This document shows positions 1 through 64,000 of a DNA stretch of 64,000 bases, in pieces. The translations under genes were made by a program, and so were the position numbers. The stretch spans positions 1 through 64,000 of IMG/VR virus record IMGVR_UViG_3300046011_011893, one strand, 5' to 3'. The notes beneath the pieces were generated by a model, which had not been told where the DNA came from, did no database searches, and was given only the letters and a program-made list of their open reading frames with translations. Each line of letters starts with the position of its first letter. Within the stretch, counting starts at the first letter, position 1. The stretch comes from a virus.

Positions 1-300
1 GACCAATTGAAATATAATTTAATTAATCTAATATTAACCTCCCAAGGTGAAAGGATTGACAATCCTAATTTTGGAACAACTTTAAGATCTCAGTTATTTA
101 ACCCAATGACTGAAGCCTCTTTTAGCGATATTGAAGATAGTATTAGAGACAGTGTTCAAGTGTATATTCCTGAAATATCAATTAATAATATAGAATTTAC
201 ACAAGAACCAAATAATGTTAGTAATTCTTTAGTTATTAAAATAATATATCAAATTCTAATTTCAGGACAAACAGACACAGTAACAGTTAATTTTGAGTAA
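1..300 (+). CDS. gp25: Baseplate wedge protein gp25 (5' end outside window)
   Basis: The reading frame is open from base 1, so the true start lies upstream; the first possible internal start is a TTG at 7. The visible ~99 residues carry the GPW/gp25 signature: an N-terminal helix, then SQGER, then PxFGTxLRxQLF near residues 15-33, and a C-terminal beta region. T4 gp25 (132 aa) is a conserved baseplate wedge component of contractile tails and joins the wedge to the sheath. The stop overlaps the start of gp6 (TAATG), so the two are probably translationally coupled. The order gp25-gp6 matches T4-like marine phages. The family call is confident. Confidence 0.88.
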   Translation, partial: DQLKYNLINLILTSQGERIDNPNFGTTLRSQLFNPMTEASFSDIEDSIRDSVQVYIPEISINNIEFTQEPNNVSNSLVIKIIYQILISGQTDTVTVNFE

Positions 301-2114
301 TGGCAAACAATAATAAAAACATATCATATTTAAATAAGAATTTTACTCAATTTAAGGCTTCCCTTATTGAGTTTGCAAAAAATTATTTCCCAAACACTTA
401 TACAGACTTTTCAGAAGCATCCCCTGGTACGATGTTTATTGAAATGGCTGCTTATGTTGGTGATGTATTATCGTTTTATACTGATACCCAAATTCAAGAA
501 AACTTTGTTTTAACGGCTGTTGAAAAACAGAATTTGTTAAACATGGCCTATTCATTAGGATACCGCCCTAAAACATCTTATGCTGCTGTTACTACAATTG
601 ACTTTTACCAAAGAGTACCTATTGTAGCAGGTCAACCTGATTTAAGCTATGCATTAACAATCCCAGAAAATACACAACTTGCTTCTGTATCTACAGGTAT
701 TAAATTTTTAACAGTTGATAGAGTAGATTTTAATGATACTGGATCTGTAGAAATTAGTTTGTTTAATGCAAGTAATTATCTATTTAAAAAATCTACAAGA
801 GCAATTTCTGCTGAAATTAAAAGTACAAATTTTACTTTTGGAGCACCTGTTAAGTTCACTTCAGTTGAATTAAATGAACCTAACTTTTTACAGGTATTAC
901 AAGTAACAGGAAGTGATAGTAGTGTATGGTATGAAGTACCTTATTTAGCTCAATCTAATATCATTAATAAAACTGTTAATACGGGAGCTAATATTGATAA
1001 AGTTCCTTATTTATTAAGTTTATTACAAACACCAAATCGTTATGTTACAAGAATTAAAACAGACGATATTGTAGAATTACAGTTTGGTTCAGGAATGTAT
1101 GTAAATGATCCTGATGATGTTATTATTCCAAACCCAAATACAATTCAACTTGGATTAATACCACCAGCAGATACATCTGACCTAGTAAATAATTACAATC
1201 AGGCTGCTGTGTTCTATACTAAACAGTATGGTACTGTACCTGCTAATATTAGTTTATATGTTCAATACACAGTAGGAGGAGGTGTTGAGTCTAATTTACC
1301 AGCAGGAGATATTATACAAATATTATCAACAGCAGGTATAACAGCTACAAACCCTGCTAATACAAATACTTCTTTAACTACATTAGTTTGTACTAATCCA
1401 ATACCTTCAAGTGGTGGTAGAGGAGGAGATACAGTAGAAGAAATTCGTTTGAATACATTAAATGCATTTTCAGCCCAATTGAGATCAGTAACTAAAGACG
1501 ATTATATGACTCGTGCTTTAAGTATGCCATCCCAATTTGGTACTATTGCTAAAGTATACGTAGAACAAGCATCCGCTTTATCGGTTCAAGCAGGTAATGA
1601 CCCATTAATTGATAATAACCCGCTTGCTTTATCAATGTATATTTTAGCTTATAATGATAATAAACAATTAGAAAACGCTACACTTGATCTTAAAACTAAT
1701 TTAAAGGAATACTTACAACCATTTAGAATGGTTACAGATGCTATTACTATCAAAGATGCCTTTTACATTAATATAGGTATTAACTTTGATATAACAGTTA
1801 TTCCAGGGTTAAGTAACCAACAAATATTATCTGATTGTATTTTAGCACTACAAGACTACTTTGATATAGATAAATGGCAAATTAACCAGCCAGTTATTAT
1901 ATCAGATGTTGCTGGTCTTTTATTACAAATTAAAGGTGTACAGTCAGTTGTAAAGTTTAGCTTTACAAATCTTTCAGGAGGTAATTATTCTCCATACAGT
2001 TATGACGTACAGGGTGCTATTAGAAATGATATTTTGTATCCTTCGTTAGATCCATCTATATTTGAGGTTAGATTCCCTGACTTGGATATCCAAGGTAGAG
2101 TTGTAACTTTCTAA
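300..2114 (+). CDS. gp6: Baseplate wedge protein gp6 (J-like)
   Basis: The 604-residue protein is close in length to T4 gp6 (660 aa), the wedge protein that forms the continuous ring around the baseplate hub. The N-terminus (YFPNTYTDFSEASPG, then MFIEMAAYVGDVLSFYTD) is the typical gp6/baseplate J-like opening. A central GGRGGDTVEEIRLN segment followed by TKDDYMTRAL matches the J-like core. The C-terminal third (VIPG...ILSDCILALQDYF) resembles the conserved gp6 dimerisation region. The ATG at 300 overlaps the gp25 stop. Position directly after gp25 supports the call. Confidence 0.9.
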   Translation: MANNNKNISYLNKNFTQFKASLIEFAKNYFPNTYTDFSEASPGTMFIEMAAYVGDVLSFYTDTQIQENFVLTAVEKQNLLNMAYSLGYRPKTSYAAVTTIDFYQRVPIVAGQPDLSYALTIPENTQLASVSTGIKFLTVDRVDFNDTGSVEISLFNASNYLFKKSTRAISAEIKSTNFTFGAPVKFTSVELNEPNFLQVLQVTGSDSSVWYEVPYLAQSNIINKTVNTGANIDKVPYLLSLLQTPNRYVTRIKTDDIVELQFGSGMYVNDPDDVIIPNPNTIQLGLIPPADTSDLVNNYNQAAVFYTKQYGTVPANISLYVQYTVGGGVESNLPAGDIIQILSTAGITATNPANTNTSLTTLVCTNPIPSSGGRGGDTVEEIRLNTLNAFSAQLRSVTKDDYMTRALSMPSQFGTIAKVYVEQASALSVQAGNDPLIDNNPLALSMYILAYNDNKQLENATLDLKTNLKEYLQPFRMVTDAITIKDAFYINIGINFDITVIPGLSNQQILSDCILALQDYFDIDKWQINQPVIISDVAGLLLQIKGVQSVVKFSFTNLSGGNYSPYSYDVQGAIRNDILYPSLDPSIFEVRFPDLDIQGRVVTF

Positions 2115-2122
2115 TAATTCTA

Positions 2123-2130
2123 TATTTATT
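2123..2130 (+). promoter_or_regulatory. TATTTATT late-promoter-like box
   Basis: TATTTATT lies in the short gap after gp6, 16 bases before the ATG at 2147. It is a variant of the octamer repeated between genes throughout the window. The promoter role is inferred from position and recurrence. Confidence 0.45.
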
Positions 2131-2146
2131 GTAAATAAATTAATAG

Positions 2147-3235
2147 ATGGCCATCTATAAAATATATCCTGAAAAGGACACTACTATTTACTCCGCATAT
2201 CCCCTAATGAATACGGGGCTTGATCAAATATTAGAAATTCAAAATGAACCATCATCTTCTAATAACGATGCGCAGGTATCACGAATTCTAGTTCAATTCC
2301 CTCTTTCAGAAATTCAAGAAACTATTGTTAAAGCTGGTGGTCCCGGGAACTACAAAGCATTTTTAAAATTATTCGTTGCTGATGGTACTGAATTGCCAGA
2401 TAATTACACATTATTTGTTAATCCTGTTTCTCAATCTTGGGAAGTAGGTACAGGTAGATTTTTATATGATCCATCGGTAACAACAGATTGTACATGGAAA
2501 CAAAGAAATAGTACTAATAATTGGCGTACTTCTAGTTTTGCTGCTGATACTACGGCATCGTTTCAAAACGATAGCCCTGGAGGAGCAACATGGTACACAT
2601 TGTTTGAAGATTCTCAATCTTTTGCTATTAATAGTACAAAAGATACAGATATTGAAGTTACTGATATTGTAGGTAATTTTAATAATCTAAATGTTAAAAA
2701 TGATGGTTTCCTAGTTAGAATGGAATCAGGATATGAATTTAATCCTTCATCATCTTATTCATTAAAATTCTTTTCTAAAGATACCCATACTATTTATCCT
2801 CCACAACTTGAAATTAGGTGGAATGATAGTGTATACAATACTGGTTCTTTAGCTGTATTATCTAATAATAATACCACAGTTACTGTAGGGAATAATATAG
2901 GCCAATATGATAGAGATACCAAATATCAGTTTAGAGTAAACGCTAGACCTATATACCCTGCAAGACAATTTACAACAGTATCTGTTTATACTTTAAATAG
3001 TGCTTTACCATCTGCCTCTTATTATGCTCTTCAAGACGTAGATACAGGAGATTATGTTATAGACTATGATGTTAACTACACTAAAGTAAGTTGTGATCCA
3101 AACGGAAACTATTTTAATTTATATATGAATGGTCTTCAACCTGAAAGACTTTATAAGATATTAATTAAATCTACTTTTTCTAATGGATCTACAATGGTAT
3201 TTGATAATCAATATACATTTAAAATAAATAAATAA
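2147..3235 (+). CDS. Virion protein with DNRLRE/CBM96-like beta-sandwich domain
   Basis: This is a 362-residue protein. Residues ~1-170 follow the plan of DNRLRE/CBM96-like domains: a KDTTIYSAYPLMNTG opening, SRILVQFPLSEI, then VSQSWEVGTG and CTWKQRN. Such domains are extracellular beta-sandwiches, sometimes carbohydrate-binding. The C-terminal ~150 residues are beta-rich and Tyr-rich without a family I recognise. Sitting between gp6 and a giant baseplate-type protein, it is most likely a baseplate or tail-decoration protein and may occupy the place of T4 gp7/gp8. It has its own TATTTATT box and ends in TAATG overlap with the next gene. The DNRLRE resemblance is by eye only. Confidence 0.6.
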   Translation: MAIYKIYPEKDTTIYSAYPLMNTGLDQILEIQNEPSSSNNDAQVSRILVQFPLSEIQETIVKAGGPGNYKAFLKLFVADGTELPDNYTLFVNPVSQSWEVGTGRFLYDPSVTTDCTWKQRNSTNNWRTSSFAADTTASFQNDSPGGATWYTLFEDSQSFAINSTKDTDIEVTDIVGNFNNLNVKNDGFLVRMESGYEFNPSSSYSLKFFSKDTHTIYPPQLEIRWNDSVYNTGSLAVLSNNNTTVTVGNNIGQYDRDTKYQFRVNARPIYPARQFTTVSVYTLNSALPSASYYALQDVDTGDYVIDYDVNYTKVSCDPNGNYFNLYMNGLQPERLYKILIKSTFSNGSTMVFDNQYTFKINK

Positions 3236-3588
3236 TGGCAGAAAATATTCCTGTTAGACGTGCAATATACGACAAGAATAGATTCTCTAAAGTTATAGAC
3301 ACACAATTTAGAGAATTAGGTGTTACAGAACCAACGGTTCCTGAAATAACAATAGATGAATTTTTTGCTTTATATGATGAGTTATTTTTTGAGATACCTA
3401 GAGAAGGAGAAATCAATTCACACACTTATATATTAAACAGAGAAGCAGAATATTTAGGTGTTACTTTTGCTGAGGATGTTGATGTTCAAGCTTTACTACA
3501 AGAAATAACTGATTTAAGACAACAATTATTAGACGCAGAAACCCAAAATGCAAATTTAACACAACAACTAGCAAATAATGGCATCTAA
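3235..3588 (+). CDS. Small tail/baseplate protein with C-terminal coiled coil
   Basis: This 117-residue acidic protein has no family I recognise. Residues ~80-117 form a clear heptad pattern (LLQEITDLRQQLLDAETQNA) and predict a coiled coil, so it probably oligomerises or docks on the neighbouring large structural protein. The start overlaps the upstream stop, and the end overlaps the start of the 1531-residue gene by 11 bases, so all three are probably translated as one coupled unit. Confidence 0.6.
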   Translation: MAENIPVRRAIYDKNRFSKVIDTQFRELGVTEPTVPEITIDEFFALYDELFFEIPREGEINSHTYILNREAEYLGVTFAEDVDVQALLQEITDLRQQLLDAETQNANLTQQLANNGI

Positions 3589-6500
3589 TATTACTATAGT
3601 AGGCGAAGTTCTTAATACAGACATAATTAATCGTTATCCACTACAGGATGAAAGATTATTACTTCCTAGTGTACAACAAGAAACGTTTGGTGCTTCTAAC
3701 GATTATATTGAGTTTTATGTTTTTGATCTTGGAGGTAGTGTATTAAATACAAACTATAATTATCAATCATATAAGTTACCTTCTAATGTTGGGTATTCTC
3801 AAAGTTTACTTCCTGTTCTTGAAATAGACCCTATTCAAGATATTAGAAATTTAGGATATGAATCAGGTGAAGTAACCACTAGATATAATTTCTTTAGAAA
3901 AATATCAGGTGAACCTTTTAGTAACCAGCTATTTATCCAGCAGATTTCTACCGATAGAACTGAAGTAAGAGTAAATTCGACCATCTTAACGAATGATCAA
4001 TTACTTTCAATAGTTTCAAGTTTTACTCAAAGACAAGCTACTGTTCCTTACTATTACTATGTAATATTAAACTTTGGAAGTAATAACCAATCAATAGCCG
4101 TTAATGCAGTAAGTGATGTTGATAGTGATGGAAATGCTAGTATATTATTTAAATTAGCTAATCCACTTCCTAACAATATTGCTTTAAAAGATACATTTTG
4201 GGTTGTAGAGGAAATAGTTAATCCTTATATATTTGATCTTAATTTAGACAAATTAATTACTCCTCCACCTCAACCTAGATTAAAAGGACCTAACTTTGAT
4301 ATTGATTTAGAATTAAAAAATGTAGTTCCTACACCTTATAATAATTACAATCAACTTGTTTCTTCACTTACAGGATCTTATTATCAAGTTGTTTTAAATG
4401 TAATTAACAACCAGAATACTAATATTAATATAGATTTTAGTGTTTTAAACGACTTTATACATTACAGTTCTGCTGAAAATAGGGTGTATAATTTCATGTA
4501 TAAAATAGGTGAAATTACCTCTTATCAAGCAGAAATTAACAATAATTCTCCTTTAACAGCTAGTAATCCATCATTAGTTTCTTCCGTAACTAGAGCTAGT
4601 TCAAGTATAAATGAAATAATTTCTAAGTTTGATGGGTTTGAGTATTACTTATATTATACTTCAAGTTCATTAACATCTTCTATTGTAGAATATACTTTAG
4701 AAACAGGATCATTCTTTGAATACAATATTGCTCCTTATCCTAAAACTAATTCTACACAACCATACACATTATACCCATCAGCATCATCAACAGCACAGAA
4801 TTGGTTTTTTAGTGCTTCTGAAGTAGCAGTTGCTTATGATATTAATAATAAAGATATTTTATTAGGATCAATTCCGTCTTATATTACAGACGATCCTTCT
4901 AATTATCTCCCATATTTGACATTTGTCAATATGATAGGTCAATATTTTGATAATGTTTGGATCTATATTGATAAATTAACAGACCTTTGGGATAATAACA
5001 ATAATCTTAATAGAGGTATTTCTCAAGATTTAGTATATGATTGGTTACAATCATTTGGAATGAAATTATATAACTCGCAAGGTGATCAAACTGTGTTGGA
5101 TTACCAAGTGGGTGGATATAGTGGTAGTGTTGACTTTAATGGTGATTATTCACCATCAAGTAGTTTCTTAAACAACGTTCCAAGAAAAGATTTAACATTA
5201 GATTCTTACAAACGTTTATACCATAATCTTCCTTATTTATTTAAAGCTAAAGGAGCACATGGTGGTTTAGAAGGATTAATTACATTATTTGGCATTACAG
5301 GTTCTATTCTTCCTATTAAGGAATATGGTGGAATGACTGATTCTCAAGAATTAAAAGGATATACTACAGATAAAATTAATATTGGTTCAAATATCATTAC
5401 AGGTAGTGTATTATCTCCAATCAAACGATTAGAAACATCACCTACATCATCTAGAGCTGTTAAAAGCCAAGATTTACATTTTATTGATGTTTCGTTTTCA
5501 CCAGAAACACAAATTGATGCCGCCGTATCAGCTTCAATTGTTGCTATTAATCCTAATTGGATATTAGATGATTATATTGGAGACCCAAGAGATTTACAAT
5601 TAAATACATATCCTTCATTATCATATGAACGTGAATACTGGTTTGGACAAACATTTAATGAACCATTTGATTATGGTGGGTTTATAAGATTAATACAATT
5701 CTTTGACAATTCATTATTTAAAATGGTCAAAGATTTTACACCTGCTAGAGGTAATACTTGGACAGGTGTTTCTATTAAATCCCCTGTACTTGAAAGGCCT
5801 AAAGTTGCTCAATACCAACCTTTATTCTTTAGAACAAATGAATTTTCCGCTACACCAGAAAGTGCTTCATTAGAACCTGTTTATGATCCGTACTATTATT
5901 ATTTAGCAGGAGACAAAGCAGATTATTATAATGGTAATATACCTGGTTCTTCTCTTGATACTTATTTAGTTTTTCAGGAAAATAATAGAAATCCATTTTT
6001 AGTAGACAATACTATTGGATATATTCCTCCAGGATTTATAAGTGGAAATACGGATTTCGTATTAAATTATGATTCACCTAGACCAGAAAACTTCTTTTTA
6101 AATTCTGACTTTAACGTATTACAAAATAATGTTGACGTAAGTTTAACATCAGAGTATAGAAAAAAATTAATACCTATTTTATCTACAGATGCTTTAGGAA
6201 GAAACTTTACCTCATATTCAATTAGTGGATCTGTTGAATTACAAGATTCATATTTAAGTTTAACAGCATATACACGTCCTAGATATAGTGGTGTTCAATT
6301 ATATGGAAGACAATTTAATACATGGTCTGTGGGAGATAACTCATATGGCCAATCCCCAGTAATTAATTATAATGTTAAAAAATTAGGTTTATTTACTGAA
6401 GTGGTAGAAAACCGTTATTTACCCTATAAAACTAATGCTACTTTAAAATACCTTGTAAATGAAAGTGGTAGTTTAACAGAATTAAACTTACGTAATAGAA

Positions 6501-8173
6501 ACTGGGAGGAAGTTCAAAATACATTTGAAACAGGAGACTTTTTAAATGTATCGTTATTTGATCCTAAGAAATTTGGAAATCAAATTCAAACTAACGGAAA
6601 TAAACTTATAGCAGAAAGTGGGTATAGTTATTTCCCAATATTTTATGCCTATGGTTCAGAATCAGCCCCAGCAAACTGGACAGCATCTGCTGTGTTTAAT
6701 TCTGTAGTAGGTAGTTCTTCAAACATAGTTAACCGTTACTTTACTGTTTTTGCTTCTTCAGGAAGTTTAGTGCCTGTGGGGCAACTTGGTTCCCCTTATG
6801 TGTCATCAAGTTATTCTGCTGCTGGTACTGTTAATATGCAAGAAGTGTGGAATTTATTTAATATAACAGGATCAAATACTAGTTTTGGAGGATACTTCTT
6901 TACAGGTTCTGGTCCTGGTGGCACTTCTTTTAACTCAACATCTTCATATTATCAAATACCAGCTGAAGGTATTTATCAATTTACTTATGATTTTAATATC
7001 CAAACAACCGCTTCTATAATAAATCCTGCTAATACTTTTACAGCTAGTATGGAATTGTGGTTAAGTAGTTCAACAGGTACTTATACTCTTTTAGATCAAA
7101 ATAAACAAACGGTTGCTTATCAAGGTGGATATTATAATGCTGTTTTAGAAAATTTACCAAATGGATATAATCAATATTCATTTACTCCAAGCCAAGATGT
7201 CTTTGATATTATTTTACTTAACGGATATGACATACGTCAAGTGAATGTTTTTGGACAAGTTGTAAATACTATTTCTATTACAGGAGGTGATAAAACATTT
7301 AGAGCATATGACGTAACTGGTAGGATATATGTACCAAGTTTTGGAGATGATCAGTTTGTTTATTTAGGAATAATTTGGGTAGAGTTACCTACTATTCCTA
7401 CTATGGGTAATATTTTTAACATAACATATTATACTAATATAGATTCTATTCCAGTAACGGGAAATGCAAATCAATCATTTTTATTTAGAAGATCAATAGA
7501 TATAAATACAACGGGGTCTGTAAATCCTGGGGATAAAGTGGAATTTAGATTTTTTATTGATTCTGGTGGTGTTTCTCAGGCTTATTTAAATCCTTATGGA
7601 TCCATTAAAGTGGTTCCTACAAATGGAAATTTAATTGCTAATAATATAGAAGTATGTGTAGACCAAACACAAAATGCTTTTTACTTAAATAATAATTTAT
7701 CTAATTTTTATGGACCTTCTTTATTCTTTAATCCTTTAGATTCTCAAGTATCTGCTTCTTATGGTAGTTTGTATGAAGATTATGGTGATATTTTCTATCC
7801 ATTCTCTTTAGAACCAAACGATAAGATAGTAATACAAATCACAAACGCAAACGGTCCTATTCTAGAATATACTGTTAAAAGTGTAGTTACAGTAGCTGGT
7901 CCTAATAATACATCATTTATATACTTTGTTACTTATGAAGATATAGATGGTTATTTTGGAAATTTATGTAGTCAATATTATAAAATTTTATTTATAAAAC
8001 GCATTATAGATGAAACAAGTGTAATACTTGATTTTCCAAAACCAGAAGGAAAAACATCATATGGCTATATAATTCCACAAAACATTAGCCCAGCAGTAAT
8101 GGCTAACATAGATACCATAAATAGAAACGTAAATCAACAGTTAGTAGACGTTGGAGTTGGTGTAACTACATAA
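3578..8173 (+). CDS. Giant baseplate-type structural protein (possible gp7 counterpart)
   Basis: This 1531-residue protein is the largest in the baseplate block. Residues ~440-580 contain a helical segment (MIGQYFDNVWIYIDKL, then VYDWLQSFGM, then KRLYHNLPYLFKAKG and LITLFGI) resembling the tail protein I / wedge-initiator style of domain. The rest is Asn/Ser/Tyr-rich beta sequence with many SGS turns, as in fibre or baseplate periphery proteins. T4 gp7 (1032 aa) occupies the equivalent place after gp6, so this may be an enlarged counterpart, but I cannot align it by eye. It overlaps the coiled-coil gene upstream. Confidence 0.6.
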   Translation: MASNITIVGEVLNTDIINRYPLQDERLLLPSVQQETFGASNDYIEFYVFDLGGSVLNTNYNYQSYKLPSNVGYSQSLLPVLEIDPIQDIRNLGYESGEVTTRYNFFRKISGEPFSNQLFIQQISTDRTEVRVNSTILTNDQLLSIVSSFTQRQATVPYYYYVILNFGSNNQSIAVNAVSDVDSDGNASILFKLANPLPNNIALKDTFWVVEEIVNPYIFDLNLDKLITPPPQPRLKGPNFDIDLELKNVVPTPYNNYNQLVSSLTGSYYQVVLNVINNQNTNINIDFSVLNDFIHYSSAENRVYNFMYKIGEITSYQAEINNNSPLTASNPSLVSSVTRASSSINEIISKFDGFEYYLYYTSSSLTSSIVEYTLETGSFFEYNIAPYPKTNSTQPYTLYPSASSTAQNWFFSASEVAVAYDINNKDILLGSIPSYITDDPSNYLPYLTFVNMIGQYFDNVWIYIDKLTDLWDNNNNLNRGISQDLVYDWLQSFGMKLYNSQGDQTVLDYQVGGYSGSVDFNGDYSPSSSFLNNVPRKDLTLDSYKRLYHNLPYLFKAKGAHGGLEGLITLFGITGSILPIKEYGGMTDSQELKGYTTDKINIGSNIITGSVLSPIKRLETSPTSSRAVKSQDLHFIDVSFSPETQIDAAVSASIVAINPNWILDDYIGDPRDLQLNTYPSLSYEREYWFGQTFNEPFDYGGFIRLIQFFDNSLFKMVKDFTPARGNTWTGVSIKSPVLERPKVAQYQPLFFRTNEFSATPESASLEPVYDPYYYYLAGDKADYYNGNIPGSSLDTYLVFQENNRNPFLVDNTIGYIPPGFISGNTDFVLNYDSPRPENFFLNSDFNVLQNNVDVSLTSEYRKKLIPILSTDALGRNFTSYSISGSVELQDSYLSLTAYTRPRYSGVQLYGRQFNTWSVGDNSYGQSPVINYNVKKLGLFTEVVENRYLPYKTNATLKYLVNESGSLTELNLRNRNWEEVQNTFETGDFLNVSLFDPKKFGNQIQTNGNKLIAESGYSYFPIFYAYGSESAPANWTASAVFNSVVGSSSNIVNRYFTVFASSGSLVPVGQLGSPYVSSSYSAAGTVNMQEVWNLFNITGSNTSFGGYFFTGSGPGGTSFNSTSSYYQIPAEGIYQFTYDFNIQTTASIINPANTFTASMELWLSSSTGTYTLLDQNKQTVAYQGGYYNAVLENLPNGYNQYSFTPSQDVFDIILLNGYDIRQVNVFGQVVNTISITGGDKTFRAYDVTGRIYVPSFGDDQFVYLGIIWVELPTIPTMGNIFNITYYTNIDSIPVTGNANQSFLFRRSIDINTTGSVNPGDKVEFRFFIDSGGVSQAYLNPYGSIKVVPTNGNLIANNIEVCVDQTQNAFYLNNNLSNFYGPSLFFNPLDSQVSASYGSLYEDYGDIFYPFSLEPNDKIVIQITNANGPILEYTVKSVVTVAGPNNTSFIYFVTYEDIDGYFGNLCSQYYKILFIKRIIDETSVILDFPKPEGKTSYGYIIPQNISPAVMANIDTINRNVNQQLVDVGVGVTT

Positions 8174-8194
8174 TCTAGATCCACAAGAATTAAA

Positions 8195-8202
8195 TATTTA
8201 TA
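8195..8202 (+). promoter_or_regulatory. TATTTATA late-promoter-like box
   Basis: Exact TATTTATA lies 19 bases before the ATG at 8222, in one of the few gaps (48 bases) of this block. Promoter role inferred. Confidence 0.5.
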
Positions 8203-8221
8203 ATCAAAATACATTAAAAGA

Positions 8222-8884
8222 ATGGCTATTTTAAATAACAATACTGTAACAATTGATGCAGTTTTAACAGCTAAAGGTAGGGAATTAATGGCTCGCAACG
8301 ACGGGTCGTTCCAAATCACACAGTTTTCATTAGCAGACGATGAAGTTGACTATACTTTGTATAACCCTCAACATCCATCAGGGTCTGCATTTTATGGTCA
8401 AGCTATTGAGGCAATGCCTTTAATTGAAGCTTTCCCAGATGATACACAAATCATGATCTTTAAGCTAGTAACATTACCAAGAGGTACTGCTAAGTTACCA
8501 GTAATTAGTGTAGGATACAATGCAATTAATTTAAGACAAGGTTCAACAATTACAATTACTCCACAAACATTGAACTACTTAGGTGCTACAAGTACTTTTG
8601 AAGCCAATGGATATGCCATAACAGTAGCTGATGTTAGATTCTTATCTACATTCTCTTCAACTGGTGTTGCAGGTGCTGAAGTTACAGCAACTGGTGTTAC
8701 TCAAACACTTGGTTCATCTGTAAGCCAAACTTTAATTGGTACTTCATTCACATTAACTGGTACTACAATTAATACATTGTTTGGTTCTAGTTTAACTCAA
8801 ATATCAACTACAATTACAGTATTAGGTAGAGATAGTGGTGCTAGAATTACTATTCCGTTAACTATAACAAAAACAAATTCTTAA
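8222..8884 (+). CDS. Tail-associated structural protein
   Basis: This is a 220-residue protein. Its N-terminus (TIDAVLTAKGRELMAR, then QFSLADDEVDYTLYNP) matches a motif I associate with structural proteins of T4-like environmental phages, where a TxxGRExLA segment precedes a DDExDY segment. Residues ~110-220 are almost pure Thr/Ser/Gly/Val beta sequence, suggesting a projecting beta domain. Exact role unknown; the position among baseplate genes and its own promoter box suggest an abundant virion component. Confidence 0.6.
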   Translation: MAILNNNTVTIDAVLTAKGRELMARNDGSFQITQFSLADDEVDYTLYNPQHPSGSAFYGQAIEAMPLIEAFPDDTQIMIFKLVTLPRGTAKLPVISVGYNAINLRQGSTITITPQTLNYLGATSTFEANGYAITVADVRFLSTFSSTGVAGAEVTATGVTQTLGSSVSQTLIGTSFTLTGTTINTLFGSSLTQISTTITVLGRDSGARITIPLTITKTNS

Positions 8885-8895
8885 TAAATTAATAT

Positions 8896-9918
8896 ATGTC
8901 ATTCGTAAGATATAACCCAGAAGATTCAGTAGTAAGTACGGAAACAGTAGTACGTCCAATGTGGAGTGGTGATACTAATGTATTATCTACTTTCTTTACT
9001 TCTAGTGTAATCACCAGTTCATTCTATTTAAATGTATATAGTGAATACCCAGGTGCTTTAACTTCTACTTCTTCCTCTATACAAATGGCCGTACAATACG
9101 GCAACAAATACGGAAGTGGTTCCAATTACATAAGCCCATCAGTAACTACAAATTTACCAGATGGTTCTGCTATAACACCTACTAGGGTAGTTTATGGCCA
9201 ATATAGAACATTGTTATTGGGGACAGAAAGTGGAAGTTTTGAATTTGGTAATGATAATCCAAATGGTATATATGTTATTAACGTAGCTAGAAATAGATAT
9301 AAGGAACATATCCAACCTGGTTCTATGACATTAAAATTAAAGAATACTACTTACGAAATATCTTTAACTGATGATAGTCAAATTACTTCTACTACTAACT
9401 ATACAACTAATGGTTTATTATATTATAATTTAATTAGTGGTAGTGGTGGCACACAATATACAGCTGCTGCTTCAGCTTCTATTTATGGATATTTGTTCCC
9501 AGATAATGATATTATCATTTTAAATCCAACAGCATTATCTAAGTCTCAAGCAAATGGTGGTATCAACTTTAATCCAGCTGTAGCTGCTCCTGGAACTGAT
9601 AGTAACATTCAGTTTCAATTTTATACAGCAATGTCATCTAGTGCTTATTTTGCTCTACAATCAGCTGAAGATGTATCATCACATTATTTCTTTACAAGAG
9701 TTAAAAACCAAGACTTTAATTATACAACAAACCCTTCAATCATAGATAGTAATGGTAATTTAATTTACACCACGTTAATTAACAATCCACAAACATTCAT
9801 TACAACAGTTGGTTTATATAACGACCAAAATGAATTATTAGCGGTTGCTAAATTAAGTAGACCATTAGTTAAAGATTTTACTAAGGAAGCCTTAATTAAA
9901 GTTAAATTAGACTACTAA
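8896..9918 (+). CDS. Tail/baseplate structural protein with C-terminal TTVGLYN module
   Basis: A 340-residue beta-rich protein. Residues ~120-220 (YKEHIQPGSMTLKL ... YLFPDNDIIILNP) resemble the middle of the next gene (YGERILPYSFQMT ... IFYPEGIVVLTN), so the two are probably distant paralogues. The C-terminal ~75 residues (VKNQDFNYTTNPS ... TTVGLYNDQNELLAVAKL) are repeated in the 116-residue protein at 16610-16960. The shared C-terminal module looks like a docking or assembly domain. No named family recognised. Confidence 0.6.
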   Translation: MSFVRYNPEDSVVSTETVVRPMWSGDTNVLSTFFTSSVITSSFYLNVYSEYPGALTSTSSSIQMAVQYGNKYGSGSNYISPSVTTNLPDGSAITPTRVVYGQYRTLLLGTESGSFEFGNDNPNGIYVINVARNRYKEHIQPGSMTLKLKNTTYEISLTDDSQITSTTNYTTNGLLYYNLISGSGGTQYTAAASASIYGYLFPDNDIIILNPTALSKSQANGGINFNPAVAAPGTDSNIQFQFYTAMSSSAYFALQSAEDVSSHYFFTRVKNQDFNYTTNPSIIDSNGNLIYTTLINNPQTFITTVGLYNDQNELLAVAKLSRPLVKDFTKEALIKVKLDY

Positions 9919-9939
9919 TCTAGATAATAATGTTATTAA

Positions 9940-10941
9940 ATGGGATCATTCAAAAAGTTAAAGTCTTCAGATGTTATAACAGTACCTGTTATAGCTAACA
10001 AGCAATGGAATTTTAACTATTGTCCTTTACCAGTAGATGATCCTTATGTCGACATATACAATGGTACTTATATAACAGGTACTTTCGACCCAGGTGGAGA
10101 ACCTATTACAAATGGACAATATGATAGATTAATGTATGACATGATAAACCAAATGTTTTATCATGAATACGGAGATAATTTATATCTATCAACTGCTTCT
10201 CTTGCTTCCTCAATTTATTATAGTGGAAATCCTACAGGATTAAGAGCATCTCGCTCATATTTTGATTTCAACAACGACCCAGCATTTATTAGCAATTTTC
10301 CAACTGGTGTTGGAGAATCTATTAAAGTGCTTTCTATATCCCCTAAAATTTATGGTGAAAGAATATTACCATACAGTTTCCAAATGACTTCATCTACATA
10401 TAACCTTACAGATGATGGTAAAGGAAATATATATGATAATTACACAACCCATTCAGGAAATATTTTCTACCCAGAAGGTATTGTAGTACTTACAAATCAA
10501 GATTATCAAGGAATATTCCCATTAACTCCTATTGCTTACGATGATGTTGTTACTATTACAAGAAGTGATTATGGAAACCCTGTTAGTATTTCAATATCTC
10601 CATTAGCCAATGATGTTTTAAATGGAAATATCCTTATAAATCAATCAATACAACTATCAGGAGGAGATATACAATTCTTTAGCACAGGTTCTAATAATAC
10701 AGTAACAATGTCCTTTAGTGGGCTTGGAGTAGGTGTTTATGAAACCTTCTATACATTCCAAGTTACAGGATCATATTGTAATCCATTAACAAGTAACTTA
10801 GGAAAGATAAGAGTTAATGTATTAGATCCAAATTGTGAATTTGAAATGTCTATAGGAGAACCATCATTAATTATATTAGCTTCTCCTTTAGTAAGTGGAA
10901 GTGGTGAATTGGTTGTAGAATTTACTCAATTAGCACCATAA
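9940..10941 (+). CDS. Tail/baseplate protein with cadherin-like/Ig-type domain
   Basis: A 333-residue protein. Residues ~1-185 parallel the preceding gene (see its YGERILPYSFQ segment). Residues ~200-290 contain AYDDVVTITRSDYGNP followed by SPLANDVLNG, the hallmark of bacterial cadherin-like/VCBS-type adhesion repeats, which often mediate calcium-dependent surface binding. The lower conservation of acidic residues here makes calcium binding uncertain. It ends just before the Thr/Pro-repeat fibre gene and may form its attachment base. The adhesion role is inferred. Confidence 0.55.
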   Translation: MGSFKKLKSSDVITVPVIANKQWNFNYCPLPVDDPYVDIYNGTYITGTFDPGGEPITNGQYDRLMYDMINQMFYHEYGDNLYLSTASLASSIYYSGNPTGLRASRSYFDFNNDPAFISNFPTGVGESIKVLSISPKIYGERILPYSFQMTSSTYNLTDDGKGNIYDNYTTHSGNIFYPEGIVVLTNQDYQGIFPLTPIAYDDVVTITRSDYGNPVSISISPLANDVLNGNILINQSIQLSGGDIQFFSTGSNNTVTMSFSGLGVGVYETFYTFQVTGSYCNPLTSNLGKIRVNVLDPNCEFEMSIGEPSLIILASPLVSGSGELVVEFTQLAP

Positions 10942-10956
10942 AAAAGAAAAAAGAAA

Positions 10957-13900
10957 ATGGGATACACTTCAGCTTCATTTGATGTTACAGCTTCAGTGCT
11001 TTATGTAGACCAGTATTATGAAACTGGTTTGCAGGATGTCATTATATATGCTAATAACTCAAGTGGATCTGCTTCTTATGCTCCTGTTCCTTCAGCAACA
11101 TATGCTGCTTATATACAAGCGGTTGATCCTTTTTTTCAAAGTAATACACTTATATTATTTACTCCTCCTCCAACTTTTACACCTACACCTACTGTAACAG
11201 TAACTGCAACACCTAGTATTACTCCAAGTATCACTAGAACTCCTTCTATAACTCCTACCATAACAAAAACCCTTTCAGTTACTCCTACAGCAACTGTAGC
11301 TTCAACTATTACTCCTACCGCAACTGTTACTCCATCGGTTACTATAACTCCTACTAAAACAATAACACCGTCTATAACACCTACAGCTACTGTTACCTCT
11401 ACTATAACTCCAACAGTAACTGTAACTCCTAGTACAACACCAACTATTACACCAACTAGAACTATTACTCCTAGTGAAACTATAACTCCTACAGTTACAA
11501 TTACACCTAGTGAAACTGTAACTCCAAGTGTAACTGTTACACCATCTCAAACAGTAACTCCAAGTGTAACTGTTACTCCAAGTATTACTCCAACTCAAAC
11601 TATTACACCATCAGTTACTATAACTCCAAGTGAAACTATTACTCCTACAGTTACTCCTACAAGTACTGTAGCAACAACAATAACTCCAACAGCAACTGTT
11701 ACACCATCAGTTACTATAACGCCAACAGTAACAATCACACCGAGTGAAACTATAACACCTACTATTACACCTACTGCTACTGTAACACCAACTCAAACTA
11801 TAACTCCAACAGTAACTGTAACACCAAGTGCAACAGTAACCCCTACTATAACTCCAACTCAAACATTAACACCAACACCAACTATCACTCCGAGTGAAAC
11901 AATTACACCTACTGTAACAATTACACCTAGCATTACAGAAACACCTAGTATTACTCCTACAAGTACTATAACACCTACTGTTACTGTAACACCATCTATA
12001 ACACCGACATCTACTATTACCCCAAGTATAACTGTTACTCCTACAATAACTCCAAGTGAAACTGTAACACCAACAGTTACAATCACTCCTAGTATAACTG
12101 AAACACCTTCAATTACACCTACTGCAACGATTACACCTACTGCAACTGAAACTCCAACACCTACTGTTACACCATCAGAAACACCATCTGTTACTCCTAC
12201 TACAACTATCACTCCATCAGTAACAATAACTCCGAGTGAAAGTATTACTCCTACAGTAACACCAACATCAACATTAACCCCTACTGTTACAATCACTCCA
12301 AGTGAAACTATTACTCCTACTGTATCTGTTACACCAAGTGAAACCCCTACAGCAACTGTTACTCCATCAATAACATCAACACCTTCACTTACACCAACTG
12401 AAACACCAACTGTTACTCCTACTGTCACTGTAACACCAAGCCATACAGTAAGTAGAACACCTTCTTTTACACCATCAGCAACTATAGAGGCTTCTGTAAC
12501 TGTAACTCCTACAGTTACTACTACTCCAAGTACAACCCCAACAATAACTCCTAGTGTTACGATTACTCCAAGTGAAACAGTTACACCAACTGTAACGCCA
12601 ACTTCTACAATTACCCCTTCAGTTACGATAACTCCGAGTGAAACAGTAACACCAACAGTTACTATTACACCTACTATTACTGAAACACCAACTATTACTC
12701 CTACTTCTACTGTAACACCTACATCAACTATAACACCAAGTGTTACTGTAACTGTAACTCCAAGTACAACTGTCACTCCAACTCAAACAATTACTCCTTC
12801 AGTTACTATAACACCTAGTGAGACTGTAACTCCTACTGTTACTCCGTCTGTAACAGTAACACCTTCTATAACACCTACAGCTACTGTAACTGTAACACCT
12901 AGTGAAACTGTAACACCTAGTGTTACTCCTACTACTACTATTACTCCATCTCAAACAGTAACACCAACAGTTACTATTACTCCAAGTGAGACAATTACTC
13001 CTACTGTAACACCAACTGTAACAATTACACCTTCTATAACAGAAACACCTAATATTACTCCTACTGTTACAATTACACCAAGTGAAACTGTAACTCCTAC
13101 AGTTACAATCACACCTTCAATTACACCAACAACAACAATTACACCTTCACAAACAATAACTCCTACTGTTACAATTACTCCTTCTGAAACAATTACACCT
13201 ACTGTAACTCCTACAGCTACAGTAACTCCAAGTGTGACTGTTACTCCGAGTGAAACTGTAACACCAACTGTTACTGTAACTCCAAGTGAAACAGTAACAC
13301 CGTCTGTAACTGTAACTGTTACTCCAAGTGTGACGGTTACTCCAACTCAAACTATTACACCTACTGTAACTATAACACCTTCAGTTACACCAACTTTTAC
13401 TGTAACACCTAGTGTAACAATTACTCCTTCGGAAACTGTAACTCCTAGTGTAACTGTTACTCCAAGTATTACTCCAACTTCTACTATTACTCCAAGTGTG
13501 ACTGTTACCCCATCTGTTACTATTACACCTTCTATAACAGAAACCCCTTCAATAACACCTAGTGTTACTATTACACCTACAGTGACTGTTACTCCTAGTG
13601 AAACAGTAACTCCTACTGTAACTGTAACTGTAACACCTAGTGAAACACCAACATCAACAGTTACTCCATCTATTACTCCAACTATAACACCCACTCCTAG
13701 TGTAACAGCAACACCTGTTGTATCTACAACTCCAACCATTACTGTTACTCCTAGTGTAACTGTAACCCCTACTGTTACAATAACTCCTAGTATAACTGAG
13801 ACTCCAAGTATAACTCCTACTTTAACAGTTACACCTACAGCATCTGTAACACCAACAGTAACAGTAACACCTTCTATAACCCCAACTATTACTGTAACTC

Positions 13901-15795
13901 CCTCTCAAACTATTACTCCAAGTGTAACTGTAACACCTAGTGAAACACCAACACCAACTATTACACCTACATCTAGTATAACTCCAACTGTTACTATAAC
14001 ACCAAGTGTTACACCAACTAGTACTATTACTCCATCTGTAACTGTAACTCCAAGTGTGACGGTTACTCCAACTGTAACTGTAACCCCAAGTATAACACCA
14101 ACTAGTACAGTTACACCTAGTGTGACTGTTACTCCAAGTATTACCCCTACAGTTACTATAACCCCAACATCATCAATTACTCCTACTGTTACAGTAACTC
14201 CATCAATTACTCCGACTTCTACTATTACACCTAGTATTACTATAACACCTTCTATTACACCATCAGTTACAATAACTGTAACACCGAGCATTACTCCTAC
14301 AAGTACAATTACACCATCAGTTACAATTACTCCTAGTATAACACCAACTGTAACAGTAACTGCTACTCCTAGTATTACTCCTACAAGTACAGTAACGCCA
14401 TCTGTTACTATAACACCTAGTATAACTCCAACTACAACAATTACACCTTCACAAACTGTAACTCCTACTGTTACTATAACACCTAGTGTAACTGTAACTC
14501 CATCAATTACACCAACTAGAACAATTACACCTTCTAGTACTGTAACTCCATCTGTAACTGTTACTCCAAGTGTAACAGTAACACCATCAATTACACCTAC
14601 TAGTACAATTACACCTTCTCAAACTGTAACACCAAGTGTAACTGTAACACCTTCTATCACTCCAACACCTAGTATTACAGCTACTCCTAGTATAACACCA
14701 ACTAGAACAATAACTCCATCAATTACAGCTACACCTAGTATAACTGCTACACCATCTATAACAGCTACACCTAGTATTACTCCAACACGAACAATTACAC
14801 CTAGTATAACTGCTACACCTAGTATAACACCTACACCGTCTGTTACTGCTACTCCTACTGTAACTCCTACTAGAACTATAACACCATCAATAACATCAAC
14901 ACCATCTATTACTCCAACACCAACATTTAGTAGAACACCTAGTATTACACCAACAGCTTCTATTACACCAACTGTTACAATTACCCCTACTAGAACAGCT
15001 ACACCTAGTATTACTGCTACTCCAAGTATCACTCCTACTAGAACAATTACACCAACTTCTAGTATTACACCTACTAGAACATTAACACCAACTCCTACTG
15101 TTACACCTTGTAATTGTACAGCAACTGTAGTTTATGAGGGAAATGATTGTGCTGAAGCTTGTGCACAAACTAGTTCTCCTCAAACTGTATATACTTGTGG
15201 TGTACTAGCAGCAGGTAAACAATTATATAGTAATGCTACTTGTACAGTAACAACAGTTTTAAAACATTTCTCAGTTGGTGGTCAATGTTATATTGGAACT
15301 GGAGGTATAGTTACATCATTAGGAGCTTGTCCTAGTGTAACACCTACACCAACTATTACACCTACACCAACTAGAACTCAAACACCAAGTATAACACCTA
15401 CACCATCAATAACCGCTACTCCATCAATAACACCTACTCCTAGTATAACCGCTACTCCAACACCAACACCAACTATTACTCCTACACCAGTTTATCAAGT
15501 TATTTGGCAAACTACAAATACAGATTCTACTTCTGGAGATATGGCCATTTATAAAAATTCTAATATTGAAGTATTTCAATCAGTAACTAATAGTGGAACA
15601 TTTGGTGTATCTGTTGGTGATACTATAGAATTAGCTGCTAATGCCAGTGGAGCACAAGTAGCAGCAGGTGTTAGTGGTACTGGTGGTTGTAGTAATTCAC
15701 AATGTGACTTATTTACAGCATCTGCTTATTGTAGTATTACTATTGTATCAGGTACTTATGATTATTATGTGTATTTAGATATAGGTCCATGTTAA
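10957..15795 (+). CDS. Giant Thr/Pro-repeat fibre-like protein
   Basis: This is a 1612-residue protein. Residues 1-70 form a unique N-terminal domain. Residues ~72-1385 are an uninterrupted low-complexity array of [16 protein letters not shown] and TPSETI units in which Thr or Ser occupies nearly every second position and Pro/Ile/Val/Glu the others. A Cys-rich island (CNCTATVVYEG ... GACP, eight or more Cys) follows, then a short second array, then a ~100-residue C-terminal beta domain ending YLDIGPC. Synonymous codons vary from unit to unit, so the repeat is maintained as protein. This composition is mucin- or stalk-like, an extended rod carrying a terminal binding domain. Receptor binding is inferred from architecture and location. 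There is no signal peptide. Confidence 0.75.
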   Translation: MGYTSASFDVTASVLYVDQYYETGLQDVIIYANNSSGSASYAPVPSATYAAYIQAVDPFFQSNTLILFTPPPTFTPTPTVTVTATPSITPSITRTPSITPTITKTLSVTPTATVASTITPTATVTPSVTITPTKTITPSITPTATVTSTITPTVTVTPSTTPTITPTRTITPSETITPTVTITPSETVTPSVTVTPSQTVTPSVTVTPSITPTQTITPSVTITPSETITPTVTPTSTVATTITPTATVTPSVTITPTVTITPSETITPTITPTATVTPTQTITPTVTVTPSATVTPTITPTQTLTPTPTITPSETITPTVTITPSITETPSITPTSTITPTVTVTPSITPTSTITPSITVTPTITPSETVTPTVTITPSITETPSITPTATITPTATETPTPTVTPSETPSVTPTTTITPSVTITPSESITPTVTPTSTLTPTVTITPSETITPTVSVTPSETPTATVTPSITSTPSLTPTETPTVTPTVTVTPSHTVSRTPSFTPSATIEASVTVTPTVTTTPSTTPTITPSVTITPSETVTPTVTPTSTITPSVTITPSETVTPTVTITPTITETPTITPTSTVTPTSTITPSVTVTVTPSTTVTPTQTITPSVTITPSETVTPTVTPSVTVTPSITPTATVTVTPSETVTPSVTPTTTITPSQTVTPTVTITPSETITPTVTPTVTITPSITETPNITPTVTITPSETVTPTVTITPSITPTTTITPSQTITPTVTITPSETITPTVTPTATVTPSVTVTPSETVTPTVTVTPSETVTPSVTVTVTPSVTVTPTQTITPTVTITPSVTPTFTVTPSVTITPSETVTPSVTVTPSITPTSTITPSVTVTPSVTITPSITETPSITPSVTITPTVTVTPSETVTPTVTVTVTPSETPTSTVTPSITPTITPTPSVTATPVVSTTPTITVTPSVTVTPTVTITPSITETPSITPTLTVTPTASVTPTVTVTPSITPTITVTPSQTITPSVTVTPSETPTPTITPTSSITPTVTITPSVTPTSTITPSVTVTPSVTVTPTVTVTPSITPTSTVTPSVTVTPSITPTVTITPTSSITPTVTVTPSITPTSTITPSITITPSITPSVTITVTPSITPTSTITPSVTITPSITPTVTVTATPSITPTSTVTPSVTITPSITPTTTITPSQTVTPTVTITPSVTVTPSITPTRTITPSSTVTPSVTVTPSVTVTPSITPTSTITPSQTVTPSVTVTPSITPTPSITATPSITPTRTITPSITATPSITATPSITATPSITPTRTITPSITATPSITPTPSVTATPTVTPTRTITPSITSTPSITPTPTFSRTPSITPTASITPTVTITPTRTATPSITATPSITPTRTITPTSSITPTRTLTPTPTVTPCNCTATVVYEGNDCAEACAQTSSPQTVYTCGVLAAGKQLYSNATCTVTTVLKHFSVGGQCYIGTGGIVTSLGACPSVTPTPTITPTPTRTQTPSITPTPSITATPSITPTPSITATPTPTPTITPTPVYQVIWQTTNTDSTSGDMAIYKNSNIEVFQSVTNSGTFGVSVGDTIELAANASGAQVAAGVSGTGGCSNSQCDLFTASAYCSITIVSGTYDYYVYLDIGPC

Positions 15796-15799
15796 AATA

Positions 15800-15807
15800 T
15801 ATTTATG
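15800..15807 (+). promoter_or_regulatory. TATTTATG late-promoter-like box
   Basis: TATTTATG lies just after the stop of the giant repeat gene and 42 bases before the ATG at 15850. A stem-loop (15813-15840) lies between it and the gene. Confidence 0.35.
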
Positions 15808-15812
15808 TGGAG

Positions 15813-15840
15813 ATATCAATATTTTTCATTACATTGATAT
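15813..15840 (+). other. Leader stem-loop upstream of second Thr/Pro gene
   Basis: ATATCAAT (15813-15820) and ATTGATAT (15833-15840) form an eight-base stem with a 12-base loop. No U-tract follows, so a terminator is unlikely. It would fold in the 5' leader of the next gene and may protect the mRNA or affect translation. Confidence 0.35.
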
Positions 15841-15849
15841 AAAAACAAT

Positions 15850-16590
15850 ATGCCTACTTACGTAATATATTATGATCAAGGAAATTCACCAGGACCATTT
15901 AATGTCTATCTTTCAGGTAGCAGTGGACAAACCTTGTATGCCTCTAACGTAACTAGACCTGAATTAGAGGCAGGATATCTTGTAAATGTTCCTCTTGGTG
16001 TTCCTTCATCATCTATTGTAGTTACTAATGAAGCGTTTGGTTGTGCAAATGAAGAAATATTACCATTTCCTTCCCCATCACTTTCAGTTACACCAACTCC
16101 TACTATTACTCCTTCAATTACTCCAACACGCAGTATTAGCGCCACAGTTACTCCAACTGTAACTCCTTCTAGAACATTAACACCAACAGTTACTCCAACT
16201 AGAACAGTTACTCCAAGTGTTACACTTTCTGTTACTCCATCACCTACTATAGGTGCCTCTCAATCACCGACACCAACACCAACAATTACTAGAACACCAT
16301 CTATAACTCCTTCATCACCACCACCATTAGTTTTTACTGAATTTATAGGATGTGGTTGGGGAGCAACAGCATTTGATGCATGTAACAATGCTGCTTATAA
16401 CCCTCAAAGTCTTTGGTCTCTTTGTAACCTTGGAAATTTTGGAGTTTTTTGTCCTCTCTATACAGACTCAGGTGGAAATCTTCCATTAAGTAATGATGGC
16501 CCTCTTTATGTTTTTATAAATGGTGGGTTGTGGCAATTTGATTCAAACTATAATTGGGTTTCAGCTTATGCTTTTCCTCAATGTTCTTAA
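15850..16590 (+). CDS. Short Thr/Pro-repeat adhesin-like protein
   Basis: A 246-residue relative of the upstream giant. Residues 1-72 form an N-terminal domain (YVIYYDQGNSPGPFNVYLSG ... VPLGVPSSSIVV). Residues ~75-158 are a Thr/Pro array of TPSI/TPTRT units. The last ~85 residues form a Cys-containing domain (IGCGWGATAFDACNNAAY ... YAFPQCS) that could be disulphide-bonded. The plan, with a globular head at both ends of an extended linker, suggests a minor fibre or spike. No named family is recognised. Confidence 0.65.
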   Translation: MPTYVIYYDQGNSPGPFNVYLSGSSGQTLYASNVTRPELEAGYLVNVPLGVPSSSIVVTNEAFGCANEEILPFPSPSLSVTPTPTITPSITPTRSISATVTPTVTPSRTLTPTVTPTRTVTPSVTLSVTPSPTIGASQSPTPTPTITRTPSITPSSPPPLVFTEFIGCGWGATAFDACNNAAYNPQSLWSLCNLGNFGVFCPLYTDSGGNLPLSNDGPLYVFINGGLWQFDSNYNWVSAYAFPQCS

Positions 16591-16609
16591 AATATAAATT
16601 ATTTAAATT

Positions 16610-16960
16610 ATGCCTTCAGTTGCTTTAGCTCCAAGTTTTAATCTATCATTTCAAAATGAAATGGTTATATATGAGCAAAACGTAATTTGTCATGTAAAGG
16701 ATAATGAATTTAATCTGTCATACAACCCTACTTTATTACAGGATAATTTATTTAGTGGAAGTGGATTTTTTAGTCAATCATTAACTTCTCCTATTCCTGA
16801 AGTAAAATATTTTGTTACTGCATCCTATTTTGAACCTTATGTTACAACAGTTGGTTTATATAATGAACAAAACGATTTATTGGCTGTAGCTAAATTGGCA
16901 CAACCAATTCCTCTATCACAAAATACTGATATGACTTTTGTGGTTAAATATGATAAATAA
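16610..16960 (+). CDS. Small protein with the TTVGLYN C-terminal tail module
   Basis: A 116-residue protein matching the C-terminal module of the 340-residue protein at 8896-9918: VKDNEFNLSYNPTL against VKNQDFNYTTNPSI, then TTVGLYNEQNDLLAVAKL. It therefore looks like a free-standing copy of that module. The two copies bracket the Thr/Pro fibre genes, so it may cap or anchor a fibre on the baseplate. Function unproven. Confidence 0.6.
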   Translation: MPSVALAPSFNLSFQNEMVIYEQNVICHVKDNEFNLSYNPTLLQDNLFSGSGFFSQSLTSPIPEVKYFVTASYFEPYVTTVGLYNEQNDLLAVAKLAQPIPLSQNTDMTFVVKYDK

Positions 16961-16966
16961 TATGTT

Positions 16967-17395
16967 ATGAAATGGAATTATTGGGATATATTAAATCCTG
17001 AAGATTACTTAGGTTTTGTTTATAAAATTACAAACCTAACAGACGGAAAATTTTACATTGGTAAAAAATATTTTTGGTTTAATAAAAAGAAAAAATTAAC
17101 CAAAAAACAACTAGCAGAACAAATAGGACCAGGACGTAAACCTACTACCGAAATAGTCCGTGTTGAAAGTGACTGGAAAACATATTGGGGTTCTTCTAAA
17201 GAATTACTTGAAGCTGTTAGAGTATTAGGTGAGGATCATTTTGAATGTATGATACTTAAACCATGTAAAACTAAAAAACAACTTACATACTATGAAATGC
17301 ATTACCAATGTAAGTTTGAATGCCTTGTTTCACCTAGTCTCTCCTATAATGATAATATCTTAGGAAAGTTTTTCAAGAAAGATTTGGTAGACTAA
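16967..17395 (+). CDS. GIY-YIG family endonuclease
   Basis: A 142-residue protein whose residues ~15-33 (GFVYKITNLTDGKFYIGKK) carry a GIY-YIG nuclease signature with the first motif altered to FVY. WKTYWGSSKELLEAV near residues 64-78 supplies the following conserved segment, and an EMHYQ segment near residues 109-113 could provide the metal-binding glutamate. The family includes Seg-type homing enzymes and repair nucleases. There is no separate DNA-binding domain, so it could be a minimal homing endonuclease or a phage DNA-processing enzyme. It begins the replication/nuclease trio between fibre and head-related genes. Confidence 0.75.
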   Translation: MKWNYWDILNPEDYLGFVYKITNLTDGKFYIGKKYFWFNKKKKLTKKQLAEQIGPGRKPTTEIVRVESDWKTYWGSSKELLEAVRVLGEDHFECMILKPCKTKKQLTYYEMHYQCKFECLVSPSLSYNDNILGKFFKKDLVD

Positions 17396-17442
17396 AGAAT
17401 TTCCCGTAACTTTAACCTACAGGGGTTTTGAAAAAAAATGTT

Positions 17443-18396
17443 ATGAATGAAGAGGGAATAAGGGAAAAAATGTTAATGGTGTTGTTAGAATCGGTACTTG
17501 GTAAAGGCCGTTCAACAGCAAGAAATAATGCGGCATTTAGGTGCCCATTTTGCCATCATACTAAGTTTAAATTAGAAATTCAACTTCACACAAACGAAAA
17601 AAAGGAAAATCCTTGGCATTGTTGGGTTTGTGAGGAAAAGGGTAAATCTATTTCTTCATTATTTAAAAAAATTAAGGCACCTTCACATCGTATAGCCGAA
17701 TTAAATTCCCTTATCAAACCCGGAAAAAAACAAGAACAACAATCCTATACAATTTCTCTCCCTAAAGAATTTATTCCCCTCTCTAACACACCCAGCCTAG
17801 ATAAAATTTCACAAATTGAAGCACGTCATGCCATTAAATTTCTTAAGCAACGTGGTATTACTGAAAACGATATAATTAAATATAACATTGGATTTTGTGC
17901 TGAAGGTAATTTTTCAAAACGCATTGTCATACCATCATATAATGAAAATGGTATTTTAAACTTTTATTCCACACGCACCTATCTTTCAGACGATCCACAA
18001 AAATATAAAAACCCAGCAGTAGATAGAAATATTATTGGTTGGGAATATTACATTAATTGGAATACACCTATTATTCTTGTTGAAGGTATATTTGATGCTT
18101 TAACAATTAAACGCAACGTTATTCCGTTATTTGGAAAAAACATTTCAGAACAACTAATGAAAAAAATAGTTGGTTCCCAAGTACAAAAGGTGTATATTGC
18201 ACTTGACAATGATGCTTTAAAAGAAGCAATTAAGCATTGTGAAAAACTACTTTCATACGGTAAAGAAGTTTATTTAGTAGAACTAGGTGGAAAAGATGCA
18301 AACGAAATCGGCTTCGAACGTTTCCTTGAGAACATCGAAGCCACTCCGCCCCTAACTTTTTCTACTCTTGTAAGTAAAAAATTAGAATTAATATGA
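17443..18396 (+). CDS. DNA primase (gp61/DnaG-like)
   Basis: The 317-residue protein is similar in length to T4 primase gp61 (342 aa). It has an N-terminal zinc ribbon with CxxC at residues 34-37 (RCPFC) and 60-63 (HCWVC). A Toprim domain has the glutamate motif LVEGIFDAL (E214) and ALDNDA (D255, D257). It would make RNA primers for lagging-strand synthesis with the phage helicase. I chose the ATG at 17443; a TTG at 17428 would add five residues. Its end overlaps the next gene by four bases (ATGA), indicating coupling. Confidence 0.85.
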   Translation: MNEEGIREKMLMVLLESVLGKGRSTARNNAAFRCPFCHHTKFKLEIQLHTNEKKENPWHCWVCEEKGKSISSLFKKIKAPSHRIAELNSLIKPGKKQEQQSYTISLPKEFIPLSNTPSLDKISQIEARHAIKFLKQRGITENDIIKYNIGFCAEGNFSKRIVIPSYNENGILNFYSTRTYLSDDPQKYKNPAVDRNIIGWEYYINWNTPIILVEGIFDALTIKRNVIPLFGKNISEQLMKKIVGSQVQKVYIALDNDALKEAIKHCEKLLSYGKEVYLVELGGKDANEIGFERFLENIEATPPLTFSTLVSKKLELI

Positions 18397-19175
18397 TAGA
18401 TAAAAATGTAAACATTATTAAGGATCCAAAAATTAAACGTATTGTAGAATATAGTGCGGATAATAAACAAATTAATGTTTTGGATCAACGATTCTATAGA
18501 CGCAACGAAGAGTATTACCCTTCTGTTTCCTCTATTTTAAATTATTTTCCTAAAAACCAATTCTTCCACTCATGGCTTAAAGATGTAGGACATAATAGTG
18601 ATATTATTGCCTCTAGAGCTGCTGCTGAAGGTACTCAAGTACATAACGCAGTAGAAGCATTTTTAAATGGAGAGGAAATTAAATGGATTGATGAATTTGG
18701 AAGTGCTATTTATTCACTTGATGTTTGGAAAATGATTCTTAAATTCTCTGAATTTTGGAATACACATAAACCTGAGCTTATAGCTACTGAATACCACTTA
18801 TTTTCAGACAACCATAAGTATGCTGGTACAGCCGACTTAATTGTTAAATTAAAAGGTAAAGTGTGGTTACTGGATGTTAAAACATCAAATTCACTCCATA
18901 CATCATACGATTTACAGTTAGCTTCCTATGCTAAAGCATGGAATGAAACACATGACACACCAATTGAGGAAACAGGTATTTTATGGTTGAAAGCATCTAC
19001 TAGGGGTGAAGGTAAAGGTGATGCAATTCAAGGTAAAGGATGGCAATTAAAAACAATAGGTGATATTGATCGTAATTTTGAAATGTTTCTTAAAATATAC
19101 GACATATATAAACTAGAGAACCCTGACTCTAAACCCATGACTGAGCTATTGCCCACCTCAGTAAAGCTATCTTAA
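18393..19175 (+). CDS. PD-(D/E)XK nuclease (RecB/Cas4-like exonuclease)
   Basis: A 260-residue protein with the core of the PD-(D/E)XK superfamily: AAAEGTQVHNAVEAFL (residues ~71-86), AGTADLIVKL with the metal-binding Asp, WLLDVKTS as the D-x-K motif, and a downstream LQLASYAKAW helix carrying the Gln/Tyr of RecB-like enzymes. It probably degrades or processes DNA ends in replication or recombination. It is coupled to the primase by an ATGA overlap. The exact T4 counterpart is unclear. Confidence 0.82.
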   Translation: MIDKNVNIIKDPKIKRIVEYSADNKQINVLDQRFYRRNEEYYPSVSSILNYFPKNQFFHSWLKDVGHNSDIIASRAAAEGTQVHNAVEAFLNGEEIKWIDEFGSAIYSLDVWKMILKFSEFWNTHKPELIATEYHLFSDNHKYAGTADLIVKLKGKVWLLDVKTSNSLHTSYDLQLASYAKAWNETHDTPIEETGILWLKASTRGEGKGDAIQGKGWQLKTIGDIDRNFEMFLKIYDIYKLENPDSKPMTELLPTSVKLS

Positions 19176-19177
19176 CA

Positions 19178-19185
19178 TATTTATA
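19178..19185 (+). promoter_or_regulatory. TATTTATA late-promoter-like box
   Basis: Exact TATTTATA directly follows the nuclease stop. The next recognisable gene starts 118 bases downstream and a terminator intervenes, so the box may drive a short RNA. Confidence 0.45.
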
Positions 19186-19189
19186 CATG

Positions 19190-19286
19190 AAACTAAAAAT
19201 TTCAAAAATACTGCTACAGACATATTATAATACAAGTATGCATAACGCGCTAGCGGGGACATTATGTCTCTGCTTTTTTATTTTTT
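19190..19286 (+). ncRNA. Candidate short RNA or terminated leader
   Basis: Between the TATTTATA box and the terminator at 19252-19286 lie about 60 bases without a convincing gene. A 33-codon frame starting at ATG 19187 runs into the terminator and has no recognisable features. Transcription from the box would give a roughly 100-base RNA, or an attenuated leader for the beta-barrel gene. CGCTAGCG (19248-19255) is self-complementary, overlaps the base of the terminator stem, and could form an alternative pairing. Confidence 0.3.
19252..19286 (+). terminator. Rho-independent terminator before the beta-barrel gene
   Basis: The stem AGCGGGGACA/TGTCTCTGCT (two G-U pairs, loop 19262-19264) is followed by a T-rich run. 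It lies only 17 bases before the ATG at 19303, so it acts either as an attenuator for that gene or as the end of a short RNA. Confidence 0.7.
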
Positions 19287-19302
19287 AACCAAAAAAACAA
19301 TT

Positions 19303-19839
19303 ATGAAAAAACAAGTAAAATTCGTTGTGACCGCATTATCATTAATGCTAGTGTCGTTTACAACAAAAGCACAGTTTAAAAAAGCAGAAAAATTTGCTGA
19401 AGGAACAGTGTCTTACTTAAAAGCAACTGGTACTGATGGACAGTACCTTCTCAATCCAGCCGCTGGATATTTTTTAACTGATAAATTTGCCGTAGGTGTT
19501 TCTGGTGAATTTAGTAAAAACCCAACCACCAAAGTAAATGGTGTTGGTGCTTTTGGAAGATGTTACGTATTAAGTGTTGGAAGTAAATTTCACGTTTACT
19601 CTCAATTAAGTTTGTCAAGCACTACTACTAAAGCTGGCAATAACGAAACGTCAGTTAAAAACGCAAACGTAGGTCTTGGCGCTAACTACTTTGTATCTAA
19701 AAACTTAGCCCTTAGTACATCATTGGCTAGTTTGATTGACTACACAGATGTTGGTTCTACATCTACATTTTCAATTGGATTTACAGGTGTTAATAATCAA
19801 TTGAACGCACCTAAATTTGGAATTTTATATCGATTCTAA
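19303..19839 (+). CDS. Exported outer-membrane beta-barrel-like protein
   Basis: A 178-residue protein. Residues 1-23 form a Sec signal peptide: Lys-rich start, hydrophobic core VVTALSLMLVSF, cleavage likely after TKA. The mature part shows alternating beta strands (YLLNPAAGYFLTDKFAVGVSGEF, read in segments) and ends in YRF, a C-terminal aromatic as used for beta-barrel insertion. It resembles small host outer-membrane porin-like proteins of Bacteroidetes. I chose ATG 19303 because an upstream TTG-type extension destroys the signal. Possible roles are superinfection exclusion or surface alteration; both are inference. A terminator lies immediately upstream, and another immediately downstream at 19861. 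Confidence 0.75.
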   Translation: MKKQVKFVVTALSLMLVSFTTKAQFKKAEKFAEGTVSYLKATGTDGQYLLNPAAGYFLTDKFAVGVSGEFSKNPTTKVNGVGAFGRCYVLSVGSKFHVYSQLSLSSTTTKAGNNETSVKNANVGLGANYFVSKNLALSTSLASLIDYTDVGSTSTFSIGFTGVNNQLNAPKFGILYRF

Positions 19840-19860
19840 AAATATCGATTATTTTAATTT

Positions 19861-19890
19861 AAGACCTGGGTTATCCCAGGTCTTTTTTTT
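19861..19890 (+). terminator. Strong rho-independent terminator
   Basis: AAGACCTGGG and CCCAGGTCTT form a ten-base perfect stem with a TTAT loop, followed by a run of Ts. It ends the beta-barrel gene and is followed at once by a TATTTATA box. Confidence 0.88.
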
Positions 19891-19891
19891 A

Positions 19892-19899
19892 TATTTATA
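19892..19899 (+). promoter_or_regulatory. TATTTATA late-promoter-like box after terminator
   Basis: Exact TATTTATA begins two bases after the terminator T-run and 22 bases before the chosen ATG (19922). The terminator-box-gene order strongly suggests a promoter. Confidence 0.6.
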
Positions 19900-19921
19900 T
19901 GTAGTATATACTATATTTACT

Positions 19922-21130
19922 ATGGCAGGATTATCAAAAGGAATGACATTGCAAGACATTGCAAATAAACATGGTGTTGACATTGACATTCTTAAAAAAG
20001 AATGGAAAAAAGGCGTTAAAGTTGAAATGGAACATACAAAAGATCCAAAAGTTGCTGGACGCATTGCCAAAGACCATCTTACAGAAGATCCAAAATATTA
20101 TACAAAACTTGCTAAGTTAAATTTAGAAGAAAATTTAAATAAAGATCTAGTTAGTGAGTTCATGAAACACGTAATGGATGAACTTCACTTAGATAAATTA
20201 CCTAAAATTACATTATCTGATGATTCTCAAGAAGCTATTGATTTACGCTCTTGGGGTGGGTATAGACCAAGTGATAAGTCAATTCATATAGTAATAGCTA
20301 AAAGACATCCTGCTGATGTATTTAGAACTTTGGCTCATGAATTAGTTCACTATAAACAAGATTTAGACGGTCGTTTAACTCCTACATCTGGTGAAACAGG
20401 TAGTGATGATGAAAATGAAGCAAATTCTAGAGCAGCTGTTATTATGCGTAACTTTGCTCAAGCAAAACCTAATTTATTTGAGCATTTAATTAAAGAAGGT
20501 GAATATGGAGATTTTTTATTTGGAGATAAAGATTCAGGTGTTAAAATAGGATGGTATAAAGATGAAGTAGAAGTAGACACTCCTACTGAAGAAAAACTAT
20601 TTGATTTTTTAAAAAAATATGCTGACTCTGAATCTAATATATACAGCAGTATAAATTTAGATCCATATTTAGAAACATTTAGAATATTAAAAAAAGACTA
20701 CCCAGAAATAGGAGATACTGGATTGTCACCTGATACTTACATTTATAGAGGAACCTTTATAAGTGAAGAAGAAGCAGCAAAACTATATAAAAATCCTAAT
20801 AAAGAGGAAACTAAAGATACTATTATAATTCCAAATCAAGAATATTCTTCTCGTCGTAAATTATCTTCATGGAGCACTCGTTATTATCCTGCAGCTTCAT
20901 TTGCTATTAGTACTGCTGAACGAAAAGGTGAAGGTGTACCTGTAGTAATGAGAGCCAAAGCAGGCGATGCTGAATTGTTCTTTAATCCAAAGTTTATGGA
21001 TAAATTGAGTGATCAATTAGAAGATGAAGTAATTAACGCTGCCAATCCTATAAAAGTAGACATCATGTTAATTAAAAATTACGAAGACGAGTTTGAAGAT
21101 ATTGAAAGTGGATATTTAAGTACAAAATAA
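19922..21130 (+). CDS. Fusion: DUF5661-like, HExxH metallopeptidase and ADP-ribosyltransferase-like domains
   Basis: A 402-residue three-part protein. Residues ~30-65 (VEMEHTKDPKVAGRIAKDHL, then YYTKL) resemble DUF5661. Residues ~80-180 hold a zinc-metallopeptidase helix HELVHYKQD (139-147), with an EANSRAA segment downstream that could give the third ligand. Residues ~270-375 have the layout of R-S-E ADP-ribosyltransferases: YRG with R276, WST with S318-T319, and ExE at 367-369 followed by a strand. T4 packages the ADP-ribosyltransferase Alt in its head, so this may be an injected effector that modifies or cleaves host proteins. The start at 19922 fits the promoter box. The transferase call is by motif spacing only. 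Confidence 0.6.
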   Translation: MAGLSKGMTLQDIANKHGVDIDILKKEWKKGVKVEMEHTKDPKVAGRIAKDHLTEDPKYYTKLAKLNLEENLNKDLVSEFMKHVMDELHLDKLPKITLSDDSQEAIDLRSWGGYRPSDKSIHIVIAKRHPADVFRTLAHELVHYKQDLDGRLTPTSGETGSDDENEANSRAAVIMRNFAQAKPNLFEHLIKEGEYGDFLFGDKDSGVKIGWYKDEVEVDTPTEEKLFDFLKKYADSESNIYSSINLDPYLETFRILKKDYPEIGDTGLSPDTYIYRGTFISEEEAAKLYKNPNKEETKDTIIIPNQEYSSRRKLSSWSTRYYPAASFAISTAERKGEGVPVVMRAKAGDAELFFNPKFMDKLSDQLEDEVINAANPIKVDIMLIKNYEDEFEDIESGYLSTK

Positions 21131-21134
21131 AGTT

Positions 21135-21704
21135 ATGAAAGAAACTACACTAAAGAAACAATTTACTGAACGAGATCTACAGCGCATGAGAAATCTAGCG
21201 CAAAAAAAAGTACATGATAAAACCGTTACTTCTGTTGGTTATACTAAAGCAGAAGAACATCACGTTGAAGGTGATGTTTGGGAAGAAAATGGTAAAACAT
21301 GGACTATTAAAAACGGTATTAAACGTACATTACGTAAAACCGATGCTGTAGGAACTCCTGTACTTTGCCCAAAATGTTCAAAACCAATGAAACATAGATT
21401 TGACAAACAAATGTATGGAATCCATCAAATGTGTTTACATTGTGTTACAGAAATGGAAAGCCTATTAAAATTAGAAGGCAAATATGAAGAATACGAACGC
21501 AATATGATTCATAAAAATGCACAATATTTTGCTGATAATATTACTGATGGCATTGATCAATTTTTAGATGATTTAATTAATGGAACTTATGTAATGGAAG
21601 ATGGTACTATCCAAAATTGGGTGGGAAATGGGTTAGATAAAGCAGAAGTTAAAAAGCAAATTATGGATCGTATACAACAATTAAAAAATAAAATAAACTC
21701 TTAA
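21135..21704 (+). CDS. Zinc-ribbon protein of unknown function
   Basis: A 189-residue protein with a central CPKC ... CLHC pair (residues ~75-100), a likely zinc ribbon, between charged helical regions. The segment GDVWEENGKTWTIKNGIKRT before the ribbon looks like a small beta unit. The C-terminal ~70 residues are helical and acidic. No named family is recognised. It follows the metallopeptidase fusion by five bases and is probably co-transcribed with it. Confidence 0.55.
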   Translation: MKETTLKKQFTERDLQRMRNLAQKKVHDKTVTSVGYTKAEEHHVEGDVWEENGKTWTIKNGIKRTLRKTDAVGTPVLCPKCSKPMKHRFDKQMYGIHQMCLHCVTEMESLLKLEGKYEEYERNMIHKNAQYFADNITDGIDQFLDDLINGTYVMEDGTIQNWVGNGLDKAEVKKQIMDRIQQLKNKINS

Positions 21705-21712
21705 TATTTATA
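21705..21712 (+). promoter_or_regulatory. TATTTATA late-promoter-like box
   Basis: Exact TATTTATA lies 15 bases before the ATG at 21728. The spacer holds TAGGAA, one of the few Shine-Dalgarno-like sequences in the window. Confidence 0.5.
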
Positions 21713-21727
21713 TCAAAATTCTAGGAA

Positions 21728-21997
21728 ATGAACGACAATATCTATACGGTTTTGATGACAGCAATTACGGTATTAGGTAGTGCCGCGGCTTTTCGTTTTT
21801 ACGAAAAAAAATCAATGCAAAGAGAACGTGACGAAGATTTTATCCGTCATGATTGCAAAGATAGAATTGCTAAACTAGAAGCATTACTTGTTGAATCTGC
21901 TCGTGAAAAAGATGAATTACGTAAAATGGTACTTGATCTTACTAGAGAAGTAGCAGCATTACGTGTTAAAGTTGATTTTTTTGAAAAACAAAAATAA
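21728..21997 (+). CDS. Small membrane-anchored coiled-coil protein
   Basis: An 89-residue protein with one N-terminal membrane segment (residues ~5-24, VLMTAITVLGSAAAF) followed by a long charged coiled coil to the C-terminus. This plan fits inner-membrane spanin subunits or lysis-associated proteins, but no partner outer-membrane lipoprotein gene is evident alongside. Its stop overlaps the next start. Function uncertain. Confidence 0.5.
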   Translation: MNDNIYTVLMTAITVLGSAAAFRFYEKKSMQRERDEDFIRHDCKDRIAKLEALLVESAREKDELRKMVLDLTREVAALRVKVDFFEKQK

Positions 21998-22233
21998 TGC
22001 ATAAATTAAGCGAATTATTAGGACTTATTGCTGAAGGCAAAATTGAATACCCAGCAGATCATAAACCGGGCATGCGTGTAACTAAAGGTGGTTCAATGTG
22101 TGCTAACTGTGAGTATTGGGTTGAAAAAGGCAATTTATGTAATAACAAATACTGGCTTCAATGGCATGATGGTGATGCTAAAATTCCGGCACCAGCAGAC
22201 GAATATTGTTGCAATTGGTGGCATGCAAAATAA
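21997..22233 (+). CDS. Cys-rich metal-binding-like small protein
   Basis: A 78-residue protein with CANCEYW (CxxC), a third Cys in GNLCNN and a CC pair in EYCCNWW near the C-terminus. The spacing recalls iron-sulphur (HiPIP-like) or zinc-binding small proteins found in environmental phages. The N-terminus (MHKLSELLGLIAEGKIE) resembles the short helical leaders of neighbouring putative head proteins. Which metal is bound, if any, cannot be told. Confidence 0.5.
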   Translation: MHKLSELLGLIAEGKIEYPADHKPGMRVTKGGSMCANCEYWVEKGNLCNNKYWLQWHDGDAKIPAPADEYCCNWWHAK

Positions 22234-22239
22234 TATAGT

Positions 22240-22881
22240 ATGAAAAAACAATTAATTTACGAAGTTGATGATTGTGGGTGTAATGGTCCTAAATTAATGC
22301 TTAAAGAAGGACAAGCACTAATTACACTATCTGAAGGTTTACAATATCATATTGAAGAAGGTAGACAATTAATTCATAACATTTATCGCCCACTATCTGA
22401 AAATTATTTTTCTTTATTTCGCGAAGCACGCGAGTTATACGAAGAAGGTTTATTGTCTGTGACAGAAGATGATGCTGAATTACTTGAGTCAAATATCGGG
22501 GAATACGCGTTTTATAACGGCGTTAGAGTACCATTAGACTACCCAATTTCAGTTGATGAATTAGTACAATTACATGAGGAGTTAGAGCTTGAGGAAGCAG
22601 ATAAAAAGAAAAAAACACCACCAATTGGAAAACCAAAGCGTGGTGGTTCAAAGAAATTCTACGTTTACGTTAGAGATAAAGGTAAAATTAAAAAAGTATC
22701 ATTTGGTGATACTACAGGGTTACGTGCAAAATTAAATAATCCAAAAGCACGTCAAGCGTTTTCAAAACGTCATGATTGTCCAAATAAAAAAGATAGAACA
22801 AAAGCATCATATTGGAGCTGTCGTCTACCACGTTACGCCAAACTATTAGGTTTTAAAACATCATTTTCAGGATTTTGGTAA
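22240..22881 (+). CDS. Conserved T4-like phage protein with basic Cys-containing C-terminus
   Basis: A 213-residue protein in two parts: an acidic helical N-terminal ~120 residues, and a basic C-terminal domain (KKFYVYVRDKGKIKKVSFGD ... RHDCPNKKDRTKASYWSCRL). I associate the C-terminal segment with proteins common in T4-like phages, but its function is not established. The strong charge division suggests a head-core protein that contacts DNA. The C-terminal family resemblance is fairly clear by eye; the role is inference. Confidence 0.55.
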   Translation: MKKQLIYEVDDCGCNGPKLMLKEGQALITLSEGLQYHIEEGRQLIHNIYRPLSENYFSLFREARELYEEGLLSVTEDDAELLESNIGEYAFYNGVRVPLDYPISVDELVQLHEELELEEADKKKKTPPIGKPKRGGSKKFYVYVRDKGKIKKVSFGDTTGLRAKLNNPKARQAFSKRHDCPNKKDRTKASYWSCRLPRYAKLLGFKTSFSGFW

Positions 22882-22891
22882 TATATAAAAT

Positions 22892-23209
22892 ATGATTAAA
22901 CTACTAGATATACTAACTGAAGTAAAAGAAACATTTGAAAGTTTTGCTACTATCCGTGGCAAAGGCGCTGCTAAAATAGCATCAAATGCTGAAGAAAAAG
23001 GTGGATTATCATTATTAACATGGCACCACTTTAAAGTAAAAGCCCCATACTATAAGAAAGCAGCTGAAGGTAAACTTGATATGGAAAAAGCTAAAAGTGA
23101 ATTTGAAGATACTTATAAAAAAATATCGCTAGATATGACCCAAACTGAATTTCAAAGAGAGGTTGGGCGTTTGGAAGTATTAGGCGAACTTTTGATTAGA
23201 AACAAGTAG
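22892..23209 (+). CDS. Small phage protein with internal-head-protein-like N-terminus
   Basis: A 105-residue basic helical protein. The start MIKLLDILTE resembles T4 capsid-targeting sequences (T4 IPIII begins MKTYQEFIAE), which end in a hydrophobic-x-Glu cleavage site for gp21. The remainder (GAAKIASNAEEKGG, then LLTWHHFKVKAPYYKKAA) recurs in many T4-like phages, as far as I recall, without assigned function. It may be packaged in the head; this is inferred from the leader and genomic context. Confidence 0.5.
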   Translation: MIKLLDILTEVKETFESFATIRGKGAAKIASNAEEKGGLSLLTWHHFKVKAPYYKKAAEGKLDMEKAKSEFEDTYKKISLDMTQTEFQREVGRLEVLGELLIRNK

Positions 23210-23211
23210 TT

Positions 23212-23475
23212 ATGAGTCATCCATACACCGATATAGAAAATAATGATTTCTATATCATTCGTGAATTTGATGAAAATATAGACCCTATCGAATTGTTGTG
23301 GCATCGCGATGATGAAGATCGCACAATAGAAATAATAGGACACACAGATTGGCAATTACAACTTGAAAATAGTTTGCCCACTTCGTTAAATCAACCAATA
23401 TTTATACCGAGACATACTTGGCATCGTGCTATAAAAGGTACGGGGCCTTTGCGTTTAAAAATATATAAGCGTTGA
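23212..23475 (+). CDS. Small cupin-like protein
   Basis: An 87-residue protein with the spacing of a one-domain cupin: ELLWHRDDEDRTIE, then DWQLQLENSLP, then IFIPRHTWHRAIKGTGPLRLKIY. His residues at the start and in the TWHR segment could bind metal. Similar small proteins occur in cyanophage-type genomes, to my recollection. Enzymatic or binding role unknown. Its stop overlaps the TTG start of the next gene. Confidence 0.5.
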   Translation: MSHPYTDIENNDFYIIREFDENIDPIELLWHRDDEDRTIEIIGHTDWQLQLENSLPTSLNQPIFIPRHTWHRAIKGTGPLRLKIYKR

Positions 23476-24566
23476 TTAAATTAACAGACATACTATTAGA
23501 AGTACTAAAAGAAAATCAAAACATCAACATTGATTTAAGCGATGCTGATGAATGGGATTTTAGTGAACCCGATGAAGTAATATTCGTATTTGATATTATC
23601 CCATCAGGGGTTGATCCAGATAGTTGGGGTGATGAAAGAGTAAAATTTTCAATACCGTTACAAACTGTTAAAGATTTACTTTATAACCAATCAAAAAATC
23701 AAGAAAAAGTTTTTCTTAAAGCATATGGAATAGAAGATGATAATTCTACCTGGGTCGCTATTCTAGATAAAGATACAGCTTCTAGTATAATGGATAGTTA
23801 TTATGAAAATTATCCTGATGAGCGTCCATTTGAATTAAATGAAAAAAAGCTATGCCCTAAAGGCAGAGCTTACTATAATCGTCGCATCGCAGCTGGTGAA
23901 AAACCATCTGCATATCTATCAGGACGCGCTGTTAAAGTATGTAAAGGATTAATGAGTGAAGATATAGACCCATCCGAAGCATATACTGATGTTGATGCTA
24001 TTACTACATTGGCTAATAAAAAACGTGATATTGCTTTTATAGTTAAAAAATCGAATACTCCTGAAAATTGGGAACGTGTTCAACAAGTTATAAAAGACAA
24101 TGGTATTAAAGTAATGAGTGTTGAAGGAAATCCATATGAGGCATATGTCGCTTATTTACCTGAATCTAAAGAAAAAGCATTAAAATTAAAAGCATTAGCT
24201 GAAAAATATAATGGATATCTAGCATCAAACGCTACAGCTGAAGATACTAGAGAAATAGGCCGATTATTAGGATATAAAGAAGATAAAGTAGAAGAATATA
24301 TTGCAAAAAGAAATATTGATGAATCCTTACGCGATTGGTTCCAAAAAGAAGATTGGGTTCGTATTGATACTCAAGGCAACATTACAGGTCCTTGTGGCAC
24401 AATGAAAAAAGGTAAAGCAACTACTCGTTGTCTCCCTCGCGCTAAAGCAAATCGCTTGACTAAAGATGAACGCGCTGCTACTGCTCGTAAGAAAGTAGCT
24501 GGCTCTAAAAAAGGAAAACAATTTGTTCCTAATACTGAAAAAGCAAAAGTAAAACTTAATAAATGA
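23472..24566 (+). CDS. DUF6321-containing putative head protein
   Basis: A 364-residue protein starting at TTG (overlapping the preceding stop). Residues 1-10 (MIKLTDILLE) again resemble a capsid-targeting leader with an LxE cleavage site. Residues ~128-160 hold a CPKGRAYYNRR ... AVKVCKG segment. The C-terminal ~80 residues (LRDWFQKEDWVRID ... GPCGTMKKGK ... RCLPRAKA) match the DUF6321 pattern, a basic Cys-containing domain of phages. Very Lys/Arg-rich at the end, so probably nucleic-acid binding. Function not established. Confidence 0.6.
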   Translation: MIKLTDILLEVLKENQNINIDLSDADEWDFSEPDEVIFVFDIIPSGVDPDSWGDERVKFSIPLQTVKDLLYNQSKNQEKVFLKAYGIEDDNSTWVAILDKDTASSIMDSYYENYPDERPFELNEKKLCPKGRAYYNRRIAAGEKPSAYLSGRAVKVCKGLMSEDIDPSEAYTDVDAITTLANKKRDIAFIVKKSNTPENWERVQQVIKDNGIKVMSVEGNPYEAYVAYLPESKEKALKLKALAEKYNGYLASNATAEDTREIGRLLGYKEDKVEEYIAKRNIDESLRDWFQKEDWVRIDTQGNITGPCGTMKKGKATTRCLPRAKANRLTKDERAATARKKVAGSKKGKQFVPNTEKAKVKLNK

Positions 24567-25318
24567 AACATTCAGAATTAAAAGAAATGATACGCCGTGC
24601 TGTAAGAGAAAGAGCTCTTACTAAAGCGGAGAAAAAGAAAAAAGAAGATATCGTTAAAGGAATGAAAAAATCCTTTAAAGGTGACGAAGCATCTATGTAT
24701 GCTATCGCTACTGCTAAAGCTAAAAAAATAGCTGAAGTTCAAGGCACAGAATTAACTGGTAAAATATTTGATATTGGTTCTACACTTAAAAAAGTAGAAG
24801 CAGCTATGGACTTTGGTATGGACCAGGATCCTGAAGTAATTAAAGGTTTAGATCAAGCATACGCTGAATTAATTAATGTGTTAGCTCTTATTGAAAAAGA
24901 TAGAGAAGAAAATAAATTTGTTAATGAAGATATTGACATAGGCCATCAAGATGATGAACCAGGAATGCTTAAAAATGAATTAACTAGAACAGCTAAAATG
25001 GCTGCTATGTTATATAAGAAAATTAAAGCATACGGTGATACAGGTGCTGAAATAGATTTTCCACAATGGTGGCAATCAAATATTATCAAAGCTAAAGACT
25101 ATTTACAAGGTGCTTTTGATTACTTAGATGGTGAAGAAAATGTAGCTAAAATTGATGCTACAATGGATGCCTTAAAAATTGAAGAAAAAGATCCATTAGA
25201 TGTAGTAGTAGCAGAAAAGAAAGGTAAAGATCGAGATGGCGATGGTGATGTAGATAGTGAAGATTGGAAAATAGGAAGAGATATTGCTATTAAAGCACAA
25301 ATGGCTAAAAAGAAATAA
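24563..25318 (+). CDS. Putative internal/structural protein with EF-hand-like loop
   Basis: A 251-residue helical, Lys-rich protein that overlaps the preceding gene by four bases. Early residues contain KGMKKSFKGDEASMYAIATAKAKK (seen in parts), a helical motif common in small phage proteins. The middle (LTRTAKMAAMLYKKIKAYGD ... WWQSNIIKAKDYL) is helical. Near the C-terminus DRDGDGDVDSEDW has the D-x-D-G-D spacing of EF-hand or dockerin calcium loops. A head-internal or scaffold-associated role is suggested by context only. Confidence 0.5.
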   Translation: MKHSELKEMIRRAVRERALTKAEKKKKEDIVKGMKKSFKGDEASMYAIATAKAKKIAEVQGTELTGKIFDIGSTLKKVEAAMDFGMDQDPEVIKGLDQAYAELINVLALIEKDREENKFVNEDIDIGHQDDEPGMLKNELTRTAKMAAMLYKKIKAYGDTGAEIDFPQWWQSNIIKAKDYLQGAFDYLDGEENVAKIDATMDALKIEEKDPLDVVVAEKKGKDRDGDGDVDSEDWKIGRDIAIKAQMAKKK

Positions 25319-25320
25319 TT

Positions 25321-25803
25321 ATGGAATTTCAATCAAAAGAAGAATTAGTAGCCCATATTAGAGGCCGTGTACGTCAAATAATGGGAAAACAAGAAGAAGC
25401 AGCCTATCAAGGTGATCCTAATTCACCTATGAATGTGATGCTTTATAGATTCCCTCAATTACGTCAAGCATTAGAAAAACTAATGGGATTCCAATTTAGA
25501 ATATTTGTAAATGACATTCAATGGGTTGCTCCAAAACCAACTACATTTAGAGTTGTTCTTGCAAATAATCAAACATTTACTTTAATTTGGAATACAGAAG
25601 ATTTTCTTGCTAGAATAGGAGGAATTAAGTACGATATGTTAACGCTTAAGGAACGTGAAAGAGCTACTAAAGAAGTAGCTGAATTATTACAGTATGGTCC
25701 TATAAGTAGTAATTTGTCCCCTGAAGATCTAGCACAACAACAATTAACACCTGCTAAAGGAGAACCAGTAAGTACTCCACCATCAACTGAAACACAAAAA
25801 TAA
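25321..25803 (+). CDS. Unknown phage protein
   Basis: A 160-residue protein without a recognised family. The N-terminus (FQSKEELVAHIRGRVRQIM) is an amphipathic helix like those of neighbouring putative head proteins. The middle is beta-rich (FRIFVNDIQWVAPKPTTFRV) and the C-terminus is a Pro/Thr/Gln-rich tail. It is tightly packed between like-sized genes. Confidence 0.5.
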   Translation: MEFQSKEELVAHIRGRVRQIMGKQEEAAYQGDPNSPMNVMLYRFPQLRQALEKLMGFQFRIFVNDIQWVAPKPTTFRVVLANNQTFTLIWNTEDFLARIGGIKYDMLTLKERERATKEVAELLQYGPISSNLSPEDLAQQQLTPAKGEPVSTPPSTETQK

Positions 25804-25807
25804 TAAT

Positions 25808-26062
25808 ATGAAACAATATATCAACGAAGCACAAAGAATGCAAAAACTTGCTGGTATGGTAAATGAAATTAAAGCAGGTAGTGTTAAAGTAGGTGCTGAA
25901 TACACGTTAATGGCTCAATTAGGTAAATTAAGCCAAGGTGATAAAGTGAAAGTTGACGACGTTGAAGCATATGGTAACGACGTTAAAATAACACTTATAA
26001 ATCAAGACGGTGTTAGTGATTTCTTTATTCTAGATCGTAACGACGATTTTGAATTAGATTAA
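25808..26062 (+). CDS. Small protein with RMQKLA leader
   Basis: An 84-residue protein. Residues 1-20 (MKQYINEAQRMQKLAGMVNE) carry the RMQKLA peptide also found at the N-termini of the products at 27248 and 38182 (RMQQLA) and at the C-terminus of the gp22-like scaffold. The leader ends in VNE, like T4 gp21 cleavage sites. The rest is a small beta barrel-like unit (AEYTLMAQLGKLSQGDKVKV). A packaged head protein is the likely role, by inference. Confidence 0.55.
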   Translation: MKQYINEAQRMQKLAGMVNEIKAGSVKVGAEYTLMAQLGKLSQGDKVKVDDVEAYGNDVKITLINQDGVSDFFILDRNDDFELD

Positions 26063-26075
26063 AAAACAAATTTGG

Positions 26076-26094
26076 ATACCCAATTCTTGGGTAT
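26076..26094 (+). other. Stem-loop, possible weak terminator
   Basis: ATACCCAA (26076-26083) and TTGGGTAT (26087-26094) form a perfect eight-base stem with a three-base loop. The following bases (TACGTTTAC) are only moderately T-rich, so termination would be weak. It sits in the 59-base gap before the exonuclease gene. Confidence 0.4.
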
Positions 26095-26121
26095 TACGTT
26101 TACAGTCAAATTATATTCGTT

Positions 26122-26880
26122 ATGAGTAAAATCAAAAAGAAAAGGCTATTCTTTGATATAGAAACTAGCCCAAACATCGGGTTCTTTTGGCAATCTGGCT
26201 ATAAGCTAAATGTGCCATATAGTAATATTATCAAAGAAAGAGCTATCATCTGTATCTGTTACAAATGGGCAGATGAAAACAAGGTTTATTCTCTTACATG
26301 GGATGAAAACCAAGACGATAAAGAAATGTTAGAACAGTTTATGACTGTAGCTAACGAAGCATCTGAATTAGTAGGACATAATAGCGATAAATTCGATTTA
26401 CCTTGGATTCGCACACGCTGCTTATTTCATCGTATTCCAGTATTTCCTACTTATACTACAATTGATACATTAAAACACGCTCGTTCTAAATTCCGTTTTA
26501 ATAGTAATCGTTTGGATTACATTGCACAATTCCTTAACGTAGGTGAAAAATTAGAAACCGGATTTGATTTATGGAAAGACATTGTTTTGAAAAAAGACAA
26601 GAAAGCCTTAAAACAAATGGTTGACTATTGTAAAAACGATGTTGGAATACTTGAAAAAGTATATAACGAAATTGCCAACTACGTTCCACACAAAGTACAT
26701 TACGGTGTTGCTCAAACAGATGATAAATGTTCATGTCCTGAATGTGGTTCTACTGATATGAGATTTTCACAAAGACGTTATACTGCATCAGGATTGGCAC
26801 GAATCCAATTACAATGTAATAGTTGTCATAAATACCACACTGTTTCCAATAGAACATACGAAGCAAATACGAAGGAATAA
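26122..26880 (+). CDS. DnaQ/RNase H-fold 3'-5' exonuclease with C-terminal zinc ribbon
   Basis: A 252-residue protein. Exonuclease motifs in order are FFDIETSP (Exo I, D9 and E11), GHNSDKFDLPWI (Exo II, Asp near residue 90), and MVDYCKNDVGIL (Exo III, Asp near residue 175). The last ~50 residues contain CSCPECGS ... CNSCHK, a zinc ribbon likely to bind nucleic acid. It lacks a polymerase domain. It resembles stand-alone RNase H-like exonucleases of large phages and may serve in replication, repair or host DNA breakdown. Confidence 0.8.
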   Translation: MSKIKKKRLFFDIETSPNIGFFWQSGYKLNVPYSNIIKERAIICICYKWADENKVYSLTWDENQDDKEMLEQFMTVANEASELVGHNSDKFDLPWIRTRCLFHRIPVFPTYTTIDTLKHARSKFRFNSNRLDYIAQFLNVGEKLETGFDLWKDIVLKKDKKALKQMVDYCKNDVGILEKVYNEIANYVPHKVHYGVAQTDDKCSCPECGSTDMRFSQRRYTASGLARIQLQCNSCHKYHTVSNRTYEANTKE

Positions 26881-26892
26881 CGTTTTGTTGTA

Positions 26893-26900
26893 TATTTATA
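26893..26900 (+). promoter_or_regulatory. TATTTATA box unusually close to a start codon
   Basis: Exact TATTTATA ends three bases before ATG 26904. If it is a -10-type element the transcript would begin in or next to the start codon, giving leaderless mRNA. Otherwise it serves a later start or acts in another way. Confidence 0.4.
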
Positions 26901-26903
26901 TAC

Positions 26904-27242
26904 ATGAAACTAAGTGAGTTCAAACAAAATCTTATTACCGAAGTAAAAAAACTTGTTAAAGAACAAGCGGTACCTATTAGTCGTGATGAATTAGTCCAAA
27001 AGATTAAAGACACTAAAGGTGCCTTTTTTACTGTAACATTTATTAAAAAAGATGGTACTACTCGTGTAATGAATGCTCGCTTTGGTGTAAAAAAATACCT
27101 AAAAGGTGGTGAATTACCTTATGATCCAATTGCTAAAGGATTACTACCAGTATTTGATGTTCAAAAAGGTGAATATCGTATGATTAATACAAGCACACTT
27201 TTAGGTGCAAATATTGGAAATCAACAATACATTGTAAAATAA
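26904..27242 (+). CDS. SH3-like beta-barrel phage protein with capsid-targeting-like leader
   Basis: A 112-residue protein. The N-terminal MKLSEFKQNLITE is an amphipathic leader ending in ITE, similar to T4 gp21 cleavage sites. Residues ~30-112 (GAFFTVTFIKKDGTTRVMNAR, then VFDVQKGEYRMINTSTL) match a small phage family described as SH3 beta-barrel fold. Function unknown; it may be packaged in the head. The start codon is three bases from a TATTTATA box. Confidence 0.6.
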   Translation: MKLSEFKQNLITEVKKLVKEQAVPISRDELVQKIKDTKGAFFTVTFIKKDGTTRVMNARFGVKKYLKGGELPYDPIAKGLLPVFDVQKGEYRMINTSTLLGANIGNQQYIVK

Positions 27243-27247
27243 ATAAC

Positions 27248-28054
27248 ATGAGTAAACAATTTATTTCAGAGGCACAAAGAATGCAAAAACTAGCTAATAT
27301 GCCTATTAGTGAAATGGCTCTTCCAGAAATGGCTCGTACAGCTGGTACTGGTGGTGCTTATACAATCACTGAAAAAGGTGAAGAAATTTTAAAGCAAGCT
27401 AAAGCCTCTGGTAAAGCACCTGAAGGCATTAAAAATAGCGAACTTGCTGCTTTAGTATTCTTATTTAAAGCTAAAAAAGACGGCAAAAGAGTACAAAAAA
27501 TTGATTATGCTAAAGAAAGAAATGTACCTCAACCAGCAGTAAATCCTATTTTTAATAGTTTAGAAGTTAAAGAATTAATATCTAAAGAAGGATATACTTC
27601 AAAACAACAAGAACCAAAAACATCTAGACCAAGACCTGATGTTGATGCTATGTTAGGCGATTTAGATATCGAAGAGTCAAAAAAAGAGTTAAGTGAAAAC
27701 CAACCAGCAATCTACAACGACATTAAACAAGATTTAATGAATGGTGGTTTTGAAAATACAGAAGGTCAAATTGATTACTTACAAGACATCATTAAATTTT
27801 GTCAAGAAAAAATCAAAGAAATTAGTGGTGGTTTAAATGAAGATATTGATAAAGATAAATTGAAAAAATATTACGAATATCTTTTAGATTTAGGTGGTGG
27901 TGATTTAGGTGGAGATTATGGAGATATGTTAAATAAAGCAAAAGACTTTAGTTCTGTTGAAGAATTTATAGAAGATGATATTAATATATTAGCAACAGAT
28001 AACAAAGCCCAAGCTATTGAAATTAGAAAATGGGTTGAACAAAATATAAAATAA
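27248..28054 (+). CDS. RMQKLA-leader protein with winged-helix-like middle
   Basis: A 268-residue protein. Residues 7-17 (SEAQRMQKLAN) carry the shared RMQKLA peptide, with PISE as a possible protease site at residue 22. Residues ~40-115 (YTITEKGEEILKQA ... AALVFLFKAKKDGK ... NSLEVKELISKEGY) have the helix-helix-wing look of a winged helix. The C-terminal half is acidic and helical. Possible roles are an internal head protein or DNA-binding regulator; neither is proven. The transcript probably ends at the terminator 28120-28150. Confidence 0.5.
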   Translation: MSKQFISEAQRMQKLANMPISEMALPEMARTAGTGGAYTITEKGEEILKQAKASGKAPEGIKNSELAALVFLFKAKKDGKRVQKIDYAKERNVPQPAVNPIFNSLEVKELISKEGYTSKQQEPKTSRPRPDVDAMLGDLDIEESKKELSENQPAIYNDIKQDLMNGGFENTEGQIDYLQDIIKFCQEKIKEISGGLNEDIDKDKLKKYYEYLLDLGGGDLGGDYGDMLNKAKDFSSVEEFIEDDINILATDNKAQAIEIRKWVEQNIK

Positions 28055-28066
28055 TAACAAACATTA

Positions 28067-28101
28067 GACTAGATTCATAGCCTAGTCGCCTCATTAGAGG
28101 T
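28067..28101 (+). other. Two adjacent stem-loops in the 3' untranslated region
   Basis: GACTAG (28067-28072) pairs with CTAGTC (28082-28087), and CCTC (28089-28092) pairs with GAGG (28097-28100) around an ATTA loop. They lie between the 27248 gene and the terminator, so the 3' end of the transcript would carry three consecutive hairpins. Could be an exonuclease barrier or a processed small RNA. Confidence 0.4.
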
Positions 28102-28119
28102 TCTATATATATAGCAGCT

Positions 28120-28150
28120 GTGGCGCACGAAAGTGCGCCACTTTTTATTT
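28120..28150 (+). terminator. Strong rho-independent terminator
   Basis: GTGGCGCAC and GTGCGCCAC form a nine-base GC-rich stem capped by a GAAA tetraloop, followed by TTTTTATTTT. This is the most stable-looking hairpin in the window. Confidence 0.9.
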
Positions 28151-28183
28151 TGGGAAACCAAATAAAAATATTATTTTTAAAAT

Positions 28184-28660
28184 ATGAATATATTTTATAT
28201 TAACGCTGATCCAATTGTTGCTGCACAAGAGCTTTGCGACGATCATGTTCGCAAAATGCAAATTGAATCAGCTCAAATGTTATGTACTGCCCATTGGGCT
28301 GTTGGTGGTGAAGCACCTTACAAACGTGCTCACTTCAACCATCCATCAACTAAATGGACACGTGAATCAATTCAACATTATCGTTGGCTTGTAAAACACG
28401 GTCTTGAGGTGTGTTATGAATTTAATAAACGTTATGGCAAACGTCATAAAACACAAGATGTAATTGAATGGTGTCGTGATAATGAACCTAATATTCCCGA
28501 TGCTGGTTTTACTCCACCACCACAAGCAATGCCTGAAGAATATAAAAATGAAGATACAATTGAGGCCTATAAAACTTATTATATTCAAGATAAAGTAAAA
28601 ATTAAAGGATTAAACTGGAACAAATTAAACAATAAACCAATATGGATAAAAGAATCGTAA
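28184..28660 (+). CDS. Predicted pyrimidine-dimer DNA glycosylase family protein
   Basis: A 158-residue protein. NIFYINADPIVAAQELCDDH at the start, the HVRKMQIESAQMLCTAHW helix, a NHPSTKWTRES motif, and a C-terminal AMPEEYKNEDTIEAYKTYY segment fit a phage-encoded group related to pyrimidine dimer DNA glycosylase/endonuclease V-like proteins. It would cut damaged DNA. The match is to the pattern I remember from marine T4-like phages, so the activity is not certain. It overlaps the following flavoprotein gene by 19 bases. Confidence 0.65.
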   Translation: MNIFYINADPIVAAQELCDDHVRKMQIESAQMLCTAHWAVGGEAPYKRAHFNHPSTKWTRESIQHYRWLVKHGLEVCYEFNKRYGKRHKTQDVIEWCRDNEPNIPDAGFTPPPQAMPEEYKNEDTIEAYKTYYIQDKVKIKGLNWNKLNNKPIWIKES

Positions 28661-30027
28661 TTGTAGGAGCAGGAGTTGCTGGTATTAACGCAGCAACTAA
28701 ATTAGTTGATAATGGCTATCCTGGTGAATTAATCACTATTATAGACAAAGGTAACGACCCTATTAATCGTTTGCCTGAGGAAGTAATGACAGGCATGTTA
28801 GGTGCTGGTGGTTGGTCTGATGGTAAATTAACTTACCATACAGCAATTGGAGGCCAATTAAACAAGTATTGTGGTGATGAAAAGGCAATGGAACTAATGG
28901 ATCAAGTTATTAGTAACTTTAGACGTTTTCATCCTAAACCAGAAGAAATATTCATGTCTGATCCACAAGAGGAACCTGAATTTATTAAACCATATTTTGG
29001 TTTGAGAATGTTTCCTGTATGGCACATTGGAAGTAATTTCCTTCACGAGATTGCTAAAGCATGGTATCAATATTTGTTAGATAAGGGTGTAAAATTTATG
29101 TGGACTACTGAAGTAACAGATATTAGCTTTAAAGACAATTATGTTGAATATTCTCAACCAAAACAAGAATATGTTAAATTTATTAACTATGATACTCTTA
29201 TATTTGCAGTAGGTAAATCAGGTATTGACTTTGCTCAAAAACTATCTGATGAATATTCGTTTCCTACTGAACCTAAATCAGTACAAATTGGTGTTCGATT
29301 TGAAGCACCACAAAAATATTTCCAAAAATTAATTGATGTATCATATGATTTCAAATTATATCAGAAATTTGATAATGTATCTCTCCGTAGCTTTTGTACT
29401 AATAACAATGCGGCTTACGTTGCTGTGGAGGAAACTTATGGCGACGTCAGCTACAACGGCCACGCTAAAAAAGGAGAACAATTCCGAAATGATATGACCA
29501 ATTTTGGTATCCTAATGGAAATTAAGGGTATTGAAGATCCATTTAAATGGTCACGTGATGTAGTACAAAAATGTCAAGATTTTATTGATAAAGATAGTGA
29601 ATGGAAGGATGATGGAGACAAAGCCGGATTATATTATTCACCAAGTCGAAAACCATCTTTAACATCTGAAGGACAACCAATTAAATGTTCTGTATTATCC
29701 TCTCATACTATTATTGGAGTTCAATTAAACCAAATAATGGGAGAATATGGAAATTATATAATGAACTTTATTGATAATATGAATAAAGTATTTGAATTTG
29801 GTGACGATTGGGGTATGTATATTCCTGAAGTAAAATATTTGTCTCCTGAACCACTAGTTAATTATCACGATTTATCATTAGTGAATTTTAATAATGTACA
29901 CTTTGTAGGCGATGCATTATCAGCTCGTGGTATTACAGTTGCAGGTGCACAAGGTATTTATGTAGCTGAAAAATTGATTCAACACAGTCATCTTGTAGAA
30001 TTAACACAAGTTTTGGAAACAGAATAA
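28642..30027 (+). CDS. FAD-dependent oxidoreductase
   Basis: A 461-residue protein with an N-terminal Rossmann dinucleotide motif GAGVAG (residues 9-14) and an acidic residue ending beta-2 (IIDKG). LGAGGWSDGKLTYHTAIGG (residues ~53-71) and the C-terminal VHFVGDALSARGITVAGAQG complete an FAD-binding pattern like the uncharacterised COG2509-type dehydrogenases. Its substrate is unknown. Such an enzyme is unusual in a phage head/repair block, and the 19-base overlap with the glycosylase-like gene suggests coupled expression. No membrane segment. Confidence 0.75.
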   Translation: MDKRIVIVGAGVAGINAATKLVDNGYPGELITIIDKGNDPINRLPEEVMTGMLGAGGWSDGKLTYHTAIGGQLNKYCGDEKAMELMDQVISNFRRFHPKPEEIFMSDPQEEPEFIKPYFGLRMFPVWHIGSNFLHEIAKAWYQYLLDKGVKFMWTTEVTDISFKDNYVEYSQPKQEYVKFINYDTLIFAVGKSGIDFAQKLSDEYSFPTEPKSVQIGVRFEAPQKYFQKLIDVSYDFKLYQKFDNVSLRSFCTNNNAAYVAVEETYGDVSYNGHAKKGEQFRNDMTNFGILMEIKGIEDPFKWSRDVVQKCQDFIDKDSEWKDDGDKAGLYYSPSRKPSLTSEGQPIKCSVLSSHTIIGVQLNQIMGEYGNYIMNFIDNMNKVFEFGDDWGMYIPEVKYLSPEPLVNYHDLSLVNFNNVHFVGDALSARGITVAGAQGIYVAEKLIQHSHLVELTQVLETE

Positions 30028-30046
30028 TATTTTGTAATTTTAGGTT

Positions 30047-30313
30047 ATGGAAGAAAGAAGAGGTAGACCAAAAGACGTATCAATAGAAGAAAAACCACGT
30101 AAGTTTACTCGTGTATATGAAGATGAACTTACTACTGAAACATGGACTTTTGATTTAGATAAAAACCCAAATGGACCTGTTTTAGTAGACATTAAATACA
30201 AAGCTGGTGCTGAAAAAGCACTTAAATTAAGAGCTAAAGAAGCAAAGCAAGAAAAAAAGATAGCAAAACAAATGAAAAAAATAAACGAAAAACAAAATGG
30301 AAAGAAGAATTAA
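30047..30313 (+). CDS. Small basic protein with AT-hook-like start
   Basis: An 88-residue Lys-rich protein. EERRGRPKD at the start has the RGRP core of an AT-hook, which binds the minor groove of AT-rich DNA. The C-terminal 35 residues are highly charged and helical. It overlaps the next gene by 17 bases. DNA binding is inferred; no family recognised. Confidence 0.5.
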   Translation: MEERRGRPKDVSIEEKPRKFTRVYEDELTTETWTFDLDKNPNGPVLVDIKYKAGAEKALKLRAKEAKQEKKIAKQMKKINEKQNGKKN

Positions 30314-30575
30314 AACCGAAAAAGGTGAGGTGTTGTATATTTCCCAAACAACACGCTTAGGGCATGATGTTATGGATAAAAAAGATCCTAAAGCAAAAGA
30401 AAAAATTTGGGTACTCCATAATACTGAAGGTCCTGCATTAATTTCAGGTGGAAAAAAAGAATATTATTTTTGGGGCATTTATCAAGGTAGTAATGTTGAA
30501 GTTATGAAAGATTTTAGACGCAACCATAATGGCCTCCCACCAGCAAAAAACCCATTATTTAAAACTCGTTTATAA
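30297..30575 (+). CDS. Small conserved phage protein (HNTEGPA motif)
   Basis: A 92-residue protein with IWVLHNTEGPALISGGKKEYYFWG, a short beta pattern that I associate with small phage proteins of unknown function. It overlaps genes on both sides and is translated with them. Confidence 0.5.
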   Translation: MERRIKTEKGEVLYISQTTRLGHDVMDKKDPKAKEKIWVLHNTEGPALISGGKKEYYFWGIYQGSNVEVMKDFRRNHNGLPPAKNPLFKTRL

Positions 30576-31105
30576 TGAAAATAGGATTAGTAGGAACAAT
30601 GAGTGTAGGTAAAACTACATTAGCTAAAGCATTAGGTGAAACTGATCGTTTAAAAGATCATAATGTACAAACTGAACGTAGCAAATATTTGCGCGATTTG
30701 GGCATTCCACTTAATACAGATTCTACATTAAAAGGTCAATTTATATTTTTAGCTGAACGTACTAGTGAATTGCTACAACCAAATATTATTACAGATCGTA
30801 CTATTTGGGATGTGTGTGCATTTACAATGAATGCAAGTTCAATTAGTGAGCATGAAAAAATGTCGTTTATACAAACAGCATTAATGCTAAAAAACGAATA
30901 TGATCTTGTAGTTTACGTAGATCCTGCTGGTGTAGACGTTGAAGATAACGGCGTTAGAACAACAGATATTGCATATAGAAATAAAATTGACAAAACTATA
31001 CGCGATTTACTCGCAGCTAATCCACCACATCTATTAGTAAAAGTTAAAGGAACAACAGAGGAACGCGTTAAAGCTGTGTTAGAAGCGGTTAGTAAATATT
31101 TATAA
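30575..31105 (+). CDS. P-loop nucleotide kinase-like ATPase
   Basis: A 176-residue protein with the Walker A motif GTMSVGKT (residues 7-14) and ITDRTIWD, the DR segment of AAA_28/NadR-type and nucleoside kinase families. LVVYVDPAG closes the core. Phages use such kinases for nucleotide salvage or nicotinamide metabolism; the substrate cannot be told here. Its ATG overlaps the preceding stop and its TAA overlaps the next ATG. Confidence 0.7.
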   Translation: MKIGLVGTMSVGKTTLAKALGETDRLKDHNVQTERSKYLRDLGIPLNTDSTLKGQFIFLAERTSELLQPNIITDRTIWDVCAFTMNASSISEHEKMSFIQTALMLKNEYDLVVYVDPAGVDVEDNGVRTTDIAYRNKIDKTIRDLLAANPPHLLVKVKGTTEERVKAVLEAVSKYL

Positions 31106-32166
31106 TGGACACAAACTATAAACAAATGAATAAAAGCGATTTAAAAGAATACATTAAGGCTCAAATCCGTGAAAAATTATTTGCCGGACCTAGTTCAGTT
31201 AATATGGCTAAGGCCGATCCTGACTACAGTAGATTAAAACCAACAGATAAGGCTGATATTGAAAAAACACTTAGAGCTGGTGGTTCAGTTGAATTAGAGG
31301 AAATGGCTCGTAAAGCTGTTGTCTTTAAAGTAGCTGACGATATTAAAGAAAAAGCTAAAGATATTAAAACTGGTGGTCCTATTAGCCCATCAAAATTAGC
31401 TGATACTTTGAAGTTTTTGGAAGGAAAAAGTGAAATTACTGGTCCTGAAATTGCTGCTGGTTTAGGGTTTGTAGATGAAAAAGGAAAAGCATTGATGCCT
31501 CGTATATATCCTGTATTTGCTGCTTTGATTAGTGTAGATGGTCTTACAGCAACTGGTGGTACTGAAACAGAAGAAGTTTCTGATAAAGAGGAAGAAGAAT
31601 TTATTTCAGGTGGTCCTGCTCCTGAACCAGAAGAAGAACCAGTTGATGCAAATATTGAAAAAGCACAAGCTGTTACTTTAGATCCTGTAACACAAAAAGC
31701 AACTTCTTTTACTATTGATAATGATTCTTTAATTCAATCTATTATCAGATCCTATAAAGATTCTAAGATTCGTCTTGGTGCTATTCGCGAAGAAGAAGGC
31801 GATTTAAGTGCTGCTGACTATAAAAAAGCATTACAAAAAGGTAAAGAAGCTAGTACTGATATCTTAGCTAAAAGACTTGATACTTTAGTTACAAAACTTA
31901 AAGAATTAGAACCAGAAGTATTAGACAAAGTACTTACTACTTTGGATTTCAAATTCAAATCAGTAGATGCTGCTAGCATTTCTAAAATATTATCTAAAAA
32001 ATTAGGTAAAGAAATTAAACCTGCTTCTGTTAAAGCAGCCGATGTTGATATTGTAGATCTTGATGATGAAGAATTAATGGAAGATTCAGGTGTTGAAGAT
32101 ATTGATAATAGTGGAGAATCTTTTAAAGATTATGATAGCATCTATGAAGTTTCTAAAACAAAATAA
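31105..32166 (+). CDS. Acidic head/core-type protein with amphipathic leader
   Basis: A 353-residue Lys/Glu-rich protein. The alternative start at 31126 gives MNKSDLKEYIKAQIREKLF, an amphipathic leader like neighbouring proteins; the upstream ATG at 31105 overlaps the kinase stop. Residues ~65-140 (SKLADTLKFLEGKSEITGPEI) look helix-turn-helix-like. The middle is a Pro/Glu-rich acidic linker, and the C-terminal half is helical. Most similar in style to prohead core or internal proteins. No named family recognised. Confidence 0.5.
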   Translation: MDTNYKQMNKSDLKEYIKAQIREKLFAGPSSVNMAKADPDYSRLKPTDKADIEKTLRAGGSVELEEMARKAVVFKVADDIKEKAKDIKTGGPISPSKLADTLKFLEGKSEITGPEIAAGLGFVDEKGKALMPRIYPVFAALISVDGLTATGGTETEEVSDKEEEEFISGGPAPEPEEEPVDANIEKAQAVTLDPVTQKATSFTIDNDSLIQSIIRSYKDSKIRLGAIREEEGDLSAADYKKALQKGKEASTDILAKRLDTLVTKLKELEPEVLDKVLTTLDFKFKSVDAASISKILSKKLGKEIKPASVKAADVDIVDLDDEELMEDSGVEDIDNSGESFKDYDSIYEVSKTK

Positions 32167-32169
32167 TAA

Positions 32170-32898
32170 ATGAAATATTTTGATGCTTTTTTAGATTTTG
32201 TAGGACGTAATAAAACTCCAATAACTGTAGTTTTATGTTTTATCTTATTGTTTTTAATTCGTGATACTGGGTGTTCTAGTAAATACAAAAAAGAAGTTCA
32301 ACTTTTAGAAAAAGAAATTGCTGTAGTGCAAGATCAATTTGAAGAAGCAGTAGCAGAAAAAGAACGTTTTAAAGATTCTTCTGAATTATATGAAGGTATT
32401 GCAGAACAATCTGGTATATTAGTAGATGCTCTCAAAATTAAAGCAGAACAGCAACGTAAAGCAAAAGAAGAGGCACTAGCTGCTCTTCGTAATTTACCAA
32501 AAGAAGTAATTGATACGTTTTTTGTAAAACGATATGATACTGTACCTAAAATAGGTGTTGATTTAGCACTTGATCAAAATGTTGGTAACGCTATTGTTAT
32601 TGAACTAGTAGAAAAAGATCATTTAGTAGGTGAATTAGCTACATCAAAACAAGAAAACGGTGCTTTAACTAATCAAGTTGGTGCATTGCAAAATTCACTT
32701 ATGTTTTCTAAAGCAGCATTAGTACAAGCCGATTCAGCTATTGCTTTAAAGTCAAAACAATTCGAAATGCAACAACAAGTAAGTGAATACCTTAAGAAAG
32801 ATCTTAAAGCTGCTCAAAAGAAAGCATTTTGGAATAAGTTTAAAGGCGTTGGCGTTGGTATTGCTGCTGGTACTGTTTTAGGATTATTGGTAAAATAA
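32170..32898 (+). CDS. Membrane coiled-coil protein, possible spanin
   Basis: A 242-residue protein: N-terminal hydrophobic segment (residues ~17-33, ITVVLCFILLFLIRD) followed by a GCSS that could be a loose lipobox, a long coiled coil to ~210, then a C-terminal Gly-rich hydrophobic segment GVGVGIAAGTVLGLLV. Lipoprotein plus C-terminal membrane anchor is the plan of unimolecular spanins, which join the two membranes at lysis. Alternatively it is an inner-membrane protein with two anchors. The putative lipobox lacks Leu at -3, which weakens the spanin reading. Confidence 0.45.
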   Translation: MKYFDAFLDFVGRNKTPITVVLCFILLFLIRDTGCSSKYKKEVQLLEKEIAVVQDQFEEAVAEKERFKDSSELYEGIAEQSGILVDALKIKAEQQRKAKEEALAALRNLPKEVIDTFFVKRYDTVPKIGVDLALDQNVGNAIVIELVEKDHLVGELATSKQENGALTNQVGALQNSLMFSKAALVQADSAIALKSKQFEMQQQVSEYLKKDLKAAQKKAFWNKFKGVGVGIAAGTVLGLLVK

Positions 32899-32921
32899 TA
32901 TATGATGTTATAAATTAAGTT

Positions 32922-32950
32922 AAGCTCGCTATAATGCGAGCTTTCTTTCT
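32922..32950 (+). terminator. Rho-independent terminator
   Basis: AGCTCGC and GCGAGCT (extended by one A-T pair) flank a TATAAT loop and are followed by TTCTTTCT. It ends the preceding transcript, eight bases before a TATTTATA box. Confidence 0.75.
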
Positions 32951-32957
32951 AATTATA

Positions 32958-32965
32958 TATTTATA
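32958..32965 (+). promoter_or_regulatory. TATTTATA late-promoter-like box for the packaging genes
   Basis: Exact TATTTATA follows the terminator and lies ~50 bases before the membrane-protein start at 33015, upstream of the large terminase gene. Confidence 0.55.
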
Positions 32966-33014
32966 TATAACAGGTTATAAATTGTTTAACTAACCTAAAA
33001 ATATATGGACGACG

Positions 33015-33257
33015 GTGATTCGAAAAATAAAATATTTAAAACAATCAAAAAAGAAGCGAATAGAGCTATACAAAAACTTATCATTGATGTTAGCTATGTT
33101 CTTCCTGCCGCTTGGCTACGACGCCCTATTCAAGCTGATTATGGACCTGACTGGATCTTATTGGGCCGCGGACGCCGTCTTTTATTCCATTTCAGGTTGT
33201 TTTTGGTTATCCTATATATTATTGTCGAGATATTCAAGAATCAAATTTAACGGTTAA
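33015..33257 (+). CDS. Small two-helix membrane protein
   Basis: An 80-residue protein (GTG start) with a Lys-rich N-terminus and two hydrophobic segments, SLMLAMFFLPLGYDALFKLI and AVFYSISGCFWLSYILL. The layout is holin-like, but the PLGYDALFKL signature is one I associate with uncharacterised small membrane proteins in this phage group. Its stop overlaps the terminase start (TAATG). A second frame (33005-33250, 81 codons) is open over the same DNA; I prefer this one because it has a sensible membrane topology and is coupled to gp17. Confidence 0.55.
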   Translation: MIRKIKYLKQSKKKRIELYKNLSLMLAMFFLPLGYDALFKLIMDLTGSYWAADAVFYSISGCFWLSYILLSRYSRIKFNG

Positions 33258-34834
33258 TGAGCGAAAATATTAAAGACATAATTAAGCAGGAGTATGTAAA
33301 GTGCATGACCGATCCTGCCCACTTTATGAAAAAATATTGTATGATCCAACACCCAACTAGGGGTCGCATACAATTCCATTTATATCCTTTCCAAGAAAAA
33401 GTACTATACCAATTCCAGAAAAATAATTATAATATAGTACTTAAATCTCGTCAGTTAGGTATCTCTACTCTTGTAGCTGGTTTCTCTTTATGGATGATGT
33501 TGTTCCATAAAGACAAAAACGTGTTGTGTATAGCAACTAAACAAGATACTGCCAAAAACATGGTTACTAAGGTAAGATTTATGTATGATAACTTACCTTC
33601 ATGGTTAAAGGGAGCTGAGAAACCTTTGGAGAACAACAAACTCTTACTTAAATTGGCAAATGGCTCTCAAGTAAAAGCTGTTTCTGCTGCTGGTGATGCT
33701 GGTAGATCTGAAGCTGTATCTTTACTAATAATAGACGAGGCCGCGTTCATTGAAAACATTGAAGAGATATTTGCTTCTGCTCAACAAACGTTAGCTACGG
33801 GTGGTGGATGTATAGCATTATCTACTCCTAATGGTACTGGTAATTGGTTCCACCAAACATGGCAAAAATCAGAAATTGGAGACAATTCATTTGTTCCTAT
33901 TCGTTTGCCTTGGAGTGTACACCCTGAAAGAAATCAGGAGTGGAGAATTAGACAGGACAGTGATTTAGGTTTAAGAATGGCAGCACAAGAATGTGATTGC
34001 GATTTTGCAACCTCAGGTGATACAGTATTTGAACCTGATACTATAGGTTGGTTTGAAGCTAATTTAATAGAACCAGTTGAAAAAAGAGGAGTAGATGGTA
34101 ACTTGTGGATTTGGGAACAACCAAACTATAGTAAAAGTTATTTAGTAGTAGCTGACGTAGCAAGAGGAGATGGTAAAGACTATTCTGCGTGTCATGTGTT
34201 TGATATTGAAACAGCAACACAAGTAGCAGAATATAGAGGACAAATTGGTACTCGTGATTACGGACATATGTTAGTAGGAATAGCATCAGAATATAATGAT
34301 GCTCTATTATCAATAGAAAACGCTAACGTAGGTTGGGATACAGTACAAACAGCAATTGATAGGGGATATGCGAATTTGTATTATTCTCCAAAACAAGATG
34401 CTTTAACCTCTGATCAATGGGCTAGAAGAATGGATGGAAATAATAATTTAATAGCTGGTTTTACAACGTCTGTAAAAACTAGACCATTAATGATTGAAAA
34501 ATTTAGAGAGTATACACATGAAAAATCGTGTACTATACGCTCAAAACGATTAATAGAAGAAATGAAGGTTTTTATTTGGAAAAATAGTAAAGCACAAGCT
34601 CAAGATGGATATAATGACGACTTAGTAATGTCATTTAGTATGGGTCTTTACTTGCGTGATACTGCATTAAGATTTAGAAAGCACAATATGGAGCAGGATA
34701 GAGCCTCACTAACTGGATTTTCAGTAGAACGAGGCTTTATGAATCCATATGCTGCTAGAGGCAATGGTCCTAATAATCCTTGGCAAATGCCCACAGAATA
34801 TGGTAATGAAGATATTACTTGGTTAATAAGGTAA
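33257..34834 (+). CDS. gp17: Large terminase subunit gp17
   Basis: A 525-residue packaging motor subunit. The ATPase domain has Walker A as SRQLGIST (residues 64-71), an accepted terminase variant, and Walker B LLIIDE (156-161), then a coupling-type motif STPNGTGNWF. The C-terminal RNase H-like nuclease has VVADVARGDGKDYS as the first acidic motif, SIENANVGW and YNDDLVMSFSM as the later ones. It cuts concatemeric DNA and drives it into the prohead through the portal. T4 gp17 is 610 aa. Unlike T4, the portal follows directly; sheath and tube genes are not between them. Confidence 0.95.
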   Translation: MSENIKDIIKQEYVKCMTDPAHFMKKYCMIQHPTRGRIQFHLYPFQEKVLYQFQKNNYNIVLKSRQLGISTLVAGFSLWMMLFHKDKNVLCIATKQDTAKNMVTKVRFMYDNLPSWLKGAEKPLENNKLLLKLANGSQVKAVSAAGDAGRSEAVSLLIIDEAAFIENIEEIFASAQQTLATGGGCIALSTPNGTGNWFHQTWQKSEIGDNSFVPIRLPWSVHPERNQEWRIRQDSDLGLRMAAQECDCDFATSGDTVFEPDTIGWFEANLIEPVEKRGVDGNLWIWEQPNYSKSYLVVADVARGDGKDYSACHVFDIETATQVAEYRGQIGTRDYGHMLVGIASEYNDALLSIENANVGWDTVQTAIDRGYANLYYSPKQDALTSDQWARRMDGNNNLIAGFTTSVKTRPLMIEKFREYTHEKSCTIRSKRLIEEMKVFIWKNSKAQAQDGYNDDLVMSFSMGLYLRDTALRFRKHNMEQDRASLTGFSVERGFMNPYAARGNGPNNPWQMPTEYGNEDITWLIR

Positions 34835-34837
34835 AAA

Positions 34838-34845
34838 TATTTATA
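34838..34845 (+). promoter_or_regulatory. TATTTATA box next to the portal start
   Basis: Exact TATTTATA ends three bases before ATG 34849, the same spacing as at 26893. A TTG start at 34819 would place the box inside the coding region, but its extra residues look non-conserved. Confidence 0.4.
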
Positions 34846-34848
34846 CAC

Positions 34849-36711
34849 ATGATAGACACATCTTTATTTGGTAGGTTAAAAAGATTATTTTCAACTGATG
34901 TTATTATCCGCAATGTTGGTGGAAATCAGGTAGCAGTAATCGATACTGACCATATACAATCAACAGGAGTTGTACAAACCAATATGTACCCTGAAAGATA
35001 CCAGCGTATATACACTGGTGGTTTAGGTACCTATGTTGGTAATGCTCCTTATTCTAACTACACCGTTATAAGACCGCAGTTGTATAACGACTATGAAGTA
35101 ATGGATGGTGATCCAATTGTAGCATCTGTATTAGATATTGTAGCTGATGAATCTACACTTAAAAATGGTGCAGGTGAAGTGTTAGCTATCAAATCACCTG
35201 ACGAAAACATTCAAAGAATATTATATAATTTATTCTATGATATATTAAATATTGAATTTAATTTATGGGGTTGGGTTCGTTCAATGTGTAAGTATGGTGA
35301 TTTCTATTTACACCTCCATATTTCAGAAAAATATGGTGTATATCAAGTAATTCCTCTTAATGTTTATAATGTTATTAGAGAAGAAGGACTTGACCCTAAA
35401 AATCCAGCTTACGTACAATTTAGAATAGCACCAAATGCTTCATATACCGGTATGGTATCAGGAGTAGATAATGATAGTATTAAGTTTGAAAACTATGAAA
35501 TGGCAAACTTTAGACTATTAGGTGACTATAACTTTCTTCCTTATGGTCGTTCATATATTGAACCTGCTCGTAAGATATTTAAGCAATTAGCATTGATGGA
35601 AGATGCAATGTTGATTCACCGTATTTTAAGAGCACCTCAACGTCGTGTTTACTATGTTGATATGGGTAACATTCCACCGAATGAAATCCCAACATACATG
35701 GAAAAACTTAAAACACAAACACAACGTACTCCATTTGTTGATCCAAAAACAGGTGAATATAATTTACGTTACAACATGATGAACGTAAATGAAGACTTCT
35801 ATGTACCTGTAAGAGGTGGAAATACAAGTACTAAAATTGATACATTACCTGGTCTTGAGTATAATGCAATTGAAGACGTAGTATACTTAAGAGATAAAAT
35901 GTTAGCTGCTATGAAAGTTCCTAAGGCATTCTTGGGATACGAAGCTGACGTTGAAGGTAAATCTACATTAGCACAACAAGATATTCGTTTCGCTCGTACA
36001 ATTGAGCGTATACAGCGCATAGTTGTGAGTGAATTAACTAAAATAGCCTTAGTACACTTATATGCGCAAGGTTATACTGATGAAAATTTAACGAATTTTG
36101 AGCTTGAATTAACAACACCATCAATTGTATACGACCAAGAACGTGTAGCATTAATGAAGGAAAAAGTTGATTTAGCTAAAAATATTATGGATGCTAGTCT
36201 ATTCCCATCAGACTATGTTTATGATTACTTATTCCATATGAGCGAAGACAAATACAGTGACTTACGTGATCAAATTGTTGAAGATAAAAAACGCATGTTC
36301 CGTTTATCTCAGATTGAAAATGAAGGTAACGATCCAGTTGCAAGTGGTCAGTCATATGGAACACCACATGATTTAGCTTCGCTTTATGGCAAAGGACGTA
36401 ACGGAACCGGTGTACCACCAGAATATGATGAAACTAATCCTGTTGGAAGACCACAAGTAAAAACATCAGTATACAATACACAAAAACGTATACTTGGTAA
36501 AGATCCACTTGGAAAAGGATATGATTTACAACCAGATAAAGGTAAAGCTCCTGAACCAAAAGGTGGTTCTCCGTTAGCACTTGAGGGAACTAGAGCAATA
36601 TATGAGCAAAATAAGCAAATGTTGCAAGAAATGTTTAAAAAATCCAATGTATTTAATGCAAAAGATAATGGAGATTCATTGCTCGACGAATCAAATATTA
36701 AAGATATATAA
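34849..36711 (+). CDS. gp20: Portal protein gp20
   Basis: A 620-residue protein (T4 gp20 is 524 aa). Diagnostic segments are DGDPIVASVLDIVADES, SMCKYGDFYLHL, LPYGRSYIEPARKIFKQLALMEDAMLIHRI, RAPQRRVYYVDMGNIPPNE, and YLRDKMLAAMKVPKAFLGYE. It forms the dodecameric portal ring at one head vertex, nucleates head assembly and admits DNA from the terminase. The last ~100 residues are a Gly/Pro-rich extension. Start at 34849 chosen over the upstream TTG. Confidence 0.95.
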   Translation: MIDTSLFGRLKRLFSTDVIIRNVGGNQVAVIDTDHIQSTGVVQTNMYPERYQRIYTGGLGTYVGNAPYSNYTVIRPQLYNDYEVMDGDPIVASVLDIVADESTLKNGAGEVLAIKSPDENIQRILYNLFYDILNIEFNLWGWVRSMCKYGDFYLHLHISEKYGVYQVIPLNVYNVIREEGLDPKNPAYVQFRIAPNASYTGMVSGVDNDSIKFENYEMANFRLLGDYNFLPYGRSYIEPARKIFKQLALMEDAMLIHRILRAPQRRVYYVDMGNIPPNEIPTYMEKLKTQTQRTPFVDPKTGEYNLRYNMMNVNEDFYVPVRGGNTSTKIDTLPGLEYNAIEDVVYLRDKMLAAMKVPKAFLGYEADVEGKSTLAQQDIRFARTIERIQRIVVSELTKIALVHLYAQGYTDENLTNFELELTTPSIVYDQERVALMKEKVDLAKNIMDASLFPSDYVYDYLFHMSEDKYSDLRDQIVEDKKRMFRLSQIENEGNDPVASGQSYGTPHDLASLYGKGRNGTGVPPEYDETNPVGRPQVKTSVYNTQKRILGKDPLGKGYDLQPDKGKAPEPKGGSPLALEGTRAIYEQNKQMLQEMFKKSNVFNAKDNGDSLLDESNIKDI

Positions 36712-36720
36712 TAAAATACA

Positions 36721-36728
36721 TATTTATA
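36721..36728 (+). promoter_or_regulatory. TATTTATA late-promoter-like box
   Basis: Exact TATTTATA lies 18 bases before a GTG start (36747), in the gap after the portal gene. Confidence 0.55.
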
Positions 36729-36746
36729 ATTAGTTAAATCTATAGT

Positions 36747-37598
36747 GTGAAACTAAAGCATAACAAATTTAAAAATACTGGTATTTTATTTGAACTTCTT
36801 ACCAGGCAAATCACAGCTGACATCATGTCTAACAAAGAGTCATCCGCTGTTGATATCGTAAAAAGTTATTTTTCGCGTGGAGAACTTGCTAAAGAATATA
36901 AGTTGTATCAAGCTTTAACTAAAGCTAATGCTTTAAGTGAAATTAAAGCTGAAACTATACTTAGTTCTACTATTAAGTTGTCTGAACGTTTGAATCGTAC
37001 ATCATTGCGCAAAGAAAAGTACAACTTAATTAAAGAGATTAAGAAACATTACGATTTAGAAGAATTTTTCAAAGCAAAAATACATAATTATAAAGCATAC
37101 GCTGCGGTTTATAACTTGATCGAGGCACAATTATCAACTGAATTTATAGAACCTACATTTGTTATTGAAAATAAAATAACTTTACTTGAGTTTTTGACAA
37201 AACAAAACGTAGACAAAAATAAAGTTGAAGATCAAGTAATGACTGAATATGCTTCTCAAGACAAAAATACGCGTGCGTTGATTTCTAAAATAATGATTGA
37301 GAAATTTAACGAAAAATACGCAAATTTATTGCCTGAACAGCGTGATGTATTAAAAATCTACATTAATAAGATTTCTAATACTGTATCTTTACGTGATTAC
37401 GTAAATGAAAGCTTTGCAAATATTAAAAATACATTAACTGAATTGACTGATAAAGTAGTTGATCAAAGAACTCAAATTAAGCTTAAAGAATTACAATCAA
37501 TTATTAAGCCAATTGACAAAAATGAATCAGTTAAAGATGAAGATATTTTAAATTTACTTCAATTCCATGAACTAATTCATGAAATTAAATCACTATGA
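36747..37598 (+). CDS. Conserved T4-like head-region protein
   Basis: A 283-residue, almost wholly helical protein starting at GTG. Its N-terminus (KFKNTGILFELLTRQITADIM) is a segment I associate with conserved proteins beside the portal gene in T4-like marine phages. No enzymatic motifs are visible. Position between gp20 and gp21 suggests a prohead core or assembly role. It overlaps the next gene by four bases. Confidence 0.6.
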   Translation: MKLKHNKFKNTGILFELLTRQITADIMSNKESSAVDIVKSYFSRGELAKEYKLYQALTKANALSEIKAETILSSTIKLSERLNRTSLRKEKYNLIKEIKKHYDLEEFFKAKIHNYKAYAAVYNLIEAQLSTEFIEPTFVIENKITLLEFLTKQNVDKNKVEDQVMTEYASQDKNTRALISKIMIEKFNEKYANLLPEQRDVLKIYINKISNTVSLRDYVNESFANIKNTLTELTDKVVDQRTQIKLKELQSIIKPIDKNESVKDEDILNLLQFHELIHEIKSL

Positions 37599-38167
37599 TA
37601 CCTGAAGCATTAAAAAAATATATTGACGAGTTAATTAAGCAGAATTTAGAGGAAATGGATGGTGCTACATCTACTACTGCTAGCGCTGGTGGTGAATACA
37701 CTGGTAAGTATTTTCTTAAAAAACGAGAAAAATCAGAAGGTAAAACACCAACATTAGCTGCAGGAAAAGCCAATATTAGTACATATACCAAAGATGGTTT
37801 CACACCAGCTAAAGAAGGAATGCCATCAGATTCTAAAATGTTTGATTATAAGCAATTTCCTTCAACACCAAAACCAAAAACATTCAAGTTGTATAAAGAA
37901 GATCAAGAACAAATAAACGAGATTTCATATCGTCGTTTTAGCGAAAATGTTTCTAAAGTTACAACTGAAAGAAAAATTGCTCGTGCATTACAAGAAGTAG
38001 CAAAACGCATTAGAGAAATTGAGCAAGTAATTGAATATTCAAATAGATTAAAAACTGAAAACGTTGTAAAAAACGAATCATTTTGGGTATCTAAAACAAA
38101 CCAATTAAGTGCTTTATCTGAAAGATTAAACTCATTATCAAACAAAATCAGAAACTTATCACAATAA
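37595..38167 (+). CDS. Putative prohead core protein
   Basis: A 190-residue protein. MIPEALKKYIDELIKQNLEEMDGATSTTAS begins with an amphipathic helix and then a Gly/Ser/Thr linker. The C-terminal half (YRRFSENVSKVTTERKIARALQEVAKRI) is long and helical with coiled-coil character. It is coupled by overlap to the preceding gene. A scaffold-associated role is inferred from context. Confidence 0.5.
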   Translation: MIPEALKKYIDELIKQNLEEMDGATSTTASAGGEYTGKYFLKKREKSEGKTPTLAAGKANISTYTKDGFTPAKEGMPSDSKMFDYKQFPSTPKPKTFKLYKEDQEQINEISYRRFSENVSKVTTERKIARALQEVAKRIREIEQVIEYSNRLKTENVVKNESFWVSKTNQLSALSERLNSLSNKIRNLSQ

Positions 38168-38181
38168 AAAAATAAATCACA

Positions 38182-38553
38182 ATGAAAAAACAATTAATTA
38201 AAGAAGCTAAAAGAATGCAGCAATTAGCTGGTATTTTAAAAGAAGAAACTGGTCAACCGGTAATTAATTTTTTGAATAGCAATATAGATGAAGTTAAAAA
38301 ATACATGATTAATCACTTAGTATTTGATGGATTAAAACCAGAGGAAGCTGAAAAAAGAAAAAATTTAGTTAATAGTGTTCAAGGATTTACAGAGGATGGA
38401 AATTTTGATGCAACACCAGACAAAGAAATAGGTGTATCTTTTAGATTTGCTGAAGATGTAGACAAAGATCCTAGCTTTTATGAGGAAGAAAATGATCCTG
38501 AATTTTTTAATTTAGCAGGTAAAAAAATGGTTGCTATTTGGTATAATATTTAA
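38182..38553 (+). CDS. Small protein with RMQQLA leader
   Basis: A 123-residue acidic protein. MKKQLIKEAKRMQQLAGILKE is the same leader type as at 25808 and 27248 (RMQKLA), ending in LKE, a possible gp21 cleavage site. The rest is unrelated to those two proteins, so the leader behaves like a tag. It lies in the gp20-gp21 interval where prohead components are expected. Confidence 0.55.
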   Translation: MKKQLIKEAKRMQQLAGILKEETGQPVINFLNSNIDEVKKYMINHLVFDGLKPEEAEKRKNLVNSVQGFTEDGNFDATPDKEIGVSFRFAEDVDKDPSFYEEENDPEFFNLAGKKMVAIWYNI

Positions 38554-38566
38554 TTAAAATAATTAT

Positions 38567-39067
38567 ATGAAAGACGATAAAAGAGTATTAAGTAAAGAAG
38601 AGCTTAAGAGAAAACTTGACGAACTTGGTGATGAAATCAAGTATCGTGTATCTGAAGCTAAAAACTCTGACGATAGCGTAGCTAGTGCTCATAAAACTGA
38701 TATTGCTGAGTTAATGAAGGGATATCGTGAAATGAAAATGACGTACGAAAGAATGTTAAAAACTGAAGCTGAATCTTTACAACTTGAAGATATTTTAGCA
38801 TCTTTAGCTGAAGAAAAAGAAGAAGATTCTAAAAAAGTTGAAGAAAGAGAAAAACTTCAAGAAAAAAGAATTGCTGCTTTTGAAGAACTTATGGATATGG
38901 CTGCAAAAATTAAAGCAGCTTTACCAAAAGCTAAAAAGCAAACCGAACAATTTTATAAGAAAAACCCAAAATCATACGCTACTGTATTCCCTACTGACAA
39001 AATGAGAGAAGATTTAGCTGACATTTTGGAAAAATTAGTTGGTAAAGAAGAAAAAACCGAAGAATAA
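38567..39067 (+). CDS. Coiled-coil core-type protein
   Basis: A 166-residue highly charged protein, with continuous predicted helix over residues ~5-135, rich in Glu and Lys, and no enzymatic motifs. Charged helical proteins in this interval make up the T4 prohead core. Its stop overlaps the next start. Confidence 0.5.
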   Translation: MKDDKRVLSKEELKRKLDELGDEIKYRVSEAKNSDDSVASAHKTDIAELMKGYREMKMTYERMLKTEAESLQLEDILASLAEEKEEDSKKVEEREKLQEKRIAAFEELMDMAAKIKAALPKAKKQTEQFYKKNPKSYATVFPTDKMREDLADILEKLVGKEEKTEE

Positions 39068-40194
39068 TGAAAAGTATTAGCGTACAATACCAAGAATTAA
39101 AAGAGGGTAAAATAAATAGACATCAATTTTTGCGCAATGCAAGAATGATGTTCCCTAACTTTGTAACTAACCATAATTCATTTGATGACTCCGTTAAAAT
39201 CCTTAAAAATAAAGGATTACTAAACGAAGGTGATGCTGTAAAGGGTACTCCTGATAAAGCTCCATCATATGACTACCCAACACAACCAGCTAAGTACAAG
39301 AAAGTTGTACAAGAGCCAGAAGTTGATGAACAAGATGGTATTTATCCTGCTACTACTGTAACAGATATTCCTAAAGAGGAAGTTAGTAAGCCAATTAAGA
39401 GTAAAAATAGGCCTGATGGTTTAGAACCAATCAAACCTAATGACACTAAAAACGAGATGAAGAAAGTTCGTATCGTTAAAGAGTCAAAAAAAAACTTAAC
39501 TGAAGCTAACGTTACTCCTAAACAAATTCAAGACAAATACAACGAAATGTTTGGGAAAAATCCCCAAACTACATTTTCTGATGTTGCTAAAGCATTAGGT
39601 GTTTCTGAGCAAGATATAGCTGTAGCTTTATTTACAGCTCCTATATTTGAAGCGGGTAGTGCTAGTAGTATCAAATCTGCTGCAAAAAAAGGAATGTCAA
39701 CTGGTGACTATTCTGAATTAGATGCTTTAGTATTAGGAAAGCCATTAAAAGAAACTGAAGACGACAAAAAAAAAGATAAATCTCCATCATTAGTTCCTGG
39801 AACTAGTGTAAAAATGTCTCCTCAAGCACAAGATAAAATTAAAGATTTTTTAGGCCAATTTCGCTCTGCAGGTGCTAGTGCTCCTGGTGAATCTGCTAAC
39901 AAATTGAAAGATAAAATTAAAGAAATGCTTCATGATTTCATAAATGAATATGAAGAAGGAGATGAAAGTGATGAAGCTCCATCTGTACCAGGTGTTATAG
40001 ACATGATTGTAAAAGCTATAATTAATGACATTGAATCTAATGATCTTAATTTAGAATTTAATGCCAAAGACATAGAAGATGAATTAAATAATTTTCAAGA
40101 TAAAATAGGACATCGTTATAGCGATGATCAATTTGAAGCTATTATTGATGGTGCTGTAGCTGAATTAAAAAAACAAGGATATAATATTAAATAA
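39067..40194 (+). CDS. Prohead-associated protein, multi-part
   Basis: A 375-residue protein. Residues ~7-55 (YQELKEGKINRHQFLRNARM, then MFPNFVTNHNSFDDSVKIL) form a helical unit I associate with phages of this type. A Pro/Lys linker follows, then NVTPKQIQDKYNEMFGK ... VAKALGVSEQDIAVALF resembling a small helix-turn-helix, and an acidic helical C-terminus ending KKQGYNIK. It is coupled on both sides by overlaps. Probably a core or scaffold component; not assigned. Confidence 0.5.
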   Translation: MKSISVQYQELKEGKINRHQFLRNARMMFPNFVTNHNSFDDSVKILKNKGLLNEGDAVKGTPDKAPSYDYPTQPAKYKKVVQEPEVDEQDGIYPATTVTDIPKEEVSKPIKSKNRPDGLEPIKPNDTKNEMKKVRIVKESKKNLTEANVTPKQIQDKYNEMFGKNPQTTFSDVAKALGVSEQDIAVALFTAPIFEAGSASSIKSAAKKGMSTGDYSELDALVLGKPLKETEDDKKKDKSPSLVPGTSVKMSPQAQDKIKDFLGQFRSAGASAPGESANKLKDKIKEMLHDFINEYEEGDESDEAPSVPGVIDMIVKAIINDIESNDLNLEFNAKDIEDELNNFQDKIGHRYSDDQFEAIIDGAVAELKKQGYNIK

Positions 40195-40835
40195 TGAAAG
40201 AGCTATTAATAGAACGTATTACTAATTTTAATATTACTCCAACTTTATTGGAGGAATCCGTTAAAAATAACGGTGGACGTCTTATTGTTCAAGGTTTAGT
40301 ACAACGTGCTGAAGCAAAAAACGGCAATGGTCGTGTATACCCTAAAGATACTCTTGAAAGAGAAGTACAAAAATACAAAGACACATACATTAAAGAAAAT
40401 AGAGCATTGGGAGAGTTGGACCATCCAGAATCTCCAATTATTAACTTAAAAAATGTATGCCATAATATCAAATCTTTATGGTGGGATGGTGATGATGTAA
40501 TGGGAAAAATTGAAATTTTACCTACACCTTCAGGAAATATTTTAAAAGCATTATTAGTTGCTGGTATTACTGTAGGTATTTCATCACGTGGTATGGGCTC
40601 TGTAAAACAAATTGGTGAAACTGTTGAAGTACAACCAGATTTTGAATTACTTTGTTGGGATTTCGTGTCAACTCCATCAACACAAGGTGCTTTTATGGAA
40701 ATTGTTAGCGAATCTAAACAATACAATCAATATACTAAAGAACAACAATATAAATTAGACAAAGTTAACGAACTTGTAACAGAAATTCTTTGCAATCGCG
40801 CTGGTTTCTGTACTTGTGAATTACCTGGCTATTAA
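40194..40835 (+). CDS. gp21: Prohead core protease gp21
   Basis: A 213-residue protein, equal in size to T4 gp21 (212 aa). It carries the family's catalytic layout: GELDHPES with His77, and ISSRGMGS with the nucleophile candidate Ser130/Ser131. GGRLIVQGLVQRAEAKNGNGRVYP is the typical opening. The enzyme matures the prohead by cutting scaffold, capsid and internal proteins at (Ile/Leu)-x-Glu sites, then degrades itself. That specificity is why the LxE/IxE leaders nearby matter. Confidence 0.93.
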   Translation: MKELLIERITNFNITPTLLEESVKNNGGRLIVQGLVQRAEAKNGNGRVYPKDTLEREVQKYKDTYIKENRALGELDHPESPIINLKNVCHNIKSLWWDGDDVMGKIEILPTPSGNILKALLVAGITVGISSRGMGSVKQIGETVEVQPDFELLCWDFVSTPSTQGAFMEIVSESKQYNQYTKEQQYKLDKVNELVTEILCNRAGFCTCELPGY

Positions 40836-40847
40836 AACAACACAACA

Positions 40848-41219
40848 ATGGAAGAATTAGCATCAATTTTAATGCATTCAAGAACTCAAGCACACGTTTT
40901 CCACTTAGGTGTAAATGGTCCGGGTGCCTATTCTGCTCATAAAGCATTAAACAAATATTATGATGAAATAGTTGATTTAATTGATGGATTAGTTGAATCC
41001 TACCAAGGAAAATATGGTTTAATCCAATTTAGACCAGTAGCTGGTTTAGATAACAATTGTGATGTATCAAATATTGTAAAATATTTTGAAAAATTAATTT
41101 CTATTGTGTGCACTTTAAGACAAGCACCAAACTTATCTGATAGTTTTATTCAAAATGAAATAGATAACGTAGTAAATCTACTTTATTCTACAAAATATAA
41201 ATTGGTTAATTTACAATAA
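40848..41219 (+). CDS. DUF5856-like helical protein
   Basis: A 123-residue helical protein with SRTQAHVFHLGVNGPGAYSAHKALNKYYDEIVDLIDGL (in parts), the pattern of DUF5856 phage proteins. The H-x-x-x-H-x-x-x-x-x-YYDEIVDLID arrangement superficially recalls Dps/ferritin-like helices, but metal binding is only a possibility. It sits between the protease and a small basic protein in the head block. Confidence 0.6.
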   Translation: MEELASILMHSRTQAHVFHLGVNGPGAYSAHKALNKYYDEIVDLIDGLVESYQGKYGLIQFRPVAGLDNNCDVSNIVKYFEKLISIVCTLRQAPNLSDSFIQNEIDNVVNLLYSTKYKLVNLQ

Positions 41220-41228
41220 TTAAAAGTC

Positions 41229-41357
41229 ATGGCAAAAGGTTCATCAAAAGGTGATTCCAGAAAAGTTACATTTGGAAAACGTAAAGGAGGCAAAGCAGCT
41301 AAATCTCGTGGCCCAAAAGATAAAAAGGTTTCTGCATACCGAGGACAAGGACGATAA
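41229..41357 (+). CDS. 42-residue basic head-region protein
   Basis: A very small Lys/Arg/Gly-rich protein (MAKGSSKGDSRKV ... KVSAYRGQGR). The ending KKVSAYRGQGR resembles small basic proteins I associate with this phage group. Position between the protease and scaffold matches small T4 core genes 67/68, though T4 gp67 is acidic. DNA or core binding is likely from charge. It ends 11 bases before a terminator. Confidence 0.6.
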   Translation: MAKGSSKGDSRKVTFGKRKGGKAAKSRGPKDKKVSAYRGQGR

Positions 41358-41367
41358 AAATAAAAAG

Positions 41368-41392
41368 AACCACATCAAAGATGTGGTTTTTG
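41368..41392 (+). terminator. Rho-independent terminator
   Basis: AACCACATC and GATGTGGTT form a nine-base stem with an AAA loop followed by TTTT. It separates the protease group from the scaffold/capsid transcription unit. Confidence 0.82.
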
Positions 41393-41404
41393 TATCTCTA
41401 CATA

Positions 41405-41412
41405 TATTTATG
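41405..41412 (+). promoter_or_regulatory. TATTTATG late-promoter-like box for scaffold/capsid genes
   Basis: TATTTATG follows the terminator. The scaffold start lies 109 bases downstream, so the transcript would have a long leader. Confidence 0.5.
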
Positions 41413-41420
41413 TACGACTA

Positions 41421-41495
41421 ATGAGCTATCCCACTCTATTTTATAGCTCCGTCACGAATAATTAACCCCCATTAAGCTTTTCTACAATAAGCTTA
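41421..41495 (+). other. Structured leader of the scaffold/capsid operon
   Basis: Two stem-loops lie here: GAGCTAT (41423-41429) with ATAGCTC (41443-41449), and TAAGCTT (41473-41479) with AAGCTTA (41489-41495). A 14-codon frame (ATG 41421 to TAA 41463) overlaps the first. This leader precedes the most highly expressed virion genes and could stabilise mRNA or control translation. Confidence 0.4.
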
Positions 41496-41521
41496 CTTCC
41501 GAAATTTAAATTTAAGGAAAA

Positions 41522-42886
41522 ATGAACACAAAAGACCTTTTAAAGGAGGCCATTGCTGACGCTAAAGCTGTACGCGAAACTGCTCTTGCTCAAGCCAAAC
41601 TTGCTCTCGAAGAGGCTTTTACTCCACGTTTACAATCTATGTTTGCTGCTAAATTAGCAGAAGCTATGGATGAAGACGAAGAAAAAAAGCCAATGGAAGA
41701 GATGATGGATGATGCAGATGCAGTTGAAGAAGCTAAAGCTAAAGAGGCCAAAGAAAAAATGGAAGAAATGACAGATATGGAAAAATTCGACGATGACGAT
41801 AATAGTCTCGAAGAAATCAACCTTGATGAAATTCTTGCCGAATTAGATGAAGAATTGTCTGAGAAAAAAGACGATCTTAAAGAAGCTAAAGAAGAAGAAG
41901 AAATCGAAGCTGAAGAAGACGTTGAAGACGAAGAATCTGATGAAGAAGAAGAAAAAGAGGAAGATAAAGAAGTATCTGAACTTTCTATGGATGAATTAGA
42001 GGAACTAATCCGCGACATAGTTTCTCAAGAAATGGGGCCTGATGGCGAAGATGTTGACGTTGATGCTGACGTTGATGTAGACGCTGAATTGCCTGACACA
42101 ACTGATGATGAAGTTAATTTAGAAGAAATTCTAGCTGAGTTATTAGGTGAAGAAGATTCTCTTGAAGAGAGAAAAAAGTATGGTGGAAACAAAGGCGATG
42201 TACCTGCTGACAAGCGTGGCGACAAAAAAGACACTGCTGAAGAAGAAGGTGTTGAAGATTACAAAAAGAAAAATTTAGACGAAGGTCTTAAAGATTTCTT
42301 TAAAGATGCTTCAAACTGGCTTTCTGACAAGTACGATTCTGCCGTTGCTAGCTCATACAGCACTTCATCTAAGAAGTTAACTGCTGATGATGTTAAAGCA
42401 TGTAGAGAACAAGCTACGAAAGAAGTTCCAAAACAGGGATTCCTTTCAGACAAGCGTATGTCTGCTTTCCAAAAGTGTATTGTAAGCAAAGGTGGTGCTG
42501 TAGTTGCAAGTAAAACTACTGGTATTGCTGAAGCTGAACTTGAAGAAGCAATTTCTACTATTCAAACTCTTCGTCAAGAACTTCAAGAAGTAAACTTATT
42601 AAACGCTAAATTACTTTACGTTAATAAGCTCTTCAAAGCTAAAAACTTAACAGAGTCTCAGAAAATTAAGGTTGTACAAGCTTTTGATAAAGCTGAATCA
42701 GCTAAAGAAGCAAAACTCGTTTATGAATCATTAAACGAAACATTTGCAGTTAAAGCTGAAAAAGCCCAAATCAAAGAATCTTTAGGATTTGCATCTAAAG
42801 CAGCTGGTGTTGCAGAAAAATCTCAACAAATTGTTGAGAGCAACCAATGGATTGCTCGTATGCAGAAACTTGCAAACATTAAATAA
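41522..42886 (+). CDS. gp22: Prohead scaffolding protein gp22-like
   Basis: A 454-residue protein dominated by Glu/Asp/Lys and predicted helix; residues ~50-240 are extremely acidic, as in T4 gp22 (269 aa) and longer in marine relatives. IxE/LxE sites for gp21 are frequent (for example LDEILAELDEEL). A small Cys-containing domain (VKACREQATKEVP ... FQKCIVSKGG) near residues ~295-325 is unusual. The last residues QWIARMQKLANIK repeat the RMQKLA peptide of three small proteins. The call rests on position directly before gp23 and composition. Confidence 0.8.
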   Translation: MNTKDLLKEAIADAKAVRETALAQAKLALEEAFTPRLQSMFAAKLAEAMDEDEEKKPMEEMMDDADAVEEAKAKEAKEKMEEMTDMEKFDDDDNSLEEINLDEILAELDEELSEKKDDLKEAKEEEEIEAEEDVEDEESDEEEEKEEDKEVSELSMDELEELIRDIVSQEMGPDGEDVDVDADVDVDAELPDTTDDEVNLEEILAELLGEEDSLEERKKYGGNKGDVPADKRGDKKDTAEEEGVEDYKKKNLDEGLKDFFKDASNWLSDKYDSAVASSYSTSSKKLTADDVKACREQATKEVPKQGFLSDKRMSAFQKCIVSKGGAVVASKTTGIAEAELEEAISTIQTLRQELQEVNLLNAKLLYVNKLFKAKNLTESQKIKVVQAFDKAESAKEAKLVYESLNETFAVKAEKAQIKESLGFASKAAGVAEKSQQIVESNQWIARMQKLANIK

Positions 42887-42911
42887 TTTTAAAAAACAAA
42901 AATCTCTAGAA

Positions 42912-44573
42912 ATGGAAAATTTAAACATGCTTTTAGAAAGCGCAAATCCATGGAAGAGCCAACAAGCTGAAGCAGCTAAAGTTGCCTCTAAATGGGAAAA
43001 AAGCGGTCTTCTTGAAGGATTTGGCAATGAAATTGAAAAGAATAACATGGCCGTTATCCTCGAAAACCAAGCTAAACAATTAGTAGTTGAATCTACTAAC
43101 ATTACTTCTGGTACTAACTCTATGTTAGGTGGAACTGGTGAAAACTGGGCTGGTATTGCTTTACCACTCGTTCGCCGTGTATTTGCTGAAATCGTAGCAA
43201 AAGACTTCGTATCTGTACAGCCAATGGCTATGCCTTCTGGTCTTGTATTCTACTTAGACTTCGAGTACGGTAACAACAAAACTCCTTTCGTACAAGGTAC
43301 TTCACTTTACGGTTCATTAGCTGATGTTCAAGGTACTGATTTCGATATTACCAACGTAGATCCAACAGGTGGTCTTTATGGTCAAGGTCGTTACGGTTAT
43401 TCTATGAACCAATTTTCAGCTTCTGTAGCTAACACAACAGCTTCTTATGCTGCTGCTGCTTCTGCTTCTGTAGCTCCATACATCAACTACGATTCTCGTT
43501 TCTTCGGAACTCAGTTGTATACTATTACTATGACTGACGCTCAGTTAGCTTCTGCATTAAGCTTACCTGATTTCTTATCAGTTCAAGCTTGGATTCCTAG
43601 TGGTTCTGGTGTAACTCCAGCTTCTGTATTACAACAGTTTACTACTTATGCTAGTGGTTCTGGTTTGACTTTCGTTACAACTGCTGCTCCAAATGGTGGT
43701 AATGTAGTATTATTCTACAACAAGCAAACTACCCCAGCTTTACGTGGTGATTTCGAAGCTGACAATACTGGTATCGCCATTCCAAACGCCGCTGATCCTG
43801 TACAGATCGATATCCCAACTATCAACATTCAGTTGAAGTCTGACGCTATCGTTGCTAAAACTCGTAAGTTAAAGGCTCAATGGACACCAGAATTAGCTCA
43901 AGACCTTAACGCTTATCAGAACATCGACGCTGAAGCTGAATTAACAGGTCTTTTATCTCAGTACATTGCAATGGAAATCGATTTAGAAATCCTTTCTATG
44001 TTAACTGAAGAAGCGGCTACTATTGGTTACTGGTCTGCTATCAATAACAACTTCTGGAATGGTACTGCATTCAGTCAAACTTCATCTACTACTGGTGGTT
44101 TTTATAACACTCAGGGTGGTTGGTTTAGTACTTTAGGTACTGTTCTTCAGTCTGTATCTAACAAGATCTTACAAAAGACTCTTCGTGGTGCAGCTAATTT
44201 CTTAGTTACTTCTCCTCAAGTAGCTACTATCATGCAGTCTATCCCAGGATATGCTTCTGATGCTGGTGCTGATCTTGAGAAAGTATTTAACTTTGGAAGT
44301 CAGAAAATCGGTACTTTGAACTCTCGTTACAAAGTATACGTTAACCCATATTTCAGCGACAACGTAATCTTAATGGGTTACAAAGGTGCTCAGTTCCTTG
44401 AATCAGGTGCTGTTTACGCTCCTTATGTACCATTATTAATGACTCCATTAGTGTACGATCCAAATACCTTCACTCCAAGAAAAGGTATCATGACTCGTTA
44501 CGCTAAGAAGATGGTACGTCCAGAATTCTATGGTAAGGTGTTTGTAAACGGTTTAAATACCTTAGGTTTATAA
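42912..44573 (+). CDS. gp23: Major capsid protein gp23
   Basis: A 553-residue protein (T4 gp23 is 521 aa). MAVILENQAKQLVVE, followed by WAGIALPLVRRVFAEIVAKDFVSVQPM, is the diagnostic gp23 N-terminal region. KTRKLKAQWTPELAQDLNAY ... EAELTGLLSQYIAMEIDLEIL and the ending MTRYAKKMVRPEFYGKVFVNGL complete the HK97-fold signature. I start it at ATG 42912 (MENLNMLLESANPW); the open frame continues upstream inside gp22. The N-terminal ~55-60 residues are probably removed by gp21 at an IxE/LxE site. GC-richer wobble codons suggest high expression. Confidence 0.95.
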   Translation: MENLNMLLESANPWKSQQAEAAKVASKWEKSGLLEGFGNEIEKNNMAVILENQAKQLVVESTNITSGTNSMLGGTGENWAGIALPLVRRVFAEIVAKDFVSVQPMAMPSGLVFYLDFEYGNNKTPFVQGTSLYGSLADVQGTDFDITNVDPTGGLYGQGRYGYSMNQFSASVANTTASYAAAASASVAPYINYDSRFFGTQLYTITMTDAQLASALSLPDFLSVQAWIPSGSGVTPASVLQQFTTYASGSGLTFVTTAAPNGGNVVLFYNKQTTPALRGDFEADNTGIAIPNAADPVQIDIPTINIQLKSDAIVAKTRKLKAQWTPELAQDLNAYQNIDAEAELTGLLSQYIAMEIDLEILSMLTEEAATIGYWSAINNNFWNGTAFSQTSSTTGGFYNTQGGWFSTLGTVLQSVSNKILQKTLRGAANFLVTSPQVATIMQSIPGYASDAGADLEKVFNFGSQKIGTLNSRYKVYVNPYFSDNVILMGYKGAQFLESGAVYAPYVPLLMTPLVYDPNTFTPRKGIMTRYAKKMVRPEFYGKVFVNGLNTLGL

Positions 44574-44597
44574 TAATCTAACCTGTTAGAATAATAA

Positions 44598-44630
44598 AAG
44601 GGTCGAGCGCAAGCTCGACTCTTTTTTTTT
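44598..44630 (+). terminator. Strong rho-independent terminator after gp23
   Basis: A stem of about eleven pairs (GGGTCGAGC/GCTCGACTC plus A-T pairs, one G-U) with a GCAA tetraloop and a nine-base T-run. It ends the scaffold/capsid unit. Confidence 0.9.
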
Positions 44631-44632
44631 CA

Positions 44633-44640
44633 TATTTATA
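44633..44640 (+). promoter_or_regulatory. TATTTATA late-promoter-like box after terminator
   Basis: Exact TATTTATA begins right after the gp23 terminator and 14 bases before the phoH start, the clearest terminator-box-gene junction along with 19861. Confidence 0.6.
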
Positions 44641-44654
44641 TCAAACAGTGTTAT

Positions 44655-45323
44655 ATGCGTGAACCAAATCGTGAGAGAAAAAACGACATTAAACTAATTA
44701 ATGCTATTCAATTAAATGAAGAGCAAAAAGAAGCAAAAAGATTAATAGTAGAAAACCAAGTAGTAGTTATAACAGGAAGAGCAGGTAGTGGTAAAAGTTT
44801 AGTATGTGCTCAAGCAGCATTAGATTTTCTTAAAAAAAAACAAATTAGCTGTATTTACAATACAAGAGCAGCTATTGAAGTAGGTAAAAGTTTAGGATTT
44901 TTACCTGGAGATATTAATGGTAAATTTGATCCTTATATGGAAGCACTTGTTGAAAATCTTAATAAGTGTTGTACTAATAAAAATGAAGTATCTGATTTAA
45001 TTACTGAAGGTAAAGTTAAAGCATTACCTGTACAATTCATAAGAGGTAAAACAATTGATGATATCTTGATAGTAGAAGAAGCACAAAATCTTACTAAGGG
45101 TGAAATGTTAGCTATATTAACTCGTTTAGGAAAAACCGGTAAAATCGTCATTAACGGTGATAACGAGCAAACCGATGTAAAAATACATACTGGGGAATTA
45201 AACGGACTTTCATATGTTATTGAATTATCTAAAAAAATTGATGAAATTAAATGGATTAAATTGAAAGAAAACCATAGATCGGATCTAGTCGGGAAAATAC
45301 TTGAGTACGAATACGGTAAATAG
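44655..45323 (+). CDS. phoH: PhoH-family ATPase
   Basis: A 222-residue protein with Walker A GRAGSGKS (residues 41-48), ILIVEEAQNL as Walker B, VINGDNEQTD, and ENHRSDLVGKIL near the end. This is the PhoH core, common in marine phages; proposed roles include RNA metabolism or phosphate-stress response, but its function in phages is unsettled. It stands between the capsid gene and the fibre block with its own promoter box and terminator upstream. Confidence 0.88.
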   Translation: MREPNRERKNDIKLINAIQLNEEQKEAKRLIVENQVVVITGRAGSGKSLVCAQAALDFLKKKQISCIYNTRAAIEVGKSLGFLPGDINGKFDPYMEALVENLNKCCTNKNEVSDLITEGKVKALPVQFIRGKTIDDILIVEEAQNLTKGEMLAILTRLGKTGKIVINGDNEQTDVKIHTGELNGLSYVIELSKKIDEIKWIKLKENHRSDLVGKILEYEYGK

Positions 45324-45335
45324 CAAACAAAACAA

Positions 45336-45343
45336 TATTTATA
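45336..45343 (+). promoter_or_regulatory. TATTTATA late-promoter-like box
   Basis: Exact TATTTATA lies 21 bases before ATG 45365, starting the fibre block. Confidence 0.55.
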
Positions 45344-45364
45344 GCCAGTAATTTCTAATATATT

Positions 45365-45742
45365 ATGGCAGCAGGAAGGTACTCATTTACTATAGAACAG
45401 GGATCTACGGTTAACTACACAATAGTTTACAAAGATTCAAACGGAACCCCAATAAATTTGCAAAATTATGGCGCAAAAATGCAAATTAGACCATACGTTG
45501 GTTCTCCTAATGTAATTATTACATTAAGTAGTAGTTTAAACGGAGATGGAACAGGGTTAAATATGTCTAATGCTGTATCAGGAGCAATTACTATATATAT
45601 TGCTTCATGTACTTCTTCCCAATTTACATTTAATCAAGCCGTTTACGACTTGGATATAATTTCAGGAAGTGGTCCCTGCCCTTATGTAAATAGAATACTA
45701 GAAGGTAATGTTAAATTAAGTCAAGAAGTAACCGAAGTATAA
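45365..45742 (+). CDS. Small beta-sandwich tail/baseplate protein (BppU-N-like)
   Basis: A 125-residue beta-rich protein. FTIEQGSTVNYTIVYKDSNG ... NLQNYGAKMQIRP ... VYDLDIISGSG ... RILEGNVKLSQEVT follows the pattern of N-terminal domains that attach receptor-binding proteins to baseplates. It precedes the fibre genes by two bases and could be their adaptor. The fold call is by eye. Confidence 0.6.
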   Translation: MAAGRYSFTIEQGSTVNYTIVYKDSNGTPINLQNYGAKMQIRPYVGSPNVIITLSSSLNGDGTGLNMSNAVSGAITIYIASCTSSQFTFNQAVYDLDIISGSGPCPYVNRILEGNVKLSQEVTEV

Positions 45743-45743
45743 A

Positions 45744-47642
45744 ATGAGCTGTAACGTTGTTAGCCCCTACAATATAGTATCAATTGATCCTCAAAATTCA
45801 TATATAATTGAGGTATCAACACCAGGACCACAAGGTCCTCCTGGTCCATCAGGTTCAATGGGAGATACTGGTTCTTTTGCTACTACAGGATCAAATGTAT
45901 TTAAAGGTAATCAAGTAATATCTGGTAGTGTAACAGTATCAGGAAGTGTTCTTATAAGTGGATCTAATACTTTTACAAATGTTGGTCCTGCTATATTTTC
46001 AGGTAGTGTAAATATATTTTCAGGAAATTTAACTTTAATTTCTGGCAGTTTTATAGCAGGAGGTAATAGTAGTTTTACAGGTTCATTATTTGGAACAGCT
46101 TCATTTGCTGATAATGCAGAAAATGCAGTTACAGCTTCTTATGCCCTTAATTTTAATCCAGGAGCAACAGCATCGTATGCTGAAGATGCAGGAACTTCTA
46201 GTTTTCAAAGCAATATTCAATTTGCTACAAGTCACATACCATTTTTTGATTCAGAAAATAGTATGTCTTCAAGTGCTGCTCGTCAGTGGTTAGATACTAG
46301 TATTGTTATTAACAGAGAATTTGGTACTGGTCTTAATCCAGAAGCACTATTTGTATTCCAACCAAATACATCATCAATTAATGTAGCTACATTTGAAAGT
46401 AATGTAAATAATTATTCTCAAATTAATGTTAGAAATGAAAGTGCTGGAAATAATGCTTCTACAGATATAGTAGCTACAGCAAATAATGGGGATGAATTTG
46501 ATAACTATATTAATATGGGTATCAATAGTAGTACCTATACTGGTTTTCTTGGAGGTCCAAATGATGGTTACTTATTTAATATAGGATCTAATCTTCATAT
46601 TGGTAATGCTTCTTCAAATGGACCTGGTTATGTGTCCCATGTAGGGTTTTTTGTTGGTGGAGATAATGTTGACACTTATACCAAATTAATTTTAAGAAGT
46701 AATAACCAACATGCTTTAACAGGCTCATTAAAAATACTTAATGATTTATGGGTTGTTGGAGCAATTACAGGTTCTATTTCAGGAAGTGGTGTTGGATATT
46801 TTTCAGGATCATTTGCTGGTGACGGAAGTCAATTAATTAATATTCCTGCCTCAAGTATAGTTGGATTAAATTTATCTCAAATATCAAGTGGTAGTGCTAC
46901 TGCCTCTATTTCTCCAACTAATGGATTTGTTGTAAATACAAATACTACAATATCTGGTTCTACAATTGTAAGAAATAATTTTACAGCAGGACATTTACTA
47001 ACAAACCAACATGCCTTTACAGGTAGTGTTAATATAACAGGTTCTTTATCTGTAAATGGTGTTTCATTTGAAGCTCAAACAGGTGGATATTTAGCTATTT
47101 GGAGATACACATCAAGCTTTACCACAAACATAGACCCAGGAAATGGATATTTTAAATTAAATAATTCTTGGCCTTTAGCTCCTACTGTTGCTGCGTTTGA
47201 TGACTTTGCTTATGATCCTAATGTTTTATTTTCAAGTTATTTAGATTCATTAGGCGCAGGTACTATAATTAAACTCGTAAGTTTAAGTAGTCCTTCAACA
47301 TATAAAATTTTACAAGTAACATCAACTATTCCTTATCAAACAGGATATGAAGCATACGCAGTAACACAAATTGCTTCTTCAGGACCTGATCCAAATGATG
47401 GAGATCAATTTGCATTTATACCTGTAGGTTCTCCAGGTGCTGGTTTTGATGCAATAAATAATGCTGCTCCAGGTCGTGTAATTGTTTCTGATGGCTCTAC
47501 AAATGCAGCTACCGCTTCAACACAACTATTAATAACTGAAAGTGTTGTAAGATTTGCAACTCAATCATTCAATCCAACAGGTTCAATAGAAGCAGGAAGT
47601 ATATGGTTTACTTCGTCTTCTTTTTATGTGGGGTTAGAATAG
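45744..47642 (+). CDS. Tail fibre with collagen-like segment and SGS/GTAS repeats
   Basis: A 632-residue protein. Residues ~30-47 are a short collagen-like run (GPQGPPGPSGSMGDTGS, five to six Gly-X-Y triplets). Residues ~60-155 contain SGSV and GTASFADNAENAVTASYA repeats shared with 49300-51147, and the VSGSNTFTNVGPAIFSGSV unit is nearly identical there. The rest is beta-rich with a C-terminal domain ending FTSSSFYVGL. A trimeric fibre is the likely role. Proline in the Gly-X-Y run would be a possible hydroxylation target of the downstream oxygenases (inference). Confidence 0.72.
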   Translation: MSCNVVSPYNIVSIDPQNSYIIEVSTPGPQGPPGPSGSMGDTGSFATTGSNVFKGNQVISGSVTVSGSVLISGSNTFTNVGPAIFSGSVNIFSGNLTLISGSFIAGGNSSFTGSLFGTASFADNAENAVTASYALNFNPGATASYAEDAGTSSFQSNIQFATSHIPFFDSENSMSSSAARQWLDTSIVINREFGTGLNPEALFVFQPNTSSINVATFESNVNNYSQINVRNESAGNNASTDIVATANNGDEFDNYINMGINSSTYTGFLGGPNDGYLFNIGSNLHIGNASSNGPGYVSHVGFFVGGDNVDTYTKLILRSNNQHALTGSLKILNDLWVVGAITGSISGSGVGYFSGSFAGDGSQLINIPASSIVGLNLSQISSGSATASISPTNGFVVNTNTTISGSTIVRNNFTAGHLLTNQHAFTGSVNITGSLSVNGVSFEAQTGGYLAIWRYTSSFTTNIDPGNGYFKLNNSWPLAPTVAAFDDFAYDPNVLFSSYLDSLGAGTIIKLVSLSSPSTYKILQVTSTIPYQTGYEAYAVTQIASSGPDPNDGDQFAFIPVGSPGAGFDAINNAAPGRVIVSDGSTNAATASTQLLITESVVRFATQSFNPTGSIEAGSIWFTSSSFYVGLE

Positions 47643-47647
47643 TTTAA

Positions 47648-47655
47648 TATTTATT
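47648..47655 (+). promoter_or_regulatory. TATTTATT late-promoter-like box
   Basis: TATTTATT is 38 bases upstream of ATG 47694; the spacer is an A-rich, unstructured leader of the kind that aids initiation without Shine-Dalgarno pairing. Confidence 0.4.
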
Positions 47656-47693
47656 ATCACAAAACACAAAAACAACAAAAAAATTAAAATAAC

Positions 47694-48743
47694 ATGGCAA
47701 CTTGGAAAAAAGTCGTTGTCTCTGGTAGTAGTGCAAATTTAGCCGCTTTACAAGTAGACAATTTAACATCAGGATCAGTAGTTATTGGTGGTGGAACCGC
47801 TGGTAACTTATCTGTAACCGCTATTAACGGTACAGGCAATATCTTAGCTACAACTGGTGCTACTAACGTAGTAATGACTGGTTCTTTTACCGGTTCATTT
47901 ATTGGTGATGGTAGTGGTTTAACAGGTGTTTCTGCCTCTGTATTATTAAACCACTTATCACAAAGTACAGGTATCGTACCATTTGATTATAATGGTTCTT
48001 CTTTCCAAACAATAGCTGTTAGTGGTGCTGCTCAATTAAGTAATGATGCCATTACAAAATGGAACTCTGCAGATGGTAAGTTTGTAAATTCAAGTTTAAC
48101 AGATAACGGTACTACACTTACAGGTGCTACTTCAATTCAATTAACAGGTGCTTCATCTGTATTAACTGGTTCTTTCACTGGTTCATTTATTGGTGATGGT
48201 TCTCAATTAACTGGTTTAGTTACAACTTTAGCTGTAACTGGTTCAAACGGTTCAAGTGGTTCAGTTAATTTATTAAACCAAGGTTTAACAATTACTGGTA
48301 CTAACAATGAAATTGAAACTTCAGTTTCTGCTCAAACAGTAACTATTGGCTTACCAAATAATGTTACTATTGGTAACAACTTAATTGTTAGTAATAACTT
48401 AACAGTATTAGGTACCGCTTCATTCCAAAATACTCAAAACTTAGAAGTAGCGGATAGATTTATCCTTTTAGCTTCTGGTTCTAATACAACAGGCGATGGT
48501 GGTCTTATAGTTCAACAAGGTACTCAAGATGTAGGTGAATTATTTGCATTTGATAGTGGTGCTACAAGATGGGGCTTTACCGGTTCCTTCAATGGTTCAA
48601 GTAGTTCATTTACTCCTGATGCTTTCGTGGCTGCTGCTATTGATGGTGGTGCTGGAAGTGATCCAACAGCTATCGCAGCAAGATATCAAGCAAAAGGTAA
48701 TATCTTTATAGGAAATGATCAGAATATTTGGATTTATTCTTAA
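47694..48743 (+). CDS. Tail fibre/structural protein, WKKVVVSGS family
   Basis: A 349-residue protein. The opening MATWKKVVVSGSSANLAALQV is shared with the 615-residue product at 49300 (MPNWKKVIVSGSDAALNSL). TGSFTGSFIGDGSGLTGV appears twice, a repeat typical of phage fibre shafts. C-terminal residues ~255-349 form a compact domain (RFILLASGSNTTGDGGLIVQQG ... KGNIFIGNDQNIWIYS). Codons are richer in preferred C-ending forms, suggesting strong expression. Confidence 0.7.
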   Translation: MATWKKVVVSGSSANLAALQVDNLTSGSVVIGGGTAGNLSVTAINGTGNILATTGATNVVMTGSFTGSFIGDGSGLTGVSASVLLNHLSQSTGIVPFDYNGSSFQTIAVSGAAQLSNDAITKWNSADGKFVNSSLTDNGTTLTGATSIQLTGASSVLTGSFTGSFIGDGSQLTGLVTTLAVTGSNGSSGSVNLLNQGLTITGTNNEIETSVSAQTVTIGLPNNVTIGNNLIVSNNLTVLGTASFQNTQNLEVADRFILLASGSNTTGDGGLIVQQGTQDVGELFAFDSGATRWGFTGSFNGSSSSFTPDAFVAAAIDGGAGSDPTAIAARYQAKGNIFIGNDQNIWIYS

Positions 48744-48762
48744 TAAGTTTTTAAAAATAGTT

Positions 48763-48966
48763 ATGGGAATTTTAGATAAAATTAACCAACCAAAAGGCGC
48801 ACAGCCTCAAAACATAGTAACTCCAGCTCCTGAACAATTAAATGCTCAGGAACTGGAGTTCTTGCTTTTACTTATTAAACAATCAACGTTTAAGGGTGAA
48901 TCTTTAGAAGTTGTTTTTAATACAACATTAAAACTACAAACACAGTATACAAAAGCAAAACAATAA
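48763..48966 (+). CDS. Small helical protein
   Basis: A 67-residue protein starting at ATG 48763 (GTTATG context as for many genes here); an upstream in-frame start at 48715 would overlap the fibre gene and is less likely. MGILDKINQPKGAQPQNI is a flexible start, then one amphipathic helical pair (AQELEFLLLLIKQSTFKGES). Possibly a fibre chaperone by location; not recognised. Confidence 0.5.
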   Translation: MGILDKINQPKGAQPQNIVTPAPEQLNAQELEFLLLLIKQSTFKGESLEVVFNTTLKLQTQYTKAKQ

Positions 48967-48973
48967 TTAAGTT

Positions 48974-49198
48974 ATGAATTTATTTTCCGTTGATTTAACA
49001 TTAACAGAATTGGTTTTTCTTCGTCAAGCATCAGACATGGTTAGTATTACAGGAAAAGATGCAAAATTTTTATCAGACTTGCAAACAAAACTTGAAGATG
49101 AAATTGGACAAATTCAAAAAATTCAAGAAGATAGGAAAATGCAAGAGCTTGCAAATGCAATGGCTATTGATAAAGAAAAACAACAATCCAAAAAATAA
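48974..49198 (+). CDS. Small helical protein
   Basis: A 74-residue protein, mostly one or two charged helices (LTELVFLRQASDMVSITGKD, then a Lys/Glu-rich tail). No family recognised. Follows the similar-sized gene by seven bases and may be its partner. Confidence 0.5.
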   Translation: MNLFSVDLTLTELVFLRQASDMVSITGKDAKFLSDLQTKLEDEIGQIQKIQEDRKMQELANAMAIDKEKQQSKK

Positions 49199-49205
49199 TT
49201 TAGCA

Positions 49206-49213
49206 TATTTATT
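49206..49213 (+). promoter_or_regulatory. TATTTATT late-promoter-like box
   Basis: TATTTATT lies just upstream of the structured leader 49219-49284, 86 bases before the fibre start. Confidence 0.45.
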
Positions 49214-49218
49214 GTAGA

Positions 49219-49284
49219 ATATTGCTGGCCCTCTAGGGAAGTAGGCATATACACGGCATAAGTGTATGTATCTAACCGCAATAT
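49219..49284 (+). ncRNA. Riboswitch-like structured leader of a tail-fibre gene
   Basis: ATATTGC (49219-49225) pairs with GCAATAT (49278-49284), continued by GG/CC after a bulged T. Inside are two hairpins: CCC/GGG (49229-49231 with 49236-49238, TCTA loop) and ATATACAC/GTGTATGT (49247-49254 with 49262-49269, one G-U, seven-base loop). Between them lies GGGAAGTAGGC, which resembles the GGAAGUAGG element I recall from glnA and downstream-peptide glutamine aptamers. The 3' conserved part of those RNAs is not evident. The fold is clear; ligand binding is speculation. Confidence 0.5.
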
Positions 49285-49299
49285 AAAAACAATATTACT

Positions 49300-51147
49300 A
49301 TGCCGAATTGGAAAAAAGTCATTGTAAGCGGCTCAGACGCTGCTTTAAATTCATTAAATGTAACTAATGGTGTTACAGGATCATTGTTTGGAACTGCATC
49401 TTATTCTATTAGTGCTTCACAAGCATTAACATCATCATTCATAACCGCCTCTAATGTATTTGGTCCTTTTGGATCAAATAGTGTTATAAGTTCATCATTT
49501 GCTTTAACAGCATCATATGCATCGTTTGCTGATAACGGCGGCGTAACACAAATATTAGCAGGACCAAATATCACAATATCACCATTAAGTGGTAAAGGCC
49601 AAGTTACTATTTCTTCAACAGGAACAGGCTCAGGCAATTTTAATACAGCAACAGGCTCATATGGTAGTTTCTATGACACTACTACACAAACAAATCCAGT
49701 AGCTAATGTAGCACGCTCAATGTCATTTAATGAAACTGCTATTACAAATGGCGTTTCAATAAGTGGTTCAACAAATCCTTTTAATACCTACATTAAAACA
49801 GAAAATGCTGGTGTTTACAATATTCAATTCTCAGCACAAGTAGATAAAACAGATAGTGGTACAGATGAAATTGATATTTGGATTAGAAAAAATGGTATTG
49901 ATCTTATTGATACTGCAACAAAAATAACTTTAATAAATAATAATACTAAAGTAGTAGCAGCTTGGAACTGGTTTGTTCAATCAGCAACCAATGATTATTA
50001 CCAAATTATATGGTCATCAGCTGATACGGGTATGAGATTGTTTGCTGAAGCATCATCAAGTGCACATCCAGGTATACCTTCAGTTATTGCAACAGCAAAT
50101 AGAGTAGACCAATTCTTAAGCAACACAGGATCATTCAATGGTGACTTTAATGGTTCATTTACAGGTTCACTATTTGGAACTGCATCTTATGCTACTCAAG
50201 CATTAAGTGCATCATTTGCTACACAAGCAGCAAATGCTACTACAGCATCTTATGTATTAAATGCAGTATCTGCTTCATACGCAACACAAGCTTTAAGTGC
50301 TTCATTTTCTTCTACAGCATCGTATGTTGATCCACTTTATCAAGCAGTAAAAATATCTGGTTCTTTAACAGTTACTGGATCAACCAATCTTGTAGGAGAC
50401 ACAGGTATAACATTATTTTCAGCTAATGCTGATGTTTTAACTTTTACAGGTTCAATTTTCACAAGTGGATCTATTGTTTCAGTTGGTAGTTTAAATATTA
50501 ATAGAGTAACTAGTTCATTATTTGGGACAGCTAGTTGGGCTATTAATGCTTTAACTTCTTCATACATAAACACTTTAACACAGGATTTAACAATTTCAGG
50601 ATCTGTATTTATTAGTGGAAGCTTAACAGTAAGTGGAAGTAATACTTTTACAAATATTGGCCCTACTATTTTTAGTGGCAGTGTAACCAGTACAGGAGGC
50701 TTTACAGGATCTTTAGAAGGAAATGCAACAACTGCCTCTTATGTAGCTACCGCTTCGTTTGCTGCAACGTCTTCATTTGCTAGTACAGCTTCTGTAGCTA
50801 CATCTGTTGCAGGTGGTTTTTCAAAATCATTTGCGATGATTAATAATAGTAATATTTCATCTAATGATATTGGAACCTTTCAAATATGGAGATGTAATGT
50901 AGCTTGTACAGCTAGTATGGTGTTAATGTACCAAGATTCAGGTTCGTCTGTAGCTGTAAATGCATTAAAAAATGGAAATGCATTACTTGCAAGTGATCTT
51001 ACAAACAATTCTCTCGATACTTGGGTATCAAGTTCAACTTTACAAAATCAAAACTTTGCTGTTGGTGATATACTTGCTTTTAGACTTATAAGCCTTACAG
51101 GTACTCCAAAAGAAATTACTATACAAACAAGTTTTAATTATCAATAA
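49300..51147 (+). CDS. Tail fibre protein with GTASYA repeats
   Basis: A 615-residue protein of the WKKVIVSGS type. GSLFGTASYSISASQALTSSF and similar 15-20 residue units recur around residues 27-75, 275-345 and 400-420. Residues ~100-255 form a globular domain (FYDTTTQTNPVANVARSMSF ... DIWIRKNGIDL) similar to tumour-necrosis-like/fibre domains by look. SGSNTFTNIGPTIFSGSV is shared with 45744-47642. The C-terminal domain holds CNVACTASMVLMYQ. A fibre or short spike component; its leader is structured. Confidence 0.7.
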   Translation: MPNWKKVIVSGSDAALNSLNVTNGVTGSLFGTASYSISASQALTSSFITASNVFGPFGSNSVISSSFALTASYASFADNGGVTQILAGPNITISPLSGKGQVTISSTGTGSGNFNTATGSYGSFYDTTTQTNPVANVARSMSFNETAITNGVSISGSTNPFNTYIKTENAGVYNIQFSAQVDKTDSGTDEIDIWIRKNGIDLIDTATKITLINNNTKVVAAWNWFVQSATNDYYQIIWSSADTGMRLFAEASSSAHPGIPSVIATANRVDQFLSNTGSFNGDFNGSFTGSLFGTASYATQALSASFATQAANATTASYVLNAVSASYATQALSASFSSTASYVDPLYQAVKISGSLTVTGSTNLVGDTGITLFSANADVLTFTGSIFTSGSIVSVGSLNINRVTSSLFGTASWAINALTSSYINTLTQDLTISGSVFISGSLTVSGSNTFTNIGPTIFSGSVTSTGGFTGSLEGNATTASYVATASFAATSSFASTASVATSVAGGFSKSFAMINNSNISSNDIGTFQIWRCNVACTASMVLMYQDSGSSVAVNALKNGNALLASDLTNNSLDTWVSSSTLQNQNFAVGDILAFRLISLTGTPKEITIQTSFNYQ

Positions 51148-51175
51148 AGTTGTAAACAGATAAAATAAAAAAAGC

Positions 51176-54100
51176 ATGTCATGGTCTACAGGTGGTAATC
51201 TAATTACAACTAGGCAAAGTTTAGGGGGAGCAGGTACACAAAATGCTGGTTTAGCTGTTGGTGGATCAACAGGAGGGTCTTTTGTTACAAACGTTACAGA
51301 AGAATATAATGGAACTTCCTGGTCATCAGGAGGAAATTTAATTACCGCTAGACAATATATAGGAGTTACTGGTACTCAAAATTCGGCTCTTGGTGTTAGT
51401 GGTTGGCCTGCTCCTTTTTCTCCATTTTTCACATGCACAGAAGAATATGATGGAATTTCTAACGTATGGACAGCTGGTGGAGCTATTATATCTGCTCACG
51501 TTGCTGGAGGAACTACTGGCCAGCAAAATTTAGCTTTATACTTTGGAGGCCAAACACCAGCTAACGTAACATGTACAGAAGAATACAATGGTACTTCGTG
51601 GTCAGCAGGTGGAGCATTAATTACAGGTAGACAACAATTTTTAGGAGCAGCAGGATCTCAAAACTCAGCTTTAGGAACAGGAGGACAAACCAGCGTAGCA
51701 GTAGGAAATACTGAAGAATACGATGGTACTTCGTGGGCATCAGGAGGAGCTTTAATTAATAGTAGAATGGCTGGTGCCGCTTCTGGTACACAAAATAGTG
51801 CTGTAGCTTTTTCAGGTACAATTGCTGGAGGTAGCCAGTTCTTTGCATTTACAGAAACATATAATGGTACTAGCTGGTCATCCGGTCCTGCTATGATTCA
51901 ACCTAGATATCTTCCAGGGGGAGGAAGTGAATGTGCTACATCAACCTGTACATTCGCAGCAGGAGGACTTAGAGCCCCTGGAATTAGGTTAAACAATACA
52001 GAAGAATATTCAGCAGCAGCAGCATCACCAACACCATCACCAACACCTACCTTAACCCCAACCCCAACTAGAACTCAAACACCTAGTGTAACACCTACAC
52101 CTAGTATAACTGTTACACCAACTATTACACCAACTAGAACTATTACTCCTTCAAGTTTACCTGCTTCTGTATACACAGTAACAATTGAAGAAGTTGGTGG
52201 TAATGTTGTTTGGTCAGGTACTGGTAACTTTAATATAACTGAATTATCTTGTGTTTCAAATACTTCAACAGGCCCAGGATATAGTTCAATTTCAGGTCAG
52301 TGGGTGATTGGCCCAGGAGAATTTCCAGGAAATCTTTATTGGGCTTCAACATTAACTCCTGTAAATAGTTTTGGAAATTCAAATGCTGGTGCATCATCTG
52401 CTACAGGTACTACAGCTGGTATTTTATGTGGCCCAAATGGGCAATCACTTTTTCTTCCTACAACATATACTAGCAATACTCCTACTAGTGCAACTGCAAC
52501 TTATAATAGTACAACAATTGCTGGGTTAGGTATACAAGCTGGAACATATACATGGACTTGGGGATCAACAAAGGTTAACTGTTTGAGAATGTTGATTAGT
52601 TCTTCTCCTACACCTAGCCCATCAAGGACTCCATCTGCTACACCTAGTGCTACACCAACAAATACTCCAACTCCAACTGTTACTCCTTCTATAACTTCTA
52701 CACCATCAATTACTCCAACACCATCTATAACTGCAACACCTTCAGTTACACCAACACAGACTGCTACTCCAAGTATTACTCCAACTCCAAGTATCACTGC
52801 AACACCAAGTATTACTCCAACCGCTACTATTACTCCGTCACCAACTAGAACAACTACACCTTCAATTACTCCAACCCCTAGTATTACTGCAACACCAAGT
52901 ATTACACCTACTCCTTCTATTACTCCAACACGAACAATTACTCCATCAATTACTTCTACACCTTCAATTACTCCAACCCCTAGTATTACACCTACAAGTA
53001 CAGTTACTCCGTCTGTTACTGTAACACCAAGTATAACACCTACTTCTACAATTACTCCGTCTGTTACTATAACACCAAGTGTAACTGTAACTCCAAGTAT
53101 CACTCCTACAAGAACTATTACTCCAAGTGTAACAGTAACTCCTAGTGTAACAGTTACTCCTTCAGTTACTGCAACTGTAACTCCTAGTGTAACTATAACT
53201 CCAACTGTTACTGTAACACCTAGTGTTACTATAACGCCTTCAATTACACCAACTAGAACAATTACCCCATCTGTAACAATCACACCATCTGTAACAGTAA
53301 CCCCTTCAGTTACAGCTACAATCACTCCATCAGTAACTGTAACACCATCTGTAACAATCACCCCATCAGTAACTGTAACACCATCAATAACTGCTACTCC
53401 AAGTATTACTCCTACAGCTACAATTACCCCATCAGTAACAATTACTCCATCTCCAACAATTACTGCTACTCCTTCTATTACACCTACAAGTACAATTACT
53501 CCAAGTGTAACAATAACACCTAGTATTACTCCTTCTGTAACAGTAACTGTAACTCCGAGTGTGACTGTAACACCTAGTGTTACTACAACTATAACACCGT
53601 CTGTAACCGTTACTCCTTCAATTACACCGTCTGTAACAGTAACAGTAACACCTTCAGTAACAGTAACACCAAGTATTACTCCAACAAGAACAATTACCCC
53701 TTCAATTACTGCAACACCAACAATTACTCCAACAGCAACTGTTACTCCATCTGTAACAATTACTCCAAGTATTACTTCAACACCTAGTATTACTCCTACA
53801 AATACAGTAACACCGTCTGTTACTGTTACTCCATCTGTAACTGTAACTCCAAGTATTACTCCAACGGCTACTGTAACACCTAGTGTAACAATTACACCTA
53901 CTACAACTGTAACACCTTCAGTTACTATAACGCCTTCTATAACCCCAACAGTTACAATTACTCCTTCAGTAACAATTACACCTACAAGAACGATAACACC
54001 AAGTGTAACCATTACTCCATCTATTACTCCAACAACTACAGTAACACCATCTCAAACTGTAACACCTACTGCAACTGTAACACCTAGTGTAACTGTTACT

Positions 54101-54892
54101 CCGTCTGTAACTGTAACTCCATCTGTTACTCCAACTGTAACACCTTCAGTTACCCCTTCAGTAACCGTAACTCCATCTGTTACAGCAACTGTTACTCCTT
54201 CAGTTACAGTTACTCCTAGTATAACTCCTTCTGTAACAGTAACCGTTACACCTTCATTAACAGTAACTCCATCAATTACACCAACTAGAACAATAACACC
54301 ATCTGTAACCGTAACACCAACTGTTACAGTTACTCCTTCAATAACAGCAACACCATCTATTACTCCATCAGTAACAGTAACTCCGTCTGTAACAGTAACA
54401 CCATCAATTACGCCTACTACAACTGTTACCCCATCAGTTACTGTAACTCCTTCTGTAACTATTACACCAACAGTTACTATAACTCCTAGTGTAACAGTTA
54501 CACCATCAATCACACCAACACAAACAGTAACGCCATCAATTACAGTAACCCCATCTGTAACAGTTACGCCGTCAATTACACCATCAGTAACAATTACTCC
54601 ATCAGTTACAGTTACTCCTAGTATAACTCCAACAGTAACTGTTACTCCATCTATTACTGTAACACCAAGTGTAACTGTAACACCATCTATTACACCAACT
54701 AGAACAATTACACCAAGTGTGACGGTTACTCCTACTGTAACTGTAACACCAAGTATTACACCTACAAGAACATTAACACCAACTGTTACACTTACTCCAA
54801 CAGTAACAGTAACACCAACTACTACAGTTACACCATCTATAACTCCAACCCCATCCCCAATATCAAAAACATATTACATTATAATAGACTAA
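51176..54892 (+). CDS. Kelch-like propeller head on a giant Thr/Pro stalk
   Basis: A 1238-residue protein. Residues ~1-275 carry about five kelch-like repeats ([20 protein letters not shown], each ~48 residues), likely a beta-propeller. A short Thr/Pro stretch, a ~130-residue beta domain ([17 protein letters not shown] ...), and then residues ~480-1225 of (Thr/Ser)-X repeats follow. It ends abruptly with [10 protein letters not shown], without the C-terminal globular domain seen in the 1612-residue relative. Architecture suggests a surface-binding fibre; sugar or receptor binding is inferred. Confidence 0.72.
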
Positions 54893-54893
54893 A

Positions 54894-54901
54894 TATTTAT
54901 A
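54894..54901 (+). promoter_or_regulatory. TATTTATA late-promoter-like box
   Basis: Exact TATTTATA overlaps the end of the repeat gene and is 13 bases before ATG 54915. Confidence 0.5.
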
Positions 54902-54914
54902 AAAAATTATAAAA

Positions 54915-55190
54915 ATGGAATATTACACAGCAGTAAACACAGGATATGGGTTTATTACTCATGAAGACAATGAAAGATCATATATAGAAGAATTTCCTGG
55001 GCCGCTTTATATAACTGAAAATAACCAAATTTGGGCAGATAGAGTAGGAGCAATATCAAAAACTAAAGTTGAAGCACAAATTATTTGTGATGCTGCTATA
55101 GATGAAAGCATAATAGCATACCAAAATTGTATTTCTGGATCTCAACCAGGATTATGTGGACCTGTACCCACTTATATCATTCTTCCATAA
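54915..55190 (+). CDS. Small protein after the giant fibre
   Basis: A 91-residue protein (YYTAVNTGYGFITHEDNERS ... QNCISGSQPGLCGPVPTYIILP) with two Cys near the C-terminus. No family recognised. It may once have been a C-terminal domain of the fibre, since the fibre lacks one and the two genes are 22 bases apart, or it may be an accessory cap. Confidence 0.5.
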   Translation: MEYYTAVNTGYGFITHEDNERSYIEEFPGPLYITENNQIWADRVGAISKTKVEAQIICDAAIDESIIAYQNCISGSQPGLCGPVPTYIILP

Positions 55191-55247
55191 AAAATTTGGA
55201 AATTTGAAAATTGTTTTGTATATTAAATTAAATAAACTTTAAAAGTT

Positions 55248-55946
55248 ATGTCTGAAACTAATCAACAACAAGATTTAACAGTTACTGATGATTTAAAAAA
55301 TATTCTTGCTGTTCTTAAACCACAGGATGCAACAGAGGTACTTCGCCTTAAAGAAGAATTAGCAGATAATTGGAATAAAAAACAAATATTTCGTACTGAA
55401 ACAGAAATGAGAGTTTCTGTTTTAAACGACATGAAATATCCTACTATAGCAGCTAAATATTGGCAATCCGTTAGAGAAATGGCAGCTCATTTTGATGCAT
55501 TGATGAATTTATCTTTTGATATGAGAAAAGCTGATGTTGAACGCTTAAGACTTGAGCGCAGAATGAAAGAAGTTGAATTAAAAGGTGATCAATTAGATAT
55601 TTTAGAGGCACAGATTGAACTTGACCAGAATTTGTATAATAAAGCCTGTATGGAACAAGTTGCTCACGATCGTGTTCGTGAAATTCAAACTTGGTCTAAA
55701 ATTAAATCTGAATTAAATGATGGCTCGTTTGATGATCAAAATGTGAATACACACCAAGCTGAAAGTTATGGAATACGATTTGAAAATAGAATTAAAACTC
55801 TTAAACCAGATAGTGAACCAAGTGAGGTAATCAATGCTGTAGGACTTCATCAAACTCTTCAAAAATTAAAAACTGAAGATAACAAAATATTAACTTTTAG
55901 TCAACTTAAACAACTACAAATAGATCAACAATCACAACAACAATAA
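55248..55946 (+). CDS. Helical protein of unknown function
   Basis: A 232-residue, charged and helical protein. Residues ~75-125 (MNLSFDMRKADVERLRLERRMKEVELKGDQ, in parts) have strong coiled-coil character, with Gln-rich ending QQSQQQ. It resembles phage scaffold or chaperone proteins in style only. It opens the modification cassette. Its upstream gap (55191-55247) has an A/T-rich TTTGTATATTAAATT stretch but no TATTTATA. Confidence 0.5.
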   Translation: MSETNQQQDLTVTDDLKNILAVLKPQDATEVLRLKEELADNWNKKQIFRTETEMRVSVLNDMKYPTIAAKYWQSVREMAAHFDALMNLSFDMRKADVERLRLERRMKEVELKGDQLDILEAQIELDQNLYNKACMEQVAHDRVREIQTWSKIKSELNDGSFDDQNVNTHQAESYGIRFENRIKTLKPDSEPSEVINAVGLHQTLQKLKTEDNKILTFSQLKQLQIDQQSQQQ

Positions 55947-55949
55947 GTT

Positions 55950-56531
55950 ATGTTTTTATATAGAAGAAAAAACGTTTTGTCTTCCGAACTATGTAAAGCT
56001 TTTATAGATGCTTTTGAAGCGTCAAATGAAAAAAGACCAGGAGTATTATATGGAAATAATGGAATTTTTTCGGCTGGTGGAAAAAAATCAACGGATATAA
56101 CCTTTAATCCTACTTATTTACAACATGAAATTTGGGGTCCTCTTTTAAAACAATTAATTCCTGTACTAGAAAAAGGACAAGTAGATTATTATAATAGAAA
56201 TTCATTAGCTTTTAGTAAATTAGATCCTTTTGAAATATCTCCTTTATTTAATATTCAAAAATATGAACCTGGTGAAGGATTTTATGACTGGCATTGCGAA
56301 AGAGCAAGTTTAAAATATACTAATAGGTTATTAGTTTGGATGGTATATCTAAACACAGTAATGGATCAAGGTGAAACTGAATTTTTTTATCAACACCATT
56401 TTGAGCTAGCCGAAGAAGGAAAATTGATTATATGGCCATCAGATTGGACCTACTTACATCGCGGAGTTCCTTCACCTACTGAGACTAAATATATTTTAAC
56501 TGGTTGGTTTACTCATATAAAAAATGATTAA
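55950..56531 (+). CDS. 2-oxoglutarate/Fe(II) oxygenase-like protein 1
   Basis: A 193-residue protein with the PKHD-like pattern NIQKYEPGEGFYDWHCER (H115, E117), LVWMVYLNTVMDQGETEFF, and a second His in TYLHRGVP (H170), then a KYILTGWF strand. HxE replaces the usual HxD, which is tolerated in some members. The family hydroxylates amino acids, often proline, using 2-oxoglutarate and iron. It is the first of five related genes here. Substrate unknown. Confidence 0.8.
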   Translation: MFLYRRKNVLSSELCKAFIDAFEASNEKRPGVLYGNNGIFSAGGKKSTDITFNPTYLQHEIWGPLLKQLIPVLEKGQVDYYNRNSLAFSKLDPFEISPLFNIQKYEPGEGFYDWHCERASLKYTNRLLVWMVYLNTVMDQGETEFFYQHHFELAEEGKLIIWPSDWTYLHRGVPSPTETKYILTGWFTHIKND

Positions 56532-56533
56532 TT

Positions 56534-57145
56534 ATGTTTTCATTAGTTCCTTATAATCATTTTACACCCAAATCTAATTGGTATGATTTTTATTATTATA
56601 AAAAGGTTTTTAATGATAAAATGATTACTGAATTGGAAAAGATGGTTTTTACTCATTATACTTTTTCTAAAGGTAGAACAGGTGCAGTTGAATTAGGTAC
56701 TGATACTGATTCTTATGAAACAAACAATAGAGATATTGCTTATATTAACACAGCTCCTCATTCTAAATGGTTATATGAATTATTATTTCCACTAGCATTA
56801 CAAGCTAATGAAAAACTATTTCATTTTGACATTGATATAGTAACAGACCCAATACACTATGTAATATACCCAGAAGATGGAGGGCATCTTGATTGGCATA
56901 TGGATATAGGAGCATATGGAGTCAATAGGAGAAAACTTGCCATGACTGTACAACTATCAGACCCATCAGAATATGATGGAGGTGAGTTTGAAATATGGTT
57001 TGGTGGAAAGGAACCAATAGTTGTACCAAGAGAAAAAGGTGACGTAATTGTATTTCCTTCTTTTTTAATGCATAGAGTAAAACCAATAACAAGAGGCCAA
57101 CGTAAATGTTTGGTTTTTTGGACAGGAGGTCGTCCCTTTAGATAA
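56534..57145 (+). CDS. 2-oxoglutarate/Fe(II) oxygenase (PKHD-type) 2
   Basis: A 203-residue protein with a complete facial triad and co-substrate Arg: GHLDWHMDIG (H122, D124), VIVFPSFLMHRVKPI (H180), and RGQRKCLVFW (R190). YDGGEFEIWF is the usual strand between them. This is a canonical prolyl hydroxylase-like layout, the most complete of the five. Likely cytoplasmic (no signal). Confidence 0.87.
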   Translation: MFSLVPYNHFTPKSNWYDFYYYKKVFNDKMITELEKMVFTHYTFSKGRTGAVELGTDTDSYETNNRDIAYINTAPHSKWLYELLFPLALQANEKLFHFDIDIVTDPIHYVIYPEDGGHLDWHMDIGAYGVNRRKLAMTVQLSDPSEYDGGEFEIWFGGKEPIVVPREKGDVIVFPSFLMHRVKPITRGQRKCLVFWTGGRPFR

Positions 57146-57154
57146 TATAAAATT

Positions 57155-57754
57155 ATGGAATTTAAAATATATGAACAATTATGGTTTGCAACTCCAATCT
57201 GGGAGTGCCCTGTTATTGGGATAGATAATGAAGAAATAAAAGACTACTGCTTACAAACTAAAGAAAAATTACCTGGTATTACTATTTCGAATAGAGGTGG
57301 ATGGCATAGTAATGAATTATTGCTTCCACTTGCTCCTTCACTTGAAACATTATTTAATGATATTAGTATTTTTTCAAATGATATTTGTTCTCGCCACACA
57401 GGAATGAAAGACTTAATAGTAGGCAATTTTTGGATTAATATCAATGGATATCATGATTATAATATAGCCCATGACCATCAAAAAAGCATACTATCAGGAG
57501 TATACTATGTAAGTGTACCAGATGATAATATGGGAGATATTGTATTTCATAGAGGAGATAATGCTGAATTTTTCCTAACTGGAGATATACAGCGAGAACT
57601 AACAATGTCTAATGCTTTAAGTTTTGCCAAACCACCTAAAGAATCAACATTCTATTTATTTCCTAGTTGGATTAAACATAGTGTAGAAAGAAATGAATCA
57701 CATAAAGAACGTATTTCAATAGCTTTTAATATTGTACCACAATCTAAAATTTAA
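57155..57754 (+). CDS. 2OG-Fe(II) oxygenase, TIGR02466 (Oxy_5) type 3
   Basis: A 199-residue protein. NIAHDHQKSILSGVYYVSVPDD (H106, H108), FYLFPSWIKHSVERN (H175), and ERISIAFNI (R186) match the TIGR02466/2OG-FeII_Oxy_5 pattern, where HxH replaces HxD. The N-terminal LWFATPIWECPV is also characteristic. Members are widespread in marine phages with unknown substrates. Confidence 0.83.
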   Translation: MEFKIYEQLWFATPIWECPVIGIDNEEIKDYCLQTKEKLPGITISNRGGWHSNELLLPLAPSLETLFNDISIFSNDICSRHTGMKDLIVGNFWININGYHDYNIAHDHQKSILSGVYYVSVPDDNMGDIVFHRGDNAEFFLTGDIQRELTMSNALSFAKPPKESTFYLFPSWIKHSVERNESHKERISIAFNIVPQSKI

Positions 57755-57757
57755 TTT

Positions 57758-57967
57758 ATGAAATTATTTAATCTTGGAGATGCTTCTCCATCAGCAAGAA
57801 TGACATTTTTATCAATTGGATTAGTTGTTTTTATTGGCAACTGGCTTACTGGTTTTGAAAATGTTAGTTGGGTGCTTTGGCTTCCACCAACGCTTCTACC
57901 ATTAGCTGCATTAACCGGAGTTTGTCCTTTTAAAATTATTTGGGAAAAACTAGGCTTTAAAAAGTAA
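57758..57967 (+). CDS. DUF2892-like membrane protein
   Basis: A 69-residue protein with two membrane segments (FLSIGLVVFIGNWL and LWLPPTLLPLAALTGVCPF), N-terminal NLGDASPSARMT and the C-terminal GVCPFKIIW of DUF2892 proteins. Known relatives include YgaP-type membrane domains. Its presence in an oxygenase cassette is unexplained. Confidence 0.6.
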   Translation: MKLFNLGDASPSARMTFLSIGLVVFIGNWLTGFENVSWVLWLPPTLLPLAALTGVCPFKIIWEKLGFKK

Positions 57968-57972
57968 AATTT

Positions 57973-59427
57973 ATGCACATTTGTATAGTAGGTTCTGGAA
58001 CTAGTAGTTGGTTAGTTGTAAACTACTATAAAGAACTTGCTTTTGTAGAAAAAATTACAGTAGTAGGTTCTCCTAAAATTCCACATATTGGAGTAGGAGA
58101 ATCTACTACATTATCATTACCAAAAGTACATTCTATGTTTAAAATTGACCATGCAGATTTTATAAAAGAATCCCATGCGGCAGTAAAATATGGAGTTTAC
58201 TATAAAAATTGGAGTAAAAAAGACTGGATTCACTTTTTTAAATCAAATGCACCACTAGAAAGATCAGGATTATCTTTAATAGAATATGCATTATTACTAG
58301 GCAATAAAGACCCAGAAACATTTATACATGATATTTACGGATCATTAATATGGGAAGAAGCAGTAGGTAAAAATAATGTATTTCCTGATAGTATTAAAGA
58401 AGCTATAAACATTGAACATCCTAATGCTTTTCATTTTGATGCCGCATGTTATATAGAATTTTTAAAAAAACAAGCCCTTACAAACCCAAAAGTAGAATTT
58501 ATATCAGATACTGTTGAACATGTTAACTTTGAGGACTATGATTATATTTCAAGTATAATATTAGAAAGTAAAAAAGAAATAAAAGCAGATTATTTCATAA
58601 ACACTACAGGACAAAACTTAAAAACAAAAAATGTATTCAATGAACAGTATGAAAGTTTAGGAAATACTTTATTAACAACTAAAGCGGTTGTTTATCCCCT
58701 TTATTACACTAATAAAAGAGAACAATTCCATCCTTACACTGTAGCTAAAACTATGAAACATGGGTGGAGATGGATTACACCAACATGGGAAAGAATAGGA
58801 ACAGGATATGCATTTTCAGATAATCATATTAGTGTAGATGAAGCTATAAATGAATTTATTACAGATATTGGTGATAAATCAATTATTCCAAATGTAGTTG
58901 ATTTTAGACCTAGAGTAAATAAACAAACATTTAAAATTAATAGCTGTTCAATTGGAATGGCTAATGGGTTTTTAGAGCCTTTAGATGCTCCTGGATTAGC
59001 CCTTACTAATACATGCATTGAAATATTAGAAAAAATATTGAATAAATATCATTTATCTTTAAAAAACAAAAGTATGCAATATGATAAAAGTTATATTCGT
59101 ACTCTTGTTAATGCTAACCAAAGTATTAAAAGAAATTATAAATTTTGGACTACTTTTATTTTAAATCAATATAAAACTTGTCATAGATTAGATACTTCGT
59201 TTTGGGTTGATCAAAAAGAAGTTAAATTTGAAGATTGGACATTAGCAATTAAAGATTTAAATGAATATTCTAATGAATGTGATATTATGATGCTAGCACA
59301 AACACTTGCTGCTAGAGATATACAATTTTCCACCCCATTACCAAAACATATAAAACCCCCTAAACTATCAGAATTTTTACCTCGTACACAACATCATTTA
59401 GATTACATAGAAAGCTTTCATAAATAA
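57973..59427 (+). CDS. Flavin-dependent halogenase-like protein
   Basis: A 484-residue protein of the tryptophan halogenase type. GSGTSSW (residues 7-13) and IGVGESTTL (39-47) are the FAD-binding motifs. AAVKYGVYYKNW carries Lys72 at the place of the catalytic lysine (K79 in PrnA). GWRWITPTWERIGTGYAFSD gives a modified WxWxIP motif (W265, W267, T269, P270). SIGMANGFLEPLDAPGLALT holds Glu335, matching the second catalytic residue region. Halogenation or another flavin reaction of an unknown substrate is expected. It needs a flavin reductase, not evident in the window. It lies among five oxygenase genes. Confidence 0.8.
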   Translation: MHICIVGSGTSSWLVVNYYKELAFVEKITVVGSPKIPHIGVGESTTLSLPKVHSMFKIDHADFIKESHAAVKYGVYYKNWSKKDWIHFFKSNAPLERSGLSLIEYALLLGNKDPETFIHDIYGSLIWEEAVGKNNVFPDSIKEAINIEHPNAFHFDAACYIEFLKKQALTNPKVEFISDTVEHVNFEDYDYISSIILESKKEIKADYFINTTGQNLKTKNVFNEQYESLGNTLLTTKAVVYPLYYTNKREQFHPYTVAKTMKHGWRWITPTWERIGTGYAFSDNHISVDEAINEFITDIGDKSIIPNVVDFRPRVNKQTFKINSCSIGMANGFLEPLDAPGLALTNTCIEILEKILNKYHLSLKNKSMQYDKSYIRTLVNANQSIKRNYKFWTTFILNQYKTCHRLDTSFWVDQKEVKFEDWTLAIKDLNEYSNECDIMMLAQTLAARDIQFSTPLPKHIKPPKLSEFLPRTQHHLDYIESFHK

Positions 59428-59434
59428 CTCTATT

Positions 59435-60082
59435 ATGGAAAAATCAAAAGTTTTTAGTTTATTTCCAACTCCTCTTTACGTATCAACATACGAAGGGGAT
59501 ACTACTGAAATAGTAAAGTATTTCGATAGTTGTGAAATGAATGATGGGCGAAATAGCCCATATGGTTGGATCTCAAAAAACAGCTACATTATAGATAATC
59601 CTATATGTAAACCTTTAGCAGATTTTTTTATGTTACATTTTAAAAAATTTGCAACTGAAATTATGAGATATAATTATAAAGATCTCGAGTTTGCTCAATC
59701 ATGGCTTACATATAAAATGCCGGGTCAATTTCACAAAGCACATACACACCCAAATACATTGCTTGCTGGGGTGTTTTATTATGATTTTGAACCAGGAGAT
59801 GCTGCTCTTTGTTTTAGTAAAGTAGTTGGATCTCAACATAGAACTTATATAGAACCATCACTATTACCAGATTATCAAGAATATGTTTATTCTCAAGAGG
59901 AAGTTTATTTTATGCCTCAACAAAATGATTTCATTATATTCCCCTCATATGTTACACATGGTGTGCCGCCTAATAAAACAAATAAAGTTAGAAAAGCACT
60001 AGGTGTTAATGCCTTAACTAAAGGCACACTTGGAGACCAAGAAACTATTTCAGAAATTATATTTGGACGTTATGCAAGTTAA
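59435..60082 (+). CDS. 2OG-Fe(II) oxygenase-like, TIGR02466 type 4
   Basis: A 215-residue protein. FHKAHTHPNTLLAGVFYYDF (H103, H105), DFIIFPSYVTHGVPPNKTNKVRKALGVNAL (H175, R186) and FPTPLYVSTY at the start fit the same Oxy_5 family as type 3. It is a close relative of the next gene, which overlaps it by 11 bases, so the pair looks like a tandem duplication. Confidence 0.82.
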   Translation: MEKSKVFSLFPTPLYVSTYEGDTTEIVKYFDSCEMNDGRNSPYGWISKNSYIIDNPICKPLADFFMLHFKKFATEIMRYNYKDLEFAQSWLTYKMPGQFHKAHTHPNTLLAGVFYYDFEPGDAALCFSKVVGSQHRTYIEPSLLPDYQEYVYSQEEVYFMPQQNDFIIFPSYVTHGVPPNKTNKVRKALGVNALTKGTLGDQETISEIIFGRYAS

Positions 60083-60722
60083 TAGTAAAATAATAGACAT
60101 ATTCCCAATACCTGTTTATACAGTAGAAATACCTGATGAATTATCACCTGTTATTGCTTTTTTTGATAAACAAGAGGTAGTTACAGATGATGCTGATCAG
60201 GCTAATTACGGATTTAGATCTAAAGATAGTTATATTTTAGATAAATCTGAATGTTATGATATAAGAAATTTTATTTTAGAAAATGTAAAAGCATATGCTG
60301 ATGTTATTGGATTTGATTATGATAAGTACAAATTTAGTCAATCATGGATATCAATAAAAATGCCTGGACAACAACATGTAATGCATACACATCCTAATAG
60401 TTTAATTTCAGGAGTATTTTATTATGGATCTGTAATTGAAAATACACCAGGTATAGAATTTCATAAAAGTATAATGGGTGTAAATGCTTCTTATATTCAA
60501 CCTAAAATTAAAGAAAAAATAGAATATTCAAGATATTCTTCACCTAAATTTACAATGAATATTACACCAGGTTTATTGGTATTATTTCCTTCTTATTTAG
60601 TGCATAATGTACCTGTAAATAAAGCTGAATTGCCTCGACATAGTTTAGCTTTTAATGTTGTTCCCATAATAGGATTTGGAGATGAAAGAAGTCTAACGGA
60701 ATTATTATTTAAAAAACAATAA
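60072..60722 (+). CDS. 2OG-Fe(II) oxygenase-like, TIGR02466 type 5
   Basis: A 216-residue protein. ATG 60072 is chosen (MQVNSKIIDIFPIPVYTVE); an upstream TTG at 60030 lies within the preceding gene and adds an unconserved tail. HVMHTHPNSLISGVFYYGS (H105, H107), LFPSYLVHNVPVNKAELPRHSLAFN supply the rest of the motif. KMPGQ before HxH is shared with the preceding protein, supporting duplication. Confidence 0.82.
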   Translation: MQVNSKIIDIFPIPVYTVEIPDELSPVIAFFDKQEVVTDDADQANYGFRSKDSYILDKSECYDIRNFILENVKAYADVIGFDYDKYKFSQSWISIKMPGQQHVMHTHPNSLISGVFYYGSVIENTPGIEFHKSIMGVNASYIQPKIKEKIEYSRYSSPKFTMNITPGLLVLFPSYLVHNVPVNKAELPRHSLAFNVVPIIGFGDERSLTELLFKKQ

Positions 60723-60725
60723 ATA

Positions 60726-61679
60726 ATGTCTGCAACCTATACTCCAAAATCAAAATCAATCATACAGCCTACACCAGCTGTATTACCTTCAAGTGAAAAA
60801 TATTTGATTTGGCACATTGAGGGAGGGCTAGGTAAAAATATTGCTGCTACTGCATTATGTAAAGATGTAAAAGAAACATATCCTGATCGTAAAATTATTT
60901 TGGTAGTTTCCTATCCAGAAGTATTTTTAAATAATCCATTTGCTGATAGAGTATATCATATATCAAATAGACCTTATTTTTATGATAATTACATTTATAA
61001 TAAAGATGTAATTATATTTAAACATGAACCTTATCATCAAACAGGTCACATTACTAAAAAGAAACATTTAATAGAAAATTGGTGTGATCTTTTAAACATA
61101 CCATATACAGAACAGCAACCACAAGTTTATGTAAATATGGTTCAAAAAGGAACTATTGGTTTATGGCGACGTAATAAACCAACAATGGTATTACAAACAA
61201 ATGGTGGTCCTTTAAATGGTCAAAAATATGGGTATAGTTGGTGTAGAGATATTCCTTTTGATATATCTTTAGAAATATTCAATAAATACTCAAAAGATTA
61301 TCACATATTTCAAATAACTAGACCAGATTCACAAAAAATACCTGGTGCTGAAATTATAGACCAGCCTATGACTAATATGGAATTGTTTGCTATTTTAGTA
61401 GAGTCACAAAAACGTATATTAATTGATTCATGTCTTCAACACGCTGCCGCATCATTTAAAATACCATCAACTGTATTGTGGATAGGTACTTCACCTAATG
61501 TATTTGGGTATAAAATTCATAACAATATTGTTGCTAATCCTCCAAAAGGTGGTACAAAGTTAGTCGATTCTTATTTATTTGATTATGCTTTTGACGGTAT
61601 TTTACATGAATGTCCTTACATAGATGTGAATGAAATGTTTGATATACCAAAGTTGCTTAACGATATAGATAAAAAATAG
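60726..61679 (+). CDS. GT9-like (heptosyltransferase-type) glycosyltransferase
   Basis: A 317-residue protein. YLIWHIEGGLGKNIAATALCKDVK (residues ~26-49) resembles the N-terminal Rossmann of GT-B glycosyltransferases. LIDSCLQHAAASFKIPSTVLWIGTSPNVFGY (~237-267) is like the sugar-nucleotide side of GT9 heptosyltransferases. Pro/Ser-rich residues 1-25 precede the domain. Expected to transfer a sugar to lipopolysaccharide, or to protein. In this place, virion fibre glycosylation is an attractive but unproven possibility. Confidence 0.72.
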   Translation: MSATYTPKSKSIIQPTPAVLPSSEKYLIWHIEGGLGKNIAATALCKDVKETYPDRKIILVVSYPEVFLNNPFADRVYHISNRPYFYDNYIYNKDVIIFKHEPYHQTGHITKKKHLIENWCDLLNIPYTEQQPQVYVNMVQKGTIGLWRRNKPTMVLQTNGGPLNGQKYGYSWCRDIPFDISLEIFNKYSKDYHIFQITRPDSQKIPGAEIIDQPMTNMELFAILVESQKRILIDSCLQHAAASFKIPSTVLWIGTSPNVFGYKIHNNIVANPPKGGTKLVDSYLFDYAFDGILHECPYIDVNEMFDIPKLLNDIDKK

Positions 61680-61704
61680 TTTAAGTAATTCACAGCTATT
61701 TCAA

Positions 61705-61712
61705 TATTTATA
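61705..61712 (+). promoter_or_regulatory. TATTTATA late-promoter-like box
   Basis: Exact TATTTATA lies 15 bases before ATG 61728 and marks a new transcription unit for neck-type genes. Confidence 0.58.
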
Positions 61713-61727
61713 CGAAAACGCAATTAA

Positions 61728-62900
61728 ATGGCTGATATTCCTGTATATGCTGGTAGTTCTTCGTTTTTTCCTGGGGATACTGCCTTTGGATTTTACGATT
61801 ACCAATACCAATTCCAAGTAGATGCTGACAAAGTTGTTACATTTGTTACACAACGTTTAGGATGGCCTATTGAAGTTGTTGAATTACAACCAGTACAAAT
61901 ATATACTGCTTTTGAAGAAGCTGTTACTGTTTATGGCAATGAAGTATACCAATTCCAAATTAGAGAGAACATGCTCTCTATGGAAGGAAACCCAACTGGT
62001 TCAGGACCATACAACCAGTTACTAATGTCTCCTTCACTTGGTGGTGTTGTTCGTATATCTGAAAACTATGGTGAAGAAGCTGGTGTTGGTGGTAATGTAA
62101 CATGGTATAGTGGTGCTATTAGATTACATGCCCTTACACAATCATATGATTTAAATTTATGGGCACAACAATCAGCATCGATTGGTCCTAATGATTATAT
62201 TGAAGTAAAAAGAATATTCTTCGAAGCACCTCCTGCTGCTATGAGATACTTTGATCCATATGTTGGTATAGGATATAGCTACGAAGGATTACTTAATAGC
62301 TTTGGATTTGGTGCTTATTCACCTGCTATTACATTCTTATTAATGCCGTTGTTCTTTGACTTACAAAGAATTCAAGCAATTGAATTAAACGACCAAATAA
62401 GAAAAGCAGCATTTTCGTTTGAAATTATAAACAACCAACTTAAGATATTCCCTATTCCTTTAATTGATTACAATTTATGGATTCAATATGTTAAAGGAAG
62501 TGAAAGAGATAGTGTTGTAGGAGGCAGAACAGCAAGTGGATCTGCAGCTACAAATTTGATTACAAACCCATCAAATGTACCCTATTGTAATCCAAATTAT
62601 AACTACATTAATTCAGTGGGTAAAATGTGGATTTACCAATATACCTTAGCACTATGTCGTGAGATATTAGGATATGTACGTGGCAAATACACGCAGGTAC
62701 CTATTCCAGGAGCTGAAGTTACTTTGAACCAACAAGATTTACTAACAGATTCTAGAGCAATGAAAGAATCATTAATACTTCAATTAAGAGAAGCCTTAGC
62801 AGAATCTGGAAGACAAACACAACTTGAAAAACAAGCAGCCAATGCTGAAAATTTAAATAAAACATTAGCTAATGTTCCTATGGGAATTTATATATTTTAA
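61728..62900 (+). CDS. Neck protein, gp13-like
   Basis: A 390-residue protein. VVTFVTQRLGWPIEVVELQ near the start and the C-terminal WIYQYTLALCREILGYVRGKYTQVPIPGAEVTLNQQDLL ... LREALAE resemble the gp13/neck-type proteins of T4-like phages, which close the head after packaging. T4 gp13 is 309 aa; the extra length is in the Tyr-rich middle. Assignment to gp13 rather than a related connector protein is tentative. Confidence 0.6.
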   Translation: MADIPVYAGSSSFFPGDTAFGFYDYQYQFQVDADKVVTFVTQRLGWPIEVVELQPVQIYTAFEEAVTVYGNEVYQFQIRENMLSMEGNPTGSGPYNQLLMSPSLGGVVRISENYGEEAGVGGNVTWYSGAIRLHALTQSYDLNLWAQQSASIGPNDYIEVKRIFFEAPPAAMRYFDPYVGIGYSYEGLLNSFGFGAYSPAITFLLMPLFFDLQRIQAIELNDQIRKAAFSFEIINNQLKIFPIPLIDYNLWIQYVKGSERDSVVGGRTASGSAATNLITNPSNVPYCNPNYNYINSVGKMWIYQYTLALCREILGYVRGKYTQVPIPGAEVTLNQQDLLTDSRAMKESLILQLREALAESGRQTQLEKQAANAENLNKTLANVPMGIYIF

Positions 62901-62903
62901 AAA

Positions 62904-63236
62904 ATGATATCTTTACAAACCATATTATCAGAAGCTTCATTTGAAACTATATTCGTACAGGTAGTTATCAAAATGAAAACAGAAGCTAACTTTACTGAAA
63001 TATACAATCAAATTCGTGGAATTAAAGATGTGGTTGTAGTTAAAGTTATTGATACAGATCAACTAGATGCAGCATCAAATGACAACTACAAATACACTTT
63101 ACTTGAAATAAAATATATTGCTGCTGGAGATGTAATGGGTACTATAAAATCAATTAAAAGTGAAGCTTTAAAAATACCAGGATTAGTACAGTTTTATGTT
63201 AGAACAAAAACATTGAAAAAAATTAGAAACTATTAA
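62904..63236 (+). CDS. Small ferredoxin-like-fold phage protein
   Basis: A 110-residue protein with beta-alpha-beta pattern (ETIFVQVVIKMKTEANFTEIYNQIRGI ... YKYTLLEIKYIAAGDVMGTIKSI). The N-terminal MISLQTILSEA resembles the leaders of putative head proteins. I associate the YxxLLEIK-type strand with conserved small proteins of T4-like marine phages, but the role is not established. Confidence 0.55.
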   Translation: MISLQTILSEASFETIFVQVVIKMKTEANFTEIYNQIRGIKDVVVVKVIDTDQLDAASNDNYKYTLLEIKYIAAGDVMGTIKSIKSEALKIPGLVQFYVRTKTLKKIRNY

Positions 63237-63238
63237 TA

Positions 63239-63736
63239 ATGGCTTTATACGGATCATCTCGTGATATTTCATTTTTTCATGTGGTTAATGCTGAATTAAT
63301 CCACAATATTATTGAACAAAATATAGGATACTATCAAATATCATTAGACGAAACACCAGCAAACATATATGGTGAAGCTGTTAGTGGTACTAAAATGTAC
63401 TTTCCTCCTGTATTAATTCAATGTTTAATTGATAGAGGAGATTATGAAGGGAAGTATAGTGAATTAGGACCAGATATTACTCGTAATTTTGGTTTTAGAT
63501 TTTTACGCAAAGATTTAGTTGCACAAAATGTAGTGCCTCAAATTGGTGATGTGATATTGTGGAATAACGATTATTACGAAGTAAATTTAGTAAACGAAAA
63601 TCAAGATATCGTAGGTAAAGTACCACAATATAATTATGGTGGTGCTTATTTAGATAATTTTGGTGCTAGCTTTTCAATCATATGTTTTGCCAATTACGTA
63701 TCACCAGAATCATTAGGTATAACACAATCTAGATAA
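63239..63736 (+). CDS. Neck/head-completion protein, gp14-like
   Basis: A 165-residue protein with SSRDISFFHVVNAELIHNII, YYQISLDETPANIYGEA and NVVPQIGDVILWNNDYYEV. This pattern resembles head-tail neck proteins of T4-like marine phages (gp14-type). Its stop overlaps the next start (TAATG). The family name is tentative; the structural role is likely. Confidence 0.6.
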   Translation: MALYGSSRDISFFHVVNAELIHNIIEQNIGYYQISLDETPANIYGEAVSGTKMYFPPVLIQCLIDRGDYEGKYSELGPDITRNFGFRFLRKDLVAQNVVPQIGDVILWNNDYYEVNLVNENQDIVGKVPQYNYGGAYLDNFGASFSIICFANYVSPESLGITQSR

Positions 63737-64000
63737 TGGCAAGACAACTTCCCATACTACCAGGAACACCAGCACAAAGAGTAAATGAACAAATTGTGCC
63801 TTATATTTCGGATACTGCACCTATTTTACCTGAAAATTTAGTTACTCGTGCAAACCAAATATCTGCTAATATTGAGGATAACACAAAACCATTTACACTT
63901 GGTTTACAAGATATAGATGAAGCTGTATTTTATTATTTTAATAATGTAATACAACCTTCTGTTATACAAAATGGAAATAAAATTCCTGTTCCTGTAAGTT
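63736..64000 (+). CDS. T4-like structural protein (3' end outside window)
   Basis: About 88 residues are visible, cut by the window edge. ARQLPILPGTPAQRVNEQIVPYISDTAP, then FTLGLQDIDEAVFYYFNNVIQPSVIQNG, is a start I associate with conserved structural proteins near the neck genes of T4-like marine phages. The ATG at 63736 overlaps the preceding stop, so they are coupled. The rest of the gene is not in the window. Confidence 0.55.
   Translation, partial: MARQLPILPGTPAQRVNEQIVPYISDTAPILPENLVTRANQISANIEDNTKPFTLGLQDIDEAVFYYFNNVIQPSVIQNGNKIPVPVS

Follow-up and report, generated by a model that had tools for sequence, protein, structure and literature searches.

The cassette at positions 55950-61679 of the window (the whole 64,000-nucleotide stretch analysed here, from an uncultured T4-like phage) contains five genes for 2OG-Fe(II) oxygenase-like proteins (OX1 to OX5), one for a halogenase (HAL), one for a small membrane protein (TM69), and one for a glycosyltransferase with a predicted GT9 fold, and its constant partner is a fibre gene encoding kelch-like repeats. 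This enzyme set travels with the kelch-repeat fibre and not with Thr/Pro fibres, and therefore it probably decorates adhesion fibres. We give a probability of about 0.5 to the reading in which these genes are a late modification island, associated with the fibre, whose enzymes act on the kelch-repeat adhesin or on its glycan; we infer both the chemistry and the substrate. A broader proposal is made only tentatively, at well under even odds: that marine and freshwater phages share a widespread, undescribed system in which a dedicated island oxidizes, glycosylates, sulfates, and sometimes halogenates kelch-repeat fibres, whose assembly would be the dedicated task of two further proteins (o91 and p232).

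All cassette genes are intact and lie on the + strand, with intergenic gaps of -11 to 9 bp, and the gene inventory and coordinates proposed in the initial annotation were confirmed, the glycosyltransferase being assigned to GT9 by predicted fold. The fibre gene upstream (51176-54892, + strand; phrog_27227) codes for ~280 aa of N-terminal kelch-like repeats (five units of ~44-48 aa, with GG/Y/W), followed by a Thr/Pro/Ser-rich array of ~778 residues (461-1238; 37% T, 19% P, 14% S). The Thr/Pro array formerly described right before the cassette is present, but in a gene that opens with kelch-like repeats. These repeats contain only 2-4% proline; a single Trp is conserved in the unit, and a Tyr is frequent. 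The Pfam Kelch_1 model recognizes them in one relative (L014, 24.2 bits versus a cut-off of 20.1), the window copy scoring below the cut-off. The same fibre family is common to the fibres of cassette-bearing relatives. Two further + strand genes, o91 (54915-55190) and p232 (55248-55946), lie beyond the limits first drawn for the cassette and are members of it, the full unit being kelch-like fibre, o91, p232, OX1-OX5, and GT9. The first encodes a small conserved protein with no Pfam or PHROG match, possibly a fibre-assembly helper. The second, used as island marker, encodes a conserved helical protein with a weak phrog_1409 match in some relatives only, and its predicted structure, a helical hairpin, gave no Foldseek match below 0.001. 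Neither p232 nor the kelch-like fibre was found by tblastn in sequenced phage isolates. The island lies within the structural gene cluster (fibre, neck, and sheath genes) and is bounded downstream by a gp13-like neck protein gene (61728-62900, + strand; assigned via T4-like gene order). The adjacency of glycosyltransferase and gp13 is peculiar to the window phage.

Profile searches matched OX1 (55950-56531; phrog_61) and OX2 (56534-57145) to PF13640 (38 bits, 3e-9, and 54 bits, 4e-14, respectively), and OX3 (57155-57754), OX4 (59435-60082), and OX5 (60072-60722) to PF13759 (2OG-FeII_Oxy_5; 81.5, 59.7, and 65.3 bits; 6e-23, 4e-16, and 7e-18), the curated cut-off being 27 bits for both families. 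OX5 starts at an ATG at 60072, overlapping OX4 by 11 bp. The Fe/2OG ligands HxE...H...K of OX1 (H115/E117/H170/K180) and HxD...H...R of OX2 (H122/D124/H180/R190) are conserved among homologues. In OX3-OX5, whose activity is putative, the canonical HxD/E metal motif is replaced by HxH; OX3 and OX4 have HxH...H...R at the metal/2OG positions, conserved in OX3, and HxH also occurs in the solved relatives 3bvc/2rg4. The nearest solved relative of OX2 is the PKHD-type hydroxylase PiuC (profile match 3e-11), the similarity being a short, domain-level match only.

Between OX3 and OX4 lie TM69 (57758-57967) and HAL (57973-59427). TM69 is a 69-aa membrane protein, as annotated, but its match to YgaP-like_TM, which we take to be the Pfam family earlier named DUF2892, was below the cut-off (E=0.12). 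It accompanies the halogenase in relatives (L074, L075, L287, and L351). The halogenase is an optional insert, found in 3/29 dereplicated cassette loci. HAL is a flavin-dependent, tryptophan-type halogenase (PF04820, 235 bits versus a cut-off of 21; 1.5e-69) with whole-length homology to VirX1 (6qgm; 3.5e-53) and PrnA/RebH-type enzymes, with which it shares the FAD motif and the aligned catalytic lysine (K72, invariant across four homologues and placed opposite the Lys of VirX1 in the alignment). It differs from them in having WRWITP for WxWxIP and EPLDAPG for EPLES, the position of the catalytic Glu of tryptophan-type halogenases being occupied by Asp338 in all four homologues aligned, and it is about 25-31% identical to its cyanophage homologues. 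A Glu-to-Asp change was reported to retain low activity (PMC8407142).

The glycosyltransferase (60726-61679) had no sequence match in Pfam or PDB. Its predicted model (pLDDT 77) has a GT9 fold according to Foldseek, with matches to 3tov (GT9; 1e-9, TM 0.56), WaaF (1psw; 6.5e-7), and TibC (4rap; 8e-7). The predicted fold is thus held in common with GT9 heptosyltransferases (WaaF, WaaC, and TibC), whereas identity to them is 11-15%. TibC heptosylates Ser of a bacterial adhesin (PMC4358343). Assignment as a TibC-type BAHT was ruled out, since the four-Cys iron finger is missing and the GT9 alignment contains no conserved Cys cluster.

In 29 dereplicated cassette loci, the kelch-like fibre, o91, and GT9 were each present in 28 and OX3 in all 29. 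Loci retrieved with p232 or glycosyltransferase queries had the kelch-like fibre upstream in 33/38 cases and an oxygenase downstream in 48/53. When GT9 loci, retrieved regardless of kelch, were split by presence of p232, kelch repeats occurred in 7/7 with p232 versus 1/26 without it (Fisher 2e-6), and oxygenases behaved likewise. Diverged loci of marine origin show this linkage too, some of them from SAR11 single-cell genomes and others from Flavobacteriaceae bins. Since cassette order and active-site residues are kept down to ~40% identity, the gene set is not a chance assembly.

Behind GT9, relatives often carry a sulfotransferase, an APS kinase (match 3e-16), and other glycan-modifying genes (GT2/GT4, FkbM methyltransferase, and carbamoyltransferase) before the tail genes. 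The best solved match of the sulfotransferase profile was TPST1, a protein-tyrosine sulfotransferase (1.9e-8). Sulfotransferase and APS kinase are absent from the contig of the window phage, a 66 kb fragment. The GT9 and sulfotransferase pair persists behind other fibre genes without p232 and the oxygenases. Acidic-Tyr frequency in the repeats averaged 0.65-0.67 with the sulfotransferase versus 0.43-0.45 without it, a difference that was not significant (p=0.23, 0.48). A small nucleotidyltransferase of relatives best matched NMN adenylyltransferase, and its assignment as heptose adenylyltransferase or ATP sulfurylase was unsupported. Literature searches on a sulfotransferase with a phage tail fibre, or on kelch with an oxygenase, turned up nothing relevant.

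Based on the modification-island reading, the enzymes would act during virion assembly on the kelch-repeat fibre tip or on a glycan it carries. The oxygenases would place hydroxyl groups on side chains or on carbons of sugars, and the GT9 enzyme would attach a sugar, possibly heptose from an ADP-sugar as WaaF and TibC do. In relatives, the sulfotransferase would use PAPS as sulfate donor; the halogenase, where present, would halogenate an aromatic ring (the repeat Trp/Tyr), with o91 and p232 maybe serving as fibre chaperones or adaptors. The gain could be a fibre whose binding varies, or a virion that is shielded. It counts against this reading that synteny attests linkage and not substrate, and that T4-like fibre-neck regions are cargo hot spots; glycosyltransferase and carbamoyl/sulfo genes also suit remodelling of host-surface glycans equally.

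That the enzymes instead remodel host surface glycans in infection (receptor masking or superinfection exclusion) and not virion proteins is a possibility we rate at perhaps one chance in a handful. The GT9, GT2/GT4, FkbM methyltransferase, carbamoyltransferase, and sulfotransferase of relatives are typical glycan modifiers, and the island of cyanophage S-SSM7 includes ADP-heptose genes termed LPS genes (Sullivan et al., 2010). The position among fibre, neck, and sheath genes and the tight linkage with one fibre family and o91/p232 argue against it. Somewhat more doubtful is a role in auxiliary metabolism, by which the oxygenases would deplete 2-oxoglutarate or produce a diffusible halogenated or hydroxylated metabolite. 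Published readings of cyanophage 2OG-Fe(II) genes, including NtcA/2OG and DNA repair (PMC3037559), and the in vitro halogenation of small aromatics by VirX1 (PMC8407142) are in line with this role, which leaves unexplained both the constant fibre-gene linkage and five diverged oxygenases, each with a conserved active site. Unlikely, too, is a cargo hot spot where unrelated, independent enzymes gather between fibre and neck genes: the sporadic halogenase, the variable gene content past GT9, and the unconserved gp13 adjacency among relatives would fit it, but the conserved OX1-OX5 order and the p232/o91/kelch core, kept to ~40% identity, would not.

The initial annotation had proposed that the Thr/Pro array or a collagen-like Gly-X-Y run is hydroxylated and glycosylated in a decorated stalk. 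Its idea of a fibre-associated modification cassette was strengthened by synteny in dozens of independent phages; its Thr/Pro or collagen target did not survive and is now improbable. The window fibre gene with its array does lie three genes upstream, OX2 resembles PiuC, and four tested cassette contigs had Thr/Pro arrays. However, arrays occur in few cassette relatives: a Thr/Pro, Ser/Gly/Thr, or Gly-X-Y array was absent in 14/29 dereplicated loci (flanks of up to 10 kb), and most cassette contigs, many with the full cassette, had none. Conversely, p232 was found in 0/40 whole contigs picked for Thr/Pro arrays. Co-occurrence in both directions thus rejected the array as constant partner, contrary to the expectation that oxygenase and glycosyltransferase genes appear only with Thr/Pro fibres, and the kelch repeats are themselves poor in Pro. 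The collagen-like run (within 45744-47642) consists of six triplets only, below the Pfam Collagen cut-off, and classing its fibre as collagen-like was rejected. Hypermodification of DNA bases, along the lines of the T-even pathways or of kinetoplastid base J, is very improbable: a 2OG oxygenase with a glycosyltransferase is a generally known DNA-modification pairing, but these oxygenases match PF13640/PF13759 and not TET/JBP models, the glycosyltransferase is GT9-fold by prediction, and the linkage is with fibres.

Auxiliary metabolism is the usual heading, without an assigned substrate, for phage-encoded 2OG oxygenases, sulfotransferases, and "LPS" genes, as it is for the halogenases, of which VirX1 is in biotechnological use. 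For many phage genomes, the linkage suggests a substrate that can be tested, namely the kelch-repeat fibre encoded next door; if this is true, phages would chemically diversify their receptor-binding fibre by oxidation, sulfation, and halogenation. Glycosylated mycobacteriophage virions (Freeman et al., 2023, cited in PMC12619734) set a precedent for glycosylation of phage virions, there on capsid and tail tube. So far as is known, other glycosyltransferases act in that case, and no oxygenases or sulfotransferase. This kind of island is already known, since isolated cyanophages have comparable ones, which are usually read as auxiliary metabolism. In Syn9, a relative of Syn10 (the source of VirX1), halogenases and several 2OG-Fe(II) oxygenases come after the tail fibre and fibre-assembly genes, and homologues of OX1 (2.5e-35) and OX3 (7.7e-39) are among these oxygenases; it differs in having two halogenases and proteins at most about 30% identical, and p232, o91, the kelch-like fibre, and GT9 were not detected in its region. 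The S-SSM7 island differs in its carbamoyltransferases and ADP-heptose synthesis genes, with p232 and the kelch-like fibre not detected in it, and resembles the window in combining oxygenases, a halogenase, and a weak GT9-like gene directly upstream of gp13/gp14.

The window comes from a 66,318-bp IMG/VR virus contig of a T4-like phage, in which the large terminase, portal, prohead and capsid genes are followed by the fibres, a gp13/gp14-like neck and, beyond the window end, the tail sheath (T4-type names assigned from gene order). The cassette (55950-61679, plus strand) sits between fibre and neck genes and contains five 2OG-Fe(II) oxygenase-like genes (OX1-OX5) and genes for a 69-aa membrane protein (TM69), a flavin-dependent halogenase and a glycosyltransferase, with intergenic spacing of -11 to 9 bp. 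Every gene that the initial annotation had placed there was recovered. A 461-aa FAD/NAD(P)-type flavoprotein encoded at 28642-30027 might supply the halogenase with flavin or have no connection to it.

Relatives were collected using as queries the glycosyltransferase (67 loci), p232, a conserved helical protein encoded at 55248-55946 (577 loci, 80 kept), the kelch-like fibre (76 loci kept) and OX3 (80 loci kept). The recurring gene order was kelch-like fibre, o91 (a small conserved protein, 54915-55190), p232, OX1, OX2, OX3, (TM69, halogenase), OX4, OX5 and GT9. Further kelch genes frequently come next, along with a sulfotransferase (PF13469), an APS kinase (PF01583), a small nucleotidyltransferase, DUF2061 and tail sheath. 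Among loci fetched by p232 or the glycosyltransferase, 33/38 had kelch genes upstream and 48/53 had an oxygenase downstream. After dereplication by shared 4-mers of p232 or the glycosyltransferase, kelch genes were present in all 7 glycosyltransferase loci that had p232 but in just 1 of the 26 that lacked it (Fisher 2e-6), and at least two oxygenases in the same proportions. Given the 4-mer dereplication, the limited flanks, the many fragmentary contigs and the common ancestry of phages, p-values are indicative only. The 29 dereplicated cassette loci, sampled with flanks of up to 10 kb and many on fragmentary contigs, all carried OX3; kelch, o91 and GT9 were each present in 28, a sulfotransferase in 16 and the halogenase in three. 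Gene linkage, domain identity and conserved active sites are established for these genes, which most likely form a late modification island associated with the fibre. We infer that its enzymes act on the fibre or its glycan, as we do the reaction order, the donor sugar and the roles of o91 and p232; the main rival explanation is that they remodel host glycans. Loci with p232, kelch and oxygenases occurred in SAR11 SAGs (L273, L276) and Flavobacteriaceae bins (L272, L275), which suggests these groups as hosts, and the window protein at 19264-19839, which has a Bacteroidota-style signal peptide and resembles an outer-membrane beta-barrel (MKKQVKFVVTALSLMLVSFTTKAQF...), would be in keeping with a Flavobacteria-like host.

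In the product of the fibre gene preceding o91 (51176-54892), kelch-like repeats take up the first 280 or so residues and a Thr/Pro/Ser array comes after them. Units of about 44 aa make up the repeats of relatives (approximate consensus drawn from 647 of them), and "kelch-like" is the safe name because the Pfam Kelch_1 cut-off was passed by one relative and failed by the window copy. The cassette had been proposed to hydroxylate or glycosylate Thr/Pro repeats or a collagen-like Gly-X-Y run. The latter amounts to six triplets in total, and kelch-like fibres contain 2-4% proline. p232 was found in 0/40 whole contigs picked for Thr/Pro arrays (positive controls 12/12 by the same search). Within flanks of up to 10 kb, 3/29 cassette loci had a Thr/Pro array and 14/29 carried no Thr/Pro, Ser/Gly/Thr or Gly-X-Y array. 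Among the cassette contigs examined at full length, dense Thr/Pro arrays were confined to the window's contig, G016, G060 and G061. The original observation was right and its target wrong as stated; once corrected, the finding has wider reach and can be tested. Some 36 kb away from the cassette lie a second giant Thr/Pro array protein (10957-15795; 1612 aa, 36% T, 16% P) and, beside it, a smaller array protein (15850-16590); their neighbours include no gene recognisable as encoding a modifying enzyme.

Sulfotransferase genes were present in 48/53 glycosyltransferase loci without p232, indicating that GT9 and sulfation pair up behind different fibres. The typical order there was fibre, another glycosyltransferase or methyltransferase, sulfotransferase, GT9, APS kinase, nucleotidyltransferase, DUF2061 and sheath; in L018, L021, L023 and L035 the conserved module from sulfotransferase to DUF2061, with neither oxygenases nor p232, lies behind other fibres and ahead of the tail sheath. 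The sulfotransferase profile matched human TPST1 best (1.9e-8), and the APS kinase profile matched true APS kinases (3e-16). Comparison of acidic-Tyr in the repeats of loci with and without sulfotransferase, as a test of tyrosine sulfation, gave a trend that was not significant. The sulfotransferase search that was applied to the relatives detected none in the window.

The putative metal and 2OG ligands of the oxygenases are kept across relatives, except for one position in OX5 of L014. OX1 has HxE and OX2, whose nearest solved relative is PiuC, HxD; OX3, OX4 and OX5 carry HxH instead in window and relatives alike, as do their solved but uncharacterised relatives, possibly forming a three-histidine iron site. 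A homologue of VirX1 and PrnA, the halogenase is likely active, although Asp replaces the catalytic Glu and WRWITP replaces WxWxIP. The glycosyltransferase model (pLDDT 77) matched GT9 enzymes including WaaF and TibC. TibC adds heptose to serine residues of an adhesin from bacteria (PMC4358343), but the window's glycosyltransferase lacks the TibC iron finger. The structure predicted for p232, a helical hairpin, matched no known fold.

In the literature searched, neither the tie of such an island to one fibre family with o91 and p232 nor the sulfation branch was found. Comparable cyanophage genes were reported by Sullivan et al. (2010), who proposed 2OG signalling or DNA repair and did not decide whether the LPS genes have a function or serve as "stuffer" (PMC3037559). 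Two cyanophage genes are annotated as DNA endonuclease V: S-SSM7 SSSM7_124 (L431:6435-6989) matches the PF13640 2OG-Fe(II) oxygenase family (5e-9), and Syn9 gp51 (L430:15919-16437) does so weakly, below the cut-off; judging from these matches, the PHROG 2297/274 names look wrong for these genes. In L016, near the cassette, a carbamoyltransferase (17321-19024) stands immediately before a further 2OG-like oxygenase (19024-19737), as in S-SSM7. This kind of island is already known, since Syn9 and S-SSM7 carry comparable ones: in Syn9, two halogenases and oxygenase homologues of OX1 and OX3 come after tail fibre and assembly genes, and in S-SSM7, oxygenases, a halogenase, carbamoyltransferases and ADP-heptose genes stand immediately ahead of gp13.
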